This document shows, piece after piece, positions 1 to 41,126 of a stretch of DNA of 41,126 nt. The position numbers and the translations under genes are program-made. The notes below the pieces were generated by a model. It ran no database searches. It saw nothing but the letters and a program-made list of their open reading frames with translations, and was not told where the DNA came from. Numbering within the stretch: position 1 is the first letter of the stretch; the number at the start of each line of letters is the position of its first letter. Source of the DNA: Abyssibacter profundi (lineage in GTDB: Bacteria; Pseudomonadota; Gammaproteobacteria; Nevskiales; OUC007); assembly GCF_003151135.1 (NCBI RefSeq), contig NZ_QEQK01000021.1, positions 1 to 41,126 of the forward strand, given 5' to 3'.

Positions 1-2
1 TC

Positions 3-191
3 AGTGCTAGGCGCAACCAGAACGCGGGCAGACCCCTGAGCCCGCTCCAGCACTGGGCGCTGGGCGTGCAGGCGCGATCCAATCACAACAAAGCGGCCTG
101 TGCCGTGGCCAACAAGCTGGCTCGGATCGCCTGGGCGAGCTGGGCGAATGGCACCTGCTTTGATCCGGAGTATCAGGCCGTGGCTGCCTGA
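3..191 (+). CDS. IS110-family transposase (IS1111 group), C-terminal part
   Basis: The frame is open from the window edge to TGA at 189-191. It encodes about 62 residues including NHNKAACAVANKLARIAW, the conserved tail of the Transposase_20 domain of IS110/IS1111 recombinases, where a basic helix ends the protein. The N-terminal DEDD RuvC-like domain lies outside the window, so it cannot be judged whether the copy is intact. These enzymes move a circular intermediate by RNA-guided recombination with a catalytic serine in the C-terminal domain. The identification rests on this tail only, but the motif is distinctive. Confidence 0.8.
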   Translation, partial: SARRNQNAGRPLSPLQHWALGVQARSNHNKAACAVANKLARIAWASWANGTCFDPEYQAVAA

Positions 192-457
192 CAGACTCAA
201 ATTTAAGTTTTCCCACCAGCGGTTGTGCAGGAGAAGGCAGCGATCATGGCGAAACGGGTCGGCCCCATCGGGTCTAGATGCCGGTAACAAATCAGAGCGA
301 GAAGCTCAGTTGCAGCGTGTGGCACGACTCGATGCGGATTTCCATGAAGGCCAGGGCCGTAAGAGCCCATCAACAGGCCGAATATACGACCGCAACCGCA
401 CCTCTATCGCCGAGATCTAGACGTCTTCGACTGCCCGGTTGCGGGAGGAGTCCATAT
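192..457 (+). ncRNA. Candidate bridge RNA region of the IS1111 fragment
   Basis: Non-coding right end of the IS1111 fragment. At 285-293 it contains TAACAAATC, the exact reverse complement of GATTTGTTA, which is the attC core seen split around the neighbouring IS110 element and matched by GATTTGTT in the attC sites at 2708-2803 and 3246-3344. A bridge RNA of an attC-targeting IS1111 element would need such a right-target guide. The left guide and the full fold were not resolved, so the RNA call is an inference from element type plus one 9-base complementarity. Confidence 0.35.
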
Positions 458-466
458 ACGATTTGT

Positions 467-1623
<1,157 letters not shown>

Positions 1624-1648
1624 ATAGTTGACTTCAGACCATAGTCAC

Positions 1649-1660
1649 TTGTTAGATGCC
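1649..1660 (-). other. attC remnant of the mercury cassette, split by IS110
   Basis: GTTAGAT at 1651-1657 is the core of an attC site and matches the core GTTAGAT at the other end of the same cassette (reverse complement of ATCTAAC at 2708-2714), as expected for a cassette inserted from a circle. The rest of the site is displaced to the far side of the IS110 element, where ACGATTTGT (458-466) continues it. The outer arm beyond 458 is missing, probably replaced by the IS1111 fragment. Confidence 0.7.
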
Positions 1661-1661
1661 A

Positions 1662-1877
1662 TTACCCACAACACTCGCCCTCTTGGATAGGTGGGCACTT
1701 GACCGAACCGAAGCTACAAAATACACAGCAATCCTCCAGGTGAGGCTTTAAGACCTTTTGACAACCCTCGCAATCATAAAAGTACTGGCAAGCATTTGTG
1801 GGCATGGTTTCGGTTTTCTTGTGACCACAGTGCGGACAAGTAATCGTCGATTCTAGCTCTATGCCTCGGCTGAGCAT
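1662..1877 (-). CDS. GDCCVxC-type cysteine-rich mercury-associated protein
   Basis: A 71-residue protein with CPHC near the N-terminus, a CEGC pair, and EDCCVFC near the C-terminus. The last is the GDCCVxC signature with Glu in place of Gly, and Cys where some relatives have selenocysteine. Members of this small family sit in mer operons, but their biochemical role is not settled; metal or thiol chemistry is likely from the ten cysteines. The start is ATG at 1877, and the first 19 bases overlap the end of the transporter gene, indicating translational coupling. A longer reading frame starting at 1955 exists but lacks the family start. This is the last gene of the mercury cassette. Confidence 0.8.
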   Translation of the reverse strand: MLSRGIELESTITCPHCGHKKTETMPTNACQYFYDCEGCQKVLKPHLEDCCVFCSFGSVKCPPIQEGECCG

Positions 1878-2242
1878 TGATTGCACCTCTTTGATTCGTA
1901 GGTATTCCAAATGGCCGCAAGAACCAACCCGACCAAAGCAGAATACAGCAGCCATGCGATTAGTGAGACGTTATAGACAACAAGCAGGCCGATGACACAA
2001 GCAGCAGTTAAGACCAAGGGGCCGTACTTTCGATGCTGCCGAAATGACAAGATGGCTCCGACTACGGCGATGATTCCGAACGCCTGAACCAAGTAGGCAA
2101 TGTATTGTGAATAAGGCAGCAACGCCGACAAGCCTACGGCACCAGCGACTGATGCAAGAAACGGCAAACAGCATGGGGCTGCCGCAGCGGCAGCCGAAGC
2201 GATGCTTCCGACGCCGCCTATACTGACCAAGGATTCTTTCAT
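1859..2242 (-). CDS. MerC/MerT-like mercury(II) transporter
   Basis: A 127-residue inner-membrane protein with four predicted transmembrane segments (about residues 10-40, 46-66, 74-95 and 97-112). The first carries a vicinal cysteine pair in APCCLPF followed by a Gly/Ala-rich run, and the C-terminus ends with CNQC. Four helices and about 130 residues fit MerC better than three-helix MerT, although the CC pair is MerT-like. It would bring Hg(II) into the cytoplasm. It lies directly downstream of a MerR-type promoter. No periplasmic MerP and no MerA reductase gene are present, so the cassette is an incomplete mer operon. Confidence 0.75.
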   Translation of the reverse strand: MKESLVSIGGVGSIASAAAAAAPCCLPFLASVAGAVGLSALLPYSQYIAYLVQAFGIIAVVGAILSFRQHRKYGPLVLTAACVIGLLVVYNVSLIAWLLYSALVGLVLAAIWNTYESKRCNQCSAEA

Positions 2243-2275
2243 CTTGAAGCGACCTCCAACGGTTGAACAAGGTCA

Positions 2276-2306
2276 GCATAAGCTCCGTACCTAGGTACGG
2301 CTTCAA
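2276..2306 (-). promoter_or_regulatory. MerR operator and mer structural-gene promoter
   Basis: On the minus strand the -35 TTGAAG (2301-2306) and -10 TTATGC (2276-2281) are separated by 19 bp. Within the spacer lies the perfect palindrome CCGTACCTAGGTACGG (2285-2300). The overlong 19-bp spacer holding a CCGTAC-N4-GTACGG dyad is the hallmark of MerR-controlled mer promoters. The -35 overlaps the merR stop codon, so the promoter drives the transporter gene from inside the cassette. Confidence 0.9.
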
Positions 2307-2692
2307 GACTTCTGATCGATTAAGCTTTCGATGATTGGGCACCCCTCATAAGGACGACGCTCCTGACAGCCCGCCACAGCCTCCACCAAAACGGACTCAA
2401 TTCTGGACAGATCTGCCAGCTTTTCACGAACGAGCAAGAGCTTGCGACTCGCCACTTTTTCCACTTCGGAACAGTCCGACGCAGAGAGGCTAAGCAATGA
2501 AACCACTTCAGCAAGGGAAAAGCCAAGGGCTTGAGCACGCTTGATAAATTTCAGGCGCTTGAAATGCGATTCTGTGTAGTGCCGGTTTTGGCCGTATGGC
2601 TTTTCAGGCGTATCCAACAACCCCTGCCGCTGGTAGTACCGGACTGTCTCGACGGATACCCCGACGCTTTTTGCGAGCTCACCGATTCTCAT
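2303..2692 (-). CDS. merR: MerR mercury(II)-responsive regulator
   Basis: A 129-residue MerR-family protein. The N-terminal winged helix (IGELAKSVGVSVETVRYYQ) is followed by the dimerisation helix. Cys74, Cys109 and Cys118 keep the exact spacing (35 and 9 residues) of the three Hg(II) ligands of Tn501 MerR (82, 117, 126), so mercury sensing is well supported. The ATG lies only about 20 bases inside the cassette start (GTTAGAT core at 2708-2714), and no promoter of its own is evident, so it may be read from upstream cassettes. It lies in tandem with, rather than divergent from, the genes it controls. Confidence 0.93.
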   Translation of the reverse strand: MRIGELAKSVGVSVETVRYYQRQGLLDTPEKPYGQNRHYTESHFKRLKFIKRAQALGFSLAEVVSLLSLSASDCSEVEKVASRKLLLVREKLADLSRIESVLVEAVAGCQERRPYEGCPIIESLIDQKS

Positions 2693-2707
2693 TGGGCTAT
2701 GGATGGC

Positions 2708-2803
2708 ATCTAACGCTTGAATTCAGCGGCGCCGGAGCCCGCAGGGCGTAGGGAACCAAACACGCGGAGCGTGTTTGGCGTCCGATGCAATGATTTGTTG
2801 GGC
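2708..2803 (-). other. attC site 1
   Basis: A 96-bp imperfect palindrome bounded by ATCTAAC (2708-2714) and GTTGGGC (2797-2803). Inner arms are TTCAGCGGCG and GGCGTCCGATGC, and the tip is CCAAACACGC-GGA-GCGTGTTTGG. It separates the secreted-protein cassette from the mercury cassette. Confidence 0.9.
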
Positions 2804-2804
2804 A

Positions 2805-3242
2805 TCACTCCGACAACGCTGGTTCAACAAACGATTGAACTGCTTGTGCATCAGTGCTTGAAGCTTGTAAACACGTTAATTTGTCGAAGATTCGTGTTGT
2901 GTGGAATTCGGTTTCCTGGTTGTTCACTCTTTCCACAGCTACCAGCATTTCGAGGTTCCCTATCGTTTGTTGTGAAAGCACGCGCCGCTGAATTAGTGCG
3001 GAAGGTTCTTCCCGAGTTTCACACTCTTCTGCCTTTAGAAACGCAAGGTAGAGCGTAGGAGACTCGAGGCTCTCTTCGCATTGAATGCGAGTATAACCGT
3101 CGACGAGCGCCGGACCTGGAAACAGAACGCAGCCTACGGGTAGTGGGAATTCGCGATCAAATAGTGCAACTTCGGCAGCAGTGACTGCGCCCGTGACGAA
3201 GAAGGCGCTCAGCGCAAAAGAAGCGGCTGAAAATCGTTTCAT
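2805..3242 (-). CDS. Small secreted protein of unknown function (cassette gene)
   Basis: About 145 residues with a clear Sec signal peptide (MKRFSAASFALSAFFV, cleavage near VTAAE) followed by a soluble domain with several cysteines. No family was recognised. ATG at 3242 is chosen; a TTG three codons earlier lies inside the attC core. The ATG comes only a few bases after the core GTTGGGC, leaving no room for a promoter, so it depends on upstream transcription. The stop lies two bases before the attC. Export to the periplasm is the only functional statement supported. Confidence 0.7.
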   Translation of the reverse strand: MKRFSAASFALSAFFVTGAVTAAEVALFDREFPLPVGCVLFPGPALVDGYTRIQCEESLESPTLYLAFLKAEECETREEPSALIQRRVLSQQTIGNLEMLVAVERVNNQETEFHTTRIFDKLTCLQASSTDAQAVQSFVEPALSE

Positions 3243-3245
3243 GAT

Positions 3246-3344
3246 GCCCAACGCCTGAGTTCAGCGGCGTTTGAGGCGACGCCCGTTTTTGCGGCAGCAA
3301 AAATGGGCGGCGGGTCAAACGTCCGCTGCAACGATTTGTTATGC
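3246..3344 (-). other. attC site 2
   Basis: A 99-bp palindromic site bounded by GCCCAAC (3246-3252) and GTTATGC (3338-3344), with arms TTCAGCGGCGTTTGA and TCAAACGTCCGCTG and a G/C- and A/T-run-rich tip. It ends the two-gene cassette, whose last stop codon TAA is formed inside the core. Confidence 0.9.
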
Positions 3345-3908
3345 CGCAGCGGCGTGTACGTCAGAGAGGCTTGAGCTGAGTGATTCCAATGAGCCGTCAA
3401 TTCGTTTCAGTGCGGCTTTGGAATTTCTCATGACACCGATTTCAGGGACAGTTGCTACGCGCCTTTGTCGCCGTTGTGACTTTCCAACGACGTATTTGAG
3501 TGCACGGATCTGGGTCCGACTGTTTCTCCAAAGAACCTGACGAGTGACGCTAAAAAACTCGACCATCAACTGCAAAATGGCCTCGTTCTTTACGCGCTTC
3601 TCGATAATGCGAACGGTCCTTTGTTCTTCTGGAGAGGTGTGATACTTGGCGATCATTGAAACGATATGATCGATAGACATTGTCTCTACGCTCTTAATGT
3701 GGTAGTTGAGCGTGTCAACAATCTTCTTGTATTCCCAGGAATCTTCTTCAAGGTCGCCATTTATGACCATTAGCGCCAAACGGTCACGCAGGGAAAAATA
3801 ACGAAATCTGTATTTGTCTAACATGATTTCGTTATAAAGCTTAATTTGTTGTGCGGCGAAGTACAGCACTATAAGCAGTACACAAACGCCGATAAAAAAT
3901 TCCATCAT
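3339..3908 (-). CDS. Membrane-anchored protein of unknown function (second gene of a two-gene cassette)
   Basis: A 189-residue protein with one N-terminal transmembrane helix (FFIGVCVLLIVLYFAAQQ) followed by a long, charged, mostly helical cytoplasmic part and a basic segment (GKSQRRQRRVA). It was not recognised as a known family. Its ATG directly follows the TAG of the upstream cassette gene (TAGATGATG), so the two are translationally coupled and probably act together. Its stop falls in the attC core. Two-gene membrane cassettes in accessory arrays are sometimes stress or phage-defence modules, but nothing here proves that. Confidence 0.7.
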   Translation of the reverse strand: MMEFFIGVCVLLIVLYFAAQQIKLYNEIMLDKYRFRYFSLRDRLALMVINGDLEEDSWEYKKIVDTLNYHIKSVETMSIDHIVSMIAKYHTSPEEQRTVRIIEKRVKNEAILQLMVEFFSVTRQVLWRNSRTQIRALKYVVGKSQRRQRRVATVPEIGVMRNSKAALKRIDGSLESLSSSLSDVHAAAA

Positions 3909-4373
3909 CTACTCGTCAGCGGCTTTCGCAGGGTTGGTGGGCATGAGGTACTGTTCGGGGCAGTCTTCCTCACTTGAGCGATGTTGACGAATCTTGGCAT
4001 CAGGTCCATGCATCAACTCACTACGCACCGCGACTAGGCGCTCAATCTCATGCTTATATATAGACCTAAGCCGCTTTGTCAAGTACCACCAACCCCCATT
4101 TGTCACGATTAGCAGGGCGAACATGCCGCCAGCCGAGCCGCCAGCCTTAGAAATCAACAACTTAATTACTTCCGCCAACTCGTTCTCGGGCAATCGTACT
4201 ACCACGACGACACAGATGCTCAGGAGTACAAGACCAAACGCAGGGTAAATCTGACGGTTGTTGATGAGATCAAATATGCCTTCAAGGAAGACGACAAGAG
4301 CACGCCACCCGTTGTACTCCGCAGCCTTTTCCTGTCGCTTGTTGCCTCTGCCTTTCTTCTGTTTCGATGCCAT
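3909..4373 (-). CDS. Two-helix membrane protein of unknown function (first gene of a two-gene cassette)
   Basis: A 154-residue protein. It has a very basic N-terminus (ASKQKKGRGNKRQEK), two predicted transmembrane helices (YPAFGLVLLSICVVVVVRL, and the region around AGGMFALLIV), and a hydrophilic C-terminal tail with a predicted helix (IYKHEIERLVAVRSEL). No family was recognised. It is immediately followed, with no gap, by the membrane-anchored gene at 3339-3908. The start is ATG at 4373, about 70 bases inside the cassette. GTATACTGCTGTAAGA just upstream could serve as a weak -10 region plus ribosome site. Confidence 0.7.
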   Translation of the reverse strand: MASKQKKGRGNKRQEKAAEYNGWRALVVFLEGIFDLINNRQIYPAFGLVLLSICVVVVVRLPENELAEVIKLLISKAGGSAGGMFALLIVTNGGWWYLTKRLRSIYKHEIERLVAVRSELMHGPDAKIRQHRSSEEDCPEQYLMPTNPAKAADE

Positions 4374-4442
4374 TCTTACAGCAGTATACGTAGCCGAAAC
4401 GTGAAGCGTGGCCCAACATGCCAGCTACGCGCAACATATGCG

Positions 4443-4517
4443 GCATAACGCCGAAGTTGAGCGGCGCTTTTCGAAGCGCAGCGGAGAAAAGCGTCCGGCT
4501 CAAACGCCATGTTAGAA
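4443..4517 (-). other. attC site 3
   Basis: A 75-bp palindromic site bounded by GCATAAC (4443-4449) and GTTAGAA (4511-4517), with arms GTTGAGCGGCGCTTTTC and GAAAAGCGTCCGGCTC. It is the shortest of the array-1 sites. Confidence 0.88.
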
Positions 4518-4910
4518 CGCATTGCTGCGGTTACGATGACTCAAGCCACGCCGAATGCTTGCTGCGCCAAGAAACAGCAGAGTTGCTGAACCCAGCCCAA
4601 AAAGCGGAAAACTTGGCGGCGAGCTGCCCTCAGTGAACATTGCCGCTACGAGCACTGCGAGCACAACGAACTGGGCGACACCGAATAGAACTAGCCCTTG
4701 CCACGGAAACTTGGCGACAAAACCAAACGTGATCCCAAAAAACCACAGCCCCAGGCAGGTTCCGCAGACAACGGTTACGGCCTTAATGGCTAAACCCGCC
4801 TCGGGTAGCTGCACAATCAAGAAAACTGTCCCACCAACCAGTAACGCGCCAGCAAGACAAAGCAGTCGAACGGCGAAAGAATGGTTGCTTTCGTAATCAA
4901 GCAGAATCAT
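4512..4910 (-). CDS. Four-helix membrane protein of unknown function (first cassette of array 1)
   Basis: A 132-residue, strongly hydrophobic protein with four predicted transmembrane segments (about residues 13-35, 40-64, 70-92 and 100-118) and a basic C-terminus (IRRGLSHRNRSN). No family motif was recognised. The TAA stop is formed within the attC core at 4511-4517. The ATG at 4910 is a few bases inside the cassette after GTTAGAA. It is the first cassette after the leader sequence shared with the right-hand array. Confidence 0.7.
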   Translation of the reverse strand: MILLDYESNHSFAVRLLCLAGALLVGGTVFLIVQLPEAGLAIKAVTVVCGTCLGLWFFGITFGFVAKFPWQGLVLFGVAQFVVLAVLVAAMFTEGSSPPSFPLFGLGSATLLFLGAASIRRGLSHRNRSNAF

Positions 4911-4914
4911 GCGT

Positions 4915-5090
4915 GCGTTCTAACGCTTATTGGGTTGCAAAATGCCATATAACGCACGAGCGGCAGGCCGTATAACAAGCAAGAATGGGCTGTAATTGAT
5001 TGATTTCATTGGCGTGTGCTGTGAAAAGGCAGCCGCGCGAGCGAGCAAATGCGGCAAATTGCCGTATAACACGCAGCCTCGGTTCGGCCG
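4915..5090 (-). repeat. Leader of cassette array 1 with repeated attC-like boxes
   Basis: Bases 4915-4951 (minus strand) match 40226-40262 (plus strand) at 32 of 37 positions, including GGCATTTTGCAA and AGCGTTAGA, directly before the first cassette of each array. Upstream, GTTATA(C/T)GGC boxes recur at 4944-4953, 4967-4976 and 5061-5070. It could be a degenerate attI or a run of eroded attC sites; no integrase gene is adjacent. Confidence 0.55.
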
Positions 5091-5324
5091 TTGTCCACGG
5101 ATTGCCCTGATTGACGGGCTATTCGCGTAGTCAACGAATGATCCTGTCGGATAAATACTGCCATGTCCTCACCGCCTCGTCTGCAGGATTGGCTTCGTCA
5201 GGAATTAGGGTGAAACCTTACGAATTACACCGTTAAACGCCGCGCCGGCCCTTCGCTTCTATGGCCGCCTGCGCTTCTTCCGTGATTGGCTGCCCGCTCA
5301 TTGGCGCCCCCTTCGTTTGGCCCG
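5091..5324. other. Intergenic stretch with no recognised gene
   Basis: Transition from the cassette array to chromosomal sequence. No ORF with family features, RNA gene or clear terminator was seen on either strand. Confidence 0.5.
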
Positions 5325-5885
5325 TCACCTCGCCCATTTGATGTTGCAGCCCATGCTGGGGTGCTGCTGCGAGACATCCAACCGCTTGCCCTGCAACAGC
5401 GCATCCAGGGCAGCACGTAGGTCAGCACCCGTCACGGGCACGCCGTTACCCGGCGTCGATGCGTCCAGCCGCCCACGGTAGACGAGCGCCCGCTCGGCGT
5501 TAAAGACGAAAATGTCCGGCGTACAGGCGGCGCGATAGGCGCGGGCCACGTCCTGGGTTTCGTCGTATAGATAGGGGAACGGAAAGTCCTCAGCCTTTGC
5601 CAGCTTGGCCATGGCGTCAGGCCCATCCTCTGGGTGCGTGGAAACGTCGTTGGAGCTCACCGCGGCGAAGCCAATCCCCCTGGGCAGATACGCACGGCCG
5701 ATACGCAGCAACTCGTCGCGGACGTGGATGACGTAGGGACAGTGATTGCAGATGAACAGGATGACCGTGCCGCGCTCTCCTGCCACCTGGGCGTAGGACA
5801 GCTTGTCGCCACCACGCGTATCTGGCAGCAGGAAGTCGCTGGCTTTCGAGCCAAGGGCCAGCATCGTCGATTCCGTCAGGGCCAT
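5325..5885 (-). CDS. Thioredoxin-fold (AhpC/TSA-like redoxin) family protein
   Basis: About 186 residues in one thioredoxin-like domain. The redox site region reads FICNHCPYVIHVRDEL (CNHC), and the C-terminus has the family's PSMGCNIKW. Such proteins are usually annotated as thioredoxin family or redoxin and are presumed cytoplasmic thiol oxidoreductases; no specific substrate is known. The start is taken at ATG 5885 because GGAGA lies six bases before it. The ATG two codons upstream would overlap that ribosome site. The gene stands alone, and a MITE-end relic begins 19 bases upstream of the start. Confidence 0.85.
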   Translation of the reverse strand: MALTESTMLALGSKASDFLLPDTRGGDKLSYAQVAGERGTVILFICNHCPYVIHVRDELLRIGRAYLPRGIGFAAVSSNDVSTHPEDGPDAMAKLAKAEDFPFPYLYDETQDVARAYRAACTPDIFVFNAERALVYRGRLDASTPGNGVPVTGADLRAALDALLQGKRLDVSQQHPSMGCNIKWAR

Positions 5886-5903
5886 CGGCATTCTCCATTA
5901 GTA

Positions 5904-5947
5904 AGGAAGCACTGACGGGTTCGCGCCGCCCAGTTGCTGCCTGCAGA
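5904..5947 (+). repeat. Solo MITE-end relic
   Basis: GGAAGCACTGACGGGTTCGC followed by GCCGCCCAGTTGCTGCCTGC is a diverged copy of the left end of the 266-bp MITE at 20130-20395. No second end is found, so it is a remnant. It sits just upstream of the thioredoxin-fold gene start. Confidence 0.7.
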
Positions 5948-6059
5948 CTTTAAATCTAGAGAGGGCCGGGATCACCCTCCCAGCGGCGCGACCGCGTCAT
6001 TCGTCGGTTCCCTGTTCATGCCCGCGTGCATTCCATCGCAACTGCCGCTACTATCATCC

Positions 6060-6131
6060 GCCCATCCGGATAGGCAGATATGCGGCTTGCCGGAGTCATT
6101 CTTCACCTGCGCCGTGGTGGCAAGCCCCCGC
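6060..6131 (+). promoter_or_regulatory. Structured leader upstream of metK (candidate regulatory element)
   Basis: An imperfect 16-bp dyad GCCCATCCGGATAGGC (6060-6075) is followed by a perfect 8-bp stem GGCTTGCC (6084-6091) / GGCAAGCC (6119-6126), which can extend with a bulge to 6131. It ends 35 bases before the metK start. It does not match the SAH riboswitch consensus as I know it. It could be an operator plus leader hairpin, and its function is unproven. The rest of 5948-6165 shows no gene. Confidence 0.35.
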
Positions 6132-6165
6132 GGTGTTTCGTCTTGCACAACACGGTGACACAACC

Positions 6166-7338
6166 ATGAGCAAATCCTATCTCTTCACTTCGGAGTCGGT
6201 CTCCGAAGGCCATCCCGACAAGATGTGCGACCAGATTTCGGACGCCGTGCTGGACGAGATCCTGCGCCAGGAAGGCGATAACGCCCCGAATGCCCGTGTG
6301 GCCTGCGAAACCATGGTCAAGACCGGCTGCGTCATCGTTGGCGGTGAGATCACGACCAATGCCTGGGTCGACCTCGATGACCTCGTCCGCGGCGTGGTGA
6401 ACGACATCGGCTACACCCATTCCGACACCGGCTTCGACGGCCACTCCTGCGCGGTGATGTCGCTGATCGGCAAGCAGTCGGCCGAGATCGCCCAAGGCGT
6501 GGACCGCGCCACCAAGGAAGAACAGGGTGCTGGCGACCAGGGTCTGATGTTCGGCTTTGCCTGCAACGAAACCGAAGTGCTGATGCCGGCCCCAATCGAG
6601 TACGCGCATCGCCTGATTCGCAAGCAATCGGAAGTCCGACGCACCAAGCACCAGACCACGCTGCGTCCGGATGCGAAGTCGCAGGTCACGTTCCGCTATG
6701 TCGATGGCAAGCCCACGGCCATTGATGCCGTGGTGCTGTCTACGCAGCATAGCCCGGACATCGAGCAGAAAGCGCTGCAGGAACTGGTGATGGAAGAGAT
6801 CATCAAGCCGGTGCTGCCAGCCGAGTGGATCAGCCAGGACACCAAGTTCCACATCAACCCGACCGGCAAGTTCGTCATCGGCGGGCCCATGGGCGATGCC
6901 GGTCTAACCGGCCGCAAGATCATCGTCGACACCTACGGCGGTTACGCCCGCCATGGCGGGGGCGCGTTCTCCGGGAAGGACCCGTCCAAGGTCGATCGTT
7001 CGGCAGCCTATGCCGCCCGTTATGTGGCCAAGAACATTGTCGCCGCCGGGCTGGCCGACAAGTGCGAAATCCAGCTGTCCTACGCCATCGGCGTGGCCGA
7101 GCCGACCTCTGTGATGGTCGAGACGTTCGGCACGGGCAAGGTCGATGAGGAAACCCTCACCAAGCTGGTTCGCGAACACTTCGATCTGCGCCCCTACGGC
7201 ATCGTCACGATGATGGATCTGGTCAAGCCGATCTACCGAGACACCGCCACCTACGGACACTTCGGTCGCGAAGACCTGGACCTGCCCTGGGAGCGCACCG
7301 ACAAGGCCGAGGCCCTGCGCGGCGCCGCGGCAGCCTAA
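6166..7338 (+). CDS. metK: S-adenosylmethionine synthetase
   Basis: A 390-residue protein that makes S-adenosylmethionine from methionine and ATP. All family signatures are present: [16 protein letters not shown] near the N-terminus (ATP binding), [10 protein letters not shown], the central DAKSQVTF, and the glycine-rich loop [19 protein letters not shown]. Length matches the usual 380-400 residues. The start is ATG at 6166 ([17 protein letters not shown]); an upstream in-frame ATG at 6133 would add residues not seen in the family. It is the first gene of metK-ahcY-metF, which together run the methyl cycle, and is preceded by a structured leader. Confidence 0.97.
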
Positions 7339-7382
7339 TCGCACCCCATTCGACCCCCGACACAGAATTCACGGAGAAACAC

Positions 7383-8810
7383 ATGAGTGTTGCAGCAGAA
7401 GACATGAACACGGCCGACTACGTCGTCGCCGACATCAGCCTTGCCGCCTTTGGCCGCAAGGAAATCGAGATCGCCGAAACCGAAATGCCGGGCCTGATGG
7501 CCACGCGTGAAGAGTACGCCGCGTCACAGCCGCTCAAGGGCGCGCGCATCGCCGGCTCCCTGCACATGACCATCCAGACCGCCGTGCTGATCGAGACGCT
7601 CAAGGCACTGGGCGCCGACGTGCGCTGGGCCTCGTGCAACATCTACTCGACGCAGGATCATGCAGCCGCGGCCATTGCCGAAGGCGGCACGCCGGTCTTT
7701 GCCTTTAAGGGCGAGTCGCTGGAGGAGTACTGGAACTTCACCCACAAGATCTTCGAATGGTCAGACGGCGGCGTGCCGAACATGATCCTCGACGATGGCG
7801 GTGATGCCACGCTGCTGATCGACCTGGGTGCCCGCGCTGAAGACGATCCGTCGCTAATCGCCAACCCGGAAAGCGAAGAAGAGAAATACCTGTTCGCCGC
7901 CATCAAGCAGCGCAACGCCGAGCGTCCGGGCTGGTACAAGCAGTGTCTGGCGTCGATTCAGGGCGTGACCGAAGAAACCACCACCGGCGTGGCTCGCCTG
8001 TACAAGATGGCCAAGGAAGGCACGCTGCCGTTCCCGGCGATCAACGTGAACGACTCGGTCACCAAGTCCAAGTTCGACAACCTGTACGGCTGCCGCGAGT
8101 CGCTGGTCGACTCCATCAAGCGCGCCACTGACGTCATGGTGGCCGGCAAGACCGCCATCGTCTGCGGCTATGGCGATGTCGGCAAGGGCTCGGTCCAGTC
8201 GCTCAAGGCCCTGGGCTGCACGGTTTGGGTCACCGAAGTCGATCCGATCTGCGCCCTGCAGGCCTGCATGGAAGGCCACAAGGTCGTGAACCTCGAAGAC
8301 CCGGGCGTCATCGAGGCCGCCGACATCTTCGTGACCGCAACGGGTAACTACAACGTCATCCGTTACGAGCACATGGAGCGCATGCACCCGGAGACCATCG
8401 TCTGCAACATCGGCCATTTCGATAACGAAATCGACGTGGCCGCGCTGGAAGCCAAGTGCAAGTTCGATGAGATCAAGCCGCAGGTCGACCACGTCGAGTT
8501 CCCCGACGGCAAGAAGATCATCCTGCTGGCCCGCGGTCGTCTGGTGAACCTGGGCTGTGCCACCGGCCATCCGAGCTTCGTGATGTCCAGCTCCTTCACC
8601 AACCAGACGCTGGCGCAGATTGAACTGTTCACCAAGGGTGACCAGTACAAGAAGGACGTCTACGTCCTGCCCAAGCACCTGGATGAGAAGGTTGCCGCCC
8701 TGCACCTGGGCAAGCTGAACGCTCGCCTGACCAAGCTGACCGAGAAGCAGGCCGACTACATCGGCGTGACCGTCGACGGTCCGTTCAAGCCGGAAGCGTA
8801 TCGGTACTAG
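7383..8810 (+). CDS. ahcY: S-adenosylhomocysteine hydrolase
   Basis: A 475-residue cytoplasmic NAD-dependent enzyme that splits S-adenosylhomocysteine to adenosine and homocysteine, relieving inhibition of methyltransferases. The Rossmann motif GYGDVGKGS is at about residue 262, the N-terminal substrate region contains [12 protein letters not shown], and the protein ends in the conserved PFKPEAYRY. The length is that of the long bacterial form. GGAG lies eight bases before the ATG. It follows metK by 44 bases and precedes metF by 92, consistent with one operon. Confidence 0.97.
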
Positions 8811-8831
8811 GCCGACGCGCTGATGTTCGAG

Positions 8832-8861
8832 TCGCCGGCAGATCGCAACGATCTGTCGGCG
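8832..8861 (+). other. Intercistronic hairpin between ahcY and metF
   Basis: GCCGGCAGATCG (8832-8843) pairs with CGATCTGTCGGC (12 bp, one G-U pair) around a CAA loop. No T-run follows, so it is more likely an mRNA stabiliser, attenuator or processing site than a full terminator. Confidence 0.5.
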
Positions 8862-8902
8862 GCGATTCAAAGATTAGAGGCCCTTCGCGGCCCGGAGCAT
8901 TC

Positions 8903-9754
8903 ATGAGCGAGCTTCAATTCAGCTTCGAGTTTTTTCCGCCCAAGGGTGAGAAAGGCGCGACGCGGCTGGCCGAGGTCCGCAAGCAACTGGCTGCGTTGCA
9001 GCCGGCCTTCTTCTCGGTCACCTTCGGCGCCGGCGGTAGTACCCAGTCCGGCACGCTGGAAACCTGCATCGCCACCAAGCAGGACACCGGTTGCGACGTT
9101 GCCGCACATATTTCCTGTATCGGCTCCACCCGCGAGCGCATCAGCCAGTTGCTGGACGAATATCGTCAAGCGGGCATCAACCGCCTGGTCGCACTGCGCG
9201 GTGACCTGTTGCCGGGCATGACCGATCCCGGCGAGTTCCGCTACGCCAACGAGCTGGTCAGCTTCATTCGTGAAACCACCGGCGATGAGTTCCACATCGA
9301 AGTCGCTGCGTATCCGGAGTATCACCCCGAGTCACCCACGCCGGATGCCGATCTCGACAATCTGGTTCGCAAGGTTCAATGCGGCGCCGATGCGGTCATG
9401 ACTCAGTATTTCTACAACGTGCACGCCTATGAAGACCTAGTCGAGCGCCTGGCCGCACGGGGCGTGCGCGTGCCGGTTGTGCCCGGCATCATGCCGATCA
9501 CCAACCACGACCAGCTGATCCGTTTCTCGGATCGCTGCGGCGCGGAAATCCCGCGCTGGATTCGTCGCCGCCTTGAAGCCTTTGGCGACGATAGCGAGTC
9601 GCTGCGTGCCTTCGGCCTGGATGTGGTCGCGCAGCTATCGCGCAACCTGCTGGACCTGGGCGCCCCCGGCCTGCACTTCTACACGCTCAACCGCGCTGCA
9701 CCCACGTTGGAACTCTGGCAGGCGCTGCGCCTGCCGATGCCAGCGGCGGCATGA
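8903..9754 (+). CDS. metF: 5,10-methylenetetrahydrofolate reductase
   Basis: A 283-residue TIM-barrel flavoprotein that reduces methylene-THF to methyl-THF, the methyl donor for methionine synthesis. Seen: FEFFPPKGEKG at the start, TFGAGGSTQSGT, the ISCIGSTR segment, LVALRGDLLPG and VPGIMPITNH, all typical of bacterial MetF. Length matches the E. coli-type enzyme (about 296). A CGGAG ribosome site precedes ATG 8903. It is the last gene of the SAM-cycle operon, and its stop codon touches a strong hairpin. Confidence 0.96.
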   Translation: MSELQFSFEFFPPKGEKGATRLAEVRKQLAALQPAFFSVTFGAGGSTQSGTLETCIATKQDTGCDVAAHISCIGSTRERISQLLDEYRQAGINRLVALRGDLLPGMTDPGEFRYANELVSFIRETTGDEFHIEVAAYPEYHPESPTPDADLDNLVRKVQCGADAVMTQYFYNVHAYEDLVERLAARGVRVPVVPGIMPITNHDQLIRFSDRCGAEIPRWIRRRLEAFGDDSESLRAFGLDVVAQLSRNLLDLGAPGLHFYTLNRAAPTLELWQALRLPMPAAA

Positions 9755-9791
9755 CATCGGCGCCGCGGTCGGTTGACCGCGGCGCCGATGT
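9754..9791 (+). terminator. Strong hairpin terminating the metK-ahcY-metF operon
   Basis: A perfect 17-bp stem (ACATCGGCGCCGCGGTC with its complement, 9754-9770 and 9775-9791) closes a GGTT loop. It starts at the last base of the metF stop codon. No U-tract follows, but its position and strength suit an operon end. Confidence 0.7.
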
Positions 9792-9798
9792 CACGGAA

Positions 9799-9816
9799 CT
9801 GTCAACGGACTGTCAA
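9799..9816 (+). promoter_or_regulatory. Pho box (PhoB operator) of phoX
   Basis: Two direct repeats CTGTCAA (9799-9805 and 9810-9816) are separated by four bases (CGGA), the 7-4-7 layout of a PhoB box (consensus CTGTCAT). It lies 89 bases before the phoX start and points the same way. Confidence 0.8.
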
Positions 9817-9905
9817 CAAACCCCCACGCTAGCGTCACAGAGCCTGCCTAACCTGCCGGGATCGATCCACCGATCCACGTCATCAACCAGCAGGAGGCTC
9901 ACAGC

Positions 9906-11915
9906 ATGACGCGTAACCGCACCCCGATTCGGGACTCTCAGGCGCTGCACGACCTGGACCCCAGCACACCCCATACCGATAGCCGGCCCTTCGCCGATAT
10001 CCTGGCGGCGCGCCTGTCCCGTCGGGACACGCTGCGCGGCGGGCTCAGCCTTGCCGCCACCACGCTGTTTGCTGGCGCCGGGCTCTCCGCCTGCAGTGAC
10101 TCCGACAACGGCGGTCGCACCGCAGCCAAGCTGACCTTCGACTCCATCGCCGGTGGCCCCGAAGACCTCGTGCGCGTCCCGCCTGGCTACAACATGCAGG
10201 TCATGCTGCCCTGGGGTACGCCGCTCAACGGCGTTGCCCCCACATTCAATGGTGACGGCACCAACACTGCGGCAGAGCAGGAAGTCCAGATTGGCTCCAA
10301 CCATGACGGCATGAAGTTCTATCCCTTGCCGGCCGGGTCGAACACCTCAGACCACGGATTGCTGGTGATCAACCACGAGTATTCCAACAGCACCCTGTTT
10401 GCCGGGGACGGCCGCAGCGAGGACGCCGACGGCAAGCCCACCGACCCCGACGAAGTCCGCAAGGACATCTACGCCCACGGCGTGTCGGTCGTGGAGATGG
10501 TGCGCGGCATGAACGGCGAGTGGTCGATGGCCAACACGGGCTTTAACCGACGCATCACGGCCGCCACGCCCATCGATCTGGCCGGCCCGGTTGCGGGCAC
10601 CGACCTGGTGGTCACCGCTTACGACGCCACCGGCATGAGCACGCGCGGCACCGTCAACAACTGCGGTCGCGGCTTCACGCCTTGGGGCACCTATCTGGCC
10701 ACCGAGGAGAACTTCCAGGGCTATCAGACGACCCAGGAAGATCCGGTCCCCGAAGAAAAGTCTCGTTACGGCCTGAGCGCCACCGGATTCGGCTACCAGT
10801 GGGCCGCCGTGGCAGGCGATCCGTCCGAACAAAACGGCGAGTTCGCTCGCTGGGACACGACGCCCAACGCAGCCACTGCAGCGCTGGACTACCGCAACGC
10901 AGCCAATACCTTCGGCTGGCTGGTCGAGATCGACCCGTACGATCCGACCTCGCGACCGGTTAAGCGCACGGGCATGGGCCGCATCCTCCATGAGGGTGCC
11001 GAACCCGGTCGCGTGTTCGAAGGCCGTCCCATCGCCTGGTACATGAGTGACGACAACCGCTTTGACTACTTCTACAAGTATGTCTCGAATGCCAACTGGG
11101 ATCCGGCCGACGCCAACGGCGGACTCCAGGCGGGCAGCAAGTATCTGGATAACGGCCGGTTGTACGTGGCCAAGTTCGCCGAAGATGGCACCGGCGAATG
11201 GGTCGAACTGGATATCAGCGTACCGGCCCTGGCCGCCCGCTTTACCTCCCAAGCCGAGGTCCTGACTTACGCACGGATCGCCGCGGATCTCGTCGGCGCC
11301 ACGCCGATGGACCGTCCGGAATGGTCGACCACCGACCCGAATACCGGCGAGATCTACCTCACCCTGACCAACAACACCCGGCGTAGCGAGGGCGATGAAA
11401 ACCCCGCCAACCCGCGCGCCAATAACAGCCACGGTCACATCATCCGCCTGGCAGAAGCCAACGACGACCCGGCTGCGACCAGCTTCACCTGGGACATCTT
11501 CGTCTTCGGCTCGAACGCCTCCGCTGACCCATCCTTCAACATCTCCGGCCTGACGCTGGACAACGAGTTCGGCAGCCCGGATGGCCTGTGGTTCGATGCG
11601 CGCGGCGTGCTCTGGATTCAGACCGACAACGGCGCGCCGTTGGACTCGGACAGCAATGATCAGATGCTGGCCGTCATCCCCGCCGGCCTGGAGGGCGATC
11701 GACTGATCCGTCCGGAGACCCAGGCGCAGCTCAAGCGTTTCTTCGTCGGGCCGGCCGGCTGCGAGGTCACCGGCGTGGACATGACACCGGATTATCGAAC
11801 CATGTTCGTCAATATCCAGCATCCGGGTGGCAGCTTCCCCGACGGGCCGGGCAACCGCCCGCGGTCGGCCACCGTGATCATCAGTCGTGAAGACGGCGGA
11901 GAGATCGCCCTCTAA
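9906..11915 (+). CDS. phoX: PhoX-type alkaline phosphatase (Tat-exported)
   Basis: A 669-residue protein of the PhoX/DUF839 family, calcium- and iron-dependent phosphatases that release phosphate from organic esters outside the cytoplasm. The N-terminus has a twin-arginine motif (SRRDTL, Arg39-Arg40), a hydrophobic stretch, and GLSAC with Cys63, so it may be a Tat-exported lipoprotein. Family segments include NHEYSN, CGRGFTPWGTYLATEEN, MDRPEWS and GCEVTGVDMTPDYRTMFVNIQHPG. Length fits the family. The Pho box just upstream implies induction by phosphate starvation. An AGGAGG-like site (GCAGGAGGC) precedes the ATG. Confidence 0.93.
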   Translation: MTRNRTPIRDSQALHDLDPSTPHTDSRPFADILAARLSRRDTLRGGLSLAATTLFAGAGLSACSDSDNGGRTAAKLTFDSIAGGPEDLVRVPPGYNMQVMLPWGTPLNGVAPTFNGDGTNTAAEQEVQIGSNHDGMKFYPLPAGSNTSDHGLLVINHEYSNSTLFAGDGRSEDADGKPTDPDEVRKDIYAHGVSVVEMVRGMNGEWSMANTGFNRRITAATPIDLAGPVAGTDLVVTAYDATGMSTRGTVNNCGRGFTPWGTYLATEENFQGYQTTQEDPVPEEKSRYGLSATGFGYQWAAVAGDPSEQNGEFARWDTTPNAATAALDYRNAANTFGWLVEIDPYDPTSRPVKRTGMGRILHEGAEPGRVFEGRPIAWYMSDDNRFDYFYKYVSNANWDPADANGGLQAGSKYLDNGRLYVAKFAEDGTGEWVELDISVPALAARFTSQAEVLTYARIAADLVGATPMDRPEWSTTDPNTGEIYLTLTNNTRRSEGDENPANPRANNSHGHIIRLAEANDDPAATSFTWDIFVFGSNASADPSFNISGLTLDNEFGSPDGLWFDARGVLWIQTDNGAPLDSDSNDQMLAVIPAGLEGDRLIRPETQAQLKRFFVGPAGCEVTGVDMTPDYRTMFVNIQHPGGSFPDGPGNRPRSATVIISREDGGEIAL

Positions 11916-11957
11916 GGCAGCGCTGATGTCTTAAGCGGCGCTGGTCGCCGCGAATAG

Positions 11958-11989
11958 AAACAGGCCCGATCTCAGGATCGGGCCTGTTT
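11958..11989. terminator. Bidirectional rho-independent terminator
   Basis: AAACAGGCCCGATC (11958-11971) pairs perfectly over 14 bp with its complement ending CCTGTTT (11976-11989), around a TCAG loop. A/T runs lie on both sides. It serves the converging phoX (+) and lipoprotein (-) genes. Confidence 0.9.
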
Positions 11990-12008
11990 CGTTGGGGCGT
12001 CTGTCAGC

Positions 12009-13115
12009 CTAGTTTGGCTGCTGCGCCAGGACCGCCATGTCCACGAAGTAGCCGGCATAGCGGGTGGCAATATCTTCGTAGGCCGTCGGATCGGCCTCCA
12101 CGGCCCACTCCGTGCGGTCGTATGATCCGCCGGTGCCGCCCGCCAACGCGGTCAGCACCCCGATTGCACTGGCCAGCCCCTCGGCCACCTTGCTTCCGGC
12201 AGACTGGGCATCCGACATTCCCGTGTAGAAAGGATCAGAGGACACCAGGGGTCGCGAAGACTGATACGCCGGCCACGCGGTCCACATGGTGTCGCAGCCC
12301 AGCTTGTGACAATGGATGACGTCCGGCGTGACCAGCTTGAGTACCCCGCTGGTTGCCAGCTTGACCGAAGTCGACAGCGAGGCTTCGTCGCGGCCCACGT
12401 TACGGCCGATAAAGCCGGTGTATTGCTCGTCGCTGCTACTGACATTGGCAAAGTCGACCATCAGGTCAAGATGAACACCGGTCACGCCCAGTTCGTCGAC
12501 CAGCTTGGCTTCAAGCGCCTGCGGATTGCTCCGCGAGGCCTGGGCAAAGATGTTCTTGATGCCCCGGGCCTTGCCGTCAAAACGCTGATCGAACAACGTC
12601 CAACCTGTGGGCACGAAGACACGATAGTCCGACTTGCCCAGCGACCAGTCGACAGGGGCCTGTCGACCCTTGGCCGCCACGGCCTGGTATGCCGAGGTGG
12701 CCGCCAACTCAGCATGGGGCATCACGTCCAGCCCGGCGTCGGCCAGTTGGCGCTCCGCCCGGGCACAGATGGCATCCGTCATCGACTGCATTTGCGCATC
12801 GCCAATCCCCTCCAGCTGGTACAGCGTGCTGACCTTGGCCTCGACTCTGGCCTTGTCGGGATCCTGATAGGCAAATGTCCCGGCCTGGGTCTGGGCAAAA
12901 CCGCTGGTCTTGGTGCCAAAGGCCACCACGCAAGAGGTCAACGCAACCCGCCGAGACTCACCGCGTGTCTTGGTGTTCGCGGGCCGAATGAAGCTCGAGA
13001 CTTGGCTGGCGGCATCCAGCGCGGGGTTGAACTCCGGGGGCGGTGCGGCAGTCTGCGTCGAGGCACAACCGGCCAGCAAAGCCACACCCAGCGTCAAGGG
13101 AACCATTGTTTTCAT
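12009..13115 (-). CDS. Putative lipoprotein of unknown function
   Basis: A 368-residue protein with a signal peptide and lipobox (LLAGC, Cys17), so it is probably anchored in the outer membrane or facing the periplasm. The mature part begins with a Pro/Ala-rich linker. No enzyme motif or named family was recognised. A cysteine pair (HCHKLGCD) occurs in the C-terminal half, and a glycine-rich stretch (LAGGTGGSYDR) lies near the end. It converges with phoX and is followed upstream, in the same direction, by the lipase lipoprotein after a 92-base gap. Confidence 0.8.
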   Translation of the reverse strand: MKTMVPLTLGVALLAGCASTQTAAPPPEFNPALDAASQVSSFIRPANTKTRGESRRVALTSCVVAFGTKTSGFAQTQAGTFAYQDPDKARVEAKVSTLYQLEGIGDAQMQSMTDAICARAERQLADAGLDVMPHAELAATSAYQAVAAKGRQAPVDWSLGKSDYRVFVPTGWTLFDQRFDGKARGIKNIFAQASRSNPQALEAKLVDELGVTGVHLDLMVDFANVSSSDEQYTGFIGRNVGRDEASLSTSVKLATSGVLKLVTPDVIHCHKLGCDTMWTAWPAYQSSRPLVSSDPFYTGMSDAQSAGSKVAEGLASAIGVLTALAGGTGGSYDRTEWAVEADPTAYEDIATRYAGYFVDMAVLAQQPN

Positions 13116-13207
13116 GCACTGCGCTCACGATCAGGGAAGTCCCACGCACGTTAAGCGTCAACAAAGGTCGCCGGTATCCCCCATCTGTGACGGCAGCCTG
13201 TTGTCGG

Positions 13208-14233
13208 TCAGCCGGCTGGATCGGCAAAACAGCGCAAGGCCGGCTCCGCGTCGACCCGCTCGGTGTTCGCCGTCGCCTCGCTAATGCCGGCCAGCAGACC
13301 GCCATAGTCGAGGGCGAAAGTCGCGGGATTCACGCCCGGCATGAACACCTCTGCACAAACCGCGGCGGTTCCCGGCGCACCGGCATAGCCGGCTAGCCGG
13401 GTTGGATCGGCCGGGCCCGGATGGGTCAGGGCGTCAACCAGCAACGCATGGGCAACCGGGTCATAGGTCCCCAATGCCAGATGGTCGGCGGCATTGGCTG
13501 GACACACCGACTGGGTCGCGATGTTGGCCAGGTGCTCACCCTGCGCCCGTAGCGGCGACGAGGGGTTGGGTCCCGCATTGGGGACCACGACCTCATCGAG
13601 CTGGGTATAGATCACGGTGTAGTCCACACCCGCCACCGTCTCGAAATCCGCGTTCAGCGCAGCAATGAACGCAGCATCGCTACGTTGCTGCCAGATGGAG
13701 GGTTGGCAGCCACTCACGCAGGACGGGGCCGCCGTTTCCGTGCCGTGGTTGGACGGCGCCAAACCCACCAGCTCCTCGACGCGCTCGCGAATATCCGGAT
13801 AAAAACGAAGCGCCCAGCGCGGCAGCATGCCACCCTGGCTGTAGCCCACGACCGCCACGCGCCGGCCGCTGACCCGAGCCATCTGCCGGATCGCATGCAC
13901 GATGTATTCGGCCGAAACCTGCGCATCCGCCATGGCCGATTCGGGCAGTTCCACCGTGCAATAGGGCCAGCCCATGGCCTCCAGCGCAGGCTGGTGATTC
14001 CAGCTGAATGCGGTGTCAGGCGTCGTCGCCGTGCCGGGGACCAGCAGGACCGGAGCACGCGTAGCAGACGCCAGACCTGCGCTGCAGGCCAGCGCTGCGT
14101 CCAGCGTGGACGTCGGTACGGTTAGCGCCGGCGGCGAGTCGCAGGCGGCCGCCCCACCCGCTGGCTCATTGCCTGAGCCGGAACAGCCGGCCAACACAAT
14201 CATCAATCCCAGCATCCACCATCGATCCAGCAT
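13208..14233 (-). CDS. CalB-like triacylglycerol lipase, lipoprotein
   Basis: A 341-residue alpha/beta-hydrolase with a type II signal (MLGLMIVLAGC, Cys17). The catalytic triad is visible: Ser132 in GYSQGG, Asp213 in QLDEVVVP and His251 in ADHLALGT. The order, the DE(V/I)V context, the preceding LLVPGT segment and the DALTHPGPADP segment are those of Candida antarctica lipase B relatives. It would hydrolyse lipid esters at the cell surface. The start at ATG 14233 is supported by GGAGGAG six bases before it; an open frame continues upstream to 14380 without a family-like sequence. Confidence 0.88.
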   Translation of the reverse strand: MLDRWWMLGLMIVLAGCSGSGNEPAGGAAACDSPPALTVPTSTLDAALACSAGLASATRAPVLLVPGTATTPDTAFSWNHQPALEAMGWPYCTVELPESAMADAQVSAEYIVHAIRQMARVSGRRVAVVGYSQGGMLPRWALRFYPDIRERVEELVGLAPSNHGTETAAPSCVSGCQPSIWQQRSDAAFIAALNADFETVAGVDYTVIYTQLDEVVVPNAGPNPSSPLRAQGEHLANIATQSVCPANAADHLALGTYDPVAHALLVDALTHPGPADPTRLAGYAGAPGTAAVCAEVFMPGVNPATFALDYGGLLAGISEATANTERVDAEPALRCFADPAG

Positions 14234-14322
14234 GTCGCTCCTCCTACCCACCGTCGAACGCGGCTTTGTAACGCTGCGTACACAGTGTGGCAGAACTCGC
14301 ATGGTGATACGCAAACAGCTGC

Positions 14323-15861
14323 TTATTCGGGGGTGTCTGGGTCCAGCCCTGGCGTGGACTGGACAAGCTCCGCCGGCCAATCCAGGCAGACGGCAAGCCC
14401 GCCCTCTGCGTGCTCAGCTAACTCGATTTCGATGCCATGCAGATAAACGATGCGGCGGACGACCGGTAGTCCGATGCCCGCGCCGTCGTACGACCGCGGA
14501 TTGAGTCGACGAAAAAGCTCGAACACGCCGCCGTGGTGCTGTTCGGGAATGCCGATGCCATGGTCCGCAATCACCACCCGGCAACCATCGTTCAGCGGCT
14601 GCGCGAAGATCTCCACCACCGGCTGGGCGACGGGCTGGAACTTGATGGCATTGTCGATGAGATGAAAGAACGCCCTGGCTAGCAGTTCGGTATCGCCCAG
14701 TACGGTGGGCAGCGGCCCCACCGTCAGTTGCACGTTGCGCTGACCGATGGTGGCCGCCAACCGCAAACGCGCATCGGTGACCACTCGCCGCAGCGGCACC
14801 CAGTCCCGCTGCACCCGCGCCGAGGAAATATCGGCCAACTCAACCAACGCGTCGATCAGCGTTTGCATTTCGCCCGTGCCGGTTGTGACCCGCCGCATCA
14901 ACTCCTGAAGGTCGGCATCGGCCGTCGCGCCCAGGCGATCGTCCAGGACCTCGACAAACCCTCTGAGCGCATGAAGCGGACGCTGCAGGTGACGCGCGGC
15001 GAGTTCGGCCAGCTGCTCCAGCTCGCGATTGGAACGACGCAGTTGTGTGGTGAGCTCTTCTCGCTGGGCCACCTCGTCAGTCAGCGCCGCATTAGTTTCG
15101 CGCAGACGGTCCATGATGACCTGTACCCGCTTGGCGGATGCGGCATCCAACGCCGAGATGGCCAGGATGGCGAGGATCAGCAGCAGCACCACGACCGCAA
15201 TTGCACAGGCCAGCACAAAGCTATCGACACGCAAGGCAGTGGTGACCGTACAGACCGCGTCTTCGGAGAACCGCGCTGCAGCCATCGCCGTGTAATGCAT
15301 GCCCGCAATGGCCAGCCCCATGACCGCCGCGGCACTGCCACGCCGCAAGAAGGCGCCCGGTCCGGTTCGGCCTCGCAGGTAGAACGCGAGTGCCAGTGCG
15401 GCCCAGGATGCGCTGACCGCCACCAGCATGGATCCGGCCAGCAGGCTCGGCTCGTAACGAATCGCCGGCTGCATCCGCATAGCGGCCATACCGGTGTAGT
15501 GCATGGCACAAATCCCCATGCCCATCACAAAGCCACCGACCAGCAGCTTGCGATGCGTTAACCGGCGCCCGGCGCCGTAGTGGATGGCCAGCACAGACAG
15601 CGCAATCGGGAAGACGGCCGATAACACCGTGAGGCCGCCGTCATAGGCCACCGGGATGGGCAGCTCGAACGCCAGCATGCCGATGAAATGCATGGACCAG
15701 ATGCCCAGCCCCATGACCAAACCACCGCCCAGCAACCATTGCCGCCGGGCCGCGCCATCGGTGTCGGCGACACGCGCGGCCATGTCCAGGGCCACGTAGC
15801 CGGCGGCCATGGCGACCAGCACCGACAAGGCCACCAGACCGGGGTGGTAGCTACCCTCCAT
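14323..15861 (-). CDS. MHYT-domain sensor histidine kinase
   Basis: A 512-residue membrane protein. Residues 1-240 form a seven-helix MHYT sensor with three repeats (MHFIGM, MHYTGM, MHYTAM), thought to bind copper and sense small gases such as O2, CO or NO. A coiled coil (about 245-285) links to a kinase core: an H-box-like segment RHLQRPLHALRGF, an N box (HLIDNAIKF), G1 (DHGIGIP) and G2 (GAGIGLPVVRRIV). The H box is atypical but matches the RHDLQEPL type. No receiver domain or response-regulator gene is adjacent, so its partner is elsewhere. The start is ATG 15861; a GTG lies one codon upstream. Confidence 0.9.
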   Translation of the reverse strand: MEGSYHPGLVALSVLVAMAAGYVALDMAARVADTDGAARRQWLLGGGLVMGLGIWSMHFIGMLAFELPIPVAYDGGLTVLSAVFPIALSVLAIHYGAGRRLTHRKLLVGGFVMGMGICAMHYTGMAAMRMQPAIRYEPSLLAGSMLVAVSASWAALALAFYLRGRTGPGAFLRRGSAAAVMGLAIAGMHYTAMAAARFSEDAVCTVTTALRVDSFVLACAIAVVVLLLILAILAISALDAASAKRVQVIMDRLRETNAALTDEVAQREELTTQLRRSNRELEQLAELAARHLQRPLHALRGFVEVLDDRLGATADADLQELMRRVTTGTGEMQTLIDALVELADISSARVQRDWVPLRRVVTDARLRLAATIGQRNVQLTVGPLPTVLGDTELLARAFFHLIDNAIKFQPVAQPVVEIFAQPLNDGCRVVIADHGIGIPEQHHGGVFELFRRLNPRSYDGAGIGLPVVRRIVYLHGIEIELAEHAEGGLAVCLDWPAELVQSTPGLDPDTPE

Positions 15862-15914
15862 CACTGCCGGCCCGGTGGCTCAGAACCGTCGCTGCCAAGC
15901 GGCCTCGCCGTGCA

Positions 15915-16490
15915 TCATGAAGCCGCGTACTCACGCCAGTTGGCGTGCGCATCCCAGAACGCGACACTGGCTGCATAGGCCTCTCGATCCAGCGGGACCC
16001 CCGAGCCCCCTTCTTCGACGCCCAGCGCATTGCGCAGCATGGTGATCGGCGCCATCGGGATCTCCTCGGGCTCGGCGGTGGGCAGGCAACCGACCACCCC
16101 CCAGTCCGCATCAATCGGATCACCTTCCTTCGCCATTTGCTCGGCGTTGTACAGGATGACGATCAGGTAGTTGGCCCGTGGCGGGTCCACACCTTCGAAC
16201 CAGCGCGTCAGGACCGGCAGCTCCTTGGCTGTGCGCGCCTCATAGGCCGAACGCAGCAAGTGCCGGTTGTCGTCGGTAATCGGCACGGCCATAACCCGTG
16301 TCGGGGTCCAGTTCTCATAGACCCAGAGCTCGCAAAACGGGGCATAGCCCGCCAGCCGCTTAATGGGGGCATGGCTGTTGATGTGGGACTCGAACGCAGC
16401 CGGGTCTGTGCCCTGCAGCTTGTCGGTTCGACCGGCTTTGGGAAACAGGCGCTTTCGGGCGAAGCGGCTAAGCGTAATCGTGTCAGTCAT
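15915..16490 (-). CDS. DUF3228 family protein
   Basis: A 191-residue soluble protein that agrees with the DUF3228 family along its whole length. It has the opening RFARKRLFPK, the middle LLRSAYEARTAKELPVLTRW, then PRANYLIVILYNAEQMAKEG and the closing PITMLRNALGVEEGGSGVPL. The function of the family is unknown. It lies in line with the histidine kinase (about 50 bases apart) and the downstream-oriented flavoenzyme, all on the minus strand, but nothing shows a joint role. Confidence 0.88.
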   Translation of the reverse strand: MTDTITLSRFARKRLFPKAGRTDKLQGTDPAAFESHINSHAPIKRLAGYAPFCELWVYENWTPTRVMAVPITDDNRHLLRSAYEARTAKELPVLTRWFEGVDPPRANYLIVILYNAEQMAKEGDPIDADWGVVGCLPTAEPEEIPMAPITMLRNALGVEEGGSGVPLDREAYAASVAFWDAHANWREYAAS

Positions 16491-16564
16491 GCGCGTTGCG
16501 TGTTGTGTCGGTGGGTCAATGCGATGGATGCGCCCCTCGGGGTGCGGGGCCGGCCTGGCGCAGA

Positions 16565-17833
16565 TCAGACTTCGAGCAAGTCCCGACTAATCTGCGAAAC
16601 CTCGCTGACGCCGGACAAGGCCATGGTCAGCTCAAAGTCTGCCAGGAGGTTGCCGAGTACATCGCGGACGCCGGATTCACCGGCAATGGCCAGTCCGTAG
16701 CAGTACGGTCGCCCCACACCCACCACATCGGCACCCAGGGCCAGGGCCTTGAGCATGTCGGCCCCACCTCGAATCCCGCTGTCGAAGGCGATGTCGATTT
16801 GCCCGCCCACCGCTTCTGCAATGGCCGGTAAGGCCTCGATACTCCCGATGGCGCCGTCGACCTGACGACCGCCGTGGTTGGACACCATGATCCCCTGGAC
16901 GCCGGCATCCACCGCGCGTCGGGCGTCGTCCGGATGCTGGATGCCCTTGAGCAGAATGGGTAAATCGGTGCATTGCCGCAGGAAATCGAGATCGTCCCAG
17001 GTCAGGGTCGGCCGCGAGTAAATATCGACAAAGGTCCGGACCGCCTTAAGCGCATTGCCAGAGCCCAGCGCCGACAAGGTGCTGCCGGGATACGACATGG
17101 CGGACTCCACCAGCGTGGCCAGGGCCTTGACGCTAATCGGTGCCCGCGGTGCATCGCCCTCGGTATCCTGTTGCATGAGTCGTTCGAACACCGGGTCGCT
17201 GGTGTACTGGGCGATACCCTTGCCGCGTAGAAACGGCAAGTAGGCCAGCCCCAGGTCGCGGGTTCGCCAGCCCAGCAGCGTGGTATCCAGGGTGACGAAA
17301 ATGGCCTCGCAACCCGCCGCCTCAGCTCGGCTGACGAAGGATTCGACCAGCTCGTTCGACTTGCTCCAATAAAGCTGGAAGTAGCGCCGGGCATCGCCCA
17401 TGGCCTCGGCCACGGCTTCCATGGGCTCGGACGCCTGATTCGAGAAGATGTAGGGCACGTCGCAGGCCGCCGCCGCGCGGCCGACGGCCAGGTCAGCCTC
17501 CGGATGGGCCATCTCCAGCACCCCGATGGGTGACAGCAGCAGCGGCGATGCGAGGGTCTGGCCTAGAAACTCGGTTTGCAGCGATCGGGTGCCGACATCA
17601 CGCAACATCCGGGGCACGATCTGCCAGGCATCGAATCCGGCGAGATTGGCCTCCATCGTCCGCTCGCGTCCGGCACCACCGGCGATGTAGGCGAAGGCCT
17701 CCGGCGTCATGACATCGCGTGCCGCCAGCTCCAGTTCCTCCACATCCACCGGAACGGGGGAGCGCCGTCCGGCCGCCCCGTGTACATAAATTTCGCGTTG
17801 GCGCGCAGCTGCGCCCCCTGCTGACTGATCCAT
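16565..17833 (-). CDS. FMN-dependent alpha-hydroxy-acid oxidase (lactate 2-monooxygenase type)
   Basis: A 422-residue TIM-barrel flavoenzyme. Segments such as LLLSPIGVLEMAH, PYIFSNQAS, RYFQLYWSKSNELVESFV, VTLDTTLLGWRTRDL and AYLPFLRGKGIAQYTSDP resemble mycobacterial lactate 2-monooxygenase more than lactate dehydrogenase LldD. The active-site motif SNHGGRQVDGA supplies the catalytic His and Arg, and DSGIRGGADMLKALALGAD is the FMN phosphate site. It would oxidise L-lactate or a related 2-hydroxy acid with O2. GGAGA lies five bases before ATG 17833. Substrate is inferred from resemblance only. Confidence 0.9.
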   Translation of the reverse strand: MDQSAGGAAARQREIYVHGAAGRRSPVPVDVEELELAARDVMTPEAFAYIAGGAGRERTMEANLAGFDAWQIVPRMLRDVGTRSLQTEFLGQTLASPLLLSPIGVLEMAHPEADLAVGRAAAACDVPYIFSNQASEPMEAVAEAMGDARRYFQLYWSKSNELVESFVSRAEAAGCEAIFVTLDTTLLGWRTRDLGLAYLPFLRGKGIAQYTSDPVFERLMQQDTEGDAPRAPISVKALATLVESAMSYPGSTLSALGSGNALKAVRTFVDIYSRPTLTWDDLDFLRQCTDLPILLKGIQHPDDARRAVDAGVQGIMVSNHGGRQVDGAIGSIEALPAIAEAVGGQIDIAFDSGIRGGADMLKALALGADVVGVGRPYCYGLAIAGESGVRDVLGNLLADFELTMALSGVSEVSQISRDLLEV

Positions 17834-17923
17834 GGGTCTCCTGCGGCCGCCCGTACGTTGCGAGGCGGCATCGACATTGCTGGACCCCGAGCATGCCGAC
17901 AGACCCTTTATCTCGCAATGGCG

Positions 17924-18589
17924 TCAGAAGGCACCGAGCTGAAAATCCAGTCCAGTCCCCGACCGCCGGTCCACTGCGGCCACATGCCGCAGGACAGCAG
18001 GGCGCCGCAGGCCGAATCGATAGCGCAGTTCCGCGCCCGCCATGTCGACACCCGGATTATCGCGACGGATTCCACCATTGGAGATGTGCTGCACCCGGTA
18101 GCGCAGCTCCAGGCGCCGCGCATCATCCAGATAGCCCCCCACCGCCAGGTGCGAGGTGAAGTGGAAATGCCCGCCCAGTTCGTCGCCCGCAAACTGCGAT
18201 TCACTGAGCCAGGTTGGGGCCAGGCCGATGGCAATCTCGATGGGCCAGCGCCGCGCTGACGACCACTCAGGCCCAATCGAAACGATGGCACCCTGCTGTT
18301 CGCGGGCACGCAGGGTGCCCGCCACAGCATTCAAACGCACCCGGCCGGGCACCCAGTGTCGAGGCAGCTCGATGGCCTGGAGATCGAGCTTGAGTGACAC
18401 CGCCTGCTGCTGCAGACCGTCGAAGTGTTTGAACGCCGTCTGTCCCTGCAGGCCAATGGCCTCGACCCGCGCCAATGGGGACTGGGCCTGTGCGGCAGCC
18501 GATAGCATCAACAACCCGATAAATCCCAAGCGCAAGGCCCATGCCTGCCACCGCACAGATGGGGGTATCCGTTCAATCGATTCGTCCAT
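17924..18589 (-). CDS. PagL-like lipid A 3-O-deacylase (acyloxyacyl hydrolase family)
   Basis: About 221 residues: a signal peptide (cleavage near AAAQAQ) then an 8-strand beta-barrel pattern. The catalytic region YRVQHISNGGIRRDNPG carries the His-x-Ser pair of PagL (His168, Ser170 from the chosen start), with Asp182 near the position of the third residue. PagL enzymes in the outer membrane remove a fatty acid from lipid A. ATG 18589 is chosen because GAGGG lies eight bases upstream; an in-frame TTG two codons before is possible. A MarR-type operator is 19 bases upstream of the ATG, and the marR gene is adjacent. Confidence 0.83.
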   Translation of the reverse strand: MDESIERIPPSVRWQAWALRLGFIGLLMLSAAAQAQSPLARVEAIGLQGQTAFKHFDGLQQQAVSLKLDLQAIELPRHWVPGRVRLNAVAGTLRAREQQGAIVSIGPEWSSARRWPIEIAIGLAPTWLSESQFAGDELGGHFHFTSHLAVGGYLDDARRLELRYRVQHISNGGIRRDNPGVDMAGAELRYRFGLRRPAVLRHVAAVDRRSGTGLDFQLGAF

Positions 18590-18607
18590 GGTCAATCCCT
18601 CTGTGAA

Positions 18608-18625
18608 TAGTCCTATTTCGGACTA
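18608..18625 (-). promoter_or_regulatory. MarR-type operator before the PagL-like gene
   Basis: Inverted repeat TAGTCC (18608-18613), six-base spacer, GGACTA (18620-18625). The same arms and spacing occur in front of the marR gene at 19113-19130. A further TAGTC half-site lies at 18641-18645. Confidence 0.75.
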
Positions 18626-18639
18626 AATAGATAAATAAG

Positions 18640-19089
18640 TTAGTCGAATCGCTGGCGCAGGGCGCTGAGGCCCGACCGCAGGGTCTCGAGGTCGCCGTCC
18701 GACAACCCTGCAAGCCGTTGCTGCAGAAATTCGACATGGGCCGGAAATACGCGGTCGAACAAGGCTTGGCCGTCTTGGGTGACCGCTACATAAATACAGC
18801 GGCGGTCTTCCGTGCAATGTCGGCGTTCGACCAGGCCTTTCTTCTGGAGACGGTCAACCACACTGGTCAGCGTGGTCTTGTAGATCAGCGTGCGGTCGGA
18901 CAGGTCTTTGAACGTCAGCCCCTCGTTGCCGGCCAGTGCCGACAACACATCGAATTCGGCGGCCCCCAAGCCGGAGGTCGACTCGATCTGCGCGAAGGCG
19001 GTGGCCGTAAACCCTTGATACGTCCGGACCAGTTCGCGGACCAGTTGCATGACGGGCAGGTTCGCCATCGGATGTGATCGTTCGGTCAT
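18640..19089 (-). CDS. MarR-family transcriptional regulator
   Basis: A 149-residue winged-helix protein: N-terminal dimerisation helices, then AAEFDVLSALAGNEGLTFKDLSDRTLIYKTTLTSVVDRLQKKGLVER (recognition helix region and wing), with RRCIYVAVTQDGQALF as the beta-wing follow-on. It is the likely repressor of itself and of the PagL-like gene 50 bases downstream, because an identical inverted repeat lies before both. The ligand is unknown. The promoter overlaps its operator: TTGCTT, 16 bases, then GATAAT within the dyad centre. Confidence 0.92.
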   Translation of the reverse strand: MTERSHPMANLPVMQLVRELVRTYQGFTATAFAQIESTSGLGAAEFDVLSALAGNEGLTFKDLSDRTLIYKTTLTSVVDRLQKKGLVERRHCTEDRRCIYVAVTQDGQALFDRVFPAHVEFLQQRLAGLSDGDLETLRSGLSALRQRFD

Positions 19090-19105
19090 GGGTCCTGCGT
19101 TGATC

Positions 19106-19131
19106 GACTATATAGTCCATTATCGGACTAT
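19106..19131 (-). promoter_or_regulatory. MarR autoregulatory operator and promoter
   Basis: TAGTCC (19113-19118), six bases, GGACTA (19125-19130), identical in arms and spacing to the site before the PagL-like gene. An overlapping palindrome GACTATATAGTC lies at 19106-19117. On the minus strand a GATAAT -10 falls in the dyad centre, so binding would block transcription. The remaining 19132-19317 shows no gene. Confidence 0.78.
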
Positions 19132-19317
19132 CTGACGAAAAAGCAAATCGATGCAGGGACGGCGCCGCGGTCGGGTTCGCACTACCATCCCGCCGAACGC
19201 ACGCCACCGCGCCGCCATGCACCTAGCATCGAGACCCTTGAGCGCGGCCCCGCCCTTCCACACACCGACTGCGGCGCGAACTCAAAACCAGGCCGCGAGC
19301 CGCGCCGGTGTGCGGGC

Positions 19318-21673
19318 TTAAGGGTCCGCGGACTCCCGCAGCTCAGCGGCCACCGTCTCGGCCCGCTCCCACATCTGCAGATAGGCTTCGGCGGCGCCGA
19401 ACAGAATCTCCAGCGCCTGGTCCCCGCCTTCGTGCTGCGCCATGTCCGCCAGCAGGTCCGCGTACTGGCCATAGTGCGCCACGCCGTCCACATTCAGGTC
19501 GTACACACGCTCCCCCGTGACCTGCCGGTCGAAACGAACGGCGCCGTCATGGGAGGTGAACGGATAGACCAGCGGTTTGTCACCGGCATCGGCGCGGGGC
19601 GCCGGCTGCGATGCTAACCCGCCGGCGTCGGAGGCAAAGCCCGCCGCGGTGAAGGTCTCCGGCCCGATCAACTCGCGCAGGGTTAGCAGCTCGTCGATTA
19701 AGGCAGGTGCCTGGTTGTTGAATGGTGAGACCAGCCCGCCCAGGGCGAAGATGCGACGCTTTTGGGTCTCGGTGGTGATGCCACCCGTTCCGGTATGACC
19801 GGAGATCAGCGGATACCCCACCGACTCGGCCAGCGCGAAAATCGCCTCCTTGGACTCGACACTGGTGTGGTCTGTCTCGATGAGCAGACCGCGCCGCATC
19901 AGGCTTTCGATCATCTGGTGCCCCAGCTCGGTGAGACCCAGCGCATTGCAGTGCGGACCGGGCGGGTAGGTCGGCACGGCCAGTGCCTGGGCCTCGTTCA
20001 GCGCCTGAGAAACCGGGTCGTCACCTTCGAAGAACACCCCGCCGGAGACCTGCTGCGAGCCCTGCCCCGGCTCGCGACATTGTGTGACCCGGTAGTAATG
20101 CCCCGTCTCCAGCTTGTTGAACAGGTTTAGGGAAGCACTGATTGATTCGCGCCGCCAAGTTGCTGCCTGCAAACAGGCCAGGCAAGGCGCGAGGAGCGAA
20201 GTTTGGTCATTCCAAATGAGCGACGAGCAACGCAGTCTGGCCTGTTTGCAGGCGCAATCCTGACGGAACGGGCCGGTTTTCCCGCGAGCCTGCGTTGTCG
20301 TTCGCTGACTTGGAATGACCAAGCGGCACTCACTCCGCCTGGGCTCGCGGGAAAACCGGCTCCGTCTTGGTGGTGCGAATCAATCAGCGCTTCCCTATCG
20401 CCAGCTCCGTGGGTCCGAACAAGCCCGGCCCCGACACCGCATTGTCGAACCAGTGCGACGGGAAGATCGAGCGAATGCCCATGCCCTCGATCTCGTCGAT
20501 CGCCGCCTCCATGGATTCGGCCGTGCACTGCGGCGCGTCCATGACCTCACCGCAGCCAAAGATCTTGGATGACTCCACGCCCATGACCACGGCCAGCTGC
20601 CCGGCTTCGATCACCGAGCGCGCCTCGGCGGGCGACGTCACGATCCGCAGAAACCCCTGGCCGGGACCGCCGGCCTGGGCGTCGATATAGTCCTGCAACT
20701 CCAGCAACCCCTGGTGTTGCAGGCGCACCGAGGTCATCTCATCGCAACTGTTGCGCTTAAGCGGCGCGATGTTGCAAAGCCCCTCGTCAGCGGTGAAGTG
20801 GTTGACGACCAGCCGTAATCCGGCCATCCACGCACGCTGCAACCAGACGTAGTAGGTCTGCTGGTGCGACAGGGTGTTATGCACCGGCCACTCGCTAAAC
20901 GTGGGCCACCCGTCGCTGGCATGCGAACCCGTGGGCTGGCCTTCACGCTGAAAATTGCCGATGAAATCGGCCGATCCGTCAACGCCGTGGTTTTCGGTGC
21001 AGGCGTTCAGCGCCGATGTCACGCCATAAGGATGAAACGGACGACCGTGGACCACCTGCCCACCCAGCCGCTCAAAGGCCATTAAATGCACATGGGTGTC
21101 GGTGAAGCCCCGAACCGTGCCATCGGCCAAGCTGCCCGAGAACGGCGTCCCCACGGCGTTGAGTTCGGCCTCGGGAAACGGCGTGCAGCCTGTGCCCGCG
21201 GGCACCGCCAGGGCCGTCACGTCCCCGTCGGCCGGCGCATCCGTGACGGCCAGACCACCATCGGCCGTCAGCACGAGCTGGCCCGATCCGTCCCCTGCCT
21301 GGAATGCCGTGCCGCCGTCGACCAGCGAGACCACCCAGTCTGCAGCCTCGCTTGCCATATCGGCCGGAGCCAGGCCACCGGCCTGCGCGGCCAGCAGCCG
21401 GGCGTCGACATCCTGCAACAGGTAGCGACCTAGCGCCGACGGCTTGAAGTAGATCGGTGCGGCCTGCTCCCGATCGTCCACCAGGTGGTAGCCACTGGAA
21501 TCGGCCGCGATGAAACGCTGACCGTCGCCGATGAGCCAGCAGGCATTGGCATAGGCGAAACGCGTGTCGGCCAGTTGCTCGGCAGCCGGGGTACCGGCGT
21601 TCGAGCCACAGCCCGTCAGGACCGCCAAAGCGGTGAGGCACGGCATCAGGCGCCGTGTAGATTGTTCAAACAT
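19318..21673 (-). pseudogene. M19-like/amidohydrolase-superfamily lipoprotein, interrupted by a MITE
   Basis: Without the insert at 20130-20395 and one TA, the frame reads straight through (TELAI joined to NLFNKLETG), giving about 695 residues. The N-terminus is a lipoprotein signal (ALAVLTGC). Metal-site motifs include FTDTHVHLMAF and, after the insert, IETDHTS and LISGHTGTGG, resembling membrane dipeptidase (M19) and related amidohydrolases. The insert adds an in-frame TGA, so the surviving 5' part encodes only 429 residues without the second half of the active site. The start is ATG 21673. It lies 76 bases downstream of the giant hydrolase gene in the same direction. Confidence 0.85.
20130..20395. 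mobile_element. 266-bp palindromic MITE with TA target duplication
   Basis: Terminal inverted repeats of about 29 bp (GGGAAGC(A/G)CTGATTGATTCGC onward, three mismatches), flanked by TA on both sides (20128-20129, 20396-20397). The interior consists of two long hairpins: a perfect 17-bp stem starting GCCTGCAAACAGGCCAG, and one with arms GGCCGGTTTTCCCGCGAGCC and GGCTCGCGGGAAAACCGGC. The two halves also resemble each other as inverted copies around TTGGTCATTCCAA. No coding capacity. TIR style suggests mobilisation by an IS5- or IS630-like transposase, which is inference. Confidence 0.92.
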
Positions 21674-21689
21674 GCTGTGCTCTTGCAGA

Positions 21690-21714
21690 GCCTGCGGGAT
21701 GGTCTCCCGCAGGC
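21690..21714 (-). terminator. Hairpin between the giant hydrolase gene and the M19-like gene
   Basis: GCCTGCGGGA and TCCCGCAGGC form a perfect 10-bp stem with a 5-base loop. It stands 36 bases past the stop of the giant gene and just before the next start. No T-run follows, so it may be a partial terminator or attenuator. Confidence 0.5.
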
Positions 21715-21749
21715 GTTGAGGTCGATCTATGGAGCCGCAGAGGGCTCCC

Positions 21750-24700
21750 CTAGCTCGTCGGGCAGGCGTCGCCGACGAGATTGATGCAACTGCGGTTCGT
21801 GTTGCCGTAGGCATCACGAATACCGCCCGGGGCGATGTAGGCCGGGCCGTCGCCGACGGTGGCCTCCCAGTTCAGGCCATCCGGACTTTGCGCGGGCACG
21901 GTCCGAATCTGGCCACCGGCTTCCACCGTGGTCACCTCCACCTGCTCGCCCACGCCAGTATCCCGCCAGGGTCGGAAGCTGCAGCGATGGCAGTACTGCT
22001 CCTCGACACCACCGGCATAGCGATGCATGTTGCGCTCGTTCCGCAGCCAGGGCATGAGCGACGCATCTCCCGCGGCGACAACCGACCAGGTGTCCGGGTA
22101 GTCGATGGGCCCCACCGTGCGCGGGCCGAACTGGTTTGTGGGTTCACGCGTGTTGGCACCGCGCTGGAACGCCTCGTGCACGGTCACCGGGCCCAGGCCG
22201 AAGCGGACGATGCCCGCATTGACGGCGGCCTGTTCGGCAGTAATCCCGCCCCAGGGTCGCACCTCGAAGGGATCGCTGGTCAAGGCATAGTCGACCGGGC
22301 CACCCAGATCCTGCCGCTGGCCCGCGATCACGAACCGGTAGGTCCCCGCTGGCGTGGCATACGGCCCAAGCGGGCGGCTGCTGTCATTCGCATCGGTGAC
22401 CGCCACCTCAGAGGCAAACGCCTCATAGCCTGCGGTCCACACCCATTCGAATTGCCCGGCGCGCCAGGCACCGTAGTCGGCCGGATCGGGAATCACCACA
22501 CCCTGGAAGTCACCGTCGCCCTCGATGTAGGTCCCGCCCAGGAAGTCGACATGCAGCGGCACCTCGCCCTGCTGGTCGCCCACGACGATCCATTGCTCGC
22601 CTTCGAGCCGCTCCACCGTCACCGTCGGCATGCCCAGCCAGGTCGCCCCGCCGATCCACTGGACCGTCGCGGCGTCAAAGCGCTCGATGTCCTGCGGCTG
22701 CGTCACAATGCTCGGCGTGCCGCCGTCGGTCGGTTGGGTCAGGTCGTAGACCAGACGCACGCCCCGGCCGATTTCACCCAGCGACTGCGCCAGCAGTTCT
22801 GCCCGGCCCGATTCGGCCAGATACGCCAGATCGCGCGGTGACGGCATCATGCCCGCCCCACCATTCAGACTGGCGGCCAACCGCGACATGCGCGTGGCCA
22901 GGAAGTCCGCGCCATGCGGGCCCAGGCCGGCCAATGCCTTGCGGTAGTGGTCATGCGCCCGGTACTCGCGATACGCCGGCATGTAGCCCCAGTAGTCATT
23001 GGCCATGCCCACCGGAATCACCAGTCCATAGCCCTGATCCGGGTGCTCTTCATGCGTGAAGTTGCCGAGAATCTGGGCCGGGTCGGTCGGCTCGGCCTCG
23101 GCATGCAGCGGCGTCCACAGGCCGCCGTTCGCATCGGCCCGGATCAACTCGTCATCCCAGCCCGCAGCATTGTTGTGAATCTGCGCCTTCATCACATCAA
23201 AGGCCGTGCGTGTGGTGCTCAGCAGGCTGCCATTGCCGCGGCTGGGGTGTGGACACACGGCGGTGTCGGCATCCACCGTGCAACCGACTTCATCGGCACC
23301 GTGGACGAAGTCACCATTGGCGCCGGGATCACGCAGCGGGTTGTCACCGGCATAGCCCACATCCCAGTCCCAGCCCGTGTGAATATCGCCGGCCACCTGG
23401 TTCAGACGGCTGATGACGTTGAGCGCCGGATCGGTGAACTGCTCGCATGGACAGAAAGTCACGGCGACATCGCCCAGCTTGAAGGCCTGGATCGGCACCG
23501 TGGCCTGTTCTTCGACCAGCCCCAGCGTGGTGGCGCTGTAGCTCACCGGCAAGGGCACGCCCAGCTCGGCCAGCTGATCGGCGAGTCCGCCCGTGACGCT
23601 GGTCAGCGCCGCATGCACGTCGTCGTAGCTCACCGGCGGCTCCTCTCCGAAGAACTCGGTGAGCGCGTCCTCAAAGGGCTCGACGACCGTGCCCTCAACA
23701 TCATCGGCCACGTGTTCGCAATCCGGGAAGCCGATCACCGGCACCCCTGGATTGGCGTCGTAATACAAGCGGTCCGCATTGCAGTTCGACACCCCGGGGA
23801 TGGGCCGCGTCACCGGCGGCGCGAAGCGCTGATAGGCATAGTCGACCACAAAGTCATTGCTGCGGGCGGCGAACTGGTGGGGATCCCAGGGCGTGTCGGT
23901 GGCGATCCGCTCCAGCGCCTCCAGCACCGTGTCGGCGGCCTGCAGGGCCGCGCGATGCGCGCCGGCAAACGCGGCCTCCTGATACTCGTGACGCTCGGCC
24001 CCATCGTGAGCCCGCTCATCCTTATGCGGCCCGGCGGTGCCGGTCTCGGACTGCGACATCAAATTGATGGCGCCGGTCTCGCGATCCAGCAATCGCATGG
24101 TTGCGTGGGTCAGGTCGCCGGAGATCACTTCCTCGCCCCAAACCCATTCGGGGTGCACACCCAGCACCACCCAGTTGATCAGGTTGTCGCCGGTCACGGC
24201 ATCATCAAAGCGCAGCACGTACAGCTGCCGCGTGGTGTAGTCGTAGGGCTGCCCGGCCGGGGTATTGGGGCTGCGCTGTTCCTGCGAAATCTTGGGCCCG
24301 TAGGTATGACCACGGACGTCGTTGGCATACACGGCCGCACCACCCATGGTCACCGGTCGCATGGACTCGGCCGCCTCGACGATGGCATCACGCATCTGCT
24401 GCGCCATGTAGTCATAAAAGCGGATGTCGAATACATCCTGGAAGATCCAGGTGCCAAAGGCCGGGGTGGAGTAGAACGGCGAGGCATGTGAATGCGACAC
24501 CGTCATGGCCAGATTGGCCTCGGTAATACCGGTGGGCGTGCGGCCCTCCAGCACGGCCAGCGCATCGTGCTCGGCCAGCAGTTGCACCAGCCGGCGCCGC
24601 ATCAGGTCGTTGGGCAGGTACAGGTCGTTGGTCGCAACGGCCACACGCTTGCCATTGCCGCCCTCGACCACCAGCGCCCGTGTGGTGATGCGGTCCGCCA

Positions 24701-27700
24701 GGGTGTCGGAACTCACCTTGCGCGTCGCGTGCATGTACGGGTCGTAGCCACGCCCGCCGTCCACGCCGGCACCTGTCGCCGCGAACTGACCCGCCGATGG
24801 CCCCATGTGCCAGCTGGCATCGACAATGGCCGCGCCGGCCTTGGCCACGCCGTCACCCCCCAGCGGGACATCGGCAATCAACGCACATTCCGGTGCACCG
24901 GCCAGCAGAGCTTCACATTGCTGGGCCAGCATGCCCAGCGCTTGTTCCGCGCCCAGCAACAAGGTGCCGGTCAGCAAGTCGAATACTTCGCAGAACTCGC
25001 TCGACGGGCTTTGCGCGTCGCATTGCGCCTGCAGTTCCGTCACCGCAGCCTCGGCAGCTTCTGACACATTGCTAGGTGGCGGCGGCGCGGTGGCCGGGGT
25101 TTGCCCCGGCGGCAGCAGCTGCACGGTATGCAGGCCGGCCGGCAAGGCAATGTCGATCTCACCGGCAACCCGGCGGGCCTGCCGCTGGCCATTGACCCAG
25201 AGATCCACCTCGACGCTCAGCGCCGTGAGCCGCAGCGTCACGTCACCATCGGTCATCACCTGGCCATCGACTGGCTGGCTCAGGTCCAGCGCCATGCGCG
25301 TGACATCCAGCGACGCGGCGGTGAGCCCGGTCAGTGTCGCCTCAAAGGCGTTGGCCAGCGGCTCGTCGCCGACCTCAACCCACTCCAGGCCCGACCGCAC
25401 AAAGGGTGTGCTGTGCCCTGCCGCAAGAATCGGACTGGAAGCCGCCGGTGCATCTGGCCACAGGCCGGTCTGCGGCACGGGCACGATGCTCGCACCCGGC
25501 AGCGCCTGCGAGGTCACATCGATCTGGCCCGTGACGGAGGTATCGCGCGGATTGGCCGGATCAACACCCCGCACCACCAGACCGTCGACCCAGTAGGCAC
25601 CGTCCGGCGCAAAGGCAAAAGTCGCATCCCGTGGATCGGGACGCACCGTATTCAGCGCATCCACCAGCGCCGGCACCAGCTTGTAGGTGACCTGTCGCGG
25701 ATTCGGGTCGATAGCAAACCGCTGCAGATAGCGCGCACCGTCAACCCATTCGTCAATGGCGGCCTGGGAGAAGTGCTCGTAGCCGATAAAGCGCAGGAAG
25801 TCCGAGCGGTAGCCCAGCTCGGTCAGGCGGTCGGCCAGCCGTTCCACGCCCGGGAACGGCACCAGTTCATCGGTGGTGCCGTGATGGATGGACAGCGGGA
25901 AGTGGCGGGCATTCTCCAGCAAGCGGAAATTGAGCTGGGCATTGGCATCGCCGTCATTGGCCTCGATAAAGCAGGCGCTGCCGGATTCACCCCCGGCCTC
26001 GAAGGTCTGCGTGCACAGGTCCACATCCGGGCCGATCCCGGTCCAGGCACCCTGGGTGGTTGCACCCGAGCTGCTATAGCCGGCCGCGAACAGGTCTGGG
26101 TACAGCAGCCCGAACAAATACGTGCCGTAGCCGCCCATGGAATAGCCGCTGAGATATCGGCGGCGGCTGTCCACGTTCAGCGCCAGCGCCTGGGCCAGAC
26201 CCGTGGCGGCATCAACCGTCGGGGCACGGTCGGACACATCCAACCCTTCGACGTCCATCATGACCTCGAAGACATCCTGATGCGCATCGGTGGTGTACCA
26301 GCTCGACGTGCCTCGGCCGCGTGGGGTCACGACGATGTTGCCGACGTCCTCACCCAGTTGGCGGATCAATCGGGGTGTCCAGGCCGCGCCGCTATGGCCC
26401 TTGCCGCCGCGATAGTGCAGCCAATACGTGATGGGCGTCGGCGTGCTGCCGTCATAGCCACTGGGGATGTAAAGCCCGTAATGCTGCAGGCGGCCGTTCT
26501 CGCCCCCTTCGGTGGAAATATTCGCGCCCGACAGGAATTGACGCTCGTGGTAGCCCACGCCCGGGCGGACCCGTTCGCTCAGCCCCCCGGTCATCGAGGC
26601 GACATCGATCAGGTTCACGAAGGCATCGACACGGCCGGCATGCAGCGCCAGCGCCTGATGCTGTTCGTTGTAAACCCCGGCAATGGGCTCGCCGAAGCGA
26701 TAGGCCACATTGGACGGCCGGCCCTCAGCATCCAGGGTCAGCGCGGTCATGCGCAGCAGCCCATCGACGGCAAGCGCCTCCAGCGGCAGCACGGCTTCAA
26801 CCGCGTTGTGCTCGGCACTGGCCTGCACGACACCACCCAGCTCCACGGCCTCGCCCGAGGCAATGGACCAGGCCGTGACGCTGCCCTGGCGCAGGCGAAC
26901 CGCCAGATCGAACTGATCCGTTTGCAGCCCGTGGCCAATACCGGCTCCACGCGGCGCATCATCCTGGGTATCGAATAGCAGCAGCAGATCGGCTGTCGCG
27001 GCATCGACCAGATTCACCAGCCGGGCCAACACAAACAACTCGCTGCCGTTGGAGGCCAGCCGCAATTCATGCAGGTCGGTCCCATCGGCCAAGCCGGTCT
27101 CGCCGTAGCTGTCGGAGGCCCCCACTGGCTTGGGCACGCCCAACTGATCACCCACTGCCTGTTCCAGCTGATCGATACGGCGTGCGCGATCGTTGATCTC
27201 GATCACCGGCCCCAACAAGGCCAGCCGACGAGCGTCGTCGCCGTTGTCCGCGCCCCGGGCGTCGAACAGGTAGTCGGTGTAGACATGCTCGCCCGCCGAC
27301 CAATGCTGCGTACCCCCCAGATAGCTGGACGCCCCCGCCCAGTCGGACGGGTTGCCATCGACAGTCTTGTGGCTGGGAACGACGGGCGGCAGCGCTTCGG
27401 AAACCAGCCCCCCGCGCACCAGCGGGCGCGACAATGCAGGCAGGACATCCGGCACGGCGTCATTAAAGGCTGCGCACAGATCATCGCCCGAGGCATCGCA
27501 TTGCTCGGCCACCGTGGCCAGCAACAGGGCCAGCGTGTCGCCGCCCAGATGATCAAAGCCGGCATTGAACACGCAGTTCGGTCCGCTCTCGTCGAAACCA
27601 CATTGCTGGATCGCCGCGGCAAAGCCCTCGACATCCGGTGGCGACAGCGCAAACACGGCGGCACAGAAGGCCTCCGCACCCTCTTCGCTGATCTGGCTGG

Positions 27701-30700
27701 CCGCGTCCACACAGTCGGCTTCGGTGAAGCCACCCGTGCCCCCGCTGCCTGTGCCCGCGTCACCCGGCAGCACCGGCGGCACGGCCGGGCATTCGGCGCG
27801 GCTGGCGACGATCCGCTGGGTATTGGTATCGATCAACCGCCCCTGCTCATGCAGGAAGTGCGATTTCTGACACATGCCGAACGCCGTCCGGCGCGGGTAC
27901 TGGTGGGGGTCTTCGTCATCGGCCCGTGGCGGCACATTGCCAATGGGCGGCGAGGCCGTCTTGCCCTCGTCGAACTCGATGAATCCGGACTTGTCCGTCC
28001 GGCAGGGCGCGACGGCGCAGCCGGGTTCGTCGTAGCGGGCCTCGGCATCGCGGCCGACCAGCGGGATGTCCCAGAACGGCGCGGTATCGGGATCACGCGC
28101 GTCGAAGAACGCCTCGCGTGAGGCATAGACGAAAGGCACATCCTCGCCCGGCCGGCGGTGGTACAAATCGCCAACCTGGGTGCCGATGGTCCGCGCCATC
28201 ACCTGGGCACTCCAGTGCGTCACCTGATGATCCGCAAAGGCCGGGTGCAGCAGCACCTGATTGTCCGGCCCACCCAGCGCCTGGTTATCGGTGATGTGAT
28301 GGGCGTAGCCGTTGTTCTCGCTGCGATCCCACAGCATTTGGATCAAGGCAAAGCCGAGGTCTCGATCCAGATCGTTGGTGTAGGACAGATACAGTGGCAA
28401 CGCATACGGAGGCAGCCCGTCAAAGTTGTAGGCCTTGTCAAAATCGACGCTACGCCGTAGCAGCGTCGAATAGTTCATGCCGACCACGCCCAGCACGCCA
28501 CGGGTAATGTCCTTGGACAAGGCCACCACCGGACCGCCGCTGATGCCGCCCTGGGAGTTGCCGTCGTAAAACACCTCGCGGTTGGAAAACACCGGCTGCC
28601 CGGCCTGCTGGAACGCCGGGTGGGCGCCGAATCCGTCCGGATGGCGCAGCGCACGCGCCAGGAACAGGAAGTTCAGCAAACCCTGCTGCGAGGCATCCGG
28701 CACGACCTGGAAATTGGACAGGTCCAGCAGCGAGCCCAGCACGTTCACCAGATCGCCGGTGGAAAAGCCGAACAAGTCGACGCCGCAGAACAGGAAATTG
28801 TGATCCGAAGAGAATTCCGGCACGCGGTCATAGTTCACTGCCTGATGGCCATCGAGCAGGCCGTGGCCGTAAACGCCGGGCCGCGCAGGGTTGTCCGGCG
28901 AGGCATCGGCCGGTATCTGGCAGGTGAAGCGCGTGGTCATCGTACCGGTTGAATCTGGCAGCCCGTCGCCGAAACGCGAGCCCACGGGATCGGCCGGGTT
29001 CAGACCATCCGCCGGGTTGTAGAACAAGCGGTTAGGCGGCAGCGAACCGCCATCGGCGATACCCAGCACCTCGGCACAGCCATCGGCAATGTCGGCCTGC
29101 GGGAAGCTGTTGCATAGCGCTTCCAGCTGCAGGGACAGATTGTCCACCGGGGCGGGGTCCGTCGGCGTGACATAACTGGGTACGGTCAATGTGCCCTCGA
29201 TACGCCGAGCAATGCGCCGCGAGCTGCTATCACCGTAGGGCTGCTCGGTCACACGGTCGATGGTGAAGCCCGGCGCCGCACCCAGATCGGTGATGGCGCC
29301 GCTGGCGTCCTCAACCTGACCCAGGTGATTGCGGAAGGCGTCGTCACGCATATGCCGCAGCCGGGCAATATTGTTTTCCGTACTGGCGACCGTGAAGTCC
29401 CAGGCCAGATACAGCGCCTCGTTACCGGCCGTGGCGATCCCCGCCGACTCCAGCACCGGGAACACGTCGCGGGCCAGTGCATCGCAGCGCTCGGCCACCG
29501 GTGGCAGCTGCGTGGCCCGGGCGTCGCGGCAGGTGGCGAACGCGGGCTGGGCGGTGATCGGAGCACCGGCCTGATCAACCAACGACTTCAGCACCACGAC
29601 ATAGCGCTGCCCTTCATCAAAGTTGGTTGCCGGACGGATTAACATCGCCGCCTGCGCACCCGCGGGGTTGGGCGTGCCCTGCCCCGGCAACAGCAGGCCG
29701 GCATTGAGGTTGATCTCGGCCCAGACCGGATGCGGCTCGCCCGTCTCGGCATTGAGCACCACCACCGAACTGCCGGCGACATCCAGCGACGCCGGGATAT
29801 GGCTCAGCGGCGGCGCGCCGGGGATGCTGCCATCGGCGTTCGCGGCGAGATCCGGCACAAACGTGACCAGCATCTGACCTGGCGAGAAGCCGTCATTGCG
29901 GTTCCACTCGGTGGGTTCGATGGGCTTGCCCGCGGTGTTGCGCGGCATGGCCAGCACATCAAAATTCACCCGTCGGCCGGTCCCCGCCGCCTGTGGGCTG
30001 CCCTCCGGTGCGGTCACGGTGAAATGGTTGCTGGGAAACGGCAGCAGGCAGTGCGCCGGGTCCAGCACATCACAACCGGCCACGGCGGCCTGCAGGGCAT
30101 CACCGATCAGCATGCTGTCGTCGGGCTCATCGCTGCCCGCGCCCTCGAATACGGCGCACACGCCTTCGGGCAGACCGGCATCGCGGCAGGGTTCAGCCAG
30201 CGGGGTATCCGGGTTGAGCAGGCTGCAGAATTCCTCCGGCCCGCCATTGTCCAGACAGGCACCGGCCAGACCGCGCTGCACGTAGTCCATCCGCTGGCCG
30301 ATGATGTTGAAGATGCAACCCTCGGCCGCCGGGTCGGCCTCGCAGGCCTGCAGATAGGGCGGCACCTGCTCGCTGTTCTCGGCATCGAACAAGGGCAGAT
30401 AACCCTGTGCGCGCAGCAGCGGCGCCGTCAGCGGCCCCAGCGAGACAAATTCCTCGTAGCCGGTAAACGGCAGGGTGAAGCCATCGTCGCCGCTGGCGTT
30501 GATGTAGCTGAACTCCTCCTCGGGCAGGATGTAGCCGAAGGAGTTCTGGGTCAGGCCCAGCAACATCACATGATCGCCGGGCGCGGCCAAGGAGCGGACG
30601 AATGCGCCGAACGTGCCGGTTGCCTCTCCGGGCAATGTCACCAGCTCCAGCCCGCTTCCGGTCTCACCCAGACTGACCCGCGACACCAGCGTCTGCGCGG

Positions 30701-33700
30701 TGGGCGTGACCTGCGGCAGCGTGGTTAGCACCGGGGCGATCTCCGGACCGATGCCGGGAATATCCGCCACCGGCAGCTCCAGGAAATCGTAGTAGCGGTT
30801 GAATGCGCCCAGCAGCCCGGCACCGATGAACAAAGGATTGGTCACGGGCAGCAACACGGTTTCATGCCGCACGGTCAGGCCACCATCGATGATGCGGTCC
30901 AGCGTGAAGCCTTCGGCATCTGTGGCCATGCCGGCGCCGCGGCTGCGCACCCGGTCGTAGGGTGTCTCGCCGCTGGTCGGCCCAGAGGCCGAGGCATCGG
31001 CGATGGGGCCGTTGAAGTACAGGGACACGCTGCCCGGATACTGCTGCTCCAGATGGTCCACCGCACCGAGGATGTAGTCCGGGTGCGGCACACGCGGGTC
31101 CTCGTTGATCGAGGTCGGGTGGGCGTTGAACTGCAGCAAGGTGCCCAGCACCTCACCGCTGCGCAGGCCGCGGGCCTTCATCAGCGTGGCCAGGGTGTCG
31201 GCGTCTTCCTCGGGGTCGAGCCGGCGAGGCCGCCGGTAGTTGTTCCACTGCGCCATGTCGCCATGGCTGACCTCGAGCTGCGCCGGCTCCAGCCCGGCCA
31301 TGGCTTCCAGCGCGACCTGGGCAGCCGCCGGGTACAGCGTGTTGCGAATCCAGTCCTGCGGCACACCACCCCACAAGCCTTGCAGATCGGCGCCGGCGTG
31401 GCTGTGCGTCTGGCCAAAGAGAATGTTGTCCGCCGCGATGCCCGTGGCCGCGACAACGGCCGCGCGCAGCTCGTTCTGGATCACATTGCCGGCCCCGATG
31501 GCGTCGAGCACCAGGAACAACACCTGGGTGCGCGAGTCATCGGCGTTGCGCTGTTCGACGAACAACGCACGAATCCAGGTCTGCTCAGGGCCATGCGGCC
31601 CTTCATGGAAACGCTCGGACGCCGGCTCCGTCAGGTTCTCGCCCAGGGCACCAAACGGATCGGGGAAATTCCCGGCCGGGTCGATGCCAAAGCCGCCCAG
31701 GTTGAACTTCTGCAGGTGGGTCGCCCCTGCGAATCGCGGCTCTTCGATGCCGTCGATATGCGCCTGGGACGGCACCACCGAGGCTTTGGCTGCGCCGATG
31801 CGCAGCTTACCCACGGGAATGTCGTACACACCGACGGTGACGGTATCGGTATCCGATTTGCCACGCGCATCGGTCACCGTCACCTGGAAGACCAGCTCGC
31901 TGTCGGCCTCGACTTCCGGTGCGACGAAGTTGGCCACCGCGGAGTCCGCCTCGGTCAACTCGGCCGTGGGCCCGCTGAGCTGGGTCCAGGCGTAGTCGGT
32001 GATCTCGTCATCGGCATCGGTACTGGCGGCCGCGCTCAGCACCACGGTCTGGCCTTCGTCGGTTTGCTGATCGGCCCCGGCATCCGCCACCGGCGGCTCG
32101 TTGGGCGTTATCGTCACGCTCAGCTCATCGCTGGCCGAGGCGCCCTCGTTGTCGGTCACCACCAGGCGCAGGGTTAGCGTGCTGGGCACGTCGACATCCG
32201 GCGCCGTGAACTGCGCCACCGGCTGGTCGGCATCATCGATGGTCAGATCGGCGTCGATCACCGACCAGGCGTACTGCTGAATCGTGCCGTCGCTGTCGGC
32301 ACTCGCCTGGCCGTCCAGCGTCACCACATCCAGCGCATCGACGGCCTGGTCTTCACCGGCCGCCGCGGTCGGCGCGGCGTTTACCGGCTGCACGTTCACG
32401 GTCATCTGATCACTGGCCGTTGCGCCTTCGGCATCGGTCACCGTCACCTCAAACCGCAGGCTTAACACCTCGGTCGTCACCGGCGCGACGAACCGCGCCT
32501 GGGCGGTGTCGGCGGCCTCCAATGTCACCGCGGTGCCCGCCTGCTGCTGCCAGGCGAACTGCAACGCATCGCCGTCGGCATCGCTGCTGGCCGAGGCATC
32601 CAGTGTCACCTCGGTCTGCTCGTTGACAGTCTGATCATCGCCCGCCGCCGCCACGGGCGGGGCATTACCGGCCCGCACCGTCACCCGCACTTGATCGCGG
32701 GCGCTGGCGCCGTCGTTATCGGTCACGGTGAGTTCAAAAACCAGGACTTGCTCGGCCGGCGTATCCGGGGCCACGAACCGGGCCTGCGGGGTGTCGGCAT
32801 CCACAAGCGTGATCGCGCTGCTGTTGAGCACCTGCCAGGCGTAGCTGACCAGCGCGCCGTCGCTGTCGGCACTGGCGCGACCATCCAGCGTGACGTCCGC
32901 TGCCGGGTCGACGGTCTGATCGGCACCTGCATCGGCCGTGGGCACTGCATTCACCGGCGGGTTGCCCGGCACATCACGGACGATGACCGACACCACATCG
33001 GCCGAGCGCGCACCCTGGTCGTCGGTGGCGACAACCTGGAACTCCAGCCGCGTATCGGTATTGACCTGCGGCGCGGAGAACGTGGCGTTGGCGGACTGCG
33101 CAGCCGTCAGGCTCACAGCCGGGCCGGCGACCTGCGTCCATGCCAGCCCCGTCACGCTGCCATCGCTGTCGGTGGCGCTGGCCGACAAGGTGGCGCTGCT
33201 GCCTTCGGACACCTCGGCCGGCGCCTGCGCCGTGACCAGGGGCGGCGTGTTGGGCTCGGGGTCGGCGAGTTCGTCCTGTGTCTGCTGGAAATGCGCAGCC
33301 GCCGCCTCGGCGCTGACCAGGCTGCGACTGGTCTTGCGAGCGGCCAGCCCACCCGTGGCTGCGGCAATGAACTCGGCCACGGCCGGGTCAGCTCCGAACT
33401 CGTCCAGGGATTGGGCAAAGTCCAGGCTGCGACCCAGCCCCGCCGTGCGGGTTTGCCGGGTCAGCGTGAGTCCGGTGTCGGGATCGGCGTCCGCATCTAG
33501 CGTCAGCATCAAGCGAATGATGTTGAGCACGGCCGGCGGATCGGCGAACAGATCCTCGCCTGTGGCACCCGGCACCAGCTCCACCGGCGTGATGACGGCG
33601 GCGCCAGGGGCCGAACCCAGCTGGATATCGCCGATGCTGAACTGCACCGACTCGCCCGCGTCGTAATCGAACTGGCCCAGCGCATTGGTCAGCTGCTGCT

Positions 33701-33869
33701 GCCCCGCGGCGCGTACCTGCAAGCCGGCCACGCGCGCATCGACGAAGACGCCGCTCAGGCGTTCGGGCGGCTGAGTCACGGGCGGATTGTCACCGCTACC
33801 GCTGCCACCGCCCCCACAGGCACACACCAAGCTCGTGGCCGCAAGGGCCAGCACGCGACGCATCGTCAT
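21750..33869 (-). CDS. Giant multi-domain secreted lipoprotein: PKD repeats plus two ceramidase-like and two serine-hydrolase domains
   Basis: A 4,039-residue lipoprotein (lipobox LVCAC, Cys18, then a Gly/Ser linker). In order: an N-terminal domain (to about 205); five PKD/Ig-like repeats of about 92 residues (about 205-680); ceramidase-like domain 1 (from about 690, QTHSHAGADLQGLWGG near 820); a Cys-rich linker (about 1160-1260); a lipase-like domain (from about 1275, GNSQGG near 1770); a second Cys-rich linker (about 2045-2145); a CBM9/DOMON-like sandwich (about 2170); an esterase (from about 2460; GYSMGG near 2575, HGTTDELVP, YEHFS near 2695); a third Cys linker (about 2935-3000); ceramidase-like domain 2 (from about 3010, VSHSHASPFYS near 3122) and a beta-rich tail. 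GGGAG lies eight bases before ATG 33869. No stop interrupts 12.1 kb. Substrates are unproven; sphingolipid or ester breakdown at the cell surface is likely. Confidence 0.88.
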   Translation of the reverse strand: MTMRRVLALAATSLVCACGGGGSGSGDNPPVTQPPERLSGVFVDARVAGLQVRAAGQQQLTNALGQFDYDAGESVQFSIGDIQLGSAPGAAVITPVELVPGATGEDLFADPPAVLNIIRLMLTLDADADPDTGLTLTRQTRTAGLGRSLDFAQSLDEFGADPAVAEFIAAATGGLAARKTSRSLVSAEAAAAHFQQTQDELADPEPNTPPLVTAQAPAEVSEGSSATLSASATDSDGSVTGLAWTQVAGPAVSLTAAQSANATFSAPQVNTDTRLEFQVVATDDQGARSADVVSVIVRDVPGNPPVNAVPTADAGADQTVDPAADVTLDGRASADSDGALVSYAWQVLNSSAITLVDADTPQARFVAPDTPAEQVLVFELTVTDNDGASARDQVRVTVRAGNAPPVAAAGDDQTVNEQTEVTLDASASSDADGDALQFAWQQQAGTAVTLEAADTAQARFVAPVTTEVLSLRFEVTVTDAEGATASDQMTVNVQPVNAAPTAAAGEDQAVDALDVVTLDGQASADSDGTIQQYAWSVIDADLTIDDADQPVAQFTAPDVDVPSTLTLRLVVTDNEGASASDELSVTITPNEPPVADAGADQQTDEGQTVVLSAAASTDADDEITDYAWTQLSGPTAELTEADSAVANFVAPEVEADSELVFQVTVTDARGKSDTDTVTVGVYDIPVGKLRIGAAKASVVPSQAHIDGIEEPRFAGATHLQKFNLGGFGIDPAGNFPDPFGALGENLTEPASERFHEGPHGPEQTWIRALFVEQRNADDSRTQVLFLVLDAIGAGNVIQNELRAAVVAATGIAADNILFGQTHSHAGADLQGLWGGVPQDWIRNTLYPAAAQVALEAMAGLEPAQLEVSHGDMAQWNNYRRPRRLDPEEDADTLATLMKARGLRSGEVLGTLLQFNAHPTSINEDPRVPHPDYILGAVDHLEQQYPGSVSLYFNGPIADASASGPTSGETPYDRVRSRGAGMATDAEGFTLDRIIDGGLTVRHETVLLPVTNPLFIGAGLLGAFNRYYDFLELPVADIPGIGPEIAPVLTTLPQVTPTAQTLVSRVSLGETGSGLELVTLPGEATGTFGAFVRSLAAPGDHVMLLGLTQNSFGYILPEEEFSYINASGDDGFTLPFTGYEEFVSLGPLTAPLLRAQGYLPLFDAENSEQVPPYLQACEADPAAEGCIFNIIGQRMDYVQRGLAGACLDNGGPEEFCSLLNPDTPLAEPCRDAGLPEGVCAVFEGAGSDEPDDSMLIGDALQAAVAGCDVLDPAHCLLPFPSNHFTVTAPEGSPQAAGTGRRVNFDVLAMPRNTAGKPIEPTEWNRNDGFSPGQMLVTFVPDLAANADGSIPGAPPLSHIPASLDVAGSSVVVLNAETGEPHPVWAEINLNAGLLLPGQGTPNPAGAQAAMLIRPATNFDEGQRYVVVLKSLVDQAGAPITAQPAFATCRDARATQLPPVAERCDALARDVFPVLESAGIATAGNEALYLAWDFTVASTENNIARLRHMRDDAFRNHLGQVEDASGAITDLGAAPGFTIDRVTEQPYGDSSSRRIARRIEGTLTVPSYVTPTDPAPVDNLSLQLEALCNSFPQADIADGCAEVLGIADGGSLPPNRLFYNPADGLNPADPVGSRFGDGLPDSTGTMTTRFTCQIPADASPDNPARPGVYGHGLLDGHQAVNYDRVPEFSSDHNFLFCGVDLFGFSTGDLVNVLGSLLDLSNFQVVPDASQQGLLNFLFLARALRHPDGFGAHPAFQQAGQPVFSNREVFYDGNSQGGISGGPVVALSKDITRGVLGVVGMNYSTLLRRSVDFDKAYNFDGLPPYALPLYLSYTNDLDRDLGFALIQMLWDRSENNGYAHHITDNQALGGPDNQVLLHPAFADHQVTHWSAQVMARTIGTQVGDLYHRRPGEDVPFVYASREAFFDARDPDTAPFWDIPLVGRDAEARYDEPGCAVAPCRTDKSGFIEFDEGKTASPPIGNVPPRADDEDPHQYPRRTAFGMCQKSHFLHEQGRLIDTNTQRIVASRAECPAVPPVLPGDAGTGSGGTGGFTEADCVDAASQISEEGAEAFCAAVFALSPPDVEGFAAAIQQCGFDESGPNCVFNAGFDHLGGDTLALLLATVAEQCDASGDDLCAAFNDAVPDVLPALSRPLVRGGLVSEALPPVVPSHKTVDGNPSDWAGASSYLGGTQHWSAGEHVYTDYLFDARGADNGDDARRLALLGPVIEINDRARRIDQLEQAVGDQLGVPKPVGASDSYGETGLADGTDLHELRLASNGSELFVLARLVNLVDAATADLLLLFDTQDDAPRGAGIGHGLQTDQFDLAVRLRQGSVTAWSIASGEAVELGGVVQASAEHNAVEAVLPLEALAVDGLLRMTALTLDAEGRPSNVAYRFGEPIAGVYNEQHQALALHAGRVDAFVNLIDVASMTGGLSERVRPGVGYHERQFLSGANISTEGGENGRLQHYGLYIPSGYDGSTPTPITYWLHYRGGKGHSGAAWTPRLIRQLGEDVGNIVVTPRGRGTSSWYTTDAHQDVFEVMMDVEGLDVSDRAPTVDAATGLAQALALNVDSRRRYLSGYSMGGYGTYLFGLLYPDLFAAGYSSSGATTQGAWTGIGPDVDLCTQTFEAGGESGSACFIEANDGDANAQLNFRLLENARHFPLSIHHGTTDELVPFPGVERLADRLTELGYRSDFLRFIGYEHFSQAAIDEWVDGARYLQRFAIDPNPRQVTYKLVPALVDALNTVRPDPRDATFAFAPDGAYWVDGLVVRGVDPANPRDTSVTGQIDVTSQALPGASIVPVPQTGLWPDAPAASSPILAAGHSTPFVRSGLEWVEVGDEPLANAFEATLTGLTAASLDVTRMALDLSQPVDGQVMTDGDVTLRLTALSVEVDLWVNGQRQARRVAGEIDIALPAGLHTVQLLPPGQTPATAPPPPSNVSEAAEAAVTELQAQCDAQSPSSEFCEVFDLLTGTLLLGAEQALGMLAQQCEALLAGAPECALIADVPLGGDGVAKAGAAIVDASWHMGPSAGQFAATGAGVDGGRGYDPYMHATRKVSSDTLADRITTRALVVEGGNGKRVAVATNDLYLPNDLMRRRLVQLLAEHDALAVLEGRTPTGITEANLAMTVSHSHASPFYSTPAFGTWIFQDVFDIRFYDYMAQQMRDAIVEAAESMRPVTMGGAAVYANDVRGHTYGPKISQEQRSPNTPAGQPYDYTTRQLYVLRFDDAVTGDNLINWVVLGVHPEWVWGEEVISGDLTHATMRLLDRETGAINLMSQSETGTAGPHKDERAHDGAERHEYQEAAFAGAHRAALQAADTVLEALERIATDTPWDPHQFAARSNDFVVDYAYQRFAPPVTRPIPGVSNCNADRLYYDANPGVPVIGFPDCEHVADDVEGTVVEPFEDALTEFFGEEPPVSYDDVHAALTSVTGGLADQLAELGVPLPVSYSATTLGLVEEQATVPIQAFKLGDVAVTFCPCEQFTDPALNVISRLNQVAGDIHTGWDWDVGYAGDNPLRDPGANGDFVHGADEVGCTVDADTAVCPHPSRGNGSLLSTTRTAFDVMKAQIHNNAAGWDDELIRADANGGLWTPLHAEAEPTDPAQILGNFTHEEHPDQGYGLVIPVGMANDYWGYMPAYREYRAHDHYRKALAGLGPHGADFLATRMSRLAASLNGGAGMMPSPRDLAYLAESGRAELLAQSLGEIGRGVRLVYDLTQPTDGGTPSIVTQPQDIERFDAATVQWIGGATWLGMPTVTVERLEGEQWIVVGDQQGEVPLHVDFLGGTYIEGDGDFQGVVIPDPADYGAWRAGQFEWVWTAGYEAFASEVAVTDANDSSRPLGPYATPAGTYRFVIAGQRQDLGGPVDYALTSDPFEVRPWGGITAEQAAVNAGIVRFGLGPVTVHEAFQRGANTREPTNQFGPRTVGPIDYPDTWSVVAAGDASLMPWLRNERNMHRYAGGVEEQYCHRCSFRPWRDTGVGEQVEVTTVEAGGQIRTVPAQSPDGLNWEATVGDGPAYIAPGGIRDAYGNTNRSCINLVGDACPTS

Positions 33870-34228
33870 GTTGTCGTCTCCCACAACCTGCAGCCTGCAG
33901 GTCGCCACACCGGTCGAATCATTAGCGGGGCCCGCTCAGACGACGGGCCACCTTATTGATCGTTCAGTCTGCGCCAATCGATGGGTTCATCACATCGTAA
34001 AAATGACTCAAGGCCACAACAGGCCCGACCGGTGGCAGGCGGGGCGCCGACACCGCCGACCCGCACCCAGGCCTTTACGGCGGCTTTACAAAAAGCCGCC
34101 AACTTGCCGACGAGCGGCGGGCAAGAACGCGTTTTTTAGCAGCACGTTCAGTCAAAACTTGACACAAGATTCAGCAGAAAACGCCTACCGTCGAAGCATC
34201 ACAATAAAGTGCGGCGAAGAGACGATTC
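33870..34228. promoter_or_regulatory. Divergent intergenic region between the giant gene and a small wHTH-like gene
   Basis: About 360 bases without a gene. Seen: a 17-base palindrome ACCTGCAG-C-CTGCAGGT (33886-33902) in the leader of the giant gene, a stem-loop GGCGGCTTT/AAAGCCGCC (34079-34100), and a TTGACA -35-like hexamer (34159-34164) pointing to the plus-strand gene without a good -10. No RNA gene was recognised. Confidence 0.45.
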
Positions 34229-34675
34229 ATGGAGCATCAAGACGACCCAGCCCGACAAGACCGTCGCTCGGATGACCGCTCACCCGGCACCGAGCTATTT
34301 CAAACGCTGGTGGATCGCGCCGTTAAGGACGTGCTGCGCCTGGGCTCCGAACTCCCCGTCAGTTGCCCGAAACCCTTGCTGGATATCGTCGAGGCGCTCA
34401 CAGAACGCATGAAGCTGCGCGCCAGCGACGTCATCGATGCCGTCGAGCGACTGGAAGCGCAGCGTGAGGTCGTGGTCATCAGCACCGCGGTGGGCTGGTC
34501 GATTCGCCTGGCGACTTCGGATGAGGCCAGCCGCAACAGCGCGACACCCGGCCCGACCAGCGAATCGCCCTGGCCGCTGATTCGAGAACAACTGGACGCC
34601 ATGCGCGCCATTGCCGACGACCGCTACTCGCTGGAATTTGCCGAACAGCGACAGGCCGGCAACCACGCCTCGTAA
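34229..34675 (+). CDS. Hypothetical protein with a possible winged-helix segment
   Basis: A 148-residue acidic/basic protein. After a charged, disordered-looking N-terminus, residues about 25-95 read like a compact helical domain followed by MKLRASDVIDAVERLEAQREVVVISTAVGWSIRLA, a pattern resembling recognition helix plus beta-wing of a winged helix. No named family was recognised. It is transcribed divergently from the giant hydrolase gene, so a regulatory link is conceivable but unproven. Upstream ribosome site is poor, though a TTGACA lies 65 bases before the start. Confidence 0.6.
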   Translation: MEHQDDPARQDRRSDDRSPGTELFQTLVDRAVKDVLRLGSELPVSCPKPLLDIVEALTERMKLRASDVIDAVERLEAQREVVVISTAVGWSIRLATSDEASRNSATPGPTSESPWPLIREQLDAMRAIADDRYSLEFAEQRQAGNHAS

Positions 34676-34701
34676 ATTGGGGGTTGCGCCGGCGCCGGGC
34701 G

Positions 34702-35844
34702 TCAGTCCGCGAGCGAGGCCAGCCGCCTGAGCAAGGCCACCACGTCCGGGCCGGTCTGGTAGATCCCGAACCCGAAACGCAGGCGGTCACCTCGCACATC
34801 GGTCATGACCCCAGCCTCGGCCAGGCGCTGGTGCAGCGTGGCGGCCATCGGCGTGCGAAAGGTCAGAAAATTGCCGCGCGAATGCGGCTCGGGCGGCACC
34901 AGCATGTCGCGCGTCAGTCCACCCGCCGGCAGGCCATCGAGCAACTGCTGCTGCAGGGTTTCGACATGCAGATGGATGAGTCCCGGCGTCAGGTGCTGCT
35001 GCTCCAACCACCCCTGCACGGCATTGAAGCGGTACAAGGCCGTCGGGTCGAAGGTGGACCCGGCAAAGCGCATGGCATTCGCGGCATAGGCCACGCCCTG
35101 CTGGGCACCCGATAATCCGTCGAACCCCGCAAACCAGCCCGTGTTGACCGGCCGCTCGCCCCAGCCAGGGGGGCAGTGCATGAAACAGGCCCCCTCTCCC
35201 GCCATGGCGTACTTGTATCCACCGGCCAGGTAGAACGCCCGGTGGGCGATGGTCGAGCAATCCACCTCCATCGCCATGAAGGCGTGGTAGCCATCGATGG
35301 CGACAACCGCTTCGGGCGATTGCACGGCGGCCACCGCCGCCGGTAGATCCGGCACCACAAAGCCGGAGTTGAAGAACACCTGCGACAGGTAGACCAGATC
35401 GAACGCGCCGGCGGCGGCCTCGGCCCAGCGCGACTGGAAACTGTCGAAGGGGGCCACCGGCACGCGCACCGCCGTGGCCAGGCCCGCTTCCTCCCAGCGC
35501 GCCAGCTGACGGGCAAAGGAGTGGAACTCGCTATCGGTGGTCAGCACGCGCATGGGCTGACGCTGCACCGTGCTGGCCAGCCGCAGGACAAACTCATGCA
35601 GGTTGGGGGCGAATACCACGCTCTCCGCCGCGGGCAGCTTGAGCAGCCGGGCGATGTGCCGCTGCGCGGTGGGCACTACAGTGTCGAACACCGGCTCCCA
35701 TTTGGCGTCGATCCAGCGCGCGGCATCATCCCAGGCCTGCAGCTGGGCATCGCGCGCGACATCCGGCCAGGGATGGTGGCTATGGGCGGCAAAGTGCAGC
35801 CGCTCGGGGTCGGCCAGAAAACGGGAGAAGGCAGCGGTATACAT
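34702..35844 (-). CDS. PLP-dependent class V aminotransferase (kynureninase-like)
   Basis: A 380-residue fold-type I PLP enzyme. Asp184 in VAIDGYHAF binds the pyridine nitrogen, and Lys211 in LAGGYKYAMAGEG is the Schiff-base lysine. The overall order and HSHHPWPDV near the start resemble kynureninase and cysteine-desulfurase-like proteins, but no kynurenine pathway genes are nearby, so the substrate is open. ATG 35844 has no visible ribosome site, because a MITE-end relic begins six bases upstream. It converges with the hypothetical gene at 34229-34675. Confidence 0.85.
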   Translation of the reverse strand: MYTAAFSRFLADPERLHFAAHSHHPWPDVARDAQLQAWDDAARWIDAKWEPVFDTVVPTAQRHIARLLKLPAAESVVFAPNLHEFVLRLASTVQRQPMRVLTTDSEFHSFARQLARWEEAGLATAVRVPVAPFDSFQSRWAEAAAGAFDLVYLSQVFFNSGFVVPDLPAAVAAVQSPEAVVAIDGYHAFMAMEVDCSTIAHRAFYLAGGYKYAMAGEGACFMHCPPGWGERPVNTGWFAGFDGLSGAQQGVAYAANAMRFAGSTFDPTALYRFNAVQGWLEQQHLTPGLIHLHVETLQQQLLDGLPAGGLTRDMLVPPEPHSRGNFLTFRTPMAATLHQRLAEAGVMTDVRGDRLRFGFGIYQTGPDVVALLRRLASLAD

Positions 35845-35849
35845 GCGTT

Positions 35850-35888
35850 AAGGAAACACGAATCTATTCGCACCGCCAAGTTGCTGCG
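35850..35888 (+). repeat. Solo MITE-end relic upstream of the PLP-enzyme gene
   Basis: AAGGAAACACGAATCTATTC followed by GCACCGCCAAGTTGCTGC is a diverged copy of the left end of the MITE at 20130-20395. Only one end is present. It directly abuts the start region of the minus-strand gene, as does the relic at 5904-5947. Confidence 0.65.
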
Positions 35889-35956
35889 CGCGCTGCGCAA
35901 AGCCGCCCGCGCTCGTGCGACACTGCGGGGCAGACTTCACCGTATGACTGGATGCC

Positions 35957-36916
35957 GTGAAAACCCTATATCCCGAACTGCCGGCCCGTGTGACCGGCAC
36001 CCTGCCCCCCGAAGACGGCCACACCGTGTGGTTCGAAGAGTCGGGCAACCCGGACGGAATTCCCGTGGTGTTCGTGCATGGCGGCCCCGGTGGCGGCACC
36101 CAGCCGCTGTACCGCCGCTTTTTCGATCCCGACCGCTATCGCATCGTGCTGTTCGACCAGCGCGGCTGCGGTCGGTCCACGCCCCACGCCGAGCTGGAAC
36201 ACAACAACACCTGGGCGCTGGTCAGCGACATGGAGCGACTGCGCGAGCACTTGGACATCAAGGCCTGGGTCGTGTTTGGCGGCTCCTGGGGCTCGACACT
36301 GTCGCTGGCCTACTCGCAAAACCATCCCGACCGCTGCCTGGCCATCATTCTGCGCGGCATTTTCCTGCTGCGGCAGCAGGAGCTGGAATGGTTTTATCAG
36401 GACGGTGCCAGCCGCATGTTTCCCGATGCCTGGCAGCGTTACTACCACGCCATTCCGGAAGCGGAACGCGATGACCTGCTGCAGGCCTACTACCGCCGCC
36501 TGACCCACGACGACCCCGAGGTTCGTATCCCGGCGGCCCGCGCCTGGGCTACCTGGGAGGCCTCGACCAGCAAGCTCATCCCCAGCGATTCGCTGGTGCA
36601 GTCTTTTGAGGATGCCAAGTTCGCAGAAGCCTTTGCCCGCATCGAGGCCCACTACTTCGTGCATGGCGGGTTTCTCGACCACCCTGACCAGCTCATCCAC
36701 AACGTGGAGCGCATCCGCCACATCCCGGGCTTTATCGTCCAGGGCCGTTACGACGTGGTCTGCCCGCCGCAAACGGCCTGGGACCTGCATCGGGCCTGGC
36801 CGGAAGCCGAGTTCCACATGGTGCCGGATGCCGGCCATTCGGCCACCGAGCCCGGCATCGTCGACCGACTGGTGGATGCCACCGACCGCACGGCCGATCG
36901 CCTGTTCGGGGGCTAA
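35957..36916 (+). CDS. pip: Proline iminopeptidase (prolyl aminopeptidase, family S33)
   Basis: A 319-residue alpha/beta-hydrolase that removes N-terminal proline from peptides in the cytoplasm. Seen: the oxyanion segment HGGPGGG (41-47), DQRGCGRSTPHAELEHNNTW, the nucleophile Ser110 in GGSWGS, the acid in QGRYDVVCPP and the His in DAGHS. These are the signature motifs of bacterial prolyl aminopeptidases, and the length is typical. The start is GTG 35957; no in-frame ATG gives the conserved N-terminus. It converges with the HD-like gene 22 bases downstream. Confidence 0.94.
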   Translation: MKTLYPELPARVTGTLPPEDGHTVWFEESGNPDGIPVVFVHGGPGGGTQPLYRRFFDPDRYRIVLFDQRGCGRSTPHAELEHNNTWALVSDMERLREHLDIKAWVVFGGSWGSTLSLAYSQNHPDRCLAIILRGIFLLRQQELEWFYQDGASRMFPDAWQRYYHAIPEAERDDLLQAYYRRLTHDDPEVRIPAARAWATWEASTSKLIPSDSLVQSFEDAKFAEAFARIEAHYFVHGGFLDHPDQLIHNVERIRHIPGFIVQGRYDVVCPPQTAWDLHRAWPEAEFHMVPDAGHSATEPGIVDRLVDATDRTADRLFGG

Positions 36917-36938
36917 GCCGCCTGCTGCCGGTGGGCCG

Positions 36939-37478
36939 TTACCAGCGGAACATCGGCAGCGGTGACCAGGGCTTGCGCAGAAAGCGCCGGCCGCCCAATT
37001 GCATCAACCGCTTGTGAAAGCCGGCGTTGGCGAAGCGGGCGCGCCCCGCCCGCAGCACCTCGCCGTCGATGCCATAACGCACCAGCCCCAACATGACATC
37101 GGCGGAATCCGCCCGCCGGTAGGGCTCGGCCACATCGGCATGCGGGCCGGTATAAGGCCGGAGCTTGTGGTGCCAGACCACCATGGCCACGACTGGATCC
37201 ACCCAGCCGGGCTCACCCATCTCGACCAGAGCGTCGCGCGCCAGGTCGGCTGAAGGGTCCAGATAATCCAGCGTGCCGTGCGTCCAGATGCCGAGGTCGT
37301 GGTAGATCGTGGCCACCGCGGCCTGTCGCATGGCGGTCTCGTCACTGACCAGCGAGTCGAATGCGTGCAGCACACGCGCACAGTGGTTGCGGTAGGCCAC
37401 CAGATCGGTACCCAGCGCCGCCTGGTATGGCTTCAGCCCGTCGTCCAGCGCGATCAGTGCAAGATCCAGCGGTGTCAT
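36939..37478 (-). CDS. HD-domain-like putative phosphohydrolase
   Basis: About 179 residues. Metal-ligand-like residues in the HD order are visible: His32 (NHCARVLH), His60-Asp61 (IYHDLGIW) and a later WHHKLRPY. This suggests an HD-superfamily hydrolase of unknown substrate. The start is ATG 37478, supported by GGAGG five bases upstream. It overlaps the stop codon of the preceding gene as ATGA, so the two are translationally coupled. A longer frame starting at 37505 would run inside the preceding gene. Confidence 0.75.
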   Translation of the reverse strand: MTPLDLALIALDDGLKPYQAALGTDLVAYRNHCARVLHAFDSLVSDETAMRQAAVATIYHDLGIWTHGTLDYLDPSADLARDALVEMGEPGWVDPVVAMVVWHHKLRPYTGPHADVAEPYRRADSADVMLGLVRYGIDGEVLRAGRARFANAGFHKRLMQLGGRRFLRKPWSPLPMFRW

Positions 37479-38665
37479 ACGGCCCTCCCTGGGCGTGGCG
37501 TCCATTGGCTGTCGAAACGCATGCCGGCCTGTTGCAGGCGGTGGATGAGCGGCTCGCCAAACGCCATGGCCGGGGTGATCACACCGGCATGGTCCGGCGT
37601 CTTATCCAGCAGCACACAAAGCGCGGCCTCACCGAGCATCTTGGCGGTTTCGTCATAACCGGGGTCGCCACCGCTGACCTGCGTGCGCAGCGCCTGCCCC
37701 CCGGCATCAGCCAGAAACCGCACCTCAAACCAGCTTCTGGCTCGCCGCTCCGGGCTGGGCCCTTGCCCGGCCGTACGTCGCGATAACAGCCAGCGCCGGG
37801 TTGGCGGTATCTGCGCCAGTGCGAAGAGCGTTGTCGCCCCGGCCCCGCCTGCCAGCACCAGCGGCCAGTGCTTGAGCTGCAGATAATGGGCGTAGCGAAA
37901 ATCCGGTCCGTAGCGGTCCAGTGCCCGGGCCGAACGCCGGATCACCTGCGGGTCGATGGTAGGAAACGGCACCGCCCAGCCGCCGATCTGCGGCTCCCGG
38001 CGCAGCCCCGGCGGCAAGGCCCGAACCTGCCGGCCCGAGGGCGCGGGTGAGCGCCCCCGTTGGCGGCGCAGCTGCAGGTAATGCCTGGCCCGCGAGAACG
38101 CATGGATGGCCGACTGCCAGGTGCCTCCAGACACATCCATAGACAGCGACACATAGCCGCGAATCCGCAAGGGCACATCCGGCGGGCATTGCAACACGGT
38201 ATACAGCACGCCCAGATCATGCGGAATGGAATCGAAGCCGCAGCAATTGATGATCTTTGCGCCCGTGTCGCGGGCCACCGCGTCGTAGCGCTGCAGGCAC
38301 AGCTCGACAAATTCCGGCTCGCCGGTCAGGTCCAGATAATGCGTCCCGGCCTCGGCGCAGGCTTTAACCAGCGGCTCGCCGTAGTGAATGTACGGCCCCA
38401 CCGTCGTGACCACCGCCCGGGTCGACGCCGCCATGGCGGCCAGCGATTCCGGATTGTTCACATCGGCCTGCACCAGCCCCAGCGACTCGCAGGCGGGCGA
38501 CAGCTTGGCCAAGCGACGCTTCACATCGGCCAGCTTGCGCACGCTACGCCCGGCCAGCGCCCAGCGCAGCGAGTCCGGCGCATGGCGCGCCAGGTACTCC
38601 GCCGTGAGGCCGCCGGTAAACCCGGTGGCACCAAACAGAATCAGGTCATTCATGGGTTGAGGCAC
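37475..38665 (-). CDS. Saccharopine dehydrogenase-like NAD(P)-binding protein (trans-acting enoyl reductase type)
   Basis: A 396-residue protein with an N-terminal Rossmann motif GATGFTGGLTAEYLARHAP and the family segments VVTTVGPYIHYGEPLVKACAEAG and YLDLTGEPEF, plus NCCGFDSIPHDLG. This combination marks the saccharopine dehydrogenase NADP-binding family that includes mycobacterial trans-acting enoyl reductases. The reaction here is unknown. GTG 38665 has AGGGA seven bases before it; ATG 38653 is an alternative and nearer the conserved start. Coupled to the HD-like gene through ATGA. Confidence 0.88.
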   Translation of the reverse strand: MPQPMNDLILFGATGFTGGLTAEYLARHAPDSLRWALAGRSVRKLADVKRRLAKLSPACESLGLVQADVNNPESLAAMAASTRAVVTTVGPYIHYGEPLVKACAEAGTHYLDLTGEPEFVELCLQRYDAVARDTGAKIINCCGFDSIPHDLGVLYTVLQCPPDVPLRIRGYVSLSMDVSGGTWQSAIHAFSRARHYLQLRRQRGRSPAPSGRQVRALPPGLRREPQIGGWAVPFPTIDPQVIRRSARALDRYGPDFRYAHYLQLKHWPLVLAGGAGATTLFALAQIPPTRRWLLSRRTAGQGPSPERRARSWFEVRFLADAGGQALRTQVSGGDPGYDETAKMLGEAALCVLLDKTPDHAGVITPAMAFGEPLIHRLQQAGMRFDSQWTPRPGRAV

Positions 38666-38749
38666 GCGGCGGTCCCTGCGGTGTGGCTCGGATCAGATCG
38701 CCCAGACTATAGAGCACGCGCAGCCACCCTCGTGCGGCTGCGCAGCCCA

Positions 38750-39928
38750 TCAGCGCTGCAGCGGCTCCGGCGTTGTGGCGACCGAGCTGGGGTCGATGAG
38801 AATTTTGGCGTGCTGCTCGGGATCGGCCAGCGCATCAAAGGCCCCGGCCACACCATCCAGCCCCACCACGCCGCTGATCATCGGCTCGCAGGCCACCTTG
38901 CCCTCGGCAATCAGATGCAGGGTGTCGCGGTATTCCAGCGGCGTTTGCCCGAAGACAAAGCGCAGGTCGATTTCTTTTTGAATGGCCAAAGCCGGCTCGA
39001 ATCGATCCACATGCATACACACGCCCACCACCACCACGCGCGACATGATCGGCGCCTGATCGATGATCTGCTGAACAATGCCCGGCACGCCCACGCACTC
39101 GAAAATCACCGGCCGCTGGGGCATACCGACACCCAGTGTTTCAACCGCACGCCAGATCAGATGCGACGGAATGGGCAGACGCGCCAGCGCATCCTGGGTA
39201 TCGACGCCCAGCTTCAGCAGATCCGGTAACTCATGGAAAAACTGATGTTTGCCCCGGTCGGCATAGGGATTGTCTTCAGCCGGGTCCACCACGACATCGG
39301 CCCCGCACTGCCGGGCCAGCGCCCGCCGCCCCGGTGAAAAGTCGCTGGCCACCACCGTGGCCACGCCCCGCGCCTTGAGCAGGCAGATCACCGCCAGCCC
39401 CACCGGCCCGCAGCCGATCACGACCGCCATATCGCGCTTGCCGATGTCGCTGCGTTGCACCGCATGCAGGCCCACCGACATGGGCTCCGTCAACGCCGCC
39501 ATATCCGCCGACAGCCCATTGGGCACCGGCAGCAGGGCCGACTCCTGCAACAACATCCGCTCGGCGTACCCACCGGTGGCAATCGGCGATAGCCCGCAGA
39601 GGTGGATATCCGACCCCACCCGCAAAAACGGCTGCGCCACGACCCGCGTGCCGACCTTTAATCGCTTGCGCGTACCCGGCCCATGCTCCAGCACCCGCCC
39701 GCACAGCTCATGCCCAAACACCAGACGATCCGAGCTCGACGGCACCAAGTGCCCTGCACCCACGCGCCCCAGCAAGCCCTTCATCTCATCGCAGGCATGC
39801 CGCAAGTGCAGATCCGACCCGCAAATCCCGCAGCGCTCCACCTCAATCAACACCTGCCCCTTGGCAGGCACCAGCTCGGGTAAATCCTCCACCGTCATCG
39901 CGGTGTTCTGGCAAACCACTGCTCGCAC
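38750..39928 (-). CDS. Zinc-binding medium-chain alcohol dehydrogenase
   Basis: A 392-residue MDR enzyme. Catalytic zinc ligands are visible: Cys36 in CGICGSDLH and His73-Glu74 in FGHELCGRV. The NAD(P)-binding motif is VVIGCGPVGLAVI. The four-cysteine structural zinc lobe of classical ADHs is not evident, which occurs in related subfamilies. Substrate is unknown. The start is GTG 39928 (VRAVVCQN), where GGGAGA lies four to nine bases upstream; frames starting earlier add unrelated residues. It faces the same way as the saccharopine-like gene, 84 bases apart. Confidence 0.9.
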   Translation of the reverse strand: MRAVVCQNTAMTVEDLPELVPAKGQVLIEVERCGICGSDLHLRHACDEMKGLLGRVGAGHLVPSSSDRLVFGHELCGRVLEHGPGTRKRLKVGTRVVAQPFLRVGSDIHLCGLSPIATGGYAERMLLQESALLPVPNGLSADMAALTEPMSVGLHAVQRSDIGKRDMAVVIGCGPVGLAVICLLKARGVATVVASDFSPGRRALARQCGADVVVDPAEDNPYADRGKHQFFHELPDLLKLGVDTQDALARLPIPSHLIWRAVETLGVGMPQRPVIFECVGVPGIVQQIIDQAPIMSRVVVVGVCMHVDRFEPALAIQKEIDLRFVFGQTPLEYRDTLHLIAEGKVACEPMISGVVGLDGVAGAFDALADPEQHAKILIDPSSVATTPEPLQR

Positions 39929-40108
39929 GCGTCTCTCCCTTGTTGTGTTGGTACCGCCCCACACTCCCTGCATCGCAGACTACCAACGAGACGACACCAG
40001 CACACGGCACCTAGTCATACCCTCAAACACCAGCTGTGTCCGTTTTTTTCCGCAGAACTCGTAGTATGTGATGGAATTTAGGGCACTACGCTGGCTCAAG
40101 ACGCGTGC

Positions 40109-40262
40109 TATACGGCATTTGGCCGTAACTCCACGCTCGCCACACCGCAATTGCACGACAACGCCTAGGTGATTCAGTGACTTACAGAGCATTAGCGCTC
40201 GTTATACCGCAAGCATCCTGCGTGCTATACGGCATTTTGCAATCCGATGAGCGTTAGAGCGC
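40109..40262 (+). repeat. Leader of cassette array 2, shared with array 1
   Basis: The 37 bases before the first cassette ORF (40226-40262) match the array-1 leader (4915-4951, opposite strand) at 32 positions. TATACGGCATTT occurs twice (40109-40120, 40226-40237) and GTTATACCGC once (40201-40210). The region 39929-40108 has no recognised gene. Confidence 0.55.
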
Positions 40263-40631
40263 ATGAAGCGCATTCGCACATACCTCTGGTTTTCTCTTTT
40301 TCTGGCACTGATCTCTGGTTGGGTTGTCGGTGGCATGTGGAAATTCCAGCACGCGCTACCCACCGCTGATTGGGCCGCAACTGGTGTGCCCTTGTGGGAG
40401 CGCTGGCTACAAAAAGCGGAATGGTTCTTGGAAGGTTTCTGGCCGGCGGCACTCGTCGGATTTCTAGCGGGCCCGATCGTCTTTCAGTTAGTGCCTTCGG
40501 AAGAATGGATTGCAGCAGACCGTACCGGCAAGAGACGCAGGATGGTTTCAATCACCGGCACCATCTTGCTTTATTTGTTTGCCGGCCTGTTGGCGGCTCA
40601 TTTCGTTTGGGTGTCGTGGCATGCCCTCTAA
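40263..40631 (+). CDS. Three-helix membrane protein of unknown function (cassette gene)
   Basis: A 122-residue hydrophobic protein with predicted transmembrane helices near residues 8-25, 55-77 and 95-118, and a charged loop (ADRTGKRRRM) between the second and third. No family was recognised. The ATG lies three bases after the core-containing leader, and the TAA stop is formed inside the attC core, as for cassette genes in array 1. No promoter of its own is evident. Confidence 0.7.
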   Translation: MKRIRTYLWFSLFLALISGWVVGGMWKFQHALPTADWAATGVPLWERWLQKAEWFLEGFWPAALVGFLAGPIVFQLVPSEEWIAADRTGKRRRMVSITGTILLYLFAGLLAAHFVWVSWHAL

Positions 40632-40712
40632 CATCGCCATGGAGCGAGACGTATTCTCCGCTACGCGCTTCGCGCTCCACTCCAAATATGCCGCTCATGG
40701 TGGGCGTTGGGC
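40626..40712 (+). other. attC site 5
   Basis: An 87-bp site bounded by CTCTAAC (40626-40632) and GTTGGGC (40706-40712). Arms CGCCATGGAGCG / CGCTCATGGTGGGCG and tip GAGCG-type repeats (GCGCTTCGCGC) form the palindrome. It separates the 3-TM cassette from the DUF2971 cassette. Confidence 0.85.
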
Positions 40713-40727
40713 TTCAAGGCAAAGAGC

Positions 40728-40982
40728 ATGAGTAAGCCGATATACAAGTATGTTGGGCCTGACATACTCGAAAAATCTTTCAGTAACGAGGGAGAGTGTC
40801 GCTTCAAATGCTCACTTCCGAAAGACTTCAATGACCCGTATGAGCTGTTTCTGGCCGTCGACTACAATCAGAAGCCCGAACTTCTGGCTTTCTATGCGGA
40901 AACAGTGGGGAATCTTCCTCAACGCGCCACCACATGTTTTTCTAAATCACCTTCAGTTATCCCAATGTGGGCGCACTACTTG
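40728..40982 (+). pseudogene. DUF2971 family gene, 5' part, interrupted by IS30-family element
   Basis: Starts MSKPIYKYVGPDILEKSFSN and continues with PKDFNDPYELFL, TTCFSKSP and PMWAHY, which are the conserved blocks of DUF2971 proteins in the right order. After MWAHY the similarity stops exactly where an IS30-type transposase end begins on the other strand, so the gene is split. The family (often 200-300 residues) has no established biochemical role and is common in accessory DNA. AAAGAG lies before the ATG. Its cassette start is the core at 40706-40712. Confidence 0.82.
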
Positions 40983-41126
40983 GATTCAAGAATCAAGTGC
41001 AACATGATTGAGATAATCCGCCGTTGCTTGGTCGAAAAGCTCCTGCGGGGTCTGAAAGTCAAAACGTTTTCTTGGCCGGGTGTTCAGCAGCCACGCGACG
41101 TCGTTCAGGCGGACCTGGCTCACACC
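40980..41126 (-). mobile_element. IS30-family insertion sequence, one end
   Basis: The element enters from the right window edge, carries the transposase C-terminus (40986-41126), and ends near 40980, where the DUF2971 reading frame loses similarity. The exact inverted repeat and target duplication cannot be set because the other end is outside the window. Confidence 0.7.
40986..41126 (-). CDS. IS30-family transposase, C-terminal fragment
   Basis: Minus-strand frame open from the window edge to TGA at 40986-40988. It encodes about 46 residues including LLNTRPRKRFDFQTPQELF, the conserved C-terminal block of IS30-family DDE transposases (LN.RPRK..G..TP.E.F). The catalytic DDE residues lie outside the window. 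Confidence 0.8.
   Translation of the reverse strand, partial: GVSQVRLNDVAWLLNTRPRKRFDFQTPQELFDQATADYLNHVALDS

Follow-up and report, generated by a model that had tools for sequence, protein, structure and literature searches.

How can two gene-cassette arrays that point away from each other on one contig begin with the same leader when no intact integrase gene accompanies either of them? This question is raised by the window, i.e., the whole stretch of 41,126 nucleotides of Abyssibacter profundi DNA analysed here (contig NZ_QEQK01000021.1, C21 in the following). The preliminary description of this DNA had offered three explanations: duplication of an integration platform, a secondary attI-like site or a past inversion. 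G000 denotes the A. profundi genome itself, a draft assembly in which both window arrays end in insertion sequences at contig ends. G001 (assembly 88% complete) and G002 are congeners, and G026 and G042 are two genomes of one genus in a family other than that of G000.

The two window leaders are related

A leader shared by both arrays was confirmed. The best ungapped 37-mer agrees at 32 of 37 positions (left, 4914-4950, minus strand; right, from 40227, plus strand). The maximum in a control of 2000 random 200-base stretches of the window interior was 26/37, and nothing above 22/37 against the left 37-mer was found elsewhere in the window on either strand. A repeat finder returned two inverted pairs, 4914-5003/40174-40263 (90 nt, 73%) and 5037-5074/40103-40140 (38 nt, 79%), which are co-linear and together span about 150 bases. 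Overall, the left and right leaders are 71% alike over 164 bp, and the left leader matches its counterpart on contig C12 of the same genome with 82% over 290 bp. The recurring boxes reported earlier are present as GYTATAYGGC at 4944, 4967 and 5061 (minus) and at 40107 and 40224 (plus), but this motif alone is not rare. As evidence in its own right it was discarded, because its 20 genome-wide matches compare with 29 for a reversed-pattern control. What counts as evidence is therefore the spacing of the boxes together with the homology of their flanks.

Both leaders have the structure and position of attI

In each leader, three direct-repeat boxes lie upstream of a GTTRRRY crossover core at the border of the first cassette (Table 1), which reads GTTAGAAC at 4924-4917 (minus) on the left and GTTAGAGC from 40253 on the right. 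On both sides the leader similarity stops at the GTTAGA core, where the first cassette starts, and attC sites follow. Both leaders align with the stretch between intI and array in two other integrons of G000, on C12 and, more distantly, on C19. A model (R2), built from the crossover-side 82 bases of seven sites and run on 146 genomes, also matches G026 C10 (E 0.0016) and G042 C49 (E 0.0018), neither of which was used in building; both matches lie upstream of an intact intI, at a distance of about 76 bases, and point away from it. Since the leaders are homologous to attI beside intact intI and directly precede attC arrays, we regard them, judging by sequence, as the attI sites of two separate chromosomal integrons lacking a whole intI.

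The term 'secondary attI-like site' was thus apt in that both are attI by homology and position, but an integrase of their own is missing: a 16-codon stub stands beside the left site, and no adjacent intI was found on the right. A leader that is simply the attC of a common cassette is excluded, as an attC model built from 14 sites of G000 and one congener, four window attC among them, matches these four window sites and neither leader. Two further candidates were rejected. A secondary site of the attG type is ruled out by the extended attI homology, both between the leaders and between the left one and C12. A mobile integron, plasmid- or phage-borne, was dismissed after comparison of the left leader with 72,556 plasmid records and of the right leader with 50,697 phage records, neither of which gave a match.

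Table 1 Features of the two arrays and their surroundings in the window.
Feature	Position	Strand	Remarks
IS110/IS1111-type transposase	673-1623	+	IS interrupts next attC of left array
Fourth cassette, left array, mer-type	1662-2692	-	MerR regulator 2303-2692, MerC-like membrane protein 1859-2242, small ORF 1662-1955
attC 3, left array	2708-2803	-	attC model
Third cassette ORF, left array	2805-3251	-	148 aa, no Pfam family
attC 2, left array	3246-3344	-	attC model
Second cassette, left array	3339-4373	-	Two ORFs, 3909-4373 and 3339-3908, no Pfam family
attC 1, left array	4443-4517	-	attC model
First cassette ORF, left array	4512-4910	-	132 aa, membrane-protein-like by eye, no Pfam above cut-off
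Left attI crossover	between 4924 (G) and 4923	-	
Left attI (putative)	4924-5074	-	Leader family of about 150 bp; homologous to attI of C12
Left attI boxes	5061-5070 (box 1), 4967-4976 (box 2), 4944-4953 (box 3)	-	CCCAATAAGCGTTAGAAC
intI remnant, left platform	5163-5213	+	MSSPPRLQDWLRQELG, then stop; remaining intI deleted
Core gene flanking left platform	5325-5891	-	Next to metK; thioredoxin-like by eye
Core gene flanking right platform	38750-39934	-	Zinc alcohol dehydrogenase-like by eye
Right attI (putative)	40103-40253	+	Homology to left leader and model
Right attI boxes	40107-40116 (box 1), about 40201-40210 (box 2), 40224-40233 (box 3)	+	
Right attI crossover	between 40253 and 40254	+	
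First cassette ORF, right array	40263-40631	+	122 aa, no Pfam family
attC 1, right array	40626-40712	+	attC model
Second cassette ORF, right array	40728-41126	+	Cut by contig-ending insertion sequence, IS30-like by eye

A remnant of intI beside the left site and one intact integrase in the genome

The earlier statement that no integrase is visible is correct insofar as the contig carries no whole intI, but it missed the remnant beside the left site. Twelve of 14 aligned residues of this stub are identical to the start of the C12 IntI (42/51 nt), and it occupies the same position relative to attI as the intI start on C12. The left array therefore represents an integron with intI deleted beyond codon 16. 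No intI remnant was detected in 37000-40300 near the right site, where similarity does not extend outward beyond box 1 (40103).

A search of the whole genome for the leader and for IntI proved productive, yielding six leader copies and a single intact IntI. The latter is encoded on C19, reaches 462 bits (family cut-off, 265) and aligns with the solved Vibrio integrase 2A3V over 313 residues. On C12, a repeat element truncates intI, leaving about 76 residues, and G001 and G002 contain truncated forms only. Comparison of intI from C19, C12 and G001 gave pS values of 0.63 to 0.86, i.e., near saturation, and pN values of 0.10 to 0.19, which indicates that the intI lineages are old and have long been under selection. 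A MITE-like element with inverted repeats, about 270 bp long and repeated in the genome, is present in the window at 20128-20397 and partially at 5902-5948 and 35849-35887; further copies lie at about 1080-1500 of L002 and about 4270-4545 of L075. The intI gene is interrupted by an element of this kind on C12 and, judged by eye, independently in G002.

attI sites outnumber intact integrases in G000 and its relatives

The six attI of G000 are C21-left, C21-right, C12, C19 and two sites on C5, at 171 kb and at 348 kb, the last comprising only the crossover-side part. Four were found in G001, i.e., C311, C369, C148 and C52; the C52 match scores poorly (E 0.048), yet five or more attC follow it. 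When G026 was searched with the attI of its intact integron on C10, further sites emerged on C2 (94%), C14 (96%, split by about 280 bases) and C27 (92% over 51 bases), and a search of G042 with the G026 attI yielded C49 and C23 (90% over 51 bases). This amounts to 16 sites over four genomes (six, four, four and two in G000, G001, G026 and G042). An intact intI stands beside three of the 16 (C19, G026 C10, G042 C49), a truncated, broken or fragmentary one beside four (C12, C311, C2 with a pseudo-intI and C14 with a fragment) and a short stub beside two (C21-left, C369). No intI was found beside the remaining seven (C21-right, both C5 sites, C148, C52, C27, C23), and tblastn for intI at C148, C52 and C5 at 348 kb gave no match at E 0.05. 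The recombinase matched on the C27 contig was excluded as intI, since it is another tyrosine recombinase (34% identity) and neighbours a gene judged IS91-like by eye. No intact intI was present in the assembly of G001. The ratio of attI copies to intact integrases is thus 6 to 1 in G000 and 16 to 3 over the four genomes.

At 12 of the 16 sites the model detected an attC downstream. Those for which it detected none are C12, whose contig ends in an insertion sequence, C14, C27 and C5 at 348 kb, which heads one cassette with its attC interrupted by an IS end. The more closely related attI pair up within lineages, namely C12 with C21-left, G001 C311 with C369 (91% over 155 bases) and G026 C10 with C2 and C14. 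Platform copying therefore looks repeated and lineage-specific.

Model R2 returned 17 rows across 9 of the 146 genomes searched, seven rows being its building sites. Weak matches with E values from 0.006 to 0.05 were obtained in G037, G021, G133, G119 and G006, and an attC scan covering two of these five genomes detected none. Note that the test for multiple attI copies outside the family of G000 concerned a single genus, chosen after a model match and hence non-random (2/2 genomes). A cross-phylum pattern scan produced five loci, two of them from G001; the other three, from Tenericutes, Chitinophagaceae and Cytophagales records, could be chance matches. In a crude motif search of 31 intI-adjacent loci, the ending AATAAGCGTT was present only at G000 C19 and one other locus, because attI is too divergent for a crude motif.

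Arrays appear as insertions at the loci compared

In G000, 2.9 kb separate the two core genes that flank the C5 array. In G001 these genes have only a short gap between them; the aligned pieces end at 3356 and resume at 3467 of L156, gene ends included. The array of G001 C369 is missing from G000 behind the orthologous gene pair, and no attI was found in G001 beside the orthologues of either window flank, i.e., the dehydrogenase gene on the right and the left flanking gene. In G002 and G003, the sequence after the oxidoreductase gene at the C5 locus differs. By these comparisons, the arrays would be insertions and not ancestral sites at the tested loci.

The same data bear on the proposal of a past inversion. 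If one ancestral integron had been split by inversion or translocation between the left and right leaders, their outward orientation from a 35-kb block would be readily accounted for. The two leaders are, however, merely 71% alike, further copies reside on other contigs with different neighbours, G001 is devoid of attI at the matching loci and G002 is collinear with window 6046-13046, with further blocks up to 17814. We thus consider this scenario highly improbable, and the data can be explained without it.

Probable copying of platforms and persistence of attI after loss of intI

All six visible array heads in G000 carry attI, which points to platform copying with loss of intI. The idea of a duplicated integration platform is well supported by the homology of the window leaders to the attI of C12 and, more distantly, C19 and by the intI stub kept on the left. 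In our judgement, the probable explanation is that platforms were copied and intI was lost while attI persisted. Copies of integron platforms (intI plus attI) would have arisen at new chromosomal positions in the lineage of G000 and would then have lost intI through truncation, repeat insertion or deletion, with 16 codons kept at the left platform and none recognisable at the right one. The attI would have stayed at the head of the cassette array, where it may still capture and release cassettes via an integrase acting in trans, here the IntI of C19. The sites are ordinary in kind, being those of broken integrons, and unusual in form in that attI outnumber intact integrases. More tentatively, a distributed integron can be envisaged, in which one chromosomal integrase serves scattered attI, selection keeps a core of about 55 bp where intI is gone, and attI is a spreading, integrase-free capture port in this order of Gammaproteobacteria.

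In principle, the orphan attI could be fossils of plain degraded integrons, whose intI was lost recently and whose attI is recognisable through the short time elapsed. This is a real possibility, albeit one we doubt. The similarity between C12 and C21-left is roughly the same in the stub, the spacer and attI (attI 117/130, with a gap of 23 nt, versus 81/90 in the spacer, i.e., no excess conservation of attI), only truncated intI occur in G001 and G002, and both loss of intI and intI-less attC clusters are described as common in the sections of PMC9024848 and PMC2426708 devoted to them. The orphan sites of G001 in particular may be fossils, because its 88%-complete assembly holds no intact intI. 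Against a fossil origin, the attI of G001 C369 is 90% identical to that of C311 despite an eroded stub and spacer: 137 of 153 positions agree without gaps, as compared with 52/71 in the spacer (37 gapped) and 74/92 at the intI end (40 gapped), and blastn beyond attI recovered only a 49-base patch of 75.5%. Three copies (C5 at 348 kb, G026 C27 and G042 C23) keep only about 45-56 bp beside the crossover. G026 C27 and G042 C23 match their intact attI only in 51-60 bp at this point, with unalignable flanks; though residing at different loci, they have 56 bases (85.7%) in common, which reach the crossover and continue for a few bases; the compared stretches share no other similarity. Conservation of attI while spacer and stub erode fits use in trans; a promoter role, recent loss or gene conversion could also explain it. 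A point against recognition in trans is that the window sites carry TTATAYGGC boxes (type A) and C19, beside the only intact intI of G000, carries TTAGGYGGC (type B); the only type A integrase seen, that of C12, is truncated. One attI of G001 holds boxes of both types, which makes recognition of both by related integrases plausible, as far as sequence can tell.

Retention of the attI stretch as a promoter or translation leader of the cassettes, and not for recombination, appears unlikely. Promoters or translation aids do occur in or near the attI of class 1, class 2 and Vibrio integrons (passages in PMC8876359), but here the conserved core reaches the crossover and takes in the repeat boxes, and a sigma-70-like promoter was not found in either leader, which is a weak test. 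We also think it improbable that attI fragments spread inside delta-attI cassettes inserted at attG secondary sites instead of as whole platforms. Mobile integrons do contain such cassettes, which recombine, according to the part of PMC12901181 dealing with them, and C5 at 348 kb, G026 C27 and G042 C23 consist of the crossover-side part only. In contrast, C21-left, C12, C369, C311, C2 and C14 have intI remnants in the right place, so that these six moved or arose as platforms.

Relation to known integrons and cassette clusters

Like attI1 of class 1 integrons, the sites are simple, have a G/TTRRRY crossover preceded by direct-repeat boxes and stand at the array head (attI1 features as summarized in part of PMC12901181). 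They differ from attI1 in sequence, in their greater length (about 150 bp with three boxes and a core of about 55 bp) and in occurring several times per genome, mostly without an adjacent intI. The standard detection tool ignores attI outside class 1, and attI outside class 1 are poorly described, as stated in portions of PMC9024848. By the detection rules laid out in excerpts of PMC9024848 and PMC8618304, the left array of the window and that of C5 qualify as CALINs. The left array comprises three attC and no intI gene (at least two attC with no intI nearby define a CALIN), and the right array has one attC before the contig end, as compared with the at least two required. What sets the arrays here apart is a recognisable attI at their start and, in some of them, an intI stub.

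Dispersed CALINs of Xanthomonas are likewise attC clusters at several loci away from intI, but no attI at such clusters is reported in the available portions of that study (PMC12444791). Delta-attI cassettes of mobile integrons carry a partial attI away from intI that is functional with IntI1 (excerpts of PMC12901181); there, attI replaces the attC of a cassette inside an array, whereas here it heads a chromosomal array. In Treponema phagedenis, integron remnants have also lost intI and retained cassettes, but they concern one genome and, in the accessible parts of PMC3607928, were analysed on the basis of attC rather than attI. Pseudo-intI are frequent, as are genomes with two or more intI (sections of PMC2426708). 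Among open-access titles and abstracts, the scope of our literature search (subscription papers lay outside it), none addressed several attI per genome with one integrase.

The origin of intI-less cassette clusters is debated (parts of PMC8618304); loss of intI, off-target insertion and rearrangement have been put forward (parts of PMC8618304 and PMC9024848). Six attI-headed arrays point to platform copying plus loss of intI. A direct test is offered by building an attI model for each intact integron and seeking it at the heads of the intI-less clusters of the same genome. If orphan sites work in trans, an integrase would not be confined to a single locus for cassette capture, and functional integrons would be undercounted wherever intI is required to adjoin attC.

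Cassettes, insertion sequences and contig ends

The attC of the right array is 84 to 88% identical over 80 to 91 bases to attC of the C13, C5 and G001 C311 arrays, and the arrays of G000 and G001 thus appear to draw on a common cassette pool. The left end of the window contig (1-147) equals the start of C13 with an overlap of exactly 147 bases, and its right end (40980-41126) is identical to the last 147 bases of C12. These shared ends look like assembler overlap at repeats or insertion sequences, and the left array may have its tail on C13. The ends of the IS110/IS1111-type element in the window lie near 361-480 and 1625-1663. The two ends recur at array tails on C5 (both), C13, C2 and G001 C369, and array tails therefore look like a preferred IS target.

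Toxin-antitoxin cassettes (PIN, CcdAB, ParE, Phd/ParE) occur in the array tails of C2 and C13 as well as within the C19 array (410-1813 of L125, 2467-3002 of L124 and 9124-9703 of L073). From position 348164 of C5 onwards (2165-4360 of L179), the short attI is followed by one large cassette that encodes a C5 cytosine methyltransferase and contains another gene, which has no Pfam match and perhaps encodes a restriction enzyme. Between the two platforms, 21750-33908 of the window (minus strand) is one open frame of 4052 codons; by eye, it encodes a very large multi-domain protein with a lipoprotein-like start and repeats.

Follow-up and report, generated by a model that had tools for sequence, protein, structure and literature searches.

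A 4,039-residue putative lipoprotein of Abyssibacter profundi joins two neutral-ceramidase-superfamily domains and two alpha/beta hydrolases in a single reading frame

Domains related to secreted lipid- and ester-cleaving enzymes are here found on one chain, and the question raised by this locus is whether such a chain is a true gene product and, if so, on what it might act. The DNA analysed (hereafter the window, 41,126 nucleotides) is the whole 41-kb contig of a 3.74-Mb genome of Abyssibacter profundi, which is 99.75% complete. An initial annotation, made from the sequence of the window, had described one cell-anchored lipoprotein combining four hydrolase-like domains. The gene and its parts are as follows.

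21750-33869, minus strand: whole gene of the 4,039-aa putative multi-hydrolase lipoprotein (single open frame; GGGAG before the ATG)
33816-33869, minus strand: signal peptide and likely lipobox Cys18 (V-C-A-C, Gly at +2), residues 1-18, read by eye
33255-33815, minus strand: N-terminal module, residues 19-205 (HMM matches in other giant relatives)
31809-33251, minus strand: five PKD-like repeats, residues 207-687 (Pfam K319L-like_PKD, PF22352, 1.2e-78)
30135-31808, minus strand: cer1, neutral-ceramidase-superfamily domain, residues 688-1245 (profile against PDB)
27765-30122, minus strand: hyd, alpha/beta hydrolase, residues 1250-2035 (AlphaFold2 model, VIA, conservation)
27420-27764, minus strand: linker, residues 2036-2150 (64% identity to relative G063)
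26550-27419, minus strand: module ahead of the esterase, residues 2151-2440 (one stand-alone gene with the esterase in relatives)
25680-26549, minus strand: serine esterase S2577/D2667/H2699, residues 2441-2730 (NF050058; PDB 3wyd; triad in G063)
25065-25679, minus strand: esterase-module tail, residues 2731-2935 (same order in stand-alone esterase genes)
21768-24893, minus strand: cer2, neutral-ceramidase-superfamily domain with Ig-like tail, residues 2993-4034 (PF04734; PDB profile; fold)

The minus-strand open frame at 21750-33908 comprises 4,052 codons counted from a GTG, and the ATG at 33869, with GGGAG upstream, gives a product of 4,039 aa. The frame from 21750 to 33869 contains no stop or frameshift, in agreement with the initial annotation. 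GC3 is even along the whole frame (0.78-0.86), and each tested module has a dN/dS of about 0.11-0.28 when compared with G061 and G063, which indicates that this is no chance frame; by this comparison of coding sequences, all tested modules are under purifying selection. The fact that relatives carry the modules as separate genes would favour an artefact of assembly or annotation in which distinct genes were merged. However, a search for intact orthologues, which the initial annotation had proposed, found fused forms in three related genomes from separate assemblies, at 64-78% identity: G061 (3,071 aa), G062 (at least 2,306 aa) and G063 (at least 4,620 aa). These orthologues, the purifying selection with dN/dS well under 1, the uniform GC3 and the unbroken frame rule out a misassembly, and an artefact of either kind is extremely improbable.

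In the neighbourhood, genes for a class-V aminotransferase-like, a saccharopine-dehydrogenase-like and a 188-aa protein lie upstream of the giant gene (window 34702-38665), and they also adjoin the giant gene in G061 (L043). A gene for a PagL-type lipid A 3-O-deacylase lies downstream (window 17924-18595). An IS110-type transposase gene is located at the contig end (window 673-1623), where the GC content is lower (about 0.51-0.56).

At the N-terminus, the V-C-A-C18 sequence was recognised by eye as a putative lipobox. The N-terminal module has HMM matches in G061, G004, G002, G011, G059, G060 and G065. The five PKD-like repeats noted at first correspond to five Pfam stretches. The Pfam search gave no match for the N-terminal module, the linker, residues 2151-2440 or the esterase tail; the CBM9/DOMON label given to residues 2151-2440 in the initial annotation is therefore without a Pfam match.

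The two domains first called ceramidase-like, with their HSHAG (residues 822-826) and HSHAS (residues 3126-3130) motifs, are related to neutral ceramidases by profile, and cer2 also by fold. Single-sequence PDB searches gave chance matches only for both domains, and profiles were required. With the cer1 profile, built from 31 homologues, neutral ceramidases were the only PDB entries listed (4wgk, 1.3e-6; 2zws, 0.0054). Pfam Ceramidase_alk was matched at 2.6e-9 in the whole-protein search, and cer1 lies below the curated Pfam cut-off (21.2 vs 32.1 bits). The zinc ligands of the Pseudomonas aeruginosa ceramidase (PaCD), which we take to be H97, H204, E411 and Y448, with Ser274 as the nucleophile, were placed using an alignment of the canonical ceramidase of the window genome with 2zws. 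All four ligand positions, which the initial annotation had proposed to check, are conserved in both domains, without variation among the aligned homologues: H822, H917, E1082 and Y1113 of cer1 are kept in 30-31 of its 31 homologues, and H3126, H3239, E3476 and Y3629 of cer2 in 28-29 of 29. The amidase Asp-x-Ser of cer1, D958-A-S960, is present in 31/31 homologues and is in register with GDVS (GDVSP) of the related domain cer3, whereas the full GDVSPN amidase motif of neutral ceramidases (PMC5874051) is not kept in cer1.

The cer2 profile, built from 29 homologues, matched neutral ceramidases only (4wgk, 5e-7). The structure model of cer2 (pTM 0.81) was matched to 2zws by Foldseek at 6.5e-27, and its VIA Z against neutral ceramidases is 25.0-25.6 over 511-530 residues; the chains ranked next are unrelated, at Z 4.4. 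The domain lacks the Asp-x-Ser amidase motif; the window sequence there is QSETGTAGPH, with an uncertain register. At window 24024-24053 (residues 3273-3282), cer2 has Ala3279 where nine other compared domains of its subtype, cer2a, have Ser, and the amidase-motif position varies among relatives between T, S and A. In one alignment, also of uncertain register, the Ser of the other subtype, cer2b, falls at the catalytic position. Because the register is uncertain, cer2 may use another residue for catalysis, or may be inactive.

Compared with the known neutral ceramidases (PF04734; 2zws and 2zxc of P. aeruginosa, 4wgk of human), cer1 and cer2 share the profile match and the four zinc-ligand positions, cer1 the Asp-x-Ser, and cer2 the fold and the Ig-like tail. 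However, the identity in structural alignments is 12-16%, the scores are under the Pfam cut-off, cer2 is without the Asp-x-Ser, and the giant chain combines two such domains with two other hydrolases.

The GNSQGG motif of the first of these hydrolases (residues 1770-1775) was noted at first and sits, according to the model, in an alpha/beta-hydrolase fold. The AlphaFold2 model of hyd has a pTM of 0.83 and alpha/beta-hydrolase matches in Foldseek, and its VIA Z against an acetyl xylan esterase is 16.4. The nucleophile elbow G-x-S1772-Q-G-G is invariant, and D1880 and H1989 are the likely acid and base, judging from conservation and position. The fold is shared with esterases of the alpha/beta-hydrolase type, among them acetyl xylan esterase and CE15 (Z ~16), but hyd has an extra N-terminal region and no detectable sequence relation to them; its profile matched no solved structure in the PDB.

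The second, with GYSMGG at residues 2575-2580 as first noted, was matched by NCBIfam NF050058 at residues 2456-2685 (5.4e-16), under the cut-off of that model (58.9 vs 150 bits), and by LC-Est1C (PDB 3wyd) at 1.4e-10. Its triad of S2577, D2667 and H2699 is identical in G063. The Ser-Asp-His triad and GYSMGG are shared with type-1 extracellular short-chain PHA depolymerases and feruloyl esterases, whereas the low NF050058 score and the embedding in a giant putative lipoprotein, between flanking modules of its own, set this esterase apart. As its nearest models are of the PHA-depolymerase and feruloyl-esterase types, it points to esters, not ceramide.

The same modules were found, fused or adjacent, across the order, and the window gene is not unique. 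Of the 85 genomes searched within the order, 26 carry cer2, 29 carry cer1 and 34 carry hyd; the esterase query also matched 34 genomes, of which about half a dozen span the whole module and the others are weak general-esterase matches. In 397 genomes of the phylum from outside the order, cer2 had a single weak match, and a broad distribution of cer2 is thereby ruled out. However, the actinobacterial contigs L009 and L010 contain cer2, and in L010 (9644-14341) cer4 and cer2a are fused in one frame of 1,565 aa, which suggests, on sequence, either transfer or an old origin. The relatives include G061 (Abyssibacter sp. SW_4_13, of the same genus as the window), G044 (Sinimarinibacterium sp. CAU 1509), G048 (Fontimonas thermophila DSM 23609) and G067 (Oceanococcus sp. 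BWSM_70). The fused chains have the following architectures.

Window: cer1-hyd-est-cer2a
G061, G062: cer1-hyd-cer2a
G063: cer1-hyd-est-cer3-cer2a, at least 4,620 aa
G059, G060: cer1-C-cer2b
G001, G004, G046, G048: cer1-hyd-C
G058 (L117 974-19636): cer1-hyd-S15-hyd-cer3-C-cer2b, 6,220 aa, seven gene-sized modules
G065: cer1-cer3-C
G044, G002: cer4-cer2a
G065, G002: cer4-cer2b

In G035, G041 and G050-G055, cer1 and cer2b are stand-alone genes that follow each other as neighbours, several with 4-bp overlaps, and G044 carries cer1, C, cer2b and cer4-cer2a in a row. The order of cer1 before cer2 holds in every chain with both and in the split gene pairs. Stand-alone hyd occurs in G064 and G066; the esterase module stands alone in G004, G066 and others, and is fused only in the window and G063. 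Module C (about 730 aa; L051 14404-16848 and the fused copies) is strongly conserved and recurs in many fused chains, and gave no Pfam or NCBIfam match. Profile comparison connects cer1 with cer4 (2.9e-22), cer1 with cer3 (1.5e-12) and cer2b with cer3 (1e-21), which indicates that the module kit contains four ceramidase-superfamily types. The many fused combinations rule out a uniquely fused gene: the window gene belongs to a large group of fused forms drawn from an order-wide module set, and it seems that a secreted pathway of degradation has been joined into single molecules on several occasions. There is good support for a fusion, probably anchored to the cell, of two ceramidase-superfamily domains with two alpha/beta hydrolases, and the literature search returned no paper on this fusion, on ceramidase in these genera, on giant ceramidase genes or on GH92 with ceramidase.

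The reading that we favour, with moderate confidence, is a surface-anchored single-chain assembly of amidase and esterase activities acting on lipid, born by gene fusion. The chain would have arisen from secreted lipoprotein genes that are separate and often adjacent in related species. Its N-terminal cysteine would carry a lipid anchored in the outer membrane, with the PKD repeats as a stalk behind which cer1, hyd, the esterase module and cer2 are strung. From the folds and the conserved residues we infer that cer1 cleaves an N-acyl (amide) bond with its zinc site and Asp-x-Ser and that the two serine hydrolases cleave ester bonds, either in the same lipids or in others that occur with them; cer2 would act on a related amide, or would have turned into a binding domain, and the tether would keep the products beside the cell. 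In its favour, a canonical ceramidase is found in 21/28 genomes with cer1 vs 19/57 without it, counts in which the species are not independent; p is 0.0004, or 0.027 without family f6, for hand-made lists with relatedness ignored, and the co-occurrence may reflect shared ancestry only. The absence of Asp-x-Ser in cer2 weighs against this reading, as do the missing sequence match of hyd to solved structures and the proximity of the esterase to PHA depolymerases and feruloyl esterases and not to lipases. Nothing in the analysis points to algal lipid, one of the substrates suggested in the initial annotation.

A stricter alternative is sphingolipid degradation, in which cer1 and cer2, as ceramidases, free sphingosine and fatty acid while the esterases remove other acyl groups. 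Besides the fact that cer1 and cer2 match only neutral ceramidases among solved structures, the window genome also encodes a canonical neutral ceramidase, likely a lipoprotein (G000:C20:52838-54415; L085 7284-9671, minus strand). A gene for a PhoD-type phosphatase look-alike adjoins the canonical ceramidase of the window genome. In three relatives, AraC regulators are encoded divergently from cer1, which recalls the control of CerN by SphR in Pseudomonas (PMC5150637); this parallel is weak because AraC is a very common family. The great distance of cer1 and cer2 from true ceramidases, with scores under the Pfam cut-off, the missing Asp-x-Ser of cer2 and the presence of a canonical ceramidase already in the genome make a strict sphingolipid pathway rather doubtful.

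A glycolipid or glycan-linked ester, such as an algal or fungal mannosylated sphingolipid or glycolipid, would require the amidases and esterases to work with sugar-removing enzymes. Genes of the GH92 mannosidase family occur in 14 genomes and in 8/14 lie within a few kilobases of cer1, cer2 or cer4 genes, in three families of the order (L060 4860-7178, L046 13709-16003, L050, L132, L135, L061 and L047), hinting at glycolipids. In the models, the hyd fold resembles carbohydrate esterases, and a gene for a CehA/McbA-family metallohydrolase follows the cer genes in G044 (L051 3202-5529); in G064 a related gene is found close to hyd (L125). However, GH92 is unmatched in the genome of the window, a match to the alpha/beta-hydrolase fold does not by itself identify a substrate, and a glycolipid target is unlikely. 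If the target were a polyester from the environment or an ester of plant type, the ceramidase-fold domains would be accessories; this would fit the nearest models of the esterase, but most fused relatives are without the esterase module (G061, G062, G046, G058), cer1 is in nearly all, and the metal sites are kept in both ceramidase domains, which makes this explanation improbable.

The favoured amidase-plus-esterase assembly could also be one member of a larger set. It is plausible, though tentative, that the order holds a lineage-specific secreted kit of at least eight enzymes, including four ceramidase-superfamily types that current family models recognise poorly, repeatedly fused into surface-anchored chains of 3,000 to more than 6,000 residues for the degradation of amide- and ester-linked lipid or glycolipid. 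If this is true, the neutral-ceramidase superfamily would gain several divergent branches in environmental bacteria, and a secreted pathway would have been condensed repeatedly into one polypeptide. The co-fused and co-located enzymes would then offer a concrete route to the lipid substrate used by these bacteria, and related species, with their split and fused versions, provide natural experiments on the reasons for enzyme fusion.
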